From a virus: 41,921 bases of DNA. Every line of letters starts with the position of its first letter. Positions within the stretch are counted from its first letter, which is position 1. Below are positions 1 through 41,921 of the stretch, piece after piece. The notes under the pieces were generated by a model, which searched no databases, was not told where the DNA came from, and saw nothing but the letters and a program-made list of their open reading frames with translations. Both the position numbers and the translations under genes were made by a program. The stretch spans positions 1-41,921 of IMG/VR virus record IMGVR_UViG_3300023313_000016. One strand, 5' to 3'.

Positions 1-314
1 ATTCCTCATACACCCCCTAATAGCCTCATACAGAGCCTTATATAGAGAGGTAGGCTGACCCCTTAGAGAGAGCAGAGAGACCCCCTATGACCCCTTTGCG
101 GGCTTCGATTAGGAGGATACTATCCCCCGCATATAATTTTGCTAATATTGACCTCCCTGCACCCCACATATAATTTCCCTGATATCGAGCCGCCCTTCAG
201 CCTAGCACCACAGGACTGCCTATAGCACCGCCATTGCACCATCGCACCACAAACAAAAACAGGGAACCGACCTAAGCCAATGCCCTGTATGTATGCTACC
301 TGTATGTATGCTGC
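1..314. other. Non-coding left end with short direct repeats
   Basis: No convincing gene is seen here; the longest rightward ATG frame is 28 codons without a good ribosome site. It is the downstream end of the leftward small-gene block. Direct repeats are visible: CCTCATACA at 4-12 and 24-32, CATATAATTT at 130-139 and 167-176, and CCTGTATGTATGCT at 284-297 and 299-312 (15-bp period). The stretch 155-250 also carries several GCACC pentamers. No stem followed by a U-run in the leftward direction is evident, so I see no clear terminator. Confidence 0.5.
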
Positions 315-638
315 CTACAGCCCTCCTCCTATCTCGTTCATCAACCTCTCCAACGCATGAATGTTAGCCCTTATTTCAGCTCGCCTATCTACAGACTCAC
401 CCCCGCCACAACAAACGTTACCTAACGACCTCCCTCTGCTAACCTCTTTACGCTTGCCCCAATTGGAAAACTCCACCACGTATCTACCGGCTAACCCTTC
501 TAGCTTTAATGCGCTATTAAGCCTCTTGACTGCCCTCTCTGCTGCATCCTGCGTGATCCATGAATCATGGTAGACACGCTGCATTGAACCTTCTGTTTCT
601 GTTTCAAGCCAGACTCTGTATAATATTACGTTGCTCAT
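315..638 (-). CDS. Small hypothetical protein (107 aa)
   Basis: I do not recognise this protein. It is last in the leftward small-gene block. The ATG at 638 is preceded by an AGGGGATATATC ribosome-binding stretch. The N-terminal half has an alternating hydrophobic strand (ILYRVWLE) followed by a segment VYHDSWITQDAAERAVKRLN that looks like a turn and amphipathic helix. The same strand, Y-x-S and helix plan recurs in the proteins at 3079-3261 and 3353-3526, so these may be distant paralogues (inference). The C-terminal part contains a CCGGGES stretch and a charged helix. Confidence 0.75.
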   Translation of the reverse strand: MSNVILYRVWLETETEGSMQRVYHDSWITQDAAERAVKRLNSALKLEGLAGRYVVEFSNWGKRKEVSRGRSLGNVCCGGGESVDRRAEIRANIHALERLMNEIGGGL

Positions 639-659
639 GATATATCCCCTTTTATATGT

Positions 660-884
660 TTAAGTTAATTCAATATAGCCGTTATCTGTCTCTTTAAGCT
701 CACCATCATTTATTAAGCTGTCAGTGTATGCATAAACTGCCTGATCAAACGCCACTGGATCAACCTCTCTTAATAACGTTCCTTGCGCATGCTGGTATCC
801 GATCACTTGAACGGTATCATAACAATCATTTAACATCTCTTCAACCCTGTCCGCCATCTCTTCATATGTTATTAAGTCACTCAC
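660..884 (-). CDS. Small acidic hypothetical protein (74 aa), GTG start
   Basis: This is an acidic, helix-rich protein of unknown function with no recognised motif. The start is GTG at 884, chosen because AAAGGAGATATATC lies directly upstream at a good distance. That ribosome site overlaps the TAA stop of the preceding small gene at 898-1056, so the two are probably translated as a coupled pair. Likely an early accessory gene from its location (inference). Confidence 0.75.
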   Translation of the reverse strand: MSDLITYEEMADRVEEMLNDCYDTVQVIGYQHAQGTLLREVDPVAFDQAVYAYTDSLINDGELKETDNGYIELT

Positions 885-897
885 GATATATCTCCTT

Positions 898-1056
898 TTA
901 GGTTAAGACTCTAGCTGGAACGACGATGAACGTGTTACCGACTTCTTCAAGTGCCATTTCGTCCGCTATACGCTCTGCTGTTAGTTCTTCTGTTGCTGTA
1001 CCGATTAATTCTAGGTGCCCTGATTCAAGCTGTTCAAATACGTTGTAGATTAACAT
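898..1056 (-). CDS. Very small hypothetical protein (52 aa)
   Basis: This gene is below common length cut-offs. It starts at ATG 1056 with GGAGGA six bases upstream, inside the end of the gene at 1059-1262, and ends in TAA within the ribosome site of the next gene. The protein begins MLIYNVFEQLESGHLELIG, continues as an acidic helix (EELTAERIADEMALEEVG) and ends in a strand (TFIVVPARVLT). Strong ribosome site, tight packing on both sides and natural amino-acid composition support a real gene. Function unknown. Confidence 0.75.
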   Translation of the reverse strand: MLIYNVFEQLESGHLELIGTATEELTAERIADEMALEEVGNTFIVVPARVLT

Positions 1057-1058
1057 GT

Positions 1059-1262
1059 CTAGTCCTCCCCGTTAACGTGAGTGCACAAACAGGAGGAACA
1101 AGCAGCGCCCTCAAACTTAGAACCTTCTTGGTAAAAGATCGTTCGATGCGCACCCGCCAGTCCTTCGCATTCGCCATACTTAAGTTCGCAATTAAGGTTG
1201 ATGTTTAAGTCCGCATCTTCATCAGTACGTTCAATATTAAACCATTCGTTTAAGTTAAGCAT
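1059..1262 (-). CDS. Small cysteine-containing hypothetical protein (67 aa)
   Basis: ATG at 1262 follows AAAGGAGTCAAAC, the same leader as the gene starting at 2406, so both may share a recently copied leader. The protein has an acidic N-terminal half and a CELKYGEC segment, then CSSCLCTH near the C-terminus; five cysteines and a histidine in these two clusters suggest metal binding (inference). No family recognised. Its stop lies two bases from the start of the next gene. Confidence 0.75.
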   Translation of the reverse strand: MLNLNEWFNIERTDEDADLNINLNCELKYGECEGLAGAHRTIFYQEGSKFEGAACSSCLCTHVNGED

Positions 1263-1293
1263 GTTTGACTCCTTTGTTAGTTCAAGTTAGTTG

Positions 1294-2169
1294 TTAGCAA
1301 TCAATTCTAGTTTGCGCAAAAATTTCAAAGATACGTCCAGTTTTTTTGCATGTAACAGTGATCATCTGATCTTTTGAAAGCGACACGAAATCGAAGTAGT
1401 CCTCAAATATATCTTGGTCACTATCGAACGTGTCCCATTGATCAAAGTCTAGCTCGCTAAAATCAATGTCGTTCGCTTGAATTACTTCTGAAGAAGTAAT
1501 TTCGTTTGAAAGACAAAAAGATATCTTTGCACCCGTTAGCACCTCCACTAGTGCGTCGTTCATATGAAAGAATCTGGTCTCACCGTAATTGCCTCGCACA
1601 TCGCCGCCTCGGTGAACTTCAAGCGCTATGATGCAATCATCGTCGTAGAACCAATCATCAGAATTGGAAAAAACATTGAAATGGATGTTATAAATTAGAT
1701 CATTGTCATGGTTGTAAGTATTTCCGCCATTTTCGCATCCAAATTTTTCCTCAAGTTTTTCGAGATATTTTTCCGAATTTTTCGGAGAAAATTCGTCACA
1801 TAGTTCTAAGACTGCTTGCGTGTTAACAGAAACATCCAAACTTTTTACACCCTTGAACTCGCTCACTTCATGTATTATTTCGTTAGCTTTAGTATCGTCT
1901 GTATAACAAGTTATTCCCCATCCGTTTGAACCGCCTAGACCGTACGTGTGACCGACCTCACCGAGTGTAACGCCACCTAGAACCACTTTGCTTTTTTCTA
2001 GTCCTTTTTTGAGTTTCAAAAAGGCTCTTGTAGCATCGTTGAAATCATCCATTGAAATTAAAATTTGGCTGTTATTCATTGCGCTGGCTTGTTTTTCTAC
2101 TATCGCAACAATTTCGTTAATATCTGTAATAGCTGTTTTTTCTTTTGATAGTTTTAGTTGGATTCGCAT
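1294..2169 (-). CDS. Acidic hypothetical protein (291 aa)
   Basis: This is the largest unknown gene of the left end. ATG at 2169 follows CAAAGGAAACTACC. The protein is strongly acidic toward the C-terminus (residues about 235-265 are rich in Asp, Glu and Phe). A central segment contains Gly-rich and His/Asp motifs (GLGGSNGWGI; NHDNDLIYNIHFNVF; FYDDDC). I recognise no catalytic signature. High acidity recalls DNA-mimic or host-takeover proteins, but that is speculation. A weak sigma-28-like element lies just upstream at 2206-2233. Confidence 0.8.
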   Translation of the reverse strand: MRIQLKLSKEKTAITDINEIVAIVEKQASAMNNSQILISMDDFNDATRAFLKLKKGLEKSKVVLGGVTLGEVGHTYGLGGSNGWGITCYTDDTKANEIIHEVSEFKGVKSLDVSVNTQAVLELCDEFSPKNSEKYLEKLEEKFGCENGGNTYNHDNDLIYNIHFNVFSNSDDWFYDDDCIIALEVHRGGDVRGNYGETRFFHMNDALVEVLTGAKISFCLSNEITSSEVIQANDIDFSELDFDQWDTFDSDQDIFEDYFDFVSLSKDQMITVTCKKTGRIFEIFAQTRIDC

Positions 2170-2205
2170 GGTAGTTTCCTTTGTGTGGGTTAGTTCTTAA
2201 TTTAC

Positions 2206-2233
2206 TTCTCGGTTCGTTTGTCGTTTTACTTTA
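2206..2233 (-). promoter_or_regulatory. Weak candidate sigma-28-like promoter
   Basis: On the minus strand TAAAGTAA is followed after 12 bases by ACCGAGAA: six of eight matches to each half of the FliA consensus, but one base too much spacing. It would start transcription about 30 bases upstream of the 291-aa gene. It is supported mainly by the stronger sites elsewhere in the window. Confidence 0.3.
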
Positions 2234-2241
2234 GCTTTATT

Positions 2242-2406
2242 TTAATTAATTTTTCTTTTATTGAATTCCTTATGCGCCCAAGACACGGCGTGACCTTCGC
2301 TCCAATGCTGACTCTCTGCGATCACTTTACCGTCCAGCAACAAAAATGATCTGTAAAGGTCTAGACCGTGGCTTCGAGTAAATTTTATTGAGTATGTGTA
2401 CTTCAT
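2242..2406 (-). CDS. Small hypothetical protein (54 aa)
   Basis: The protein MKYTYSIKFTRSHGLDLYRS... is short, basic and without a recognised domain. An in-frame ATG at 2442 would add 12 residues, but I choose ATG 2406: it has a strong AGGAG seven bases upstream (ACAGGAGTCAAAT), and the promoter-like element at 2450-2476 would start transcription only a few bases before 2442. The plan is two strands, then a helix (EGHAVSWAHKEFNKRKIN). Confidence 0.7.
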   Translation of the reverse strand: MKYTYSIKFTRSHGLDLYRSFLLLDGKVIAESQHWSEGHAVSWAHKEFNKRKIN

Positions 2407-2449
2407 ATTTGACTCCTGTTGTGTTGTTGTGTTCTTAATCATAATATAC

Positions 2450-2494
2450 CTTTCGGCACATGGTCAGATAAACTTAGGACTATTTCAAACTTTA
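2450..2494 (-). promoter_or_regulatory. Candidate sigma-28-like promoter with doubled -35
   Basis: On the minus strand the order is TAAAGTTT (2494-2487), AAATAGTCC, TAAGTTTA (2476-2469), 11 bases, then GCCGAAAG (2457-2450). The -10 part matches GCCGATAA at six of eight; the proximal -35 is TAAGTTTA, a one-base contraction of the consensus. The upstream AAATAGTCC is shared with the promoter at 5880-5906 and nearly shared with the one at 41067. The doubled TAAAGTTT recalls the tandem pair at 29456-29482. Confidence 0.5.
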
Positions 2495-2505
2495 TTATTA
2501 AGGTT

Positions 2506-2576
2506 GTGATTACTAAAGGTTACAGGTACAATTAATACTTCATTAAACCTAAAGTCACGTAACCTGTTGTAATCAC
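2506..2576. repeat. 18-bp inverted repeat
   Basis: Arm GTGATTACTAAAGGTTAC (2506-2523) matches the reverse complement of 2559-2576 (GTGATTACAACAGGTTAC) at 16 of 18 positions, with a 35-base AT-rich spacer. It sits just upstream of the doubled -35 element of the leftward promoter, the place expected for an operator. Origin hairpin is the alternative. Confidence 0.75.
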
Positions 2577-2797
2577 TTAACTTCACTTTTCTACTATATA
2601 TAGGTAAATAGTAAAATAAAAATAAAATATTACTCAAGTTTTAGGAAAATCGACCGATACAGTATACGTAGGGTAAGAAGTAGGGACCAGTGCGACCACT
2701 GCCCTTGCAAGTTGCGTGCCGATGTTTTTATTGGTGCGTTAATTGCATGCGTGCGAGTGGCAGCCTTCTTGCTAATGCAATATTGGGTCCAACTTTC

Positions 2798-2833
2798 TTG
2801 GCACACTTTTTGCTATAGCACAGACCGTGCCAA
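2798..2833. repeat. Cruciform-like element with nested palindrome
   Basis: TTGGCAC (2798-2804) and GTGCCAA (2827-2833) form a perfect 7-bp stem. Inside lies the perfect 10-bp palindrome TGCTATAGCA (2811-2820). A further hairpin, CAGTG-CGAC-CACTG, is at 2688-2701 with GGG/CCC just outside. No U-run follows in either direction, so these are not simple terminators. Confidence 0.6.
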
Positions 2834-2961
2834 CATGATTTTTTGCGGTAGGTGGGTATAGGGGGAGGGATAGTCTCTAATTTCTAATCTAAAACCTAAA
2901 TAATTTGCACGAGACTTCTAATCTATAATACTTAAAATTTCTACAACTTCTATGTGAGGGT

Positions 2962-3051
2962 ACTCCAGCAAACTGTACTTTTTACAATATACACAATCTG
3001 CTGAAATACACTTTTTCACTTTATACGATATCTGGTGAAATACACTTTTCA
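2962..3051. repeat. Iteron-like repeats, 33-34-bp spacing
   Basis: Two clear copies, ATCTGCTGAAATACACTTTT (from 2996) and ATCTGGTGAAATACACTTTT (from 3030), differ at one base in 20. A degenerate third, CAGCAAACTGTACTTTTTACA, lies about 33 bases upstream. Regularly spaced direct repeats suggest binding sites for a replication or regulatory protein. Confidence 0.6.
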
Positions 3052-3078
3052 TATTCCCGTAAATACTGTGTACTTGGT

Positions 3079-3261
3079 TTAGATATCCCCACTTACAGAC
3101 TCAACATAGTAATGCCATCTGTATTTAGTTTCTAGGTCACTCATCTTGTCGTTAAGCATCTCAGCTTCTCTGTCTGCGGTAGACTTTCTGCTATAGTACG
3201 CTATCTTGACCTCCTCATGGTGTTGATGTGACTTACATAACAGATAGATTGTAGCACACAT
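3079..3261 (-). CDS. Small hypothetical protein (60 aa)
   Basis: ATG at 3261 follows GAGGAGAAAGAT, a strong ribosome site. The protein starts MCATIYLLCKSHQHHEEVKIAYYS and continues with a charged helix containing ADREAEMLND. The strand, then YxS, then Ala-Asp helix plan resembles the small proteins at 3353-3526 and 315-638. No known function. Confidence 0.75.
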   Translation of the reverse strand: MCATIYLLCKSHQHHEEVKIAYYSRKSTADREAEMLNDKMSDLETKYRWHYYVESVSGDI

Positions 3262-3287
3262 ATCTTTCTCCTCTGGTTAGTATATGC

Positions 3288-3351
3288 TAACATACAGTAT
3301 AAGTGTAATTAGACCCTAATATGACCTTAATACGTCCTATACTGTATGTTA
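3288..3351. repeat. Perfect 14-bp inverted repeat
   Basis: TAACATACAGTATA (3288-3301) is the exact reverse complement of TATACTGTATGTTA (3338-3351), with a 36-base spacer. It occupies the gap between two small leftward genes. Each arm contains TATACT on one strand, but I see no convincing -35, so operator or mRNA hairpin is more likely than a promoter pair. Confidence 0.75.
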
Positions 3352-3352
3352 A

Positions 3353-3526
3353 CTACATGTTATAGACCTTCTTCCTAAGTATAACGAACTCTTTGTTAGG
3401 ATCAACCTTGGTTAAAGTATCTATCGACTCATCTGCCTCTTCCTGTGAGTAGAATACATACCTTGCATTGGTAGACCCATTAGTATACAATTCTAGCACG
3501 ATGTATACATATTCATCTGCACTCAT
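3353..3526 (-). CDS. Very small hypothetical protein (57 aa)
   Basis: This is a short gene whose ATG (3526) overlaps the TGA of the preceding gene as ATGA, with AGGTGA just upstream: a classic coupled start. The protein begins MSADEYVYIVLELYTNGST, then ARYVFYSQEEADESIDTL, and ends in a strand (KEFVILRKKVYNM). It shares its fold plan with the 60-aa protein at 3079-3261. Function unknown; tight coupling and composition support it. Confidence 0.75.
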   Translation of the reverse strand: MSADEYVYIVLELYTNGSTNARYVFYSQEEADESIDTLTKVDPNKEFVILRKKVYNM

Positions 3527-4719
3527 ATGTCACCTATTCTTTCAACCAAGTCCTCAGGAAGTGTAGAGTCGTAGTATATGCTACCTGTTATTGTCCAAGA
3601 CTCTGACCCCTGCTCACCTTCGATGTATCCTATGGCTCTGTACAGCTCATGACCTTCTCTCAGGCAGGATACTACAGCTTCCCTACCATCTCTCAGTAGG
3701 TATCTACCCACAGTTACAGTGATTGAGGGTAGTTCTTCTTCCTCTTCCTCCTTCTCTTCAGGCTTCTCAATACTGTCAGGATGTATCTTAACTAACAGGT
3801 CAAGGCCGTCTATCTTATCGTTAAGAACTTTTCCACTTAGATCCCATTCTAGATACATGTTACTGCTCTTTAAGAACCCTCGATACCTACCTGTCTTTGC
3901 AGGTGAGTTACATCCTACTACAACAATCATACCGTTACGTGTAACATACTCTCCTGGCTCATAGTGAGGTTTCAAGAATCTCTCTTCAACATACTTTAAG
4001 GCAGACGTACCATCCTGCAGTGCTGCACCGACTATGTACTCTGTCTGTTTATGTACATATGCTAGAGCTAGAGGAAAGTTCAATACTGCAGCAATACATA
4101 ATTCCTCTGTCTGCTCTATGCAAAACTTTAATTTCCTACCATCAGCCTGTACTGCTTCCATGGCCTCATCGCCAGACAGACTCTTCTTATTGGGTAGTCT
4201 GTCCCACTGCTCTCTTGTCGATACGTCCTCTTTACTCTTGATGTTGTTGATGAAACTCTCCAAAGGACTTTCTATAAGCTTTACTAGGTCTAACTTATCC
4301 TCACCTTCTTCCCAGTAATACTTACCAGATCTAGTCCAATTCAGTCTACAATCGACACGTCCGTCATCGTGATATATGGCACCTTTGCAAGGCTGTCTGT
4401 CACCATCTCGATCGGATATTGAGTTAATATGTACAACTCTACCATTCCTAGTCTCGTAGTAGCTGCCCACTTCTATCGTTAAGGGTTCTTCGTCCTTACT
4501 TATCCTCTCAATTAGGTCTAATGGGTCTGATTTGTCGGGTTCTGAATAGTATTTGCCTGACGCAGTCCAATACTCGGTAAGATACTTTTTTGATAGTGGG
4601 CTGTAGGCTAAACCTTCACAAGTGTATCTAGGTGTCCGAACGTTTATTCTATTGATAGTAATCCTCCTACCATCTCTTGTTCTATAATCCCCTACCCTTA
4701 CCGTCAGTTTTTCTGCCAT
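3523..4719 (-). CDS. Four-repeat protein of unknown function (398 aa)
   Basis: Start chosen at ATG 4719, which has AGGAG eight bases upstream and lies after the stop of the preceding gene; the frame extends open to 4749 without a better start. The protein holds four copies of a roughly 60-75-residue unit: VGDYRTRDGRRITI...WTASGKYY...LDLIERI, VGSYYETRNGRVVHI...WTRSGKYY...LDLVKLI, PGEYVTRNGMIVVV...WDLSGKV...LDLLVKI and VGRYLLRDGREAVV...WTITGSIYY...EDLVERI. A non-repeated linker of about 100 residues separates copies two and three. Single copies of this Y-x-(T)RxG ... W ... G ... DL unit occur in many phages as small unknown proteins (from memory). Four in tandem suggest a multivalent binder. 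Confidence 0.85.
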   Translation of the reverse strand: MAEKLTVRVGDYRTRDGRRITINRINVRTPRYTCEGLAYSPLSKKYLTEYWTASGKYYSEPDKSDPLDLIERISKDEEPLTIEVGSYYETRNGRVVHINSISDRDGDRQPCKGAIYHDDGRVDCRLNWTRSGKYYWEEGEDKLDLVKLIESPLESFINNIKSKEDVSTREQWDRLPNKKSLSGDEAMEAVQADGRKLKFCIEQTEELCIAAVLNFPLALAYVHKQTEYIVGAALQDGTSALKYVEERFLKPHYEPGEYVTRNGMIVVVGCNSPAKTGRYRGFLKSSNMYLEWDLSGKVLNDKIDGLDLLVKIHPDSIEKPEEKEEEEEELPSITVTVGRYLLRDGREAVVSCLREGHELYRAIGYIEGEQGSESWTITGSIYYDSTLPEDLVERIGDI

Positions 4720-4730
4720 AATAATTACTC

Positions 4731-5099
4731 CTAGTCTAAAGTGAGCCAAGGCTCAGTTATACCTGCCATAGTCTTTACAACAAAGATGGCTAGGGGTTCT
4801 GTATCTACCCTCTCAGAGGCCCGTATTGCCCTATGGTAGCTCGCATACCTCTCAATAGTGTTAGGGTATACCAAAAGGGTTACAATCTCCTGAGAGAGAG
4901 GGTCGCAAGCCTCAGTGACATACGTACATGTACTGTCTGTTGCATCAAAGGGTTTAGATATATCATACGGAGGCACATTGTATGTTGCACCTAGCAGTCT
5001 ACCTGATACACATTCTATACGACACCTGTCTCTGCCGACGATGTGAATCTGACTGTACAGGTCGTCAATATAGATCTTACATCTGTTATAACTCACCAT
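4731..5099 (-). CDS. Hypothetical protein (122 aa)
   Basis: I place the start at ATG 5099, with GAGGT upstream; a TTG at 5102 and GTG at 5096 are alternatives. It overlaps the end of the preceding zinc-ribbon-like gene by 14 bases, so translation is probably coupled. The protein is Cys-containing (RCKIYID, RCRIECVS, STCTYVTEACD) and mixed alpha/beta. No family recognised. Confidence 0.7.
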   Translation of the reverse strand: MVSYNRCKIYIDDLYSQIHIVGRDRCRIECVSGRLLGATYNVPPYDISKPFDATDSTCTYVTEACDPLSQEIVTLLVYPNTIERYASYHRAIRASERVDTEPLAIFVVKTMAGITEPWLTLD

Positions 5100-5325
5100 C
5101 AATATCTACCTCCTCATGTACTAGTGATTCAAGCATAAGCCTAAACTCATCTTCTGATCTACGCTTACCGCACTCAGCGCACTTAAAGTCACCATTTACC
5201 ATTAAGCTGTGTGAACATACACAGTCACACTTCTTTCTAAAGATATTGTTGTAGCCATCCTTATACTTGTCGTTAGATGTCCACTTCCTATTAGCCCACT
5301 GCTTTAAACTTATCTCATCAGACAT
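5086..5325 (-). CDS. Small zinc-ribbon-like protein (79 aa)
   Basis: The start is ATG 5325 (MSDEISLKQW), with AGGAG eight bases upstream; an upstream in-frame start lacks a site. A CDCVC ... CAEC pattern with about 13 residues between the pairs looks like a treble-clef or zinc-ribbon metal site. Zn ribbons in small phage proteins often bind nucleic acids or host proteins; the target here is unknown. It overlaps the preceding gene by eight bases. Confidence 0.75.
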   Translation of the reverse strand: MSDEISLKQWANRKWTSNDKYKDGYNNIFRKKCDCVCSHSLMVNGDFKCAECGKRRSEDEFRLMLESLVHEEVDIDGEL

Positions 5326-5527
5326 TACATAACTCCTCACTGTATGGGTTGCCTACACGTATGAATCTCTCTGGCCTGTTAACTAGCTCCTTGCAGTAAC
5401 GTGCTAGTAAAGTCTCCATAGATAACACTGTGTAAGCAACATTAGGTCTATTTGGGTCAATATAGCCTGTAGAGTAGCCGTCCATTTCCCATTTTAACAC
5501 GTCTAGGTGGTGTGTAGCTGTAATCAT
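5318..5527 (-). CDS. Small hypothetical protein (69 aa)
   Basis: The frame is open to 5683, but the region upstream of 5529 is already used by the preceding gene. ATG 5527 (MITATHHLDVLKWEMDGYST) sits one base after that gene's TAA with GGGGAT upstream, so I use it. The protein has a Tyr/Gly-containing middle and a helical C-terminal half (LSMETLLARYCKELVNRPERF). Function unknown. Confidence 0.65.
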   Translation of the reverse strand: MITATHHLDVLKWEMDGYSTGYIDPNRPNVAYTVLSMETLLARYCKELVNRPERFIRVGNPYSEELCNV

Positions 5528-5528
5528 G

Positions 5529-5810
5529 TTAGGCATCCCCATACAAGTAGGTTTCAGGTCCGGTGAGACCTCTATAGGCTTCAAGACGTACCCTGTACTC
5601 AACCCCTCTGTTGATAGCATGTACTTCCATAGGTGTGACATCAGTAATCTCCTGTCCTGCTTGGTTATAGATGGTGTATTCAAGTTCCTCTGTGATAGCT
5701 GAAGATAGTGTACCTCTGTTGGATATAACTGTGTGCCCTACTATCTTGTATTGGTCAAACAGGAAGTCGAACTCTATGCGCTCTTCTACCTTCTCCATCG
5801 GTGCTAACAT
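5529..5810 (-). CDS. Small hypothetical protein (93 aa)
   Basis: First gene after the leftward sigma-28-like promoter at 5880-5906. ATG 5810 (MLAPMEKVEERIEF) has AAAGGA six bases upstream; the longer TTG-started version at 5831 has no site. The protein is beta-rich (YKIVGHTVIS, LEYTIYNQAGQEIT, VEYRVRLEAYRG), suggesting a small beta-sandwich. No specific family recognised. Confidence 0.7.
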   Translation of the reverse strand: MLAPMEKVEERIEFDFLFDQYKIVGHTVISNRGTLSSAITEELEYTIYNQAGQEITDVTPMEVHAINRGVEYRVRLEAYRGLTGPETYLYGDA

Positions 5811-5879
5811 AGTAATCCTTTCTAGACGCAAAAAATGGTCGGTGAATGTTAATGGCTATCTCTAGCACTTACATAACAC

Positions 5880-5906
5880 TCATCGACCAGTTTCATAAAA
5901 ACTTTA
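5880..5906 (-). promoter_or_regulatory. Sigma-28 (FliA)-type promoter for left small-gene block
   Basis: On the minus strand: TAAAGTTT (5906-5899), exactly 11 bases, GTCGATGA (5887-5880). The -35 half is perfect and the -10 half matches GCCGATAA at six of eight. AAATAGTCC lies directly upstream, as in other sites of this window. Expected start near 5873, about 60 bases before ATG 5810. The -35 sits just after the stop of the metallopeptidase gene. Confidence 0.7.
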
Positions 5907-5909
5907 GGA

Positions 5910-6464
5910 CTATTTTGAAGATTTCTTATTAGCTTTGTAATTAAACTGTATTAGAGGAAATAAAGAATTTTCTAACATGATGACTAAGGCTTCCTCTGAC
6001 ACATTAGCCTCAGATAGTATCTCACTGAAACCTGACTTATATAAGCACAGGTGTATTATTTCATGGAATGCTGTCTTATCTAAGATCTTCTGTGTAGTGT
6101 TCTCCTTTAGAGATAACTGTATTAGATCTAAGGCCGCATGGCACAGACCCATATCACCATTAGGTAGCTTATCCTTATACTCTATTCTTAGATCAGGTAA
6201 ACTTGGAACACTCTTAATCTGCTTCAACATTAACGTATCCTGTGTGATGGGTGGAGTGAGTAGTTTAGACACATACTCAGGTGGTCGAATGGTTGTAGGC
6301 GTACATAGCAACGCCTCGTTCTGCTTCCTCACTGCCGTAGACAATAAATCATCTGTGTAAGGTCTCTCCATTCTAAAGGTGGGTGAGCAGTTTATAACGT
6401 CATACTCAGGACGGTGGGGGGTATTACCGCTTAAGAGCCTTAGAGATGACCTCATACATATCAT
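5910..6464 (-). CDS. Zincin-type metallopeptidase-like protein (184 aa)
   Basis: Residues 134-138 form HEIIH in the context TAFHEIIHLCLYKSG, the HExxH zinc-binding motif of metallopeptidases. A following EE and helix (EEALVIMLENSLFPLIQFN) resembles a class of short phage proteins related to ImmA/IrrE-type peptidases. The target is unknown; being at the end of the morphogenesis operon beside a holin-like gene, it could act late on host or virion proteins (inference). The start is uncertain: ATG 6464 overlaps the previous small gene by 41 bases and lacks a clear ribosome site, and ATG 6371 is an alternative. Confidence 0.7.
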   Translation of the reverse strand: MICMRSSLRLLSGNTPHRPEYDVINCSPTFRMERPYTDDLLSTAVRKQNEALLCTPTTIRPPEYVSKLLTPPITQDTLMLKQIKSVPSLPDLRIEYKDKLPNGDMGLCHAALDLIQLSLKENTTQKILDKTAFHEIIHLCLYKSGFSEILSEANVSEEALVIMLENSLFPLIQFNYKANKKSSK

Positions 6465-6591
6465 CGTCTAATGTGTTCTTAGTGGACTTTACTAGCTTAC
6501 CTAGAGCCTGTAGCATGATCTCTGTGATTACTGCTTCTGTGGCTATCTTAGCTAGTAGACTCATGGCCATTGATATTAGTTTAGCTTGCAT
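6424..6591 (-). CDS. Very small helical hypothetical protein (55 aa)
   Basis: ATG 6591 follows AAAGGATAACATT, a good ribosome site, five bases after the stop of the XhlA-like gene. The protein is MQAKLISMAMSLLAKIATEA..., mostly one or two amphipathic helices with moderate hydrophobicity and a charged C-terminus (DDDMYEVISKALKR). Position next to the holin-like gene suggests a lysis accessory, but the sequence does not prove this. Confidence 0.7.
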   Translation of the reverse strand: MQAKLISMAMSLLAKIATEAVITEIMLQALGKLVKSTKNTLDDDMYEVISKALKR

Positions 6592-6595
6592 AATG

Positions 6596-6853
6596 TTATC
6601 CTTTATAGTATTGGTAGATTTGAATTAAGACACCTGTGAGTGTTAAGGCTGCTGCCATGTATTTGAAGGCTGTAAGGGCACCTCTGAGGGCTTGTAGGTG
6701 GTTAGTGAACTCTACCCCTATCTGCTCCATAACGTCCAGTCTAGCCTCATTTGCGGCACTCCTACGGGTATGTTCTATTAGAGTGAAGTGCTGTTCTGTC
6801 TGTACTGCTGCTACCTCGTCGATAGAGGCTTGTATTTGGTCTAGTTTGTTCAT
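6596..6853 (-). CDS. XhlA-like coiled-coil membrane protein, putative holin (85 aa)
   Basis: The N-terminal 60 residues are a charged, heptad-like helix (DQIQASIDEVAAVQTEQHF...), followed by one transmembrane segment near the C-terminus (YMAAALTLTGVLIQIYQYY) and a short KG tail. This plan matches the XhlA/hemolysin-like proteins that sit in phage lysis cassettes. Role as holin or holin partner at the inner membrane is inferred from plan and position after the tail fibre gene. Ribosome site is weak (AGGCAAACC), suggesting reinitiation after the fibre gene or slow expression. Confidence 0.65.
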   Translation of the reverse strand: MNKLDQIQASIDEVAAVQTEQHFTLIEHTRRSAANEARLDVMEQIGVEFTNHLQALRGALTAFKYMAAALTLTGVLIQIYQYYKG

Positions 6854-6868
6854 TGGTTTGCCTGTGTG

Positions 6869-9577
6869 TTATCCGTGTATTATTTCTTCTACTAAAAATG
6901 ATCCGTCGAATGTCTCCACCACTCCTGCTACTTGTGATTGAGCGTAAATATCAATAACTGTAGAAGCTGGGATATCTGCTATCCAAGATACGGAAGTTGA
7001 TGTATAGTCGTTACTAGACCCATTGGCATTAGGTAAAGCTGACAGGGAACCTACTACATACGTCCCCCCTATCAAAATCTTAGTATAGACCCAACCTGAT
7101 GACCCGGAGTTATTTGGGTTATTATTGTAAGACTGGTTAACTGTAACCTTATATGTGCCCGTCTTGGTAATTGTATGTGTGTGCAGAGTTACGTTAGCCG
7201 CATCTATAGCCAAACCTTGTGTAGCCGCAGCAACATGAGGCGCAACGGGCAACCTTACCAACCCAGGCTTACTAGCTGTAGCGTTCTCTATACCGACGGG
7301 AGAGCCTGCTGTGAAGTCGGGTATTCGGACTACAGAGAAGTAACTCAGTCTTTCTGCTCCAGTGTTGAGTGTTGCTGTATTCTGTGCTCTGATGTCTATT
7401 GTGTTACCTTCAACTAGGTCTGTGAGGATGGCTGATACGGAGTGAGCCTTGCTTGTTATTGTGTTACCCTCAGCAGCATTAACGCCATTCAAGTATATAT
7501 GTGCTGCATTAGCTGCGGCAGCTTGGAAGAACTGTCCAAACACTTTGTAGTCACCTGCTTGCTTTACAGTATATACTCCTGTAGTGTTATCGTAAGATAG
7601 AGAAGAGTCTTTCTTCACTGAGTTAAATACTATAGGCTGTAGTGTGGTTGCTGTAGTAGCTGTATTTACATTGGACTTAAATACTGGCAACTGCTTAGCC
7701 GTCTGGTCTGAGAGGAGGTTTATTGTTCCTGAGCCTGCCCATTCTGCGATTGGGACAGTGGCTGTAAACCGCATTCTTAATTGCTGATTTAGTGCGAAGA
7801 ACCCAGACCCCCATGTTCCCTCTGTACCTGCGTTATCTATTCTTAGAGCTAACTTGCCTGTTGGGTGACTGGTTACATAGCCGTATACCTTCGAGCCTCC
7901 TGGACCATAGAGCATAGTAGCTTCACCGAAACCGCTGTCACCAATATTTAAGCCTTTTATTAGGTTGGTGTCTATACTCTTGCCATCGGGTATATCTATC
8001 AAGTAATCACCTGACCCAGACACCCCTGCAGAGGTCATATCTAGTGCAAAGTGTATCTGCATCGAGTCACCGACTCTTTTATATAGGAAGGAAGACTCTG
8101 TATTAGGCCCAAGAGACCCTGTACTAAATGTGGGTGCAAACACTTGCCAAGGCTCCACCCTAGCACCTAAGCTAGACTTACCCGGACCTACAACCACATC
8201 ACTTATTACTACACCTGTACTAGCAGCTACCGTACTAACTACTCTCAATTCTAGAGCAGATACACCACTAGCAAAAGTCATATAGACTCTGGTGTCACTT
8301 GACTTAACAGGTGTGGACTCTATAACATTTGTACCATCATGAATCTGTATTAAGTAATCATCACTAACATATCCTGCTAATGCTTTGATAGATAGATCTA
8401 CCTTGAGTAGTTTACCTAGGTCTGTGTCGTCCATGTTGAATGGGAAGGATACATATGTGTTAACTGCTGAGGACGTAGCTACAAACTTGAGACCTGAACC
8501 TGTCAAGAACTCTCTAGGTAACTCACCTGCTACAGCCGTACGTGATAGATTCATGGCTGCGGCATTAGACTCTGTCCAACCTACTAGGTCAATAGCTGCA
8601 CTTGGATTAGAGATATAGTTAATCTCACCTGATCCTGTACCTCCACCACCTGCACCACTACCTACTTCAACCTCTACACCGACATCATTAAGAGTATACA
8701 TCTTACCGTCAGTCTTAGCGTATAGTTTCTTAGCACCTGCACTAGGGTTGGTTGGAGTTACTGCCTGCTCTGTCAATGCAACAGACTCAGTAATAGAAGG
8801 AGCGGTTAATGATCCACCATTGTCTACATCTGTGAGGTCAAGTGATACTGCGCCAATCTTACCTGCAACAGAGCTAACCTTATCAGTGTTGTCAATCTTC
8901 TCCCATGCCGCTGTGTTCGCTGTAACCCAGTCACCTACCTGCCAGTCACTTATACCATCTAAGGCTGTAGAACCGGCCACTGAGACCACGTAGTAGTATC
9001 CCTGTGTGCCTGTGCCACTAGATAGTGTAGGCGTGTTAGTAGAGGCATCCCATGAACCTTGATACTGAAGTGTACCAAGCACAGAGGATGGAAGTTCAGC
9101 CGTAGGTACCTTACCACTTGCATCAAGTGAGGCTACACCATTGACTGCTGATTTTTGAGAGAGGGGTACTTTAGAATCTAATTGAGTTTGAACAGATGAG
9201 GTTACACCATTAAGTGTACTGAGTTCAGTGTCGTCCACGTCTCCAGCACCTATCTTAACGGCATCAATACCTGCTAATAGGGAAGGGTTAGATATATTGC
9301 TTATGGCATTGTTAGCGCCATCTATAGCTTTATTAGTGATAGTCTGTGTTGTGTCATTATTTACTAGATCATGCCAAGTGCCGAAGTAATACCGGATGAA
9401 GCCTGAAGTAGTGTTTAGGTACACGTCTCCATTAACTGCCACAGCACCACCAGACTTGTTATTCAAGAATGTAGCATCGTCCACGTAATCTGTAATCTTA
9501 GCTAGGTCAATAGATAGACCTGTAGGTGCCGTTACTGTGACCCCATCTGATAACTGTAATCGTTTTATCTCTGCCAT
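6869..9577 (-). CDS. Tail fibre / receptor-binding protein (902 aa)
   Basis: A long, Ser/Thr/Gly/Ala-rich structural protein. The first 330 residues contain fibre-typical segments (TQTITNKAIDGANN; GVASLDASGKVPTAELPSSVLGTLQYQGSWDAST; DWQVGDWVTAN), then a Gly-rich hinge (GSGAGGGGTGSGE), then beta-sandwich domains. The C-terminal third holds two C1q/TNF-like jelly-roll stretches (GVYTVKQAGDYKVFGQFFQAA...; ITKTGTYKVTVNQSYN...), common in fibre tips. It probably forms a trimer and contacts the receptor. If the host connection to flagellar sigma is real, a flagellar or motility-linked receptor would be worth testing. Last large gene of the tail module. Confidence 0.8.
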   Translation of the reverse strand: MAEIKRLQLSDGVTVTAPTGLSIDLAKITDYVDDATFLNNKSGGAVAVNGDVYLNTTSGFIRYYFGTWHDLVNNDTTQTITNKAIDGANNAISNISNPSLLAGIDAVKIGAGDVDDTELSTLNGVTSSVQTQLDSKVPLSQKSAVNGVASLDASGKVPTAELPSSVLGTLQYQGSWDASTNTPTLSSGTGTQGYYYVVSVAGSTALDGISDWQVGDWVTANTAAWEKIDNTDKVSSVAGKIGAVSLDLTDVDNGGSLTAPSITESVALTEQAVTPTNPSAGAKKLYAKTDGKMYTLNDVGVEVEVGSGAGGGGTGSGEINYISNPSAAIDLVGWTESNAAAMNLSRTAVAGELPREFLTGSGLKFVATSSAVNTYVSFPFNMDDTDLGKLLKVDLSIKALAGYVSDDYLIQIHDGTNVIESTPVKSSDTRVYMTFASGVSALELRVVSTVAASTGVVISDVVVGPGKSSLGARVEPWQVFAPTFSTGSLGPNTESSFLYKRVGDSMQIHFALDMTSAGVSGSGDYLIDIPDGKSIDTNLIKGLNIGDSGFGEATMLYGPGGSKVYGYVTSHPTGKLALRIDNAGTEGTWGSGFFALNQQLRMRFTATVPIAEWAGSGTINLLSDQTAKQLPVFKSNVNTATTATTLQPIVFNSVKKDSSLSYDNTTGVYTVKQAGDYKVFGQFFQAAAANAAHIYLNGVNAAEGNTITSKAHSVSAILTDLVEGNTIDIRAQNTATLNTGAERLSYFSVVRIPDFTAGSPVGIENATASKPGLVRLPVAPHVAAATQGLAIDAANVTLHTHTITKTGTYKVTVNQSYNNNPNNSGSSGWVYTKILIGGTYVVGSLSALPNANGSSNDYTSTSVSWIADIPASTVIDIYAQSQVAGVVETFDGSFLVEEIIHG

Positions 9578-9593
9578 ATCTATCTACCCCCCT

Positions 9594-11681
9594 TTATGTT
9601 ATTTCTAGGCCTGTAACAGCCACCTCTTTAGTCGATTTGATTATTTTGATGACCTGTATTGTGGTCTCTTTATTTGTTGTGAGAACTCCTTCACCTATGA
9701 CTTTAACTACATCCCCAACTTCTAGATCTAAGTCTAATGCGTCCACCCTATATCTGTAAAGTATCTTAGGTTTGGATCTAACTATCTTGAACAGGTTTTC
9801 TACCACCGAGTTGAATACACCATACAGAGATAGTCTGTTCTTGGACTTTAAAGTATTACTCAAGGAAGCTGGCTTGGTGTAAGACACCCTAGCTATACTA
9901 GACCTCTCTCCCAAATGTGGGTTGTATACTCTGTCTGCCTCTCTTAGATCTGCATAAGATATATTAGGTGTGAGTGTAGAACTTAACATCTCATCCTGTG
10001 TTCTTACTCTAGTTGGAGTAGTGTCCAGTCCAAGTATAGAGAACTTAGCAACACCTGAATTGTCTATAGAAACAAATCCGCCTGTAGAGGTCATTACCTC
10101 CTCCAACACTTCCCTGTTCGTCTTATGGTCTTGGCTACCTAGCTCTGGATATACTGCTATCATCTCTGTAGCTGTACCCAAGGCTGATCTAGTTGTGTTA
10201 ATACTGGCTGTATCTATACCGAACCCACTATCTCTTAAAGATGACTCTACAATAGATGTAGCATCGTTTTGGGGAGAGTTAAGTTCTAGGCTGAAGAATA
10301 GCTCATCATTCAGTGTGGGTACAAACTGACCACCTCCTTTGAACACCAACTCTATTAGGTAGGTAGGAGGTTGTCCAGACACAGCGGGTAGTAGTGTAGA
10401 CACTATATATGCTTCAGAGGACGGGTTACTTTGATGCCCAACCTTGATCTGAGTAATCTCACCACTAGTCAACTTAACTGTTACTCTAGCCCCAACGTAT
10501 CCTGAGTATGTAGGACCGTTCAATGACAAGTTAACACTTTGATACGTGTAAGTTATATCTTCGTCTGTCAATGCTAGAAAAAATCCGCCGGAGACATCTG
10601 CCTCTATTACTTCTGCTGACAGAGACCCAGATCCGTTATTCTGATAGTAATAGGTGTCTCCTGTCTTGAGGTTATGGCCTGATGAAAAGACCTGCATGAC
10701 TCTCTTATACCTACTAGACTCAAATGATCTGGCCACCTCTATATCTATACCGCTCTGATAGGATGCAGACGACACGCTGCCAAAATTAACAGTAGTGGGA
10801 GTGCTGTTAGCTCTACATAAAGTCCACCTAGAACTAGACCCAGAGGTAGTATATGCTTGAATGTCTCTGTCACCACCACGGAAGTTGAATGTAGTGCCAT
10901 TGGTGCTTACATTGTACAGACCGTCTACTTCACCCTTGCTACCTGTCTCAGTAAATACATGAGGTATAGGTAAGGAGCTTCTACCTGACACATTAGGTGT
11001 GTGTATGTTTGTAGTAGACCCAAAGGTAGCATCCTTATCAAGCCCTACAGTCTTATCCAGCACTCCAAACACTACTGTGGTGCCTGTGATGTCTATAGTT
11101 CTTATAATGCCTTCAAACATCTTTCTAGGCTGGTCGTTAACTTTAAACCATACAGTGATAGGTGCATCCAGATACCAGTCATCTGTAGTTATGTATTGAT
11201 TGATATAGTAATCAGAGTTCTCCAAACTGAATGAGCTAGATGAGGTAGTTAGTACACCTCCCGCTGCATTGGATATAGACGAAGTTATTACTGGGGTTTT
11301 CTTGACTCTACCTAGCCACATTACAGGTGTGCCTGTGCTCATAGATGTTAGATCTTCTGTGTCTAAATCATCTGTGAAGTGTAAGTCATATGTTACAAAT
11401 ACATTGAGGGTGGATATTGTACCGGCCACACGTATAAATATTGTTGTACCATCGGAGTACCATGTATTGGTGGTAGATAGTCCTGTGTCCAATGTCATGT
11501 CTATAGACCTGTCGGTTGCAGACTCTCGCAGCTTAACCCCTGACACCTTGTCAACATGAGGTACATTGAGGTAGCCTGATCCTGTGTTAGTGATGCTTGC
11601 AGACATATCCCTACTAGGAGACATTTTTATAAATGCGTGTCTCTTAGAACTTGCTTTGTATATCTCATCACTGAATGACAT
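9594..11681 (-). CDS. Tail tip / baseplate hub-like protein (695 aa)
   Basis: Located after the tape measure and two smaller tail genes, where siphoviruses encode tail tip hub proteins. The sequence is beta-rich; residues about 480-695 (SSLRDSGFGID ... REVLEEVMTSTGGFVSIDNSGVAKFSIL ... YRVDALDLDLEVGDVVKVIGEGV) resemble hub domains that set up a platform under the tail tube. No peptidoglycan hydrolase motif is evident. Start ATG 11681 overlaps the preceding stop as TAATG, so the two are coupled. Confidence 0.65.
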   Translation of the reverse strand: MSFSDEIYKASSKRHAFIKMSPSRDMSASITNTGSGYLNVPHVDKVSGVKLRESATDRSIDMTLDTGLSTTNTWYSDGTTIFIRVAGTISTLNVFVTYDLHFTDDLDTEDLTSMSTGTPVMWLGRVKKTPVITSSISNAAGGVLTTSSSSFSLENSDYYINQYITTDDWYLDAPITVWFKVNDQPRKMFEGIIRTIDITGTTVVFGVLDKTVGLDKDATFGSTTNIHTPNVSGRSSLPIPHVFTETGSKGEVDGLYNVSTNGTTFNFRGGDRDIQAYTTSGSSSRWTLCRANSTPTTVNFGSVSSASYQSGIDIEVARSFESSRYKRVMQVFSSGHNLKTGDTYYYQNNGSGSLSAEVIEADVSGGFFLALTDEDITYTYQSVNLSLNGPTYSGYVGARVTVKLTSGEITQIKVGHQSNPSSEAYIVSTLLPAVSGQPPTYLIELVFKGGGQFVPTLNDELFFSLELNSPQNDATSIVESSLRDSGFGIDTASINTTRSALGTATEMIAVYPELGSQDHKTNREVLEEVMTSTGGFVSIDNSGVAKFSILGLDTTPTRVRTQDEMLSSTLTPNISYADLREADRVYNPHLGERSSIARVSYTKPASLSNTLKSKNRLSLYGVFNSVVENLFKIVRSKPKILYRYRVDALDLDLEVGDVVKVIGEGVLTTNKETTIQVIKIIKSTKEVAVTGLEIT

Positions 11682-12136
11682 TACTTATACCCCCATATAG
11701 TAAATTTAGAACTGGCCTCATTGTTTAACTGTGCATTCTGGGCTATAGGCCAGTCTATTACAGTGCTTAAATAGTATGTATTTGCTGATCTAATGTAGTT
11801 GGACAGGTGTAACTCTACAGAGTATCTTGAACCCGGAACTAGGTTAACTCTACCAAAGTCAAACCTTATGTCACCCAACCAGTTTGATGCTGTTATGTTC
11901 TCAAAATCTGTTACGTTAACAATATTGCTACTGAAGGCAGGAACCTCCCTCTTCTGACTTTCATATATACGTATCTGCATCTTCTCCAGCCCCGTGTGCA
12001 CCCCCTTCTTGAACATTGATAGAAGTAGGTGGCTCATCTCTGTGTGCTCCGACACCTCTAAAGTACCCAACAGCGGTGTGTCGCCATCTGTTATAGTGCT
12101 GACATATAAATCATTAGGGAAGTTCTTTATAGCCAT
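11681..12136 (-). CDS. Putative minor tail protein (151 aa)
   Basis: A beta-rich protein between the distal-tail-like and hub-like genes. Segments such as MQIRIYESQKREVP and SRYSVELHLSNYIRSANTYYLSTVID look like a small jelly-roll or Ig-like module, suggesting a structural or adhesion role on the tail tip. Overlaps both neighbours as TAATG, so it is made in step with them. Family not recognised. Confidence 0.6.
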   Translation of the reverse strand: MAIKNFPNDLYVSTITDGDTPLLGTLEVSEHTEMSHLLLSMFKKGVHTGLEKMQIRIYESQKREVPAFSSNIVNVTDFENITASNWLGDIRFDFGRVNLVPGSRYSVELHLSNYIRSANTYYLSTVIDWPIAQNAQLNNEASSKFTIWGYK

Positions 12137-13350
12137 TATAGATCCTCTATAGTATTAAAGCTCATACTGTACACATCACCCTTGATCTGAACTAGTGTAG
12201 GGTCTCCGTGAAACCTTGAGTATTTTGTCAACTCATGCAGAGATTGACTGGCACACAATGTAGGATCAAAGCTTATGAACAATGGTGTGTGATTTCCTAC
12301 ATCTTCAAACAACTGCTCTAGCTCCAGACGGTCTGCTTCTTTAAGGAAGTCTGTACTTAGGTTAGAAAATGTCCAATATTTATTCTTTAGTTTATAGTAT
12401 ACTGCACCCGACTCTGCAGTGTTCTTTAGAGATGGGTCTATCTGTTTCTTGCTGAATCCTCTCTTAAGACCTCTCTTAGATAGAGTTATGTAGTCACCTA
12501 AGTAGACAACACCTATCTTGAGTGCTGAAGGTCCTGCTGGGTTGGTTCTGTCCTGTATGATGAGCTGCCAGTGTCTATACTTGGTGTCTGGTTCATCATC
12601 TAGGAAGGCCATGACCCCGTCTGATGTCACCTCTAGAACTCTCTCGAATGCTGCAGTAACACCCACTGTCATAGGCACGTTATCTGCTCTCAATGTAACC
12701 ACTGCAGATGCCGACAGAGGGAAGTCCTCATTACGTCTAGCTATAGCTGCAAAGAACGTAGTTTGTATAGGTGTGGATAAGTCCCAGTCCATCCTCTCAT
12801 GGCCGTGTATTCTTATCTGATCTGTCTCCATACCGACTATGCTTGCCCTATCAGTATTGCCTATAAATCCTATCATATCCCATACAGCATTTGCTGTAAA
12901 ACTTATATCTAATTGTAAGATGCCTAATGTTACAGCAAAGTAGAACTTATAGGTGGTGGCATTGTAAGAAGAAATGTATGTATCTGGAGCTCCTGTGATG
13001 GTTAAATCCGGGTCATAGTTATACCCATACCCTGTACCTAGGCCTAAGTTTGCTGGGACTGTGGAAGGTGCTGGTGCCTGTGAGTTCATCTCTGCTGCCA
13101 TATGAGCCGCTAGAGCTGTACCTGTGTATATACCATCAGTCAATACTACCTGTGTGCCCGCCACAGCTATGATGTTGTTAGCTGAGGTTATTTCAAATAT
13201 ACCTGTAGGAGACCACTGCTGAAATCTTTGAGGTGTTTGTAGATTAGATTTAGGGTACAGCGAATGTTCAGAAGATACTGTGAACAACGACTTGTAAGTG
13301 AAGTTATTATTACAGAATCTAAGTCTAGAATTTCTATCGTCTGCCGCCAT
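12136..13350 (-). CDS. Putative distal tail protein (404 aa)
   Basis: First gene after the tape measure in transcription order, the usual place of the distal tail protein that joins tube to tip. The N-terminus (SLYPKSNLQTPQRFQQWSP) resembles the opening of phage tail proteins of this position, and the rest alternates strands and loops. The C-terminal half contains DFLKEADRLELEQLFEDVGNHTPLFISFDP, a motif-like stretch seen in such tail proteins from memory. Assignment rests mostly on order. Confidence 0.6.
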   Translation of the reverse strand: MAADDRNSRLRFCNNNFTYKSLFTVSSEHSLYPKSNLQTPQRFQQWSPTGIFEITSANNIIAVAGTQVVLTDGIYTGTALAAHMAAEMNSQAPAPSTVPANLGLGTGYGYNYDPDLTITGAPDTYISSYNATTYKFYFAVTLGILQLDISFTANAVWDMIGFIGNTDRASIVGMETDQIRIHGHERMDWDLSTPIQTTFFAAIARRNEDFPLSASAVVTLRADNVPMTVGVTAAFERVLEVTSDGVMAFLDDEPDTKYRHWQLIIQDRTNPAGPSALKIGVVYLGDYITLSKRGLKRGFSKKQIDPSLKNTAESGAVYYKLKNKYWTFSNLSTDFLKEADRLELEQLFEDVGNHTPLFISFDPTLCASQSLHELTKYSRFHGDPTLVQIKGDVYSMSFNTIEDL

Positions 13351-13359
13351 ACCCTACCC

Positions 13360-16300
13360 CTATGCTAGTCTTGCGTTTTGTCTGTTTAAGTTTAACACTA
13401 TGTCTGCGAATGCGTCCTCATTAACTTTAGCTTCAGCCGTAACCTGTATAGGCTTCCTGACCTCTGAGAGTATTTGAGCTAACATTGCAGCGTCTCCTCC
13501 CCCAGTATCCTGTGCTCCGCTAGGGCTTGCTTGTACTGAGTCTAAGAACTTATTAAGTCTAGGTCCGGTGGTCCGGTCGATAACCAACTCACCTGGGGTG
13601 AGCATAGCTGGTACAGTATCTCTATTGCCTGCCCCTGTTATGATACCTCCTGTGGCTGCCGGAACACCTAGGTCTCCTAGAATTTTCTTAAGGTTGAAGC
13701 CTGTTGGGGAAAATTTCTGATCTCCTAGTATGGCTGTCTTTAGCCCCTTCTTCACTGCGCTTCCAGTACTATCCCCAGCCTTGATGCCAGCCTTCTCCTT
13801 AAAGGAGTCCACAACAGCCTGAGCTAAAGCTATAGCAACTGTAGGCATCGCATCCGCTAAAGCCACCGCTATCGTAGGTGCTTGTTTAATCAACTCGGAA
13901 ACCAAAGTGTCCATGGAGTTAACTAAGGCTATGATTAGATCAGGTGCACTGTCCACCAACGCCTGTATGATCTTAGGTACAGCATCAACTAGTGCTACTA
14001 TAAGCACAGGTAGGTTAGTTACCAAAGTGTCTATCAACACCGGTACTTGGTTGGCTATGGCCTCTATGAACGCCTTTAAATCTTCAGGACTGCCTGTTAG
14101 CAGTTGTAGTAGGGGTCCTGCTGCAGCTCCTACAGCTTCCCCTATGATGGGTCCGGCTATATCTCCTGCCACAGTCTCAGCTATTGCGCTGGCTGCCCCA
14201 GAGGCTCCGTCAATCAATATTCCTTGTGCGTTTGCATCTCTGGCCGCTACTGCCGCATCGACTCCCTTGGAGGCTACTTTAACATCTTCTATAGCTTTGG
14301 CAATATTGCCTGCACTGTCTTTATTGGACTTCAATATAGACTTAAGTCCCTGCCTATCCTCCGACAGCTTCTTTTTGGCTATCTTTAGCTGTTCTCTCAG
14401 GTCAGATTTCTGCTGAGACTTACTGTCTAATATAGACTTGTTGTTTGCATCAGAAGCGACTCTGGCAGACCCTACCAAACCATCGGAGTTAAGTGAGGAC
14501 ATCTCTGCACTAAGCTTCTTTATGGCTGCCTCTAAATCTGCAACATTCTTACTGCCTCTACTTACGCCTGACTTGGCTGCCGTATCAGAGAACTTTACAG
14601 AGGTTCGTGCTTTATTCTGTGCAGACACTAAGTTGTCCTTAGCTTCTCTCACTGACTTCTGTGAGTCTGATCCAACCTTCAATGTACTTGCTGCCGAACC
14701 TATACCTGCTAGTATTTTAGCCTTCCTGTTAGCGGAATCTCTGGCTATCTTCTCTTCCTTTTGGGCTTGTTCTAACTCTGCCTTAAGTTTCTCACTCAGG
14801 CCTTCCTCACGTATCCTCTTTTTGATAGCCTCTATCTTCTTACTAGAGTCTATCTCTATCTTAGCTATAGCTCCAGCCGCATCCAATAAAGCCTGTTTAG
14901 AGGCCTTACCTTTAAGCTTACTGGCCTTAATAAATAGATCTACGCCTTTTGCTATAGCTATCTGTCTCTTTTGAGAACTCTCACGTATCAGATCTATCTC
15001 TGTCTTGCCTAAGTCTACCGCTGAGGCTTTGGCAGTCTTGAAGTTGGCTACGAGTAGCCTATTGGCCCTCTCTAGAATAGCCCTAGACTGTGCGGCGGTT
15101 TTAGCTTTCTGGGCCTTAAGTATCTTGGCTTCCTCTTGCTGCTTCCTTATATCCTTAATAGCCTTTCTTGCTGCTTTTTGATCTTCCTTAGCTATTATTT
15201 TTCTATCCTTGATCCTAATGCTGGCTATATTGCTGTTGAGATCTTGGGTATTTTTCAGTTTTTGATTAACTTTTATTACTGCTATACCTTCATCAACCCT
15301 AGCCTTAACTGTGGCTATAGTTCTGTCTAGTATAATTAAGGCTTGCTTCTTAGTCAAGCCTATAGTACGCTCTCTGCCTGACTCTATATCTGCCCGTCTC
15401 TGCATTAGACCTAAAAGCTTCTCCGCTTCCTTAGCCTGTTTGGTCGTGTTTACTGTTGCAGAAGAGGTAGCTCCATCTAACTGGTTGGCCGCCTCTGTAG
15501 CCAACTGTACGGCTTTGGTGAAGAATTTTAACGTACTCTCAAAGGCTGGGCTTAGTGATAGTAGGGACTCGGCCAATATAACTATTGAGTCACCTAATGC
15601 TGCTATAGACTTCTGTGCCTGCGGCTTCTGTATCTCTTTAAATAGGTCTGACATGCTCTTGGTAGCTTTAGTTAACACGTCCTTAAAGGCTGGTGCTAGT
15701 CCACTAACCAAACCCTTCCTAACTTCATCTGTATTGTTAGTGAAGAGATCCCACTGCGAGCTTAGCCCTTTGACTGAGTTGCCATAGGCGTCGTTAAGAG
15801 TCTTTTGTACTCCTACCTCGTCCCCCATAGCTCTGACAGAATCTTCTGCACCTTTGATACCCTCTTTAGAGAGTAGTGCAAGTATTTGCTTCAACCCTCG
15901 TGCAGACCCAAAAAACCTGTTCAGTTGAGTTGTACTTCCACCTACTGCGCTGTCCATATTCTTTAGGAAGTTTATGAAACCTCCAGCACTTTTTATACCT
16001 TTCTCACCCAGCTCTATATTGAACTCTTTAGCCGCCCTCTTGGCATCTTCACTAGGTTTAAGTATACTCTTGAATGCTGCTGAGAGTCCCACAAAGGCTC
16101 TTCTAGTGCCTATAGCACCTCTAGTAGTACCTACTACTGAACCAAGAACTTCATCCAGAGAAATGCCCATTCTGGCAGCCTGAGAGGCTACTAGTCCGAA
16201 CCCTTTAGAAAGTTCTTCTACTGTGGTCAAACCTAGCTTTTGTGCTGTGAAGAACTTGGCGGCTACTGATCCGGCCTCATCTGCGTTTAGGTTGTATGCT

Positions 16301-17061
16301 TTGATGGATTTTATCAGAGCATCTGTGGTTGACTTAACACTGGCATTACCAGCTACAGCTAACTTACCTGCTGCTGTCAAGACACCTGTAGCGTCTGCTG
16401 CACTGATCTGTGCTGATGTAATATCGAATATTGCTTTAGTGGCATCCTGTGCATCTATAGGTATTTCCTGTAGTACACGAGTAAGGTCTCGGCCCATCTT
16501 CTGGAAGCCCTCTGACACATTACCTGATGCAAATGACGTTTTATCTAATAGACCTCTAACGGCCAACATACTCTTTTCAAACTTAGCAAACTTCTTAATA
16601 GATCCTGTAATCTCTCTACCAACAAGCTGGAAGCCTTTGCGTAAAGCTAGGCTGGCTGTCTGTACACCTAAAAGAGCGGCACCAAACTTTACTATCTTAC
16701 CTGCAGAGAACGATTTTGATCTAGCTCTACCTACAGACTTAATTGACTTGGAAGCTTTGTTAGCTGCCTTGGATACTTTATTAAGGCTATCTGCTGCACC
16801 TGCTATAGACTTACCTGTTTGTGCGGCATTCTTTAGGTTTATATTAAGCTTCTTTACATTTGAAGATGCTCTAGACGCTGCCTGTGTTATTAGATTAACA
16901 CCTTTAGCTGCCTTACCTGCACTCGTACGCATTTGGCTCTGTCGTTTAATTACTCTATCGAACGACTTCTCTACCTTGCGAACTGAGGAAACAGCATCTA
17001 ACAACGACTTTTGGAACTTCTTATCGTTCAATAGTAAGTCAAAATTAATGTTGTTAGCCAT
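13360..17061 (-). CDS. Tail tape measure protein (1233 aa)
   Basis: Longest gene in the window. Residues roughly 165-400 match the TP901-type tape measure core (FEKSMLAVRGLLDK ... TKAIFDITSAQISAADATGVL ... LVASQAARMGISLDEVLGSV). Long Ala/Lys-rich coiled coils follow (about 540-940), then hydrophobic helices (about 1000-1130) and the usual C-terminal signature AATGGIITGAGNRDTVPAMLTPGELVIDR. It sets tail length; at about 0.15 nm per residue the tail would be near 185 nm (rule-of-thumb estimate). Directly follows the frameshifted chaperone genes, as in lambda. Confidence 0.93.
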   Translation of the reverse strand: MANNINFDLLLNDKKFQKSLLDAVSSVRKVEKSFDRVIKRQSQMRTSAGKAAKGVNLITQAASRASSNVKKLNINLKNAAQTGKSIAGAADSLNKVSKAANKASKSIKSVGRARSKSFSAGKIVKFGAALLGVQTASLALRKGFQLVGREITGSIKKFAKFEKSMLAVRGLLDKTSFASGNVSEGFQKMGRDLTRVLQEIPIDAQDATKAIFDITSAQISAADATGVLTAAGKLAVAGNASVKSTTDALIKSIKAYNLNADEAGSVAAKFFTAQKLGLTTVEELSKGFGLVASQAARMGISLDEVLGSVVGTTRGAIGTRRAFVGLSAAFKSILKPSEDAKRAAKEFNIELGEKGIKSAGGFINFLKNMDSAVGGSTTQLNRFFGSARGLKQILALLSKEGIKGAEDSVRAMGDEVGVQKTLNDAYGNSVKGLSSQWDLFTNNTDEVRKGLVSGLAPAFKDVLTKATKSMSDLFKEIQKPQAQKSIAALGDSIVILAESLLSLSPAFESTLKFFTKAVQLATEAANQLDGATSSATVNTTKQAKEAEKLLGLMQRRADIESGRERTIGLTKKQALIILDRTIATVKARVDEGIAVIKVNQKLKNTQDLNSNIASIRIKDRKIIAKEDQKAARKAIKDIRKQQEEAKILKAQKAKTAAQSRAILERANRLLVANFKTAKASAVDLGKTEIDLIRESSQKRQIAIAKGVDLFIKASKLKGKASKQALLDAAGAIAKIEIDSSKKIEAIKKRIREEGLSEKLKAELEQAQKEEKIARDSANRKAKILAGIGSAASTLKVGSDSQKSVREAKDNLVSAQNKARTSVKFSDTAAKSGVSRGSKNVADLEAAIKKLSAEMSSLNSDGLVGSARVASDANNKSILDSKSQQKSDLREQLKIAKKKLSEDRQGLKSILKSNKDSAGNIAKAIEDVKVASKGVDAAVAARDANAQGILIDGASGAASAIAETVAGDIAGPIIGEAVGAAAGPLLQLLTGSPEDLKAFIEAIANQVPVLIDTLVTNLPVLIVALVDAVPKIIQALVDSAPDLIIALVNSMDTLVSELIKQAPTIAVALADAMPTVAIALAQAVVDSFKEKAGIKAGDSTGSAVKKGLKTAILGDQKFSPTGFNLKKILGDLGVPAATGGIITGAGNRDTVPAMLTPGELVIDRTTGPRLNKFLDSVQASPSGAQDTGGGDAAMLAQILSEVRKPIQVTAEAKVNEDAFADIVLNLNRQNARLA

Positions 17062-17065
17062 GCTG

Positions 17066-17296
17066 TTACCCCTTCTTTTTGGATTGGACTTCTTCTAATT
17101 TAGAGTAGAACTCATGAACGAGATCTAGTTCCTCTGGAGTGAATGAGTCAGCGTTAACAGATATGTTTAAGTTCTTACACTTCATCAACATATTGTATTT
17201 TTCGATTATGGGACTAACCAAGTGAATATCGCTTGCACTCATCTCTAGGGATAAATCCACCCCCGCACCCAATAAAGATGCGGCAGTGGCTATTAC
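17066..17296 (-). CDS. Tail assembly chaperone T-like extension made by -1 frameshift
   Basis: This frame is open from the slippery site to the TAG at 17066 and has no start of its own with a ribosome site. Read after a -1 shift from the upstream frame it gives VIATAASLLGAGVDLSLEMS... (76 residues), making a 176-residue fusion analogous to lambda gpGT. The first half is hydrophobic, the second charged. It should recruit tail tube subunits to the tape measure during assembly. An independent start at TTG 17272 is possible but unlikely. Confidence 0.85.
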   Translation of the reverse strand, partial: VIATAASLLGAGVDLSLEMSASDIHLVSPIIEKYNMLMKCKNLNISVNADSFTPEELDLVHEFYSKLEEVQSKKKG

Positions 17297-17595
17297 TTTT
17301 TTGCTTTAGGGTTCTTAGGCGGGTTGATAATGTTACCAAAAATCTCCATAACCATAGTGGTCATATCTTCAATCTCTAGAACCTCTTCCCAAGTCTTTAA
17401 TACCTTACCCTCATACTTAACTGATACAGACTTGATGAGGTGTCCTATAGCTGAGATACCTTTAGCTAAGGTACTGTAGTCATACTCCAACTCTGTGTCC
17501 CCCGGCTTCATGCCAAGCTCACCTAGTAACTGTAACTTCTCTGGAATGTTGCAAAGTCTATACTCTACTACTGTTCCCTTGTCCTTGTACTGCAT
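17293..17595 (-). CDS. Tail assembly chaperone G-like (100 aa)
   Basis: Between the tail tube and tape measure genes, the fixed position of lambda gpG-type chaperones. The protein is helical in its C-terminal half (TWEEVLEIEDMTTMVMEIFGNI) and ends in PPKNPKAKK, encoded over the slippery heptamer. Most ribosomes stop at TAA to give this short form; a fraction shift into the extension. ATG 17595 is preceded by a G-rich stretch (CGGGGGGTACAC). Confidence 0.85.
   Translation of the reverse strand: MQYKDKGTVVEYRLCNIPEKLQLLGELGMKPGDTELEYDYSTLAKGISAIGHLIKSVSVKYEGKVLKTWEEVLEIEDMTTMVMEIFGNIINPPKNPKAKK
17296..17302 (-). promoter_or_regulatory. Programmed -1 frameshift site A_AAA_AAG
   Basis: The last codons of the chaperone are GCA AAA AAG TAA, so the heptamer A AAA AAG is in the correct phase (X XXY YYZ), directly before the stop. 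After slipping, the next codon is GTA and the -1 frame stays open for 76 codons. This heptamer is one of the most efficient bacterial -1 slippery sequences known. Confidence 0.88.
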
Positions 17596-17613
17596 GTGTA
17601 CCCCCCGATACGA

Positions 17614-19146
17614 TTATAAAAAGTTAATGTGAAGATCTTTAGACGAGCTAGAAACAAACCCCTTTGCCTCAATCTCTACTACCAAAAATCCGTCATTGTC
17701 TGCTATTGTGTTTGAAGTAATCTTCGCATTAGGCATCCAGATGTTAATTACTGATCCAGGAACCCAGTTACCTGATGGGTCTTTCTTCCCACCGTTAAAC
17801 ATTAGTGAAGTTGTTTTGTTGTTTACTAGTGAGTCGAACTCATCAATCTCATGCTTCTTGAAGATCAATGTAGTTGTTGCTGTAACTTCCCTTTGAAGAA
17901 CTACAGACTCAGATACACCAGACTCAGAGCAGAAGTTATCTACATCTGTCTTAGGAGTTGATACGGACAGAGAGAAGTTGTTACCACCCCTACAGTCAAA
18001 CCTTGCAAAGTCTCCAATAGTCAACTCTTGATTCTTAACAACAAATGACTTAGAGCTGTCATATGCTGGAGTGAGAGGAGTGTCATATGTACTGGGCGCT
18101 CCTGCATAGCTAAGAGAACCTGTCTCGTCTACAGAGAACCCTAGGATTACATCTGCTGCTGTAGCTGAGTTAGCCCCTGTTGCAAAATCAAGGTCTAGGT
18201 ATGTACCACTTGTAGAGATAGTATAACTACCTGTCAGTGAGCTAAACGAACAAGAGATTGTGTCTCCGTTTGTACTAGCTGCTGTCATCTTGGTTGCTAC
18301 CTCTGAGGCCAACTCTTTAGGAGACTGGTAAGTCTTTTGTGTGAGTGAGGCTGTCAAGGCTGCTCCAGCTGCAACATCTACAAAGTCGATTGAGAAGTTT
18401 GAAGCATCTACAGTAATACCATTTCGGAATGATTTAATACCCTCTACCTCGAACTCGATTGTAGCTAGTTCGTTAGCTGGGAAGTTCATATTCATACTAG
18501 TTGTTCTACATCCTGCTACTGCTTGGTGTAGAGAACTAGTAGCTGTACTTGATTGGTAATGGTGAACACTGTATGTTGGGTGTCCGTCTGGCTGTGGGTT
18601 GAAGTGAATTGCCTTACCGAAAGTTACTCCAGATCCGGGTGCTACATTCACATTGTAGTTCATAGTTAGTGAGTCACCTGCTGCGCTGACTACGTTTCTG
18701 ATCTGGTATCCGTTAGTACCGTCCTTGTACATCAAGGCTCTACCTGCTGGGTTGTTAGCACCCTCTCCTACACCTACTTCAATAATTGAAGCGGCGGCAC
18801 TTGATCCTGCCGTACTTCCTACTGCTGCTGTGTCCTCTGCTGCATTAACAATCTGTCCACCCATTGCAGACTTAACCATTACTGCATAGTCAGGTGCCTG
18901 TCCTTCGACTCCGCTGTGCTTCAAGTCTTTTGATATAGAGACAGATGGCGTTTCTTTAGTCGTGAAAGACTCAGATGATCCAATACCGTCTACCAACTCT
19001 TCTGAGCTGACACTTTCGACTGCACTGTTAACTGAGAACCCTGAGTTAATTTTAGTGAACTCCGTTCCTGCTGCCAGTTCTACTAGCTTACCTTCTACTG
19101 CCTCTTCCTTAATCCCTATAATGGAACTTCTTGTTTTTTCTGCCAT
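17614..19146 (-). CDS. Major tail tube protein (510 aa)
   Basis: Position between the tail terminator and the chaperones, and a start typical of tube proteins (KTRSSIIGIKEEAVEG), identify the tail tube subunit. It is larger than minimal tube proteins; the middle (about 200-390) looks like an inserted beta-domain (NFSIDFVDVAAGAALTASLTQK ... YDTPLTPAYDSSKSFVVKNQ). The N-terminal region and the end (ITSNTIADNDGFLVVEIEAKGF) would form the tube barrel. The insert could decorate the tail surface (inference). Confidence 0.8.
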   Translation of the reverse strand: MAEKTRSSIIGIKEEAVEGKLVELAAGTEFTKINSGFSVNSAVESVSSEELVDGIGSSESFTTKETPSVSISKDLKHSGVEGQAPDYAVMVKSAMGGQIVNAAEDTAAVGSTAGSSAAASIIEVGVGEGANNPAGRALMYKDGTNGYQIRNVVSAAGDSLTMNYNVNVAPGSGVTFGKAIHFNPQPDGHPTYSVHHYQSSTATSSLHQAVAGCRTTSMNMNFPANELATIEFEVEGIKSFRNGITVDASNFSIDFVDVAAGAALTASLTQKTYQSPKELASEVATKMTAASTNGDTISCSFSSLTGSYTISTSGTYLDLDFATGANSATAADVILGFSVDETGSLSYAGAPSTYDTPLTPAYDSSKSFVVKNQELTIGDFARFDCRGGNNFSLSVSTPKTDVDNFCSESGVSESVVLQREVTATTTLIFKKHEIDEFDSLVNNKTTSLMFNGGKKDPSGNWVPGSVINIWMPNAKITSNTIADNDGFLVVEIEAKGFVSSSSKDLHINFL

Positions 19147-19163
19147 GTTAGGCTCCTATAAAG

Positions 19164-19628
19164 TTAGTCTAAATCTTCTTGTATTCTAGCTAAGAAATTG
19201 ACCGATGCAGAGATCATTCTGAAGCTGTCATTATTAAAATATTCTATACCGTCAGTAGATACCGCTCCTACATCCCATACCCCATCAGGCCACGCTATGG
19301 TCTGGTTTGAACTAATGTGCAGAATAAGTTCATGTAGGTCGGTTTGCATTAGCTTCACCTCTCTGTCGATGGCAGAAGGTTTCTCCTCTGATCCTGTAAT
19401 AGCTCTTGTGAGAGATACTGTAAAGGCCAGGTCTGTTGAGGACTGCTTTGTTGTTGCCAGAGCTATTGACGAACTACCTATAAGTAGACCCCATCCAGAC
19501 GACAACTGTTGTATTGTATTTGACTCAAGTGCATACGGGTTGGGTAGCCTTCTCTTAGCTGTGAACCCCGGCACTAGAGGTATTTCTGTTATTAGTTTAT
19601 CTATTAGTTGTGAAGTTACTAAACTCAT
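19164..19628 (-). CDS. Tail terminator-like protein (154 aa)
   Basis: Lies just before the tail tube gene, where siphoviruses encode the gpU-like tail terminator. Composition fits: an N-terminal helix (TSQLIDKLITEIPLV), a central strand with AFTVSLTRAITG, and a C-terminal strand (FRMISASVNFLARIQED) like other terminators that end in a beta-strand after a DVGAV-type loop. ATG 19628 has GAGG upstream. Confidence 0.7.
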   Translation of the reverse strand: MSLVTSQLIDKLITEIPLVPGFTAKRRLPNPYALESNTIQQLSSGWGLLIGSSSIALATTKQSSTDLAFTVSLTRAITGSEEKPSAIDREVKLMQTDLHELILHISSNQTIAWPDGVWDVGAVSTDGIEYFNNDSFRMISASVNFLARIQEDLD

Positions 19629-19630
19629 TA

Positions 19631-20431
19631 TTACCTCACCATAGTCTTAGTTTTTATACCTGTCTCTGACTGCTGCTTTGAGCCATCTTTGTTGGTATCT
19701 TTCATGAAGCTTCTGTCAAGTAGTAGCTTAACTCGACTGTCGTATTTGGCCATTTTGTCATCATCACCCATCTCTGAGTAGATCAATGTCAGTGTTTGGT
19801 ATACTGTTGCTAGAGACAGTTGAGACTTATCAAGTAATAGGTTTGATGAGTTGAGGTTTATACTCTCAAGCCTCTCTATGACCCATTCTGTAGCCGTTAT
19901 CCTCTGCTCTTCCCAGTCTACCTTACCTGTTTGCCAGTCGTCCATAAACAGGCTATTCATAACCCTGGGAGAGACTGCCTGTAGTTGTAACTCAGAGCAG
20001 AACAAGTCTCCCATCCAATCTAATGTCATGGCTATGTCTGCATCGTATGTTATTTTTATCCAGTACATGTCGTATATCTTAAGAGATGTGAGGTCTGTTA
20101 TATCCTCTGTATCTTTGGCAGACCATGAGTGTGATCTATCAGTACCGAACTCTATGTACCCAGCCTGGGTAAATGCCTTGGTGTTATCTTGCATTGAGGC
20201 TGCATTTCTCCAAACTGTTCCATCCCAATACTGTACTGTGGCGTTAGATCCCAGCACGTTCAGTGTAGACAGTTTGAAGTATTTTGATGTGAAAGGTATT
20301 AGTGAACCTATATATATTGCATCTGTCGCTGCTGTAAATGTTATAGGGCTGTTGCCTGATGTAGCTCTTGACAGATCTTCAGAAAGGTCTGTTATAGTAC
20401 CACTGCTACTATAAACTATCTTGTCCTTCAT
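19631..20431 (-). CDS. Neck / head-tail connector protein with N-terminal beta-domain (266 aa)
   Basis: The first 145 residues look like a beta-sandwich (YFKLSTLNVLGSNATVQYWDGTVWRNA ... SWSAKDTEDITDLTSLKIYDMYWIKITYD) with a YW-x-G-x-W motif typical of carbohydrate-binding-like virion domains. The C-terminal half is helical (TEWVIERLESINLNSSNLLLD ... YQTLTLIYSEMGDDDKMAKYDSRVKLLLDRSF), resembling connector adaptors. The fusion suggests an adaptor with a surface domain (inference). Start overlaps the upstream stop as ATGA. Confidence 0.6.
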   Translation of the reverse strand: MKDKIVYSSSGTITDLSEDLSRATSGNSPITFTAATDAIYIGSLIPFTSKYFKLSTLNVLGSNATVQYWDGTVWRNAASMQDNTKAFTQAGYIEFGTDRSHSWSAKDTEDITDLTSLKIYDMYWIKITYDADIAMTLDWMGDLFCSELQLQAVSPRVMNSLFMDDWQTGKVDWEEQRITATEWVIERLESINLNSSNLLLDKSQLSLATVYQTLTLIYSEMGDDDKMAKYDSRVKLLLDRSFMKDTNKDGSKQQSETGIKTKTMVR

Positions 20432-20661
20432 AGCTCTCTACCTCCCTCGTCTAACTCGATAGACTTCTTACAATGGTTTTTGTCTATCTTGTTAAGTATC
20501 CAGCATAGGTATTTAGCCCACGTCTGTGTGTCCTGCCTTTTTCCTGCCCTGCTGCTAATGGTCTCGTCAGGATCGCCCAACAGCACGGTATTAGCTAACT
20601 GGTCTATCGCTATGAGCAGATTCCATATATACTTGCAGACTTTACACTCTTTATTTTTCAT
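20428..20661 (-). CDS. Conserved small phage protein with ...GDPDETISSRAGKR motif (77 aa)
   Basis: Contains IAIDQLANTVLLGDPDETIS followed by SRAGKR and C-terminal IDKNHCKKSIE. This pattern (ALDQLxNTLLGGxPDETLSARA ... HC) is, from memory, a widespread small phage protein of unknown function found next to structural or lysis genes. Additional paired cysteines (CKVCKY) at the N-terminus are unusual. Coupled to both neighbours by ATGA overlaps. Confidence 0.7.
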   Translation of the reverse strand: MKNKECKVCKYIWNLLIAIDQLANTVLLGDPDETISSRAGKRQDTQTWAKYLCWILNKIDKNHCKKSIELDEGGREL

Positions 20662-21137
20662 CTCAAGTCCTGTATCGTTAGTAGGTCTGCTTCTGTAGCC
20701 GCTGCAGCTATTTGTGACTTTATAGATCTGCCTGAGTCCAAGTAGTATTGCACTGTCCCGCTAGCTGTAGTCACAAACAAGTCTAAGTTTGCCTCTGTAA
20801 GGCTATATGATGTATCAGACATTGTAGTTATATTTATAGGGAATGTTAATAGTGACTGCAGACTCTTAAGACCTAACCAATTCATCTGTGCTTTTGAGGA
20901 CAGCGAAAATGTCTCTCCATCAAATCCAAACCCATTATCTATGAGTGTTACCGTCTTAGAATCTATTAACTTTATTTTATCTATTTTCTGTATAGATAGG
21001 TAATGATTATCTAGCTCTGCCTTGGGTACAGCTATAACTGACCCCCAATCGATGTTCTCATATAGGGTTGAAGGGCCTGTGCATGACACTTTCTTACCTG
21101 AATAGAACTTATTTATTAACTTCATGTAGTCTATCAT
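20658..21137 (-). CDS. Hypothetical virion-module protein (159 aa)
   Basis: Lies among neck genes with ATGA overlaps on both sides. The C-terminal third (LDLFVTTASGTVQYYLDSGRSIKSQIAAAATEADLLTIQD) is helical and resembles small phage domains found in tail or neck proteins; the N-terminal part is mixed alpha/beta. No firm family. Neck or capsid accessory role inferred from context only. Confidence 0.6.
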   Translation of the reverse strand: MIDYMKLINKFYSGKKVSCTGPSTLYENIDWGSVIAVPKAELDNHYLSIQKIDKIKLIDSKTVTLIDNGFGFDGETFSLSSKAQMNWLGLKSLQSLLTFPINITTMSDTSYSLTEANLDLFVTTASGTVQYYLDSGRSIKSQIAAAATEADLLTIQDLR

Positions 21138-21685
21138 ACAAACGCCTCCACGGATATACGGGCTCGTCTTATACGTGCCACCTCTTCCTTAGGACTTCTA
21201 AACAATATCTCTACTGTATGTGTACCAGCAGGTAGGTCTATAACAATATGCCCTGACGCTGTATGGTACTGCTCATCTCTTATACATCCTTCACTCTGCT
21301 CTGCTATTACTACTCCACCTACTTCCACCCTCCACTCCACACTCTTCTTATCCTCATCACAGCTCAATTCTGAACTGTAAGTTATTTTATACTTACCTAG
21401 AGGTAGTGTGTTTGTAGTAGCCTGTAATTTACTTACCCAGTTATCTGAGTCAGTACTGCTCTCAACATCACTGGAGAAGTATTCTGGAGTTATGATAGTG
21501 GAACCTACTGCTGGAGTGACTAGACTCCACTGTGTCCCGTTCCATTGTAGTTGTTGTCCTGCGACAATTGAAGAGAGATCTATACCAAGAACGGTATCGA
21601 GTCCTAGAACATACTCTTGATGGTATTCTAGCTCTACTCCATTCTTCTCCGCAATCAGCACTTTAACGCTGTCTGGTGCTGGCAT
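21134..21685 (-). CDS. Putative virion surface beta-sandwich protein (183 aa)
   Basis: After a short fibre-like linker (QLQWNGTQWSLVTPA) the protein forms a likely jelly-roll: GKYKITYSSELSCDEDKKSVEWRVEVGGVVIAEQS... and SGHIVIDLPAGTHTVEILFRSP. This looks like a TNF/C1q-like or carbohydrate-binding domain as found on head fibres or tail fibres. Its place beside the 435-aa head-fibre-like protein suggests both decorate the capsid or neck. Confidence 0.65.
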   Translation of the reverse strand: MPAPDSVKVLIAEKNGVELEYHQEYVLGLDTVLGIDLSSIVAGQQLQWNGTQWSLVTPAVGSTIITPEYFSSDVESSTDSDNWVSKLQATTNTLPLGKYKITYSSELSCDEDKKSVEWRVEVGGVVIAEQSEGCIRDEQYHTASGHIVIDLPAGTHTVEILFRSPKEEVARIRRARISVEAFV

Positions 21686-21700
21686 AGATCTCCCCCTTAA

Positions 21701-23008
21701 TTAAATGTTGACTTTGATGAACCTGATCTCTACGTGCATATCTGTAGAGTTCTTAGCTGTTCCTACTGCCCACACGTGCTCTCCTGATGTTCCGGGGAGT
21801 GTTGCTGAGTAAGTTGAACCTGTCCAAAAATAGGTTGTACCCGCTGTCGCTCCTGTGAGGACTCCTGGTATAACTTCATCGTTAGCCAATACCTTGACCT
21901 GTGCTGCTGCCGCTGCAGTTGTTAGAGCTAGTCCAATACCTCTGTGTGCTTGAGACAGTGTTGAGTAAGGCAATACAGTGTCGTTTCCGGAGATGTAGCA
22001 AAGGTCGCCCTTGGTTACTCCACCAGCACCAGCAGTGTACTCTACATAGTCACGTCCATCAGATGCGAGGGTGTACAACTCAGAGAGCGCACCTTCTACA
22101 CTTGTAGCTGTGAATACTGCACTTGCGTCCTCGATACCGATTATGCTGGCACCTTGTCCGCTTACAGAACTGTTCAAGTCACTAGCCTGAATCGCCTTGG
22201 CATCGTTAAATGCTGTGGAGAAATCGATCGCCATGTTGTCTGAACCATCGTCTACAAGCCCTGCTCCTGCGAAGTCTGTTGGCTCGATGCGTAGTTGGTT
22301 CCCTACAAGCTTAATACCGCCTGCTGCAACCAGATCAGCTTGGAAGTCAGATCCAATCCTCTTAACACCTAAGCTACCTGTGTATATACCCGCGCTAAAT
22401 AGAACCCAAGAACCTGAAGCAAAAACATCGTTATTGAACGTGTATGCTGAGGTTTCATCTTCTACGTATACGTAAGTACCTTTATTCGGGTCAATCTCAG
22501 TTACCCAAGCAGTACCGTTATACTCAACAACTTTATTGTCAAGACCTGCCCAAGCACCTGTAGCTGAAGGACCGACAATATACCTGTCACCCGCTACTGG
22601 AGAAGCTGGAGGCGCTGTTAAGTCCTTGTCCTTGATTGACTCTCTAAAGTCTTGTAGTCCTGAGACTGCGTTATCAAGTTGACCTTTGTTGACTGCATCA
22701 CTGGAAGCGACACCGTCTGCTAGACTTGTTAGCTTGTTTGAACCCATAGACTGAGGGCCTGTGAATGCCCTTGAACCGTCTGCGAGTGTGTACTGTGTGT
22801 GGTCGTCGTCTGCTAGTCCTGCAACGCTACCGTGGTCGATAGTGCTGAAGTTAACTAGACTTGCGTCGAGTAGACCTGCCGCATCCAAAAGGATAGGCTT
22901 ACCTGCATCTGCAACACCAGCTGAGGATGCTACGTACTCTGTAGATGCATAACCGAGAGTTTCTTGATAGAAACCATCAGCGTTAGTTACTAGAAATTTA
23001 ACTGACAT
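21701..23008 (-). CDS. Putative head fibre / capsid appendage protein (435 aa)
   Basis: Contains the fibre signature DHGSVAGLADDDHTQYTLADGSRAFTG (residues about 58-84) and SSDAVNKGQLD, which occur in phage fibre shafts, then PPASPVAGDRYIV, typical of a DUF2793-like domain. The C-terminal quarter is small-residue-rich and beta-like. Found in the head module rather than the tail module, it may be a capsid fibre; a side tail fibre is the alternative. AGGAG precedes ATG 23008. Confidence 0.7.
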   Translation of the reverse strand: MSVKFLVTNADGFYQETLGYASTEYVASSAGVADAGKPILLDAAGLLDASLVNFSTIDHGSVAGLADDDHTQYTLADGSRAFTGPQSMGSNKLTSLADGVASSDAVNKGQLDNAVSGLQDFRESIKDKDLTAPPASPVAGDRYIVGPSATGAWAGLDNKVVEYNGTAWVTEIDPNKGTYVYVEDETSAYTFNNDVFASGSWVLFSAGIYTGSLGVKRIGSDFQADLVAAGGIKLVGNQLRIEPTDFAGAGLVDDGSDNMAIDFSTAFNDAKAIQASDLNSSVSGQGASIIGIEDASAVFTATSVEGALSELYTLASDGRDYVEYTAGAGGVTKGDLCYISGNDTVLPYSTLSQAHRGIGLALTTAAAAAQVKVLANDEVIPGVLTGATAGTTYFWTGSTYSATLPGTSGEHVWAVGTAKNSTDMHVEIRFIKVNI

Positions 23009-23010
23009 AG

Positions 23011-23331
23011 TTACTCCTTGTTAAATGATAGTTCTCCTGATAAAGGATCATGACCGAATGGCTGACCTTCAGGAACACCATGCCTCTTTCGTAATTCTGC
23101 TAGGTAGACTTTATGATTTCCGATCTTGTTCTTATGAACATTCTGTTTCGCAATCATGTCTTGTTCGAGCAACAACACCTTGGAGTGCATTAGTTGTATT
23201 TGTAGATTGAGGTTGTCTCTTTTTAGTCTGGCGAACTCTAACTCAGACATTCTTAATTTATATTCAGCATTAGAGTTGTCTAATATTCGCATGTCCGCTT
23301 CTGATAAATGCGTTGGATACTTCTTCTTCAA
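23011..23331 (-). CDS. Coiled-coil protein of head module (106 aa), TTG start
   Basis: Residues about 20-80 form a continuous charged helix with heptad spacing (LRMSELEFARLKRDNLNLQIQL...), ending in a short Pro/Gly tail. The frame begins at TTG 23331, supported by GGGGGG seven bases upstream; no ATG is near. It may be a head maturation or fibre-chaperone protein for the adjacent appendage gene (inference). Confidence 0.65.
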   Translation of the reverse strand: MKKKYPTHLSEADMRILDNSNAEYKLRMSELEFARLKRDNLNLQIQLMHSKVLLLEQDMIAKQNVHKNKIGNHKVYLAELRKRHGVPEGQPFGHDPLSGELSFNKE

Positions 23332-23352
23332 AATAAACCCCCCAAGGTTGTA

Positions 23353-23778
23353 TTAGCTAAGTATGATTTTTTCTAAACTAGGTAACAGAAATAGCTCATT
23401 TGCTTTAATGGCCATACCTATCTTCTGTAGATGTCCCGTGGTTGGTACTGTAGTAGTTATAGTCCCAAAAGGTCCAATGTAAGCCACCTTACCGAACGAC
23501 AGACCACTTATACCGTCTGTTACTTTTCCTGACACCAACACCTCACAGGTTGTGGCATCAATCTTCTTTATAACAATCCCAAAAACTAGGTTGTTATAAA
23601 TATTGGTTGTAATTGTAATTACTTTGTTCTCGACTGTTTGAGAAGGTACTACAACGTCCCCCACAGCCGTTGAAGCATTACATATAAATTCTGACGAGAT
23701 CTTCTGTGCGAACTCTACGTTTGCCTGTGATCTGTCAAGTTCTAGTTGTCCATTGAGAGGGTTTAGCCGGAATGCCAT
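23353..23778 (-). CDS. Putative capsid decoration protein (141 aa)
   Basis: Beta-rich small protein between major capsid and appendage genes. Segments FICNASTAVGDVVVPS, VFGIVIKKIDATTCEVLVSGKV and KVAYIGPFGTITTTVP are consistent with a DUF2190-like or other trimeric head-stabilising barrel. No enzyme motif. AAGGGGG lies upstream of ATG 23778. Confidence 0.65.
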   Translation of the reverse strand: MAFRLNPLNGQLELDRSQANVEFAQKISSEFICNASTAVGDVVVPSQTVENKVITITTNIYNNLVFGIVIKKIDATTCEVLVSGKVTDGISGLSFGKVAYIGPFGTITTTVPTTGHLQKIGMAIKANELFLLPSLEKIILS

Positions 23779-23787
23779 CTAACCCCC

Positions 23788-24051
23788 TTACGTCCAAGAC
23801 ACCGATGCTAAGTCGTTCTTGGATACATCTGTATACGTAACAGTTATGACCTTTAGTATAGCACCCGATGCGCCTCCTGTCCTGTACGTGTAAACTTCTG
23901 TAAGCGTGTCTGGGTAGGCTGCCTGTATAAAATCAGCATCAAGAGGGATGTCCAATGTACCGAAAGGTATGACCCTTACGGCATGTTCTCCTGTGTTGGT
24001 CTCTTGGAACTTGTTAAACTCCCTATCTGTTACATTGCCTTTAAGGACCAT
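23788..24051 (-). CDS. Small conserved virion protein (87 aa)
   Basis: Ends with VYTYRTGGASGAILKVITVTYTDVSKNDLASVSW, a YRTGG-x-x-G-x(4)-V-x-VTYTD pattern that recurs from memory in small phage head or fibre genes and would form a beta hairpin. Function probably structural; exact role unknown. Confidence 0.65.
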   Translation of the reverse strand: MVLKGNVTDREFNKFQETNTGEHAVRVIPFGTLDIPLDADFIQAAYPDTLTEVYTYRTGGASGAILKVITVTYTDVSKNDLASVSWT

Positions 24052-24105
24052 GTCTATACCTCATAGTTACTACCCTAGATAAATGTAACACAATGTACAT
24101 TAACC

Positions 24106-24351
24106 CTAACTAGTGGTCTCTGTTGTTGTGTTACCTATTTTAGTCCTCTTAACTTTACTCTTTCGTTTAACAACCTTAACAGGCTTACTAGGATTGATCC
24201 AAGCGTAGTGCCTATTGCCTTGAGCGTAAAGAGATAGGATGGCAAACGGTAACTGTATCTGTTGTAATATGTCCTGTAGACCTTGCGCTGTCTGAGAGGA
24301 CAGTACCTGTACGTTTTTAAATGTGCTCAAATTGTCACCGAATGCCATCAT
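24106..24351 (-). CDS. Small basic-tailed hypothetical protein (81 aa)
   Basis: Lies just after the major capsid gene. Two consecutive ATGs at 24351 and 24348 follow AAGGAGTAT. The N-terminal half is helical (LSSQTAQGLQDILQQIQLPFAIL); the C-terminal tail is strongly basic (KPVKVVKRKSKVKRTK) and could contact packaged DNA or the capsid interior (inference). A minor head protein is the likeliest role. Confidence 0.65.
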   Translation of the reverse strand: MMAFGDNLSTFKNVQVLSSQTAQGLQDILQQIQLPFAILSLYAQGNRHYAWINPSKPVKVVKRKSKVKRTKIGNTTTETTS

Positions 24352-24358
24352 ATACTCC

Positions 24359-25234
24359 TTATACGTTGTAAAAACTCATGTGTTGAGTAAGACCTTCATA
24401 AGAAAGAGCCGACCCTACGATGATATCAGCAGTGATTATGAATCCTCTCTTTTTGTTACTGTGCAAGTCAGACACCTTAATGTCCATACCTTGCTGCATA
24501 ACAAAGTGTATTGCGTCTGGATCAAAGGCAAGTCCTAGTTGACTAGTTGCACTAGTGGCTGACAATTGGCTCATTCCTGCACTGTTGTCCTCAAGGATAT
24601 TGAATCCGAATCTCTGAGTAGCGATCTGTCCGCCTACGATTGGAGAGTCTGGAACGAAGTCTTTACTAGTCAAACTAGTGACATTCATCAAGTCTTGGTG
24701 GAATACTGGATCTAGTAGCAAGTATTTGTTCTTAGCTGCCCACTTCTTCTGTGAGGCGTAGATCTTTGCGGCTCCTAGTTGTGATGCGTCAAACGCTGTA
24801 ACTGCTGCTGTAGCGCTGGTAGGTGCTGCCATTACGCCATACAAGTAGTTGTTCAACTCAATCTCGATAGCTTCAAACAAACCCTTTCTCATCTGTGAAT
24901 TAGGGTCGTGAATCTGAGACTGAAGATCAATCAAATGTTCGATCTCATAACCAGCTTGGATGATAGTATCTGCCTTGACAGTTACTTGCGCAGTCTGTAG
25001 AGCGTCTGTTTGATAGTCGTTGTACCCAGCAACACCGATAGTCTTGCGGACGGCTGTAGGTCGTCTGATGGTTGAGATCTTAACTTCATCCCCACCCTTT
25101 TGAATTGATCCTTGATACTCTTTGGAAACTAGTGAAGGAAGTAATGTGTTTTCCTTCAACTCGCTGCGAATACTAGGACTCCAGAACTTTTGAATCTGTG
25201 CGTTGACTGCTGCCAACTCTGTAATTAGTGCCAT
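24359..25234 (-). CDS. Major capsid protein, HK97 fold (291 aa)
   Basis: Position after the scaffold and the sequence pattern identify the coat protein: an N-arm helix (NAQIQKFWSPSIRSELKENTLLP), IQKGGDEVKISTIRRP, a long alpha-helix region, KWAAKNKYLLLDPVFHQDLMN, FGFNILEDNS, and DPDAIHFVMQQGMDIKVSDL. This resembles the P22 gp5-like or phage coat proteins of the HK97 fold. No N-terminal protease is encoded nearby, in line with use of a separate scaffold. Confidence 0.88.
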   Translation of the reverse strand: MALITELAAVNAQIQKFWSPSIRSELKENTLLPSLVSKEYQGSIQKGGDEVKISTIRRPTAVRKTIGVAGYNDYQTDALQTAQVTVKADTIIQAGYEIEHLIDLQSQIHDPNSQMRKGLFEAIEIELNNYLYGVMAAPTSATAAVTAFDASQLGAAKIYASQKKWAAKNKYLLLDPVFHQDLMNVTSLTSKDFVPDSPIVGGQIATQRFGFNILEDNSAGMSQLSATSATSQLGLAFDPDAIHFVMQQGMDIKVSDLHSNKKRGFIITADIIVGSALSYEGLTQHMSFYNV

Positions 25235-25238
25235 TTAT

Positions 25239-25826
25239 TTAATCCTTTACTTCATGAGATCTAGCAACTTTCTCTTTAGCGGAAAGATTTAACCATGTCT
25301 CGTATGTTAATGATTGGGGGCCTGTTCCTGGGGCATTGTCTGGTAAGTCAGACTGCGTAGATATCAGGTCTCCGTACTGCTCTCTGAACGATGAGGCCAC
25401 CTGCTTAAGTGACTCCTGCTCAACTAAACCCGACTCGTCTAAGACAATCGAATTTATATCTGCAAACTTCAAATACTCAGTCTTTCGGATACCCTTTAGC
25501 TCTGCTGCTAATGCGGCTTCCTTAGTTCTGATTAAGTCCATCTGCTGTCTCTGCGAGATCTCAATCTGTAACTTCTCAACTGATGCTCGCTCTGCCTCGA
25601 ACAACTCTTGATACTTACCCTGTTCTGCTTTAGCCGCTTCCTCTGCTGCTTGCTTCTCTGCAACCAACGCATTGTGTGCCTGCTCAAGCTCCTTGAACTT
25701 AGATTGATCTGACTTTCTCTGAGCTAATACTCTCTGATACGTCTCGAACGCTACAGATTTACTTGGCTCATCCTTTGGCGGCACAACCGCCTGATCGACA
25801 CTATCACTAATATTGTCTGGCATCAT
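25239..25826 (-). CDS. Capsid scaffolding protein (195 aa)
   Basis: A highly charged helical protein directly upstream of the coat gene. Residues about 30-110 are Glu/Lys/Gln/Ala coiled coil (FKELEQAHNALVAEKQAAEE...), with a Pro-rich flexible stretch and a short C-terminal helix (YETWLNLSAKEKVARSHEV) that could bind coat. It should template procapsid assembly and exit. Start ATG 25826 overlaps the preceding stop as ATGA. Confidence 0.85.
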   Translation of the reverse strand: MMPDNISDSVDQAVVPPKDEPSKSVAFETYQRVLAQRKSDQSKFKELEQAHNALVAEKQAAEEAAKAEQGKYQELFEAERASVEKLQIEISQRQQMDLIRTKEAALAAELKGIRKTEYLKFADINSIVLDESGLVEQESLKQVASSFREQYGDLISTQSDLPDNAPGTGPQSLTYETWLNLSAKEKVARSHEVKD

Positions 25827-26263
25827 TTACCTCGTGTGAGTTTAATTAAAAAATTGGCTAAGGTTCTTAACTCCTTACCCGCTAGATTAAAGAAAGGTCT
25901 GTCCTTTGAGACATAACCTGCTTTCTTGTTGTTGTAACTACCGGCTATAAAGAACTTGATGGTTCGGTCTATCACCCTATACCTGAAGGACTTTAGTAAA
26001 GATCCTGTCATTGTTAGGTTGGAAGTTCCTGCATCTGTCTTACTAGATAGTCTCATACTTGCCCGTCTCTTCTTAGTAGAGTCTGCAAGCTCTTTCAATG
26101 GGGAGGTGTTACCACCACTACGCTTTACTCCCTTGCCCTGTGCTTGAGTCCGTTCCACCATTAGGCGAACCCCCTCCTTGCCCAGTTGACTTAGGATCTT
26201 TTTGCTGGTCGCCTGTCTGAGTATCTGTTCCATCTTCAACCTGAATTGTGTTGCTTGGCTCAT
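25823..26263 (-). CDS. HK97-gp10-like head morphogenesis / neck protein (146 aa)
   Basis: Contains LGKEGVRLMVERTQAQGKGV, then SPLKELADSTKKRRASMRLSSKTDAGTSNLTMTGSLLKSFRYRV, a pattern of gp10-like or virion-morphogenesis neck proteins (RT-x-x-G-x-GV ... Y/T-x-x-RR ... L-x-x-TG-x-L). Because the conserved part begins before residue 35, the start must lie upstream, so the gene overlaps the end of the portal gene by about 146 bases. ATG 26263 has GGAG upstream; ATG 26230 is an alternative. Confidence 0.7.
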   Translation of the reverse strand: MSQATQFRLKMEQILRQATSKKILSQLGKEGVRLMVERTQAQGKGVKRSGGNTSPLKELADSTKKRRASMRLSSKTDAGTSNLTMTGSLLKSFRYRVIDRTIKFFIAGSYNNKKAGYVSKDRPFFNLAGKELRTLANFLIKLTRGK

Positions 26264-27671
26264 CCTCTTCTAGCTCCATTACCCATTCGTCTAATTCTTT
26301 CTCTGTCATTGTAGGATAGATCAGTCTTATGGCCTGTCGCTGTGTGGCAAGTCCTGCACTAATCAGCATAGTGGCCTTCTCAATCTTCTCCTTCTCTGAC
26401 GAAAATATCTTCTGCTCTGGGAATACTGTGTTAAGTTCAAAGCTTGAGGATAGACTCGCTGTCCCCTCGAAGTCTGCGATCTTAATCCAGTTCTCATTCC
26501 TAGCTGCAATTATTTTAAATAGTTCTTTCTCAGCCCAAATAAATTTATTTATCTGTGCGTTGCGTGAAGCTGTTGCATCTGCCTCGTCTACTATCTTCGC
26601 TAAGGCTGACGTTCTGCTAGATCCTGTCGAGTTGCCCATTGTTCCAGGTCTAATGCCCATAGACTCCAGCCAAGTGGCTAGGGTTGTCTGTATGAGCTTT
26701 ATAACGGCATCTATATCAATCTTAGGAGTAACTACCTCTACAGACCCCTTTACTCCGTCCTCTGCACTAGATGACTTCATAACCCAAATAGCATCAGGGT
26801 TTCGGTCAACCTCATCAGGTAAGTCCATGTCCTTAACAACAACTAGCGAGTGTGCTAGGTACTTGACAGCGTAATTTAGATCGCCTAGGAGTTTAGGTAT
26901 CAATACTGTGTTGCTTAACATGTCATCATTAGGTATAGGTAACAGCCTGCTGTGTGACTTGTTAACATAAACTATAGGAAGCATACCTAAAGGGTTTAAG
27001 CCGTCTAGGTTTGCCTGTGGTGTGTGATCAGGTCTAAGTGTACCGTCCGAGTCCATTACCATAAACTCTGTATCTGAATATACATAGAACAGGCCGACTC
27101 TTGACTTCTCACTAGGTCTAGTGAATATGCCATTAACGTTTACTCGTGACTCTTTATTAATACTCTCCACGTCGCCCATGAACTTTATAAACACTGTTGG
27201 GTTAGTCGGGTCTGTAGGATCATCTGAGTATACTGTGAATTGGTCTGGAGACATAACTCTTATTTTAGGCTTGCTGTCCATACTTAAATAAGGCTCTAGT
27301 GCCACAGTCTCGTGTAAGTTATACACCCTGTTTGCCCAAGCAAGCTTAGAGTCTATATTCATCTCTGTCTCATAAAACTCTATAATACTAGTGTCTGAGT
27401 CGAGTCCTGAAGATCTTGAGATAGGTTCGTCGTATATTCTGCTCAACTTATCTACAATACGTGTAAGTAAATTTATTGCCGGTACACGCTCTATCATCTT
27501 GACAACTGTTTCAGGTTTAAACTCATTGAGTAGAGATTTCTCTATTTCTCCCATCAATTGACCCGAGTCAATCAAGTTCAAGCGATTGGAGAACTCAACC
27601 CTATCAGAGTTCTGCTGCACGTACATAGCAATGTCGTGAGCCATCTCTCTAAGTGGTCTCTGTGTACCCAT
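26118..27671 (-). CDS. Portal protein (517 aa)
   Basis: Size, position after terminase and sequence (LLTRIVDKLSRIYDEPISR ... LLGDLNYAVKYLAHSL ... IDIDAVIKLIQTTLATWLESMGI ... ASRNAQINKFIWAEKELFKII) fit a phage portal of the dodecameric ring type. Start at ATG 27671 is preferred, with GGAG seven bases upstream; an upstream TTG at 27683 lacks a site. The last ~45 residues are low-complexity (NTIQVEDGTDTQTGDQQKDP...), and their DNA doubles as coding sequence for the next gene. Confidence 0.88.
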   Translation of the reverse strand: MGTQRPLREMAHDIAMYVQQNSDRVEFSNRLNLIDSGQLMGEIEKSLLNEFKPETVVKMIERVPAINLLTRIVDKLSRIYDEPISRSSGLDSDTSIIEFYETEMNIDSKLAWANRVYNLHETVALEPYLSMDSKPKIRVMSPDQFTVYSDDPTDPTNPTVFIKFMGDVESINKESRVNVNGIFTRPSEKSRVGLFYVYSDTEFMVMDSDGTLRPDHTPQANLDGLNPLGMLPIVYVNKSHSRLLPIPNDDMLSNTVLIPKLLGDLNYAVKYLAHSLVVVKDMDLPDEVDRNPDAIWVMKSSSAEDGVKGSVEVVTPKIDIDAVIKLIQTTLATWLESMGIRPGTMGNSTGSSRTSALAKIVDEADATASRNAQINKFIWAEKELFKIIAARNENWIKIADFEGTASLSSSFELNTVFPEQKIFSSEKEKIEKATMLISAGLATQRQAIRLIYPTMTEKELDEWVMELEEDEPSNTIQVEDGTDTQTGDQQKDPKSTGQGGGSPNGGTDSSTGQGSKA

Positions 27672-27683
27672 AAACTTCTCCAA

Positions 27684-28904
27684 TTAAATACACCTTGATC
27701 TCTGCAAAGGTTTCTTCAGAGGGTTAATTCCCCACAGTAAGTATCCTAGTGCATCTGATATGTGCGATAGTTGATCATCCTTGTTATCGTGAGCTAGATT
27801 GTCTAAGTCATTTATAAGCCTCTTGCACTTTGGGTCTATTTTTAGCCACCCGTTAGCAAGCCACCTGTTTACATTGTTGTATCTGTCTTTGACACTAGGG
27901 TTCTTTCTGCGGGTCTGTACATCCATTCCTGCGTCCCTGAGTATCTGATGGTCTGTCTTGGCTGCCGATGTCTTTCGTGCTGCTCCTGTAGCATCTGGGT
28001 ACACTGTCATGCCCTCCTGCCTATTTCTAAGCTCGCTGGATAGCTCGAAAGTGTTTGAGTGTTCTAACCAAACCTCATCATAAATATGAACAGATTGATT
28101 ACCTACCACAGACCCTATAGCTGCAGTGAGAGGATTGACGTTAAAGTCACAACCTGATCTCATGTCCAGCACTTTGTCATCAAATGTAAGTAAGTGATCT
28201 GTGTGTTTGAATGCGTGATATACTTTGCCTGCCATCAAGTTAACGAACTCTCCAGATACCTCCTGCTCGTACATGAGTGGGGAATACTGTATGGCTAAAG
28301 ACTCCAAGTAGTCCTCTGGTAGAAAGTGGTTGTCCAGTGCTGATGCGCTTAACATCTCGTGGAACTTGTCCTTGAACACTTGGGGTGTACCTGTACGTGA
28401 CACGTAAACACCTTCAGCAAACGCTTTATACATGAAGTTCATACCATTGGGAGAGCTAGTAAATCTAGCCTCCAGAGCTTCCGATCTAGGGCATCTGAGA
28501 CGACCTATCATGACATTGAATGCTTCCTCACGGGCGAAACAGATTTCGTCACCTGCTATCCACCCTACCTGAATACCGCGAAGTGCTTCGTATTTCTCAA
28601 GCGACAGGCATAGGCATTTAGCCCCTGTCTTGTGTAATATTAATTCTTTCGTGAGTGAGTTGAAACTGTAACTCAATCCCAACAGGTCTAGGTTTCTAAA
28701 TAACTCGGACATAATCGAGTTGTGTAATTGTGTGTATGAGTTCGCTGTGATCAATCCCATAGTTTCAGGATTTTTCAACATGCGTGAAATTATGTACCAC
28801 GACAGGATAAATGATTTGCCGTAACCGATACCAGATTTCAGCCAGAGGAACTTAGTCTTGGACATTAAGAATTTCTTCTGCTGAGCCAGTAATGGAACTT
28901 TCAC
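27684..28904 (-). CDS. terL: Terminase large subunit (406 aa), GTG start
   Basis: ATPase domain: Walker A SGIGYGKS at residues 24-31, Walker B with catalytic acid in VGWIAGDE at 113-120, coupling motif FTSSPNG. Nuclease domain: acidic residues in GCDFNVNPLTA, VYPDATG and HISDALGYLLWG, as in RNase H-like terminase nucleases. It translocates DNA into the prohead through the portal and cuts concatemers. GTG 28904 overlaps the small-subunit stop as GTGA and has GGAGG six bases upstream. Confidence 0.93.
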   Translation of the reverse strand: MKVPLLAQQKKFLMSKTKFLWLKSGIGYGKSFILSWYIISRMLKNPETMGLITANSYTQLHNSIMSELFRNLDLLGLSYSFNSLTKELILHKTGAKCLCLSLEKYEALRGIQVGWIAGDEICFAREEAFNVMIGRLRCPRSEALEARFTSSPNGMNFMYKAFAEGVYVSRTGTPQVFKDKFHEMLSASALDNHFLPEDYLESLAIQYSPLMYEQEVSGEFVNLMAGKVYHAFKHTDHLLTFDDKVLDMRSGCDFNVNPLTAAIGSVVGNQSVHIYDEVWLEHSNTFELSSELRNRQEGMTVYPDATGAARKTSAAKTDHQILRDAGMDVQTRRKNPSVKDRYNNVNRWLANGWLKIDPKCKRLINDLDNLAHDNKDDQLSHISDALGYLLWGINPLKKPLQRSRCI

Positions 28905-29173
28905 TCACCACCTCCACCAGAATCGTCCTGAAGGGGTCTAACAGGCTTCTCAGCGTCCGTGAACTCGATTAGAATACTCTGACCTTGATTTGCACTCGAA
29001 GCGTCCTGTGACTTGATTTTCGGTGTTGAGTACGATAACAACTCCATGAGCATCTTGGCTCGATAGTGAAAGTTGTCTATCTTATTGATATTCTTAATTA
29101 AAGTTTCAAAGAACTCTGGTGTATCTACCAGATCTACTACTCGGTCAACAAAGGAACCGCTGTCATTATCCAA
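28901..29173 (-). CDS. terS: Probable terminase small subunit (90 aa), TTG start
   Basis: First gene of the leftward morphogenesis operon, directly before the large subunit. It is short, with N-terminal helices (FVDRVVDLVDTPEFFETLIKNINKIDNFHYRAKMLMELL) and an acidic Gly-rich tail, which fits a minimal DNA-recognition subunit. It lacks a recognisable helix-turn-helix, so assignment is by position. The frame begins at TTG 29173, supported by GGGGGAC eight bases upstream. Confidence 0.65.
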   Translation of the reverse strand: MDNDSGSFVDRVVDLVDTPEFFETLIKNINKIDNFHYRAKMLMELLSYSTPKIKSQDASSANQGQSILIEFTDAEKPVRPLQDDSGGGGE

Positions 29174-29192
29174 TGTTACGTCCCCCTGTCAT

Positions 29193-29221
29193 ATTATTTA
29201 TAAGTGATATCGAAATGTTAA
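29193..29221 (-). promoter_or_regulatory. Candidate sigma-70-type promoter of morphogenesis operon
   Basis: On the minus strand TTAACA (29221-29216), 17 bases, AATAAT (29198-29193): five of six matches to each half of the housekeeping consensus at ideal spacing. Transcription would begin near 29186, just before the G-rich ribosome site of the small terminase gene. In contrast to the early-type blocks, no complete sigma-28 match precedes this operon. Confidence 0.4.
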
Positions 29222-29263
29222 GTAATCTGTGCCTGGCGGCCTGTCTGGTTCCTAGACTCGGTG

Positions 29264-29312
29264 TTATATTATTATATTATTATATTATTATTTATATATA
29301 TATTATATAATA
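29264..29312. repeat. 49-bp A/T-only block with TATTA periodicity
   Basis: The block consists only of A and T, with repeated ATTATATT units followed by alternating TA. It is the lowest-stability stretch of the window and a natural DNA unwinding element. Confidence 0.8.
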
Positions 29313-29431
29313 CCCCCTATCCCTCTCATCCTCTACTCCTCCTCCACTCAACCCCCCTTACCCCCCTTCTCTCCTCCTCCTCGTCTCCTTCTCTCCCTTT
29401 CCCCCGCTGTACTACAACCCCCTCACTCATA
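29313..29431. repeat. Polypyrimidine tract
   Basis: About 120 bases almost entirely C and T on the plus strand (for example CCTCTACTCCTCCTCC and CCCCCCTTACCCCCC). The minus strand is purine-rich with two runs of six G, two of five and several of three, so G-quadruplex or triplex formation is possible. It directly abuts the A/T block. Confidence 0.8.
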
Positions 29432-29455
29432 ACTCAGCGCGTAGTTATTCTGTAC

Positions 29456-29486
29456 AAACTTTAGACAGTTGTATAAACTTTAGACA
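29456..29486 (-). repeat. Tandem 12-bp direct repeat containing the sigma-28 -35 motif
   Basis: AAACTTTAGACA occurs at 29456-29467 and 29475-29486, 19 bp apart, so both lie on nearly the same DNA face. On the minus strand each gives TGTCTAAAGTTT, containing the TAAAGTTT -35 motif of the promoters in this phage, but no GCCGATAA-like -10 follows. May be operators or a degenerate promoter facing the morphogenesis operon. Confidence 0.7.
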
Positions 29487-29579
29487 CTTTGTATAGGTGT
29501 GTCAATTACACCACTAAATATTTTACATGAGTGTTATTGAGACCTTACAATAAATATTGAAATTATTTACATTTTGGGC

Positions 29580-29606
29580 TAAAGTTTTGGACAAATGTGC
29601 CGTTAA
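29580..29606 (+). promoter_or_regulatory. Sigma-28 (FliA)-type promoter for rightward operon
   Basis: TAAAGTTT (29580-29587), exactly 11 bases, GCCGTTAA (29599-29606): 15 of 16 matches to the FliA consensus. The expected start near 29613 gives a leader of about 50 bases before the first rightward gene at 29666. The surrounding CTAAAGTTTT ... CAAA ... TGCCG ... TAAGT is shared with the promoter at 41067. Confidence 0.82.
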
Positions 29607-29665
29607 GTAATATGAGGGCTGGATGAGAGCCTATTAACTGACTAAACCTTACGGAAGGGTAAGAA

Positions 29666-30097
29666 ATGAGCATCGAAGAGAAGTCACAGAAGATACTACA
29701 AAGACGTAAAGATCTGGCCGAACTACAGAGACACTGGTACAGGAAGTTAAAGTCTGAGGGGTTCAGAGACATAGAGTCGTTTGATTCCAGTATGGAGCCT
29801 GTAGACAAGCTAAAGCAGTCCTGCAAGAACATAACGACAACACTGTACATAGAGGGGGAGGACGAACCCGAGGAGTCTATAGAATACACTACAACTGTAG
29901 GGTTCTACCAGAGAGCAGACAGATTAATTAAACTTGACGAAACAGTTAAAGTTTTCAGGATACCACCCGATAAGGAAGTGTGGGAGATGTACAGGGTAGG
30001 CAAGGAGGTTCCTGAGATAGCAGAGACGACAGGATTCAGCAGAGCTCAGGTTAGGCGCAAGATAAAGAAATACACACAGACTGCTTTAGAACTATAA
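29666..30097 (+). CDS. HTH protein, first gene of rightward operon (143 aa)
   Basis: Begins with a charged helix and the segment LQRHWYRKLKSEGFRDIESFD, a pattern I recall from other phage HTH proteins, and ends with VWEMYRVGKEVPEIAETTGFSRAQVRRKIKKY, a clear helix-turn-helix (about residues 105-138) that resembles sigma region 4 or small regulators. As the first gene after the promoter it could be a transcription factor for this phage. ATG 29666 follows GGAAGGGTAAGAA. Its gene also contains an internal promoter-like site (29946-29972). Confidence 0.8.
   Translation: MSIEEKSQKILQRRKDLAELQRHWYRKLKSEGFRDIESFDSSMEPVDKLKQSCKNITTTLYIEGEDEPEESIEYTTTVGFYQRADRLIKLDETVKVFRIPPDKEVWEMYRVGKEVPEIAETTGFSRAQVRRKIKKYTQTALEL
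29946..29972 (+). promoter_or_regulatory. Internal sigma-28-type promoter
   Basis: TAAAGTTT, exactly 11 bases, CCCGATAA: 15 of 16 matches to the FliA consensus, lying inside the HTH gene. It would start near 29979 and transcribe the following genes from 30113 on. The match is unlikely to be due to chance but is under coding constraint as well, so activity needs proof. Confidence 0.6.
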
Positions 30098-30112
30098 ACA
30101 TAGGGGTAAGTG

Positions 30113-30349
30113 ATGGTAATGGTAGACGGAGAAGATGAGGACTGTTATAGTTTGTATGACTACTGTACAGGTATAGGCGAACACGTAGACGAAACTATAT
30201 ACAGGATAGACTCAATGAGGATGAACAGAATGACAGATTATGAAAGGAAGAGGCACGACATACTACAGAACATACACAACACTTTAACAGGCAAGAGACT
30301 ACAGGAGGCGTTAGGTAGACATTATGAAAGATACGGTAAATATAAGTGA
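30113..30349 (+). CDS. Small hypothetical protein (78 aa)
   Basis: ATG 30113 is chosen over the GTG at 30110 because GGGGTAA is at a better distance. N-terminal acidic stretch (DGEDEDCYSLYDYCTG), then a helical basic half (MTDYERKRHDILQNIHNTLTGKRLQEALGRHYERYGKYK). It resembles a small early phage protein; no known domain. Its end overlaps the start of the next gene. Confidence 0.7.
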   Translation: MVMVDGEDEDCYSLYDYCTGIGEHVDETIYRIDSMRMNRMTDYERKRHDILQNIHNTLTGKRLQEALGRHYERYGKYK

Positions 30350-30749
30350 GGAGGAAGATCTTAGCTATTTGGATCTAGAGTGCTTGCCAGTAGACAAGTC
30401 GTCATTCCAAATACACAACGAGAGAACAGATGTCTTATACAAGGACATTCTTACAGACATGTTTAAATACTTAGTAAATTACCCGTCTGCAGATTACTGG
30501 TCAGTGTCAAGACTAACAGGAGACTTGAACACCACCTATCTTATAGACAGGATACAGGCACTAGGTAGAACGTGTGTAGAAGGTAGAAGCTGGGGAGAGG
30601 TTGATGTAGAGCTTGTTGATGAGCTGCTGACCGTCTCCAACAGACCTATACCAAAGGACTTGCTTAAGATAACGCACAACCAGAATATAACCATTAACGT
30701 ACTCAAGGAACTTGAAAGGATTGACAATGACCAACGCAAAAAGGTTTAA
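30324..30749 (+). CDS. Hypothetical replication-region protein (141 aa)
   Basis: ATG 30324 lies inside the end of the preceding gene. An acidic N-terminus (MKDTVNISEEEDLSYLDLECL) is followed by a helical part with YWSVSRLTGDLNTTYLIDRIQALGR, and a C-terminus with NVLKELERIDNDQRKK. The SVSRLTGDLNTTYLIDRI segment is winged-helix-like (inference). No confirmed family. Confidence 0.65.
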   Translation: MKDTVNISEEEDLSYLDLECLPVDKSSFQIHNERTDVLYKDILTDMFKYLVNYPSADYWSVSRLTGDLNTTYLIDRIQALGRTCVEGRSWGEVDVELVDELLTVSNRPIPKDLLKITHNQNITINVLKELERIDNDQRKKV

Positions 30750-31065
30750 CGAAGGCAAGCTCAACTTTACACTAATACCTGTGGACGCTACAGAAGCAGA
30801 GGCTGAAGTGTGGCAGATGGGTGAGGTTAAGTACGGCAGAGACAATTGGACTAAGCTGTGGGGCGAGGACACTGTACACACTGTTATGGCCTCTATGCTT
30901 AGACATTGTGTAGCTATACAGAAAGGTGAGTCACACGACAGGGAGTCTGGATTACAGCACGCAGCACATATAAGGTGTAATGCAGCCATGATTATTAGAC
31001 ACTTCAATACTCTGTCTAGGTTAACAGATCTGACAGATGTAGAACAGAGAGAGTTCGATGACTAA
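30727..31065 (+). CDS. dATP/dGTP diphosphohydrolase-like protein (112 aa)
   Basis: The pattern RFNEGKLNFTLIP ... EVWQMGEVKYGRDNWTKL ... MLRHCVAIQKGESHDRESGLQHAAHIRCNAAMI matches the all-helical family known as the dATP/dGTP diphosphohydrolase N-terminal domain (DUF5664, MazG-like fold). Acidic residues in GEVKYG and GESHDRES are probable metal ligands. Such enzymes shape the dNTP pool in phage infection. Start ATG 30727 has AAAGGA six bases upstream; longer TTG-started forms lack it. Overlaps both neighbours. Confidence 0.8.
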   Translation: MTNAKRFNEGKLNFTLIPVDATEAEAEVWQMGEVKYGRDNWTKLWGEDTVHTVMASMLRHCVAIQKGESHDRESGLQHAAHIRCNAAMIIRHFNTLSRLTDLTDVEQREFDD

Positions 31066-31879
31066 GTTACGAAAGAAAATATATGCTTCTAGTTCATCGT
31101 TCATGGACGGCGACTTGGTAACAACACAGTACAGCTCTGGATGCCTTAGAATGATACTGGCAAAGGCTGCTGGGTTCAGAACAGACATCAAGCAGAAGTT
31201 CATGGACGTTGGAGAGATAAACGAGTTAAGGTTCTATAAGACACTTGTTGACAGTAACAAGTACAGTTTGATACTAGATGAGACACCTGTGAGAAGAAAT
31301 AATGTTATAGGGGGTGTAGCTTACTCATCACGTACAGACTTCTTAACATGGGAACCTGGAGACATACAACCTATCGTACATGAGTGCAAGGCAACCTTTA
31401 GCTCTGGACTGTTGTCAACAGCCAAGAAGGGTGAGCCTAGAATGAGTCACTTAGCACAGATAGTTAGTTATATGACTATACTTGGATTGCCGAAAGGAAT
31501 AATCTGGATACATGGGTATAGTGAGAAGAAGAACAAAGAGACAGGTGGAGTTGATATAGTTCCTAAGATACGTAGGGATACCAAAGAGCCTCACGAATAC
31601 AGGTTCGATATATCCTTTAGCGAGGACGGAACTATATTGATAAACGGTAGGAGGACATCTTATACACAGAAGGACTATATAAGTCACTTCATGGCAGTAG
31701 GTGAACTACTAAACAACCCTGTCTCCATACCTAAGAGACCTCTAGGCGGTGAGTGCGACCGAGAGTGCTGCTCATGGTGTGATCTCAAGACAGTATGCAG
31801 AAAGTCAGACGATGAAGGATTAACAGTAGACGAGTTTATTAACGAGGCCAAGAGCCTACCAATTAACACAGGAGATTAA
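31058..31879 (+). CDS. Cas4/RecB-like PD-(D/E)XK exonuclease with Fe-S cluster (273 aa)
   Basis: Catalytic residues: D94 in RTDFLTW, E109-C-K111 in VHECKATF, and Q134/Y138 in HLAQIVSYM (the QxxxY motif). Four cysteines in the Cas4 pattern, C29 in YSSGCLRM and C-terminal CDRECCSWCDLKTVC, should hold an Fe-S cluster. It probably makes 3' single-stranded tails for recombination, working with the Sak4-like ATPase and the ssDNA-binding protein. Overlaps the previous gene by eight bases. Not part of a CRISPR locus. Confidence 0.85.
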   Translation: MTKLRKKIYASSSSFMDGDLVTTQYSSGCLRMILAKAAGFRTDIKQKFMDVGEINELRFYKTLVDSNKYSLILDETPVRRNNVIGGVAYSSRTDFLTWEPGDIQPIVHECKATFSSGLLSTAKKGEPRMSHLAQIVSYMTILGLPKGIIWIHGYSEKKNKETGGVDIVPKIRRDTKEPHEYRFDISFSEDGTILINGRRTSYTQKDYISHFMAVGELLNNPVSIPKRPLGGECDRECCSWCDLKTVCRKSDDEGLTVDEFINEAKSLPINTGD

Positions 31880-31880
31880 T

Positions 31881-32642
31881 ATGAGTAACGTAGAACTACC
31901 AGTATTTAACCTAGACCCCTCAACAGCTACATTCAAGACAGATGACGAGTTAACGGCAGCCATAGCCTCTGAGTCCACAGGTAAGCGATTCAAGGAAGGT
32001 AACTACAGTCTAGTTATTAAAGAGGCCAGGTACAACAGGAAGTGTGCAGATGAGACTTGGATGACTGTCAAGATTGTACTAGGTACAGATGTCAAGGGAG
32101 ACGAGCGAGAGATCTCATTATACCAACTGTTCCCGCTCACACAGCGAATTGAGTATAAGAAACCTACGTCTGAAAAGAGTACATTGTTTTGCTGGAAGAA
32201 AGCAGCAGAGTTTATACGAGGTATTGGTGAGGTTGCATCGTCAACTGCATTAGTAGGATTCCTTACTAAGTATCTAGCAGGTCCAGGTGTAGCAGAGCCT
32301 ATCACTTATGAGGGATATAACAGAGACACTGAAGAGGTCGAGACTATGAATGGGTTCAGGTTCAAGAACTTCATCGGTAAGACCTTGGACGTAAGCCTGG
32401 GATACGAGGGCGGGCATATTGCACAGAACGACGAAGGACAGTACGCCTTAATCAAGGACGGTAAAGTTGTTGTTAAGAATGATGTTGAGATTGTTGGGGA
32501 CAGTTATGATGAGTGCCAGGCTATCATGATTGACAATGACATGGAACCGTCAGAGCATATCAGTAGCTTGAGTGTTTTAGCAATTCTACCTAAGAAAGCT
32601 GAGACAGCAACAATAGCTAACTCTGCACTAGCTGCAATCTAA
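31881..32642 (+). CDS. Putative single-stranded DNA-binding protein, DUF669-like (253 aa)
   Basis: Between a recombination nuclease and a primase, where phages encode a ssDNA-binding protein. The sequence KEGNYSLVIKEARYNRK ... ETWMTVKIVLGTDVKGDEREISLYQLFPLT resembles an OB-fold of the DUF669 type, followed by a helical segment (FCWKKAAEFIRGIG). The usual acidic tail of SSB is absent. AGGAG precedes ATG 31881. Confidence is moderate since motif evidence is weak. Confidence 0.6.
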   Translation: MSNVELPVFNLDPSTATFKTDDELTAAIASESTGKRFKEGNYSLVIKEARYNRKCADETWMTVKIVLGTDVKGDEREISLYQLFPLTQRIEYKKPTSEKSTLFCWKKAAEFIRGIGEVASSTALVGFLTKYLAGPGVAEPITYEGYNRDTEEVETMNGFRFKNFIGKTLDVSLGYEGGHIAQNDEGQYALIKDGKVVVKNDVEIVGDSYDECQAIMIDNDMEPSEHISSLSVLAILPKKAETATIANSALAAI

Positions 32643-32653
32643 CGGAGACTAGC

Positions 32654-33448
32654 ATGACCAGATACTATGAGTGGGCGTCAAAGCCCTTCACTAGAAGCGG
32701 TCTAATGTTAGCAGAGTCCAAGTTAAGTAAGATAGTAGATGCTCAGATGTGTTCTGGGTATTCTACTGTCTATTACTTCTCACAAGAGGATGCTGACGAG
32801 ATCAAGGAGAGTGGTAGTTCTTCAGGCTTCAAGAGATATGCCGTGGGAGCAGACAGGATTGTACTTGATCTGGATGACGGCGACTCACAGCTTGAGGAGA
32901 CAGAGAAGATACTTAAGGACAAAGGACTGCAGTATGAGGTATGGTTCTCCGGTAAGAAGGGCTACCATATCTATATACCAACAGAGGATATGTATGACAA
33001 GGACCTACCTTACTCACATTTGATGTATATTAGGTCATTGGGTATTAAGTGTGATGAGAGTCTGTATCAGCATGGGAGGCTACTGAGTCTACCTGGCAGA
33101 ATACATCCCAAAACACGAAAACGCAAGCAGAAGCTCAGAATGGTACCAGGAGTGGCCGCAGACGTTCAGATAGTACAGAGGCCTATCTTTACCCTTTCAG
33201 TCCACTCAGACCCCTCTCACGTCGTCCTAGCTGGCGCACTGATGAGATTGAGCGAGATGGCCCTGAACGAACCTAGAAGAGATGCACGCCATACAGAGTT
33301 ATGGGCAGTTGGTAAGGACTTAGTTAACGGTGGGTTGAGAGATGATTTAATATTTAACTTATTGCAGGCTGTGATGACATCATGGGACAGGCCAAAGGAC
33401 GATGAAAAATTAATGCGAATAATATCAATGAGTAGGAGGCAAGCATGA
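32654..33448 (+). CDS. AEP-superfamily primase (264 aa)
   Basis: Archaeo-eukaryotic primase core: catalytic acids in VLDLDDGD at residues 70-77, a basic His motif SGKKGYH at 99-105 and a LSLPGRIHPKTRKRK segment. Together these match the AEP (PrimPol-like) fold. It should make primers for phage DNA synthesis. The C-terminal part (TELWAVGKDLVNGGLRDDLIFNLLQAV) resembles helical extensions of other phage primases. ATGA overlap with the next gene. Confidence 0.82.
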   Translation: MTRYYEWASKPFTRSGLMLAESKLSKIVDAQMCSGYSTVYYFSQEDADEIKESGSSSGFKRYAVGADRIVLDLDDGDSQLEETEKILKDKGLQYEVWFSGKKGYHIYIPTEDMYDKDLPYSHLMYIRSLGIKCDESLYQHGRLLSLPGRIHPKTRKRKQKLRMVPGVAADVQIVQRPIFTLSVHSDPSHVVLAGALMRLSEMALNEPRRDARHTELWAVGKDLVNGGLRDDLIFNLLQAVMTSWDRPKDDEKLMRIISMSRRQA

Positions 33449-33891
33449 TCTCACCATCACTGAGATATCGAATACTTACAGGTTTACGTAAGGCGTACTT
33501 TATGTCGTATGAGAGGAAGCAAGTTCTTGAGAGATGTGAGACAGCTACACCTGCTATGAAGAAGGACGGTACACCTAAGTTAAGGTTAGGTAAGCAGTGT
33601 TACGTTAGGAGGTATAACTGTGAAGTGTGTGGTAAGGGGGACTTTAAGGCACCTAAAGAGTTTCAGGTAGATCATATTTCACCTGTGGGAGGTACTCCAG
33701 GCACTAGGGATACACCTAAATGGTGGTCATGGGACATCTATATTAACAGGTTATTCTGTGACGCTGACCAGATGCAGGGAATATGCACAAATTGTCACAT
33801 CTGTAAGACTGTGAAAGATAAGGCTAATATAAAAAATGGAACTTTTTATAAAGATTTAGCTAAAGTTTATCTGGAAGGTGCCGAGAAGTAG
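33445..33891 (+). CDS. HNH endonuclease (148 aa)
   Basis: Zn-binding pair CEVC (59-62), catalytic VDH (75-77) in FQVDHISPVGG, and NCHIC at the end (CTNCHICKTVKD) match the HNH nuclease fold. In replication modules these act in junction cleavage, packaging or as free-standing mobile nucleases; which one here is not visible. The end of the gene contains a sigma-28-type promoter. Confidence 0.82.
   Translation: MISPSLRYRILTGLRKAYFMSYERKQVLERCETATPAMKKDGTPKLRLGKQCYVRRYNCEVCGKGDFKAPKEFQVDHISPVGGTPGTRDTPKWWSWDIYINRLFCDADQMQGICTNCHICKTVKDKANIKNGTFYKDLAKVYLEGAEK
33861..33887 (+). promoter_or_regulatory. Internal sigma-28-type promoter before helicase
   Basis: TAAAGTTT (33861-33868), exactly 11 bases, GCCGAGAA (33880-33887): 15 of 16 matches to the FliA consensus. 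It lies in the last codons of the HNH gene and would start near 33894, about 27 bases before the helicase ATG at 33921. Confidence 0.7.
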
Positions 33892-33920
33892 TATAAGATT
33901 AACGCACAGGGAGGCACAAC

Positions 33921-35291
33921 ATGACACTAGTATCAAGATTCGACGGGACAGGTAACGTACCAAGAGAGCTACAGGTAGAATGTCTTAACTGGCTTGAGCA
34001 GAACTGGGCTGAGTCTGTAGTATGCTTCCAAGGAGGCACAGGGTTCGGGAAGAGTGCTGTTGGAGTGTCCTTGATGAAGAAATACGGGGGTGTGTATGTA
34101 GTACCTACCAATGCTTTAATGGATCAGTTGATTGAGACTTACCCAGAGATAAATTACCTCAAAGGTAAGGAACACTACTCACTGGAGACTGAGTATAAAG
34201 ACTCACTGTCTAGATATGGTTCTGGAGAGCCTACATTTGTTAATCCGTACTCGTTTAAGTATGCGAAGTACAATACATCAGTAAAGTCTCCACCTGTACT
34301 AATAATAGATGAGTGTCACAACATGATGGATACACTACAGTTGATGGCAAGCTCTTCTATAAGTACAAAGGTACATGGACTACCTAAATCATTTGAGCAT
34401 GTCGATTTGGTGAACTGGCTAGATGTAATTGTAAAGTATCTTAGGTCTGCAGCATCTTGTGAAGATGACTTGCTTAAGAAGTCTCAGCTATCTATCAGGG
34501 CAACAGGTATACATGAGACGCTACAAGCATTGATAGACGAGCCTCATATCTACTCTGTACACAAGGATAAGGGTAGGGTAGTGTTCAAGCCTATACAGCC
34601 ACCTAAGAGCGTTGTGAATGAGTTCTTTAGGTCTGAAAAGACTGTACTGATGAGCGCAACAATAAATGAGTTCACAGTTAAGGAATTAGTACAGGAGAGG
34701 AAGGTACAGTTTAAAGCATTCGGCACACCCATAAAGGTTGAGGACAGACAAGTGCTGTACAGACCTGCAGGGTTCGCTATGAATATGAATACACCACTTA
34801 GGTTAGTGGCAAGCTGGATCAAGATGCAGTTGAGGAAGTATCCAGACAGGAATGCTATAGTACACTTAACATACAAGGATGTGGAAAATATCAGAGAGTA
34901 TATACCAGAAGCCTTGTACGTTACAAAAGAAACTAAGACAGATGATGTTAACGAGTTCAAAAAGAAAGGCGGTGTTTTATTAGCAGCAGCATGTGGGACA
35001 GGGATAGACCTACCCTACGACGAGTGCAGATTGAACATCATACCAAGGTTACTTAAACCTAACCTAATGGACGGGGCTATTAAGAAACGTAAGGCATTGT
35101 CTGATGGGAGTCAGTGGTACAACCACCAGATCATAGATACATTAATACAGCAGGCAGGACGCAGTACAAGATCAGTAGACGACAGTAGTATAACCATTGT
35201 GGGAGACAAGAACCTAAAGTTTTTTATGAGAGGTATTAAGCATGAGATTAACGAAGATTTTCTATCCAGTATTAAGTGGGGGAAGAGATGA
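33921..35291 (+). CDS. Superfamily 2 Rad3/DinG-like helicase lacking the Fe-S motif (456 aa)
   Basis: Walker A GGTGFGKS at 38-45, DECH box at 130-133 (LIIDECHNM), SAT motif in VLMSATINEF, and motif VI QQAGRSTRS near the C-terminus. The DECH followed by NM and the LKGKEHYSL segment (80-88) resemble XPD/DinG helicases, where LKGRxNYxC begins the Fe-S cluster; here the Cys position is Leu and the region up to DECH has no cysteine. Thus it looks like a family member without the cluster. GGAGG upstream of ATG 33921. It probably acts as the replicative or recombination helicase. Confidence 0.85.
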   Translation: MTLVSRFDGTGNVPRELQVECLNWLEQNWAESVVCFQGGTGFGKSAVGVSLMKKYGGVYVVPTNALMDQLIETYPEINYLKGKEHYSLETEYKDSLSRYGSGEPTFVNPYSFKYAKYNTSVKSPPVLIIDECHNMMDTLQLMASSSISTKVHGLPKSFEHVDLVNWLDVIVKYLRSAASCEDDLLKKSQLSIRATGIHETLQALIDEPHIYSVHKDKGRVVFKPIQPPKSVVNEFFRSEKTVLMSATINEFTVKELVQERKVQFKAFGTPIKVEDRQVLYRPAGFAMNMNTPLRLVASWIKMQLRKYPDRNAIVHLTYKDVENIREYIPEALYVTKETKTDDVNEFKKKGGVLLAAACGTGIDLPYDECRLNIIPRLLKPNLMDGAIKKRKALSDGSQWYNHQIIDTLIQQAGRSTRSVDDSSITIVGDKNLKFFMRGIKHEINEDFLSSIKWGKR

Positions 35292-36094
35292 GTAATAAAG
35301 ACAATAGGCCTAAGATACTGATCCTAGATATAGAAACCTCCCCCAAATTGGGGTACATATGGTCTCTGTGGGATAACAATGTATCATTGAGTCAGTTAGT
35401 AGGCGATACGTATACACTCTGTTGGTGTGCTAAGTGGTTGGAGGATGACTATGTCTATTACGACTCCTTACACTACCATAAGAAGATGTGGGACAAAGAG
35501 CCTGAGAACGACATCAAGATACTTGAGTCTGTATGGAAGATGTTGGACGAAGCAGATTATGTAATGGCTCACAATGTTAGGTTTGACGTAGGTACACTTA
35601 ACTCTAGATTTATACAACAGGGGATGAAGCCACCTAGCAAGTATAAAACTATAGACACCTTACGCATAGCTAAACAGAACTTTAAGTTCACGAGCAATAA
35701 GCTGGAATATCTTGCCTCAGTATTGACAGAGGACAGTAAGATGGACGCAGGAGGGTTTTCCACCTGGAGAGACATCTGTCTGAATAAATGCACTGAAGCA
35801 TTTGACCACATGGTAGAGTATAACATCAAGGATGTTGAGGTACTTGAAGAAGTGTACTTGAAACTAAGGTCATGGGACAGTAAGGCACCAGCATTACCTC
35901 TGTCTGGAGGCCTTGATGAGATGTCCTGTAATGCTTGTGGGTCTAGTAAGGTGAATAAGAATGGCTCATACAGCACTAACACGCAGAAGTATCAGAAGTA
36001 TAAGTGTGGAGATTGCGGACACTCAATGCGAGGAGCTAAAGCACTCAAGACACACAGCAAGGAACAGAAGAACAATTTACTACGAACCATTTAA
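35288..36094 (+). CDS. DnaQ-like 3'-5' exonuclease with zinc ribbon (268 aa)
   Basis: DEDD exonuclease motifs: LDIET near residue 14, MAHNVRFDVGTLNSRF (Exo II) and YNIKDVEVLEEVY (Exo III). The C-terminus holds a CNAC ... CGDC zinc ribbon that could bind DNA, like those in transposase or replication proteins. It may proofread or trim ends together with the split polymerase, which has its own exonuclease domain. ATG 35288 overlaps the helicase stop as ATGA with GGGGGAAGAG upstream. Confidence 0.8.
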   Translation: MSNKDNRPKILILDIETSPKLGYIWSLWDNNVSLSQLVGDTYTLCWCAKWLEDDYVYYDSLHYHKKMWDKEPENDIKILESVWKMLDEADYVMAHNVRFDVGTLNSRFIQQGMKPPSKYKTIDTLRIAKQNFKFTSNKLEYLASVLTEDSKMDAGGFSTWRDICLNKCTEAFDHMVEYNIKDVEVLEEVYLKLRSWDSKAPALPLSGGLDEMSCNACGSSKVNKNGSYSTNTQKYQKYKCGDCGHSMRGAKALKTHSKEQKNNLLRTI

Positions 36095-36108
36095 CCAAGG
36101 AGACAGGC

Positions 36109-36960
36109 ATGGACTTTAAAGCACTAATCAAGCAAGCACAGGCAGACAAGGAAAAGGATCAGAGCGGTAACAGCCTATTCTGTTGTGTGTTAGGGCCATC
36201 AGGAGCAGGTAAGAGTCACGTAATAGGTACTCTAGGTGTTAAGACACTATTCTTACACTTTGTTGGCGAGGCACACGGTGTCAAGTCATCAGTCAAGGAA
36301 GGTGGGGAGAACATTGTACCCGTATGCTTGGACTATGTGGACGGTAAGATGTTGGAACCCGATCAAGTTCTAGCTAGACTGCGAGACATACTGTCAGCAC
36401 CACAGGATATCAAGGCAGCAGGGTTTAAGGCCATAGTTCTTGATGGACTAACAGAGCTAGACATGGCAGTGAGTGAGAGTAAGGAACTTAAGAAGATGTG
36501 CTTAACTGCAGCAGGTAAGGTGGACGGGTTCAAGACTACTCCAGCTACCAAGCAGATCATGAGCGGCATCATTAACACCTTCCAGACAGTGAGAGCTACA
36601 ATAGGGTGTCACTTTATCACAACCTGTATACTTACAGTCAAAGAGTATGACGATGAGAAGGCTATACTAGAATGCAGCCCACAGTTGGGTACATTTGGTC
36701 TAGCTGAGAGCGTACTGCAGAAGTTTGGTGACAGGGTAGTAGTATCACCATTAAAGAGAGTTAACCCTAAAACTGGAGAGGATGAGGAAGTACATGTGTT
36801 CGACTCTAGGGTAACAGCTAGTAGGTCTAGCAAGGATCAGAATGGTAATGTCAAAAAGACTATTAACTTTAACAGCCGTATTGAGTCAGGCAACCTACCA
36901 TCTCTCATGAAGGCAGACTTGAGTGATTTACTTAAGGTTAAGGCAGGGGGTGAGGGGTGA
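36109..36960 (+). CDS. Sak4-like RecA-fold ATPase / annealing protein (283 aa)
   Basis: Walker A GPSGAGKS at 29-36 and a Walker B in FKAIVLDGLTEL near residue 112. Length and motif layout fit Sak4-type single-strand annealing ATPases of phage replication modules, and it lies near a Cas4-like exonuclease and a putative SSB. It would pair ssDNA in recombination-dependent replication. AAGGAGACAGGC precedes ATG 36109. Confidence 0.78.
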   Translation: MDFKALIKQAQADKEKDQSGNSLFCCVLGPSGAGKSHVIGTLGVKTLFLHFVGEAHGVKSSVKEGGENIVPVCLDYVDGKMLEPDQVLARLRDILSAPQDIKAAGFKAIVLDGLTELDMAVSESKELKKMCLTAAGKVDGFKTTPATKQIMSGIINTFQTVRATIGCHFITTCILTVKEYDDEKAILECSPQLGTFGLAESVLQKFGDRVVVSPLKRVNPKTGEDEEVHVFDSRVTASRSSKDQNGNVKKTINFNSRIESGNLPSLMKADLSDLLKVKAGGEG

Positions 36961-37139
36961 GTTATGGCTACCTGTCCTACTTGGTAGGATTAATAATTAT
37001 AACAACAGTAACTTTAACAAGAGCTTTCTACACAGAAGATACAAAATGCGAGAAGGTAGATGTAAGCAGTTCGGTAGAAGAGGACGGAGACTATCTATAC
37101 ATACAGATTGGTCCATGGAGCACAGGGGGTGAAAGGTGA
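36957..37139 (+). CDS. Small membrane protein A (60 aa), GTG start
   Basis: GTG 36957 overlaps the preceding TGA as GTGA. One N-terminal transmembrane segment (YLSYLVGLIIITTVTLTRAFY) is followed by a polar tail (EDTKCEKVDVSSSVEEDGD...). Plan fits an inner-membrane anchored protein with a periplasmic or cytoplasmic tail. A spanin-like or holin-like role is possible but not proven. Confidence 0.7.
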   Translation: MSYGYLSYLVGLIIITTVTLTRAFYTEDTKCEKVDVSSSVEEDGDYLYIQIGPWSTGGER

Positions 37140-37294
37140 CAGACTACCATATAAACTACATGTTAGGCATGTCACTGATGGTGGCAGTACAGATAGGGAT
37201 GGCAGGACTGCTAGTAAATCTAGCTCAGTCTATACTTAATGACAAAGAATGTGAGGAGGACGACGATGCGAGACTTCATGATGAACAACAGTAG
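37136..37294 (+). CDS. Small membrane protein B (52 aa), GTG start
   Basis: GTG 37136 overlaps the stop of the preceding gene as GTGA. A single hydrophobic helix (YMLGMSLMVAVQIGMAGLLVNLAQ) lies near the N-terminus, followed by an acidic tail (NDKECEEDDDARLHDEQQ). Too short for routine calling but tightly nested with both neighbours. Confidence 0.7.
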   Translation: MTDYHINYMLGMSLMVAVQIGMAGLLVNLAQSILNDKECEEDDDARLHDEQQ

Positions 37295-37361
37295 CTTCTT
37301 TACTATCACAATACCATTTATTGTACTTATCATAGGGTTCAAGTCCAGTTATGGGAAGTAA
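37266..37361 (+). CDS. Tiny membrane protein C (31 aa)
   Basis: ATG 37266 has GAGGAGG six bases upstream, inside the end of gene B, and the stop lies inside the start of the polymerase gene. The protein is one hydrophobic segment (FFTITIPFIVLIIGF) with polar ends. The strong ribosome site supports translation. It may be a regulator of the neighbouring membrane proteins or simply a coupling device for polymerase translation. Confidence 0.65.
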   Translation: MRDFMMNNSSFFTITIPFIVLIIGFKSSYGK

Positions 37362-38544
37362 TAGGGTAGTAGCACTTGACTTTGAAACAACCGGGCTTGA
37401 TTACTACAAGCCTGAGTTTAGGGTAACTGACCTAGCTCTCTCATGGCGTAATGATGAAGGCGACATAGCCAACCACTACTGTCAGGGAGAGCAGGCCATC
37501 CTTCAGGCGCTAGAAGCTTTACAAGAGAAGAATGTAACTTTAGTAGTTCACAATGCGTTCTTTGACATAGGATGTTTACAAGCAAGGTTCCCTAGCATAC
37601 AGTTTGACAAGTGGTATGACACAGCCAGACTAGCACAGGTAGGGGATGCAGGAGAGGGACAGGAGATGTATGCACACAGGTACTTAGCACAGGGCGGAGA
37701 GATACAGAAGGGACTATCCTTAGTAGCCTGCTGCTCTAGGTGGCTTAACTGTGACAAGCATAACCACAAGGATGAGGCTCACTCTTGGATCAGGGAGAAC
37801 GTAGGTAAGAATGTAGTCTGTGGAGAGCATTTAGATAAGCTACCGGACGATATAATGATGAGGTACAACCTAGCAGACACAGATAACACATTACTGTTGT
37901 TTGAGAACATAACGAAGCAGTTTGTGATTGATGGGTACACTAACTTTGAGTTAGATCATCAGCTGTACAGGGTTAGGGTACATCAGTTAATTAATTCGTT
38001 TATAAAGGGGACTCCTGTGGATGCTGCAAGGCTTGATGATTGTATACTCAGTCTTGAAGATGATTTAGACGGTATCTATCAAAGGTTCCTTGCAGAGCAC
38101 AAGAATGACATACTAAAGTGTATTGCTATTAAGATTAAAGCCTACTGTACCGATGATAGATTAACAGATCGGGGGAGAGAGGGTAGGTGGATGAAAATAG
38201 CGTTAGGTAAACCATTTGCAGGGAGGCCAGCAATCTGTGGATTCAACATCAATAGTGCTAAAGATCTGTCTTTATTGTATGAGCATGTTCTGGGTATTAA
38301 ACCACCCTTCTATACACGGCCAAACAAAAAGACTGGCAGCGCAGGCGGCAATAACAGTTTCAAGAAGGCTCACTTACCAGCGTGGCATGAAAGCGGTAAG
38401 ATCTTAGCAGACAAAGGTAACTTAAAGATAGCTCTGAGTCAGTCACAATCACTGAAGGAGCTGCAGAGTGAAGATGGTAGGTGGCACATAGGTATGAGAG
38501 CCACAGGGACAAAAACTGGACGCCTAAGCGGAGGGAGAGACTGA
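37351..38544 (+). CDS. Family A DNA polymerase, N-terminal piece: exonuclease and thumb (397 aa)
   Basis: Proofreading exonuclease: D10/E12 (ALDFETTG), N68xxFD72 and Y172xxxD176, a complete DEDDy set. The rest corresponds to the thumb/start of palm and ends in ATGTKTGRLSGGRD, i.e. the TxTGRLS motif of family A polymerases, at UGA 38542-38544. The polymerase palm/fingers continue in the +1 frame (next gene). No ribosome site precedes ATG 37351, so translation probably depends on the overlapping 31-aa gene. Confidence 0.88.
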   Translation: MGSNRVVALDFETTGLDYYKPEFRVTDLALSWRNDEGDIANHYCQGEQAILQALEALQEKNVTLVVHNAFFDIGCLQARFPSIQFDKWYDTARLAQVGDAGEGQEMYAHRYLAQGGEIQKGLSLVACCSRWLNCDKHNHKDEAHSWIRENVGKNVVCGEHLDKLPDDIMMRYNLADTDNTLLLFENITKQFVIDGYTNFELDHQLYRVRVHQLINSFIKGTPVDAARLDDCILSLEDDLDGIYQRFLAEHKNDILKCIAIKIKAYCTDDRLTDRGREGRWMKIALGKPFAGRPAICGFNINSAKDLSLLYEHVLGIKPPFYTRPNKKTGSAGGNNSFKKAHLPAWHESGKILADKGNLKIALSQSQSLKELQSEDGRWHIGMRATGTKTGRLSGGRD

Positions 38545-38548
38545 CATG
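38536..38548 (+). promoter_or_regulatory. RF2-like stop/shift junction within the polymerase
   Basis: The sequence is GGAGGG AGA GAC UGA C AUG: a Shine-Dalgarno-like stretch (38530-38535) three bases before the last sense codon, then UGA followed by C. The E. coli RF2 site AGGGGG UAU CUU UGA C has the same layout. A +1 shift at GAC-UGA would join the two halves. But tRNA-Asp pairs poorly in the +1 position (ACU), and GGAGGG can equally serve as the ribosome site of ATG 38546, so reinitiation is an alternative. Confidence 0.5.
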
Positions 38549-39415
38549 GTTAAGTTAAACGCACAGGGAATGAGTAGACGCAATAAGCCGTTAATGAGCG
38601 CACTTACTGCAGACAGCGCAGACACACTTGTATCTGTTGACTTCAGTGCAGGAGAGCCTACGGTAACAGCGCACTTCTCAAGAGACCCTAGGTATCTATA
38701 TGCCAACTTCACAGGTGTGGGTAAGGAACCTCACTATAGTAACGGCGTATTGATGATAGACGACATGTATCTGATGGGGGCTAGTGTAGCGCCAACAGGA
38801 CAGGATGCTATGAAAGAGGCGTTTAACTCAACCTATGGGGGTATGAGCTTTGCAGAGCAGTGGGTGCTAGATAAGGATGTAATTAAGAGTGATGCCAGCA
38901 TAAAGCCTGTCAGAGCTTCACACAAGACATCTATACTAGCAATGCAGTATGGGCAAGGGCCAGCAGGTATGGTAGCTAATGCCGCAGACAATGGAGTGTC
39001 AATTAAGCTGTCAGACGCCAAGAGATTTCATAAAGCTTTCTGGAATGATCTGTTTCCTGGAGTTAGAGATCTAGGCAAAAGACTGACAGCCTACAACAAG
39101 CAGAATGGGTGTATTGTTAACCCCTTTGGCTTCAGACTGTTCCCTGCAGACTACAAGTGCTTGAACTACTTCATACAGTCCTGTGTATCTGGACTAATGG
39201 ACATGTTAATGGCCAACTTCTACACATTGGCACCTTACTGTGATCATATAGTAGTTATACACGATGAGATGGTGTTCTCCTGTCCAACAGAGAGATTGGC
39301 AGAGGCCAAACTAGCACTTAAGCAGGCCTTGAAGCATTTGAATGACACACTAGGTTGGTCTGTCAACATTAGGACAGGGTGGGTTGTAGGTAAGGATATG
39401 TACGAAGCTCACTAA
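38546..39415 (+). CDS. Family A DNA polymerase, C-terminal piece: palm and fingers (289 aa)
   Basis: Motif A VDFSAGEP (D32, E37), motif B RASHKTSILAMQYG (R123, K127, L131, Y135) and motif C VIHDE (239-241) show an intact polymerase active site. The residue equal to Phe762 of E. coli Pol I is Leu131; Leu at this site is known from viromics studies of marine phage PolA. The frame is open upstream to 38528, overlapping the first piece by 17 bases. ATG 38546 has GGAGGG ten bases upstream. Together with the preceding piece it makes a complete enzyme. Confidence 0.88.
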   Translation: MVKLNAQGMSRRNKPLMSALTADSADTLVSVDFSAGEPTVTAHFSRDPRYLYANFTGVGKEPHYSNGVLMIDDMYLMGASVAPTGQDAMKEAFNSTYGGMSFAEQWVLDKDVIKSDASIKPVRASHKTSILAMQYGQGPAGMVANAADNGVSIKLSDAKRFHKAFWNDLFPGVRDLGKRLTAYNKQNGCIVNPFGFRLFPADYKCLNYFIQSCVSGLMDMLMANFYTLAPYCDHIVVIHDEMVFSCPTERLAEAKLALKQALKHLNDTLGWSVNIRTGWVVGKDMYEAH

Positions 39416-39425
39416 AGGAGGTAAT

Positions 39426-39896
39426 GTGTCAGGATTAATAATTTACATACTTTTAGCCAGTGGATTGAGGTCTACAACGTATGGGTGGGGTGAATTAATG
39501 TGCGGAGATGTCGGACACCCTGTCAGATGCACAGATGGTGCTGTTACGGCCTCTGGAGATGTTTTTGATACCAGCATACCAACCATGGCTGTTAGTGCCC
39601 CTGTATGGCTTGTTACGAGGTCAAAAGTTGTACCAGTCAAGATAGATGGCGGCAAATGTGTGTACATAAGAGTAAATGACAAGATGAACCCCAGATATAT
39701 CGGAGAAAGAGGCTTCGATCTATCACCAGCAGCAGTTAGACTGGTAACAGGGGCGGTGCCTACCTCTACATGGAGTGGGAGGATAACAATATGCTACGAC
39801 TTGTTACTGGACAATATAACAACTATGGGGAAAATAAAATGGAACCTAAATATCGAGCAGGGGACAGGATTAAATTTAAACACTGGAAGGAGGTAG
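39426..39896 (+). CDS. Secreted RlpA-like double-psi beta-barrel protein (156 aa), GTG start
   Basis: A hydrophobic N-terminus (GLIIYILLASGL) looks like a short signal peptide. The mature part has the RlpA pattern: TASGDVFD, then CVYIRVNDKMNPRYIGERGFDLSPAAVRLV (like VrVnDrGP...gRiiDLS.aAA). RlpA proteins are septal lytic transglycosylases in some bacteria; here the usual Glu and His are Asp and Val, while the Asp in VND remains, so activity is uncertain. It may act on peptidoglycan in lysis or in superinfection control. GTG 39426 has GGAGG just upstream. Confidence 0.7.
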   Translation: MSGLIIYILLASGLRSTTYGWGELMCGDVGHPVRCTDGAVTASGDVFDTSIPTMAVSAPVWLVTRSKVVPVKIDGGKCVYIRVNDKMNPRYIGERGFDLSPAAVRLVTGAVPTSTWSGRITICYDLLLDNITTMGKIKWNLNIEQGTGLNLNTGRR

Positions 39897-40270
39897 TTAA
39901 ACTAGGTAAATTAACTAAGACAGGTATGTGGATGCCCTTGGTACTTGAGTTGAAGTCAGGTATCAAGTATGAACTTAGATTACTCAAAGCCTTGACAGGA
40001 CAGACGGGTAAGATAGTTCATGTAGACAACACAACAGAGCCGGGAGTCATTACCTACAAGGTACAGTGGCTGTATGGTAGGAACTTATCAGAGATCTTCA
40101 TGGTAAGCGAGCTGATAGACAGTAAAGTGATGTCAGTTATTAAATGTGATGTATCTGACAGAGATATTGCAGTATTAAAGCATAGCAAGAGGATGAAGGT
40201 ACAGGCAGAGCGCAGAACACATAATAAGAGAGTAAGTATGGCATTTAACTTAAAAAAGAAGGGGAAGTAG
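39839..40270 (+). CDS. Hypothetical protein with KOW/SH3-like segment (143 aa)
   Basis: ATG 39839 is chosen because GGGG is upstream and the longer frame lies inside the preceding gene; the two overlap by 58 bases. YRAGDRIKFKHWKEV and GQTGKIVHVDNTTEPGVITYKVQWLYG look like SH3/KOW-type beta strands, and the C-terminus is basic (KHSKRMKVQAERRTHNKRV). Nucleic-acid binding is plausible, function unknown. Confidence 0.7.
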   Translation: MEPKYRAGDRIKFKHWKEVVKLGKLTKTGMWMPLVLELKSGIKYELRLLKALTGQTGKIVHVDNTTEPGVITYKVQWLYGRNLSEIFMVSELIDSKVMSVIKCDVSDRDIAVLKHSKRMKVQAERRTHNKRVSMAFNLKKKGK

Positions 40271-40271
40271 T

Positions 40272-40985
40272 ATGTTGAAGATTTTAATAGCTTTAAGCTT
40301 TGTATTGGGGACACATGGGTACGCTAAGTCTAAGAAAGGTCGTAATAAGACAGTTATTGGTACTAGACCTGCAGTAACCATCACATTGAGGGATAACCCA
40401 CCTCTAGGTAACGAGACAGCCCTCCTAGCTGTACTGGACAGAGATGTTGACTTAATCATAGAGTCTGGTGGTGGGTATGTGTCCACATTCACAGAGTTCG
40501 GTAAGTCTTTGGTCAAGCTGCAGAAGAGAGGCTTTAAAGTAAACTGTTATATTAAGAAGGCTTATAGTATGGGCTTCTACATCATGTCGATGTGTGACAA
40601 GAGATACTTCTACAGGAATGCTACTGTGATGACCCATGACCCCTTCTTTGTTACGGCAGGTAGGTATAAAGTCACTACAACTGATGCTAGAGAACTGCTA
40701 AAGACGGCAAAGAGGCTGCACACACAGATACAGAAAACATTTAAGACCATTAAGTACAAACAGTTCGTTACTAAGGAGTCATTTCTAACAGTACCTATGC
40801 TATTACACTATGTTCCAACCTTTGTTGATGGTATTGTTGACAATGACAGGAAGGTGCTATGTAAATCTACAGTTAAGTGCAAGAAGCTTAGTTTTGAGCA
40901 GTCCAGACAACCTAACCCGCTATTAGAGCTACTTAGGAGGTTTCGTGTACCTGGACAGGATAGCGGATCAATAGAGATGCACTGA
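40272..40985 (+). CDS. Secreted ClpP/SppA-like serine protease (237 aa)
   Basis: A clear signal peptide (LKILIALSFVLGTHGYA, cleavage near residue 18) precedes a crotonase-fold protease core: IIESGGGYVSTF (64-74), then AYSMGFYIMSMCD with the probable catalytic Ser99, and NATVMTHDP with His122. These match the ClpP pattern (A-x-SMG ... N-x-x-x-M-H-x-P). A third residue is not certain. A periplasmic location is unlike phage capsid ClpP-like proteases and more like SppA. It could degrade envelope or signal peptides in the host. Ends just before the terminator. Confidence 0.78.
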   Translation: MLKILIALSFVLGTHGYAKSKKGRNKTVIGTRPAVTITLRDNPPLGNETALLAVLDRDVDLIIESGGGYVSTFTEFGKSLVKLQKRGFKVNCYIKKAYSMGFYIMSMCDKRYFYRNATVMTHDPFFVTAGRYKVTTTDARELLKTAKRLHTQIQKTFKTIKYKQFVTKESFLTVPMLLHYVPTFVDGIVDNDRKVLCKSTVKCKKLSFEQSRQPNPLLELLRRFRVPGQDSGSIEMH

Positions 40986-41008
40986 TAGTTGAACAGTTTG
41001 TATATTAT

Positions 41009-41034
41009 GGGAGGGCTTAATAGCTCTCCCTTTT
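41009..41034 (+). terminator. Rho-independent terminator
   Basis: Stem GGGAGGGCT / AGCTCTCCC, nine pairs with one G-U, closed by a TAAT loop and followed by TTTT. Located 24 bases after the protease gene, it ends the rightward operon before the next promoter at 41067. Confidence 0.88.
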
Positions 41035-41066
41035 CACACGTTTACAAAATATATTGCAAATAGTGC

Positions 41067-41093
41067 TAAAGTTTTAACCAAACCTGCCGATAA
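41067..41093 (+). promoter_or_regulatory. Perfect sigma-28 (FliA) consensus promoter
   Basis: TAAAGTTT (41067-41074), exactly 11 bases, GCCGATAA (41086-41093): 16 of 16 matches to the FliA consensus. Upstream AAATAGTGC is shared with other sites. Expected start near 41101, about 25 bases before ATG 41126. Confidence 0.88.
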
Positions 41094-41125
41094 GTTTATT
41101 GTAAGTCATGAAGGAGGGCTACACT

Positions 41126-41491
41126 ATGAAGATACCACTAATAAACGGATACACTAAAGAGACTATGAAGCGTTTAATAAGGAAGTATAACATGGACAAG
41201 AGGTCTGTACATAAGGGGTCGTGTCTGTACCAATCACCTGACGGTAATAGATGCGCTGTAGGGTGCTTTATACCTGACCACCACCCAGCATTAAAGAGTA
41301 TATCAGGTGTTGACGGAATGCTTAAGGAGTACCCAGACATGGGAGATTGTATGCCCTTACCTATCATGTGGTTGGAAATGTTTCAAGAGTTGCACGACAT
41401 GTACGACCCTAACCACAAGAGATTTAAAGGTAAGGGGTTATTGGATGTACTGTGTGATTGGATAGATGAGAACGTGGAGGACGCTGCATGA
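41126..41491 (+). CDS. Hypothetical protein with Cys/CAVG motif (121 aa)
   Basis: Start ATG 41126 has GGAGGG seven bases upstream, in contrast to ATG 41108. The protein has KGSCLYQSPDGNRCAVGCFIPD, a C-x-Y ... CAVG pattern of small phage proteins of unknown role, and an acidic helical end (LLDVLCDWIDENVEDAA). The next gene has a similar GCTVCAVGG motif. First gene of the unit led by the perfect sigma-28 site. Confidence 0.75.
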   Translation: MKIPLINGYTKETMKRLIRKYNMDKRSVHKGSCLYQSPDGNRCAVGCFIPDHHPALKSISGVDGMLKEYPDMGDCMPLPIMWLEMFQELHDMYDPNHKRFKGKGLLDVLCDWIDENVEDAA

Positions 41492-41865
41492 AGGACATAG
41501 TTATAACAAGGCAGGATATGATAGACGCAGTGCTAACAGAGCCGTTAGCTAGGGGGTCATGGTATGCCGATACTACCCACAAGGACTACATAACGCAGGG
41601 GGAAGGATGCACTGTCTGTGCTGTGGGAGGTATACTGAGGATGAAGGGACTTGGTAGGGTGGATATAATAGACATCTGTGATGGAGTGGCCTATAATGCC
41701 GCTGGGTGTGGTGGAGTACCCTGGCTAGTTCAACTGTCTGACTACTTTGAGACCGACGACTGGAGGGTGCCTTCAGACCTCGTAATATGGATAAAAAAGA
41801 ACATACCAGAGAACTATAAAGGGGTCATAAACGGGTATAGCACACTGATTGAGTCATGTGACTAG
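41488..41865 (+). CDS. Hypothetical protein with GCTVCAVGG motif (125 aa)
   Basis: ATG 41488 overlaps the preceding stop as ATGA with GGAGG upstream. After an N-terminal helix (TRQDMIDAVLTEPLARGSWY) it has GEGCTVCAVGGILRMKG, matching the CAVG motif of the previous protein; the two may be distant paralogues. C-terminal part helical with a DDWRVPSDLVIWIKKNIPENYK stretch. Function unknown. Confidence 0.75.
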   Translation: MKDIVITRQDMIDAVLTEPLARGSWYADTTHKDYITQGEGCTVCAVGGILRMKGLGRVDIIDICDGVAYNAAGCGGVPWLVQLSDYFETDDWRVPSDLVIWIKKNIPENYKGVINGYSTLIESCD

Positions 41866-41921
41866 AGTTTAGACAGAACGAGTACAGGGCAGTCTCACGA
41901 CTGTCTGTGTATTGTTATATG

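Follow-up and report, generated by a model that had tools for sequence, protein, structure and literature searches.

Gene layout of the virus record

The window, by which we mean the whole stretch of DNA analysed, is a complete virus record of 41,921 bases that is possibly part of a larger phage genome; no terminal repeat is present at its ends. Its gene content is that of a tailed phage, an uncultured bacterial virus, with the following layout:

5910..29173, minus strand: structural operon (terminase, portal, major head protein, tape measure, tail), running from 29173 down to 5910
29666 to 41865, plus strand: replication/non-structural block (HTH protein, HNH endonuclease, helicase, exonuclease subunit, Sak4-like annealing protein, polymerase in two ORFs)
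29666..30097, plus strand: first gene of this block, encoding an HTH protein of 143 aa with a C-terminal helix-turn-helix and a faint likeness to sigma region 4
33921..35291, plus strand: DNA helicase gene (PHROG 2488, E 7e-38), directly behind the putative promoter at 33861
35276..39415, plus strand: exonuclease subunit, Sak4-like annealing protein and polymerase in two ORFs

No close cultured phage was found by DNA search, its proteins match those of cultured phages only distantly and across a variety of hosts, and alignment of TerL to GTDB contigs recovered no relative.

Statistics of the FliA-like motif

The first-pass annotation had reported the FliA consensus, TAAAGTTT-N11-GCCGATAA, at five places with at most two mismatches. 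All five are present in the 42 kb window, one of them at 29947 and not at 29946 as originally given. The mean number of such sites in 100 dinucleotide-preserving shuffles is 0.01, near the earlier hand estimate of about 0.02, and none of the 100 shuffles reaches five. When -35-like boxes with at most one mismatch were paired with -10-like boxes with at most two, at all spacings from 0 to 30, seven pairs were found at spacing 11 and none or one at each other spacing, where 0.26 are expected per spacing. Mismatch count and spacing test thus both bear out a FliA consensus with an 11-nt spacer. Across 21 other viral records (1.13 Mb) only three sites fall within the two-mismatch limit, which corresponds to about 0.11 in every 42 kb, and the reversed pattern, used as a control, has no sites in the window.

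An AT-rich genome might yield FliA-like words through composition, and the match at 29947 may be one of them. As an account of the whole set, chance is nevertheless rejected by the shuffles, the reversed pattern and the spacing controls, and it sits poorly with the conservation of the sites in a relative described below; we regard it as extremely improbable.

Promoter matrix and likely start-site geometry

The search with an 11-nt-gapped matrix that had been proposed was carried out with an independent matrix of 55 positions, derived from 58 sites in 26 stretches of other viruses. The training sites lie outside long ORFs and ahead of a gene led by a ribosome binding site (RBS), and the window was not in the training set. 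Seven window sites score from 23.5 to 46.1, above every score obtained from 60 shuffles (maximum 15.3, both strands):

29580..29606, plus strand: putative sigma-28-type promoter heading the replication block; one mismatch, score 33.8, predicted start 29614 (TG), 52-nt leader to the ATG at 29666
29947..29973, plus strand: FliA-like match within the ORF 29666-30097, doubtful as a promoter; one mismatch, score 23.5
33861..33887, plus strand: putative sigma-28-type promoter over the 3' end of the HNH gene; one mismatch, score 33.7, predicted start 33895 (TA), 26-nt leader to the helicase ATG at 33921
41067..41093, plus strand: perfect sigma-28 consensus with the A-rich extension AAATAGTGC; no mismatches, score 46.1, predicted start 41101 (TG), 25-nt leader to the ATG at 41126
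5880..5906, minus strand: putative sigma-28-type promoter with the extension AAATAGTCC; two mismatches, score 39.1, predicted start 5872 (TG), 62-nt leader to the ATG at 5810
2450..2476, minus strand: weak putative sigma-28-type promoter with the extension AAATAGTCC; five mismatches, score 23.6 against the shuffle maximum of 15.3, predicted start 2442 (TA)
2634..2660, plus strand: sigma-28-type site that no clear protein gene follows; three mismatches, score 28.9, predicted start CG

Two weaker forms had also been suggested from the sequence. The one placed at 2450-2494 is supported by its score, although its best position is 2450-2476 on the minus strand, while the one at 2206 falls under the listed score of 8 and is not supported.

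Several features of the matrix had not been selected for. These are a C immediately 5' of the -35 box (72%), an A-rich segment lying 5-10 nt upstream, and a T followed by a purine about eight positions past the -10 box, where no C occurs in the 58 sites. The last of these looks like a transcription start. In the window, the sites at 29580, 33861, 41067 and 5880(-) all have a T at -1 and a purine at +1, with an RBS-led start codon 25-62 nt downstream; the T/purine step is absent at 29947 and 2634. The promoters of E. coli fliC and fliD, which are known FliA targets, have two mismatches each to the consensus and share both the A-rich upstream stretch and the T/purine start, so that the five window sites with zero to two mismatches equal or better their consensus match. 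An upstream AAATAGTSC, noted earlier as common to three sites, recurs at 41067, 5906(-) and 2476(-). Since an A-rich upstream stretch belongs to the matrix as well as to fliC and fliD, the best interpretation of this word is that it comprises the A-rich upstream segment and the C of a strong FliA promoter.

Genes served by the sites

The sites head the replication block, the helicase gene, the gene at 41126, and small genes of no assigned function at 5810 and near 2404, the RBS-led ATG of the latter lying about 38 nt from the predicted start of 2450(-). A sigma-70-like site is present upstream of 29580, so sigma-28 may not be the sole input there, and a terminator-like hairpin directly precedes the site at 41067. 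The match at 29947 may be a chance or non-promoter match because it lies in coding sequence, the T/purine start is missing and the relative described below has nothing corresponding to it. About 130-180 nt past the site at 2634 lies a terminator-like TTGGCAC...GTGCCAA...TTTTTT, and a small RNA is possible downstream of this site; the candidate has no Rfam match, its fold is ordinary (z -1.25), and no counterpart of the site was seen in the relative.

Neither the motif scan nor the matrix scan found a convincing sigma-28 site for the structural operon (5910..29173, minus strand). Two exact TAAAGTTT words, at 29456 and 29475 on the minus strand and 19 nt apart, face this operon and have no -10 box. 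The served genes had been described as early. Judged by gene content, such timing is plausible for the block behind 29580 and for the helicase gene at 33921, both of which concern replication. Non-structural is the safer label for the set, since 5880(-) and 2450(-) stand before small genes located past the structural operon.

Conservation in a related virus

One relative was found, IMGVR_UViG_3300009408_000011 (43,398 bases). Its TerL is 76% identical to that of the window and its other proteins 27-75%, and its gene order is the same, the record being in the opposite orientation. The relative carries seven matrix sites scoring 24.9-41.4, six of which have the T/purine start. Two positions are shared between the viruses. 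The site before the helicase, over the end of the HNH gene, is found at 33861 in the window and at 9358(-) in the relative, where it has one mismatch, and the site past the last gene of the structural block is found at 5880 and at 36748(+), the latter being an exact consensus with a similar leader. The head of the replication block has a site in both viruses, at 29580 in the window and at 15075(-) in the relative (three mismatches, score 31.7). Absence of the motif from related phages had been put forward as evidence that would speak against the promoters; the relative keeps the array, partly at the same places.

In the HNH gene, codons are identical at 48% of the residues conserved between window and relative, and the longest run of identical codons, six, lies beneath the -35 box of the 33861 site; the -10 box is retained though the residues beneath it differ. 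Identical codons under one box and retention of the other despite residue change suggest that selection at this putative promoter acts on the DNA and not only on the protein.

The sequence and spacing of the sites, their likely starts, their closeness to genes and their conservation in the relative together support the identity proposed at the outset, and the window sites are very likely promoters of the FliA type.

Occurrence among other viruses and bacteria

An exact scan of IMG/VR, which must include some chance matches and bacterial genes within provirus contigs, returned at least 119 stretches with the motif against 25 at the control spacing of 14, and the excess of exact sites over the wrong-spacing control is almost fivefold or more. 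Among the matches listed, many contigs carry more than one site, with a maximum of 11 in 30 kb, and none of the 25 control stretches has two. An RBS-led gene starts within 100 nt of 79 of the 136 real sites but of only 5 of the 25 controls; conversely, 43 of the 136 real sites and 22 of the 25 controls lie inside an ORF of at least 100 aa. We compared 26 sampled records, most of them as partial stretches, and these fall into approximately 20 groups sharing almost no protein. The genes downstream in these other viruses are mostly of unknown function, and also include rIIA/rIIB-like genes, a helicase and a transposase.

Across bacterial and archaeal genomes totalling 257 billion bases, the extended form of the motif occurs exactly in two GTDB contigs. 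The first match lies upstream of a flaG-like operon in a Candidatus Magnetominusculus genome. The second, from a Saprospiraceae bin, is a 129-kb contig on which five sites are clustered; no comparable cluster is seen on the remaining contigs of that bin, and the contig is probably a misbinned phage.

The distribution also bears on whether the motif only happens to resemble a FliA promoter and is in fact bound by a phage regulator or acts as some other DNA element, such as an operator or a replication or packaging signal. Operators in phages can take the form of long conserved sites, and the sites described here do stand at block boundaries. Such an element would, however, have to carry both FliA boxes at their exact spacing, in the orientation of the gene and with a purine start at the right distance, and to take the same form in about 20 unrelated viral groups and at fliC and fliD of E. 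coli. We consider this quite improbable.

The probable sigma factor for the sites

We searched the proteins of the window and of the relative with profiles for Sigma70_r2 (PF04542), Sigma70_r4 (PF04545) and TIGR02937. Neither virus has a match to sigma region 2 (PF04542) or to Sigma70_r4 (PF04545). The product of 29666-30097 matches TIGR02937 with an E value of 0.0072, far below the cut-off, and its orthologue in the relative likewise gives a weak sigma region 4 match. A structure model of this product has low confidence overall, is confident at the HTH only, and returns generic HTH matches in the PDB.

These weak matches raise the possibility of a phage-encoded factor with the same specificity, which could be a sigma factor of divergent sequence or a helper resembling region 4, the 29666-30097 HTH protein being one candidate; in that case host motility would be irrelevant. 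Sigma-like proteins are indeed encoded by some other viruses with several sites (38.7 bits in G014, 30.3 bits in G007/G010), but every one of these matches is under the curated TIGR02937 cut-off, and the HTH protein of the window is generic by fold. A region-2 domain is required for reading GCCGATAA, and a protein resembling only region 4 would be unable to recognise the -10 box, so the lack of a region-2 domain in the window and the relative makes a phage factor less likely. Moreover, a sigma-28 site precedes the HTH gene too, and whatever reads that site first must already be present in the cell. We therefore judge a phage-encoded factor unlikely; host FliA is the simplest reader of the sites, and a likely one.

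On the evidence of sequence comparison we hold it to be probable that these are genuine sigma-28 promoters, that they are read by the host flagellar sigma factor, and that they drive the non-structural genes while the structural operon is driven otherwise. Host FliA with host RNA polymerase would transcribe the replication block and the small accessory operons, and the structural operon would have a driver other than sigma-28. If host FliA is used in this way, non-structural transcription would follow the level of free FliA, being strong in cells that are completing flagella, where FliA is free, and weak without it. Infection may thereby be tied to motile cells, perhaps via entry through flagella or through a co-expressed surface structure. 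The identity of the factor, the early timing and the tie to motility all come from interpreting the arrangement, which suggests an infection tuned to flagella-producing hosts.

In the general description, a phage begins with the housekeeping sigma factor of its host. If the reading given here is true, the phage would sense the motile/sessile switch of its host directly through its choice of promoters. Arrays in approximately 20 unrelated IMG/VR groups would then imply a general strategy, and the motif would be a sequence signature able to predict phages of motile cells. That a widespread, convergent class of phages gates non-structural expression on the host flagellar sigma factor, with infection going ahead or being deferred according to whether the cell makes flagella, is a broader proposal that we advance tentatively, rating it at somewhat below even chances.

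Bdellovibrio was considered as a host, since FliA runs its attack phase, and was rejected: phi1422, the one Bdellovibrio phage examined, has one weak site and no array. Arrays of this kind are also missing from chi, iEPS5, PBS1, PCH45 and 7-7-1, which are cultured phages that depend on flagella, so the trait does not simply track flagellotropism or the use of a flagellar receptor. A blastn search of cultured phages with the consensus promoter gave partial, scattered matches only.

Relation to known systems

The FliA class 3 flagellar promoters of E. coli and other bacteria have the same -35 box (TAAAGTTT), 11-nt spacer and -10 box (GCCGATAA) as the window sites, and likewise an A-rich stretch upstream, with a T/purine start located about 8 nt past the -10 box. 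They differ in what they front, which is flagellar genes in bacteria and replication and accessory genes in the virus. In the literature searched, which covered few subscription papers, there is no report of phage replication genes driven by FliA.

Three published systems come near to the arrangement described here. FliA is the master regulator of the Bdellovibrio attack phase and can run an entire lifestyle programme (PMC3627812); there, as in the window, FliA-type promoters reach well beyond flagellar genes, but the regulon is a bacterial one (PMC3627812). TldR loci are phage-borne and connected with FliA promoters and flagellin, as the window sites would be with FliA, but they alter host flagella, and FliA-promoted phage replication genes were not seen reported for them (PMC13418256). 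The nearest published idea is the CtrA-driven lytic deferment of pili- or flagellum-dependent phages of Alphaproteobacteria, which carry arrays of CtrA sites (PMC9437464). As proposed here, those phages exploit a motility-tied host regulator via arrays of sites, and the arrays have originated independently in several lineages (PMC9437464). The two systems differ in their motif, and in that CtrA is an activator/repressor whose site arrays lie in one region, whereas the window carries what appear to be whole alternative-sigma promoters distributed across several operons (PMC9437464).

Additional sites in the window

A good FliA-type site and the stretch that follows it, as well as two repeated words, were also noted.

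2634-2850 (+): FliA-type site and downstream stretch, then a terminator-like hairpin
29456-29463 and 29475-29482 (-): one exact copy of TAAAGTTT each, oriented towards the structural operon

The site at 2634 (+) is followed by approximately 180 nt that contain no clear gene, and by the hairpin with its T run. The stretch had no match in Rfam and may encode a small RNA driven by FliA. The two TAAAGTTT words are spaced 19 nt apart, each has GTC on its 5' side, and neither is accompanied by a -10 box.

Open reading frames of the replication block

Polymerase functions are divided among separate ORFs (35276-39415, +), as they are in the relative (IMGVR_UViG_3300009408_000011).

35276-36094 (+): exonuclease subunit
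37351-38544 (+): first polymerase part
38546-39415 (+): second polymerase part

Within 30712-31065 (+), a stretch of ~90 residues has matches to two PHROGs whose names are unrelated (dATP/dGTP pyrophosphohydrolase, and endolysin that inhibits RNA polymerase), indicating a shared domain and making the annotation doubtful. The right end of the relative's record (L201, about 3120-3398) is a long inverted repeat (foldback) that either arose artefactually during assembly or marks a hairpin end.

FliA-type sites in other sequences

TTGACA occurs within the spacer of FliA sites in other IMG/VR records (G025, G007, G010) and loci (L011, L077, L088, L094), several of which carry a TATAGT-like word 3' of the site; judging from these motifs, some other phages may use composite sigma-70/sigma-28 promoters. 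A cluster of five FliA-type sites at 122-127 kb of a 129-kb contig from a Saprospiraceae bin (L232, JALHRR010000011.1) probably belongs to a misbinned phage. The flagellotropic phages chi and iEPS5 carry a single FliA-like match apiece, at 1744 (two mismatches, within a long gene) and 19025 (one mismatch), respectively, near-identical in sequence between the two phages.
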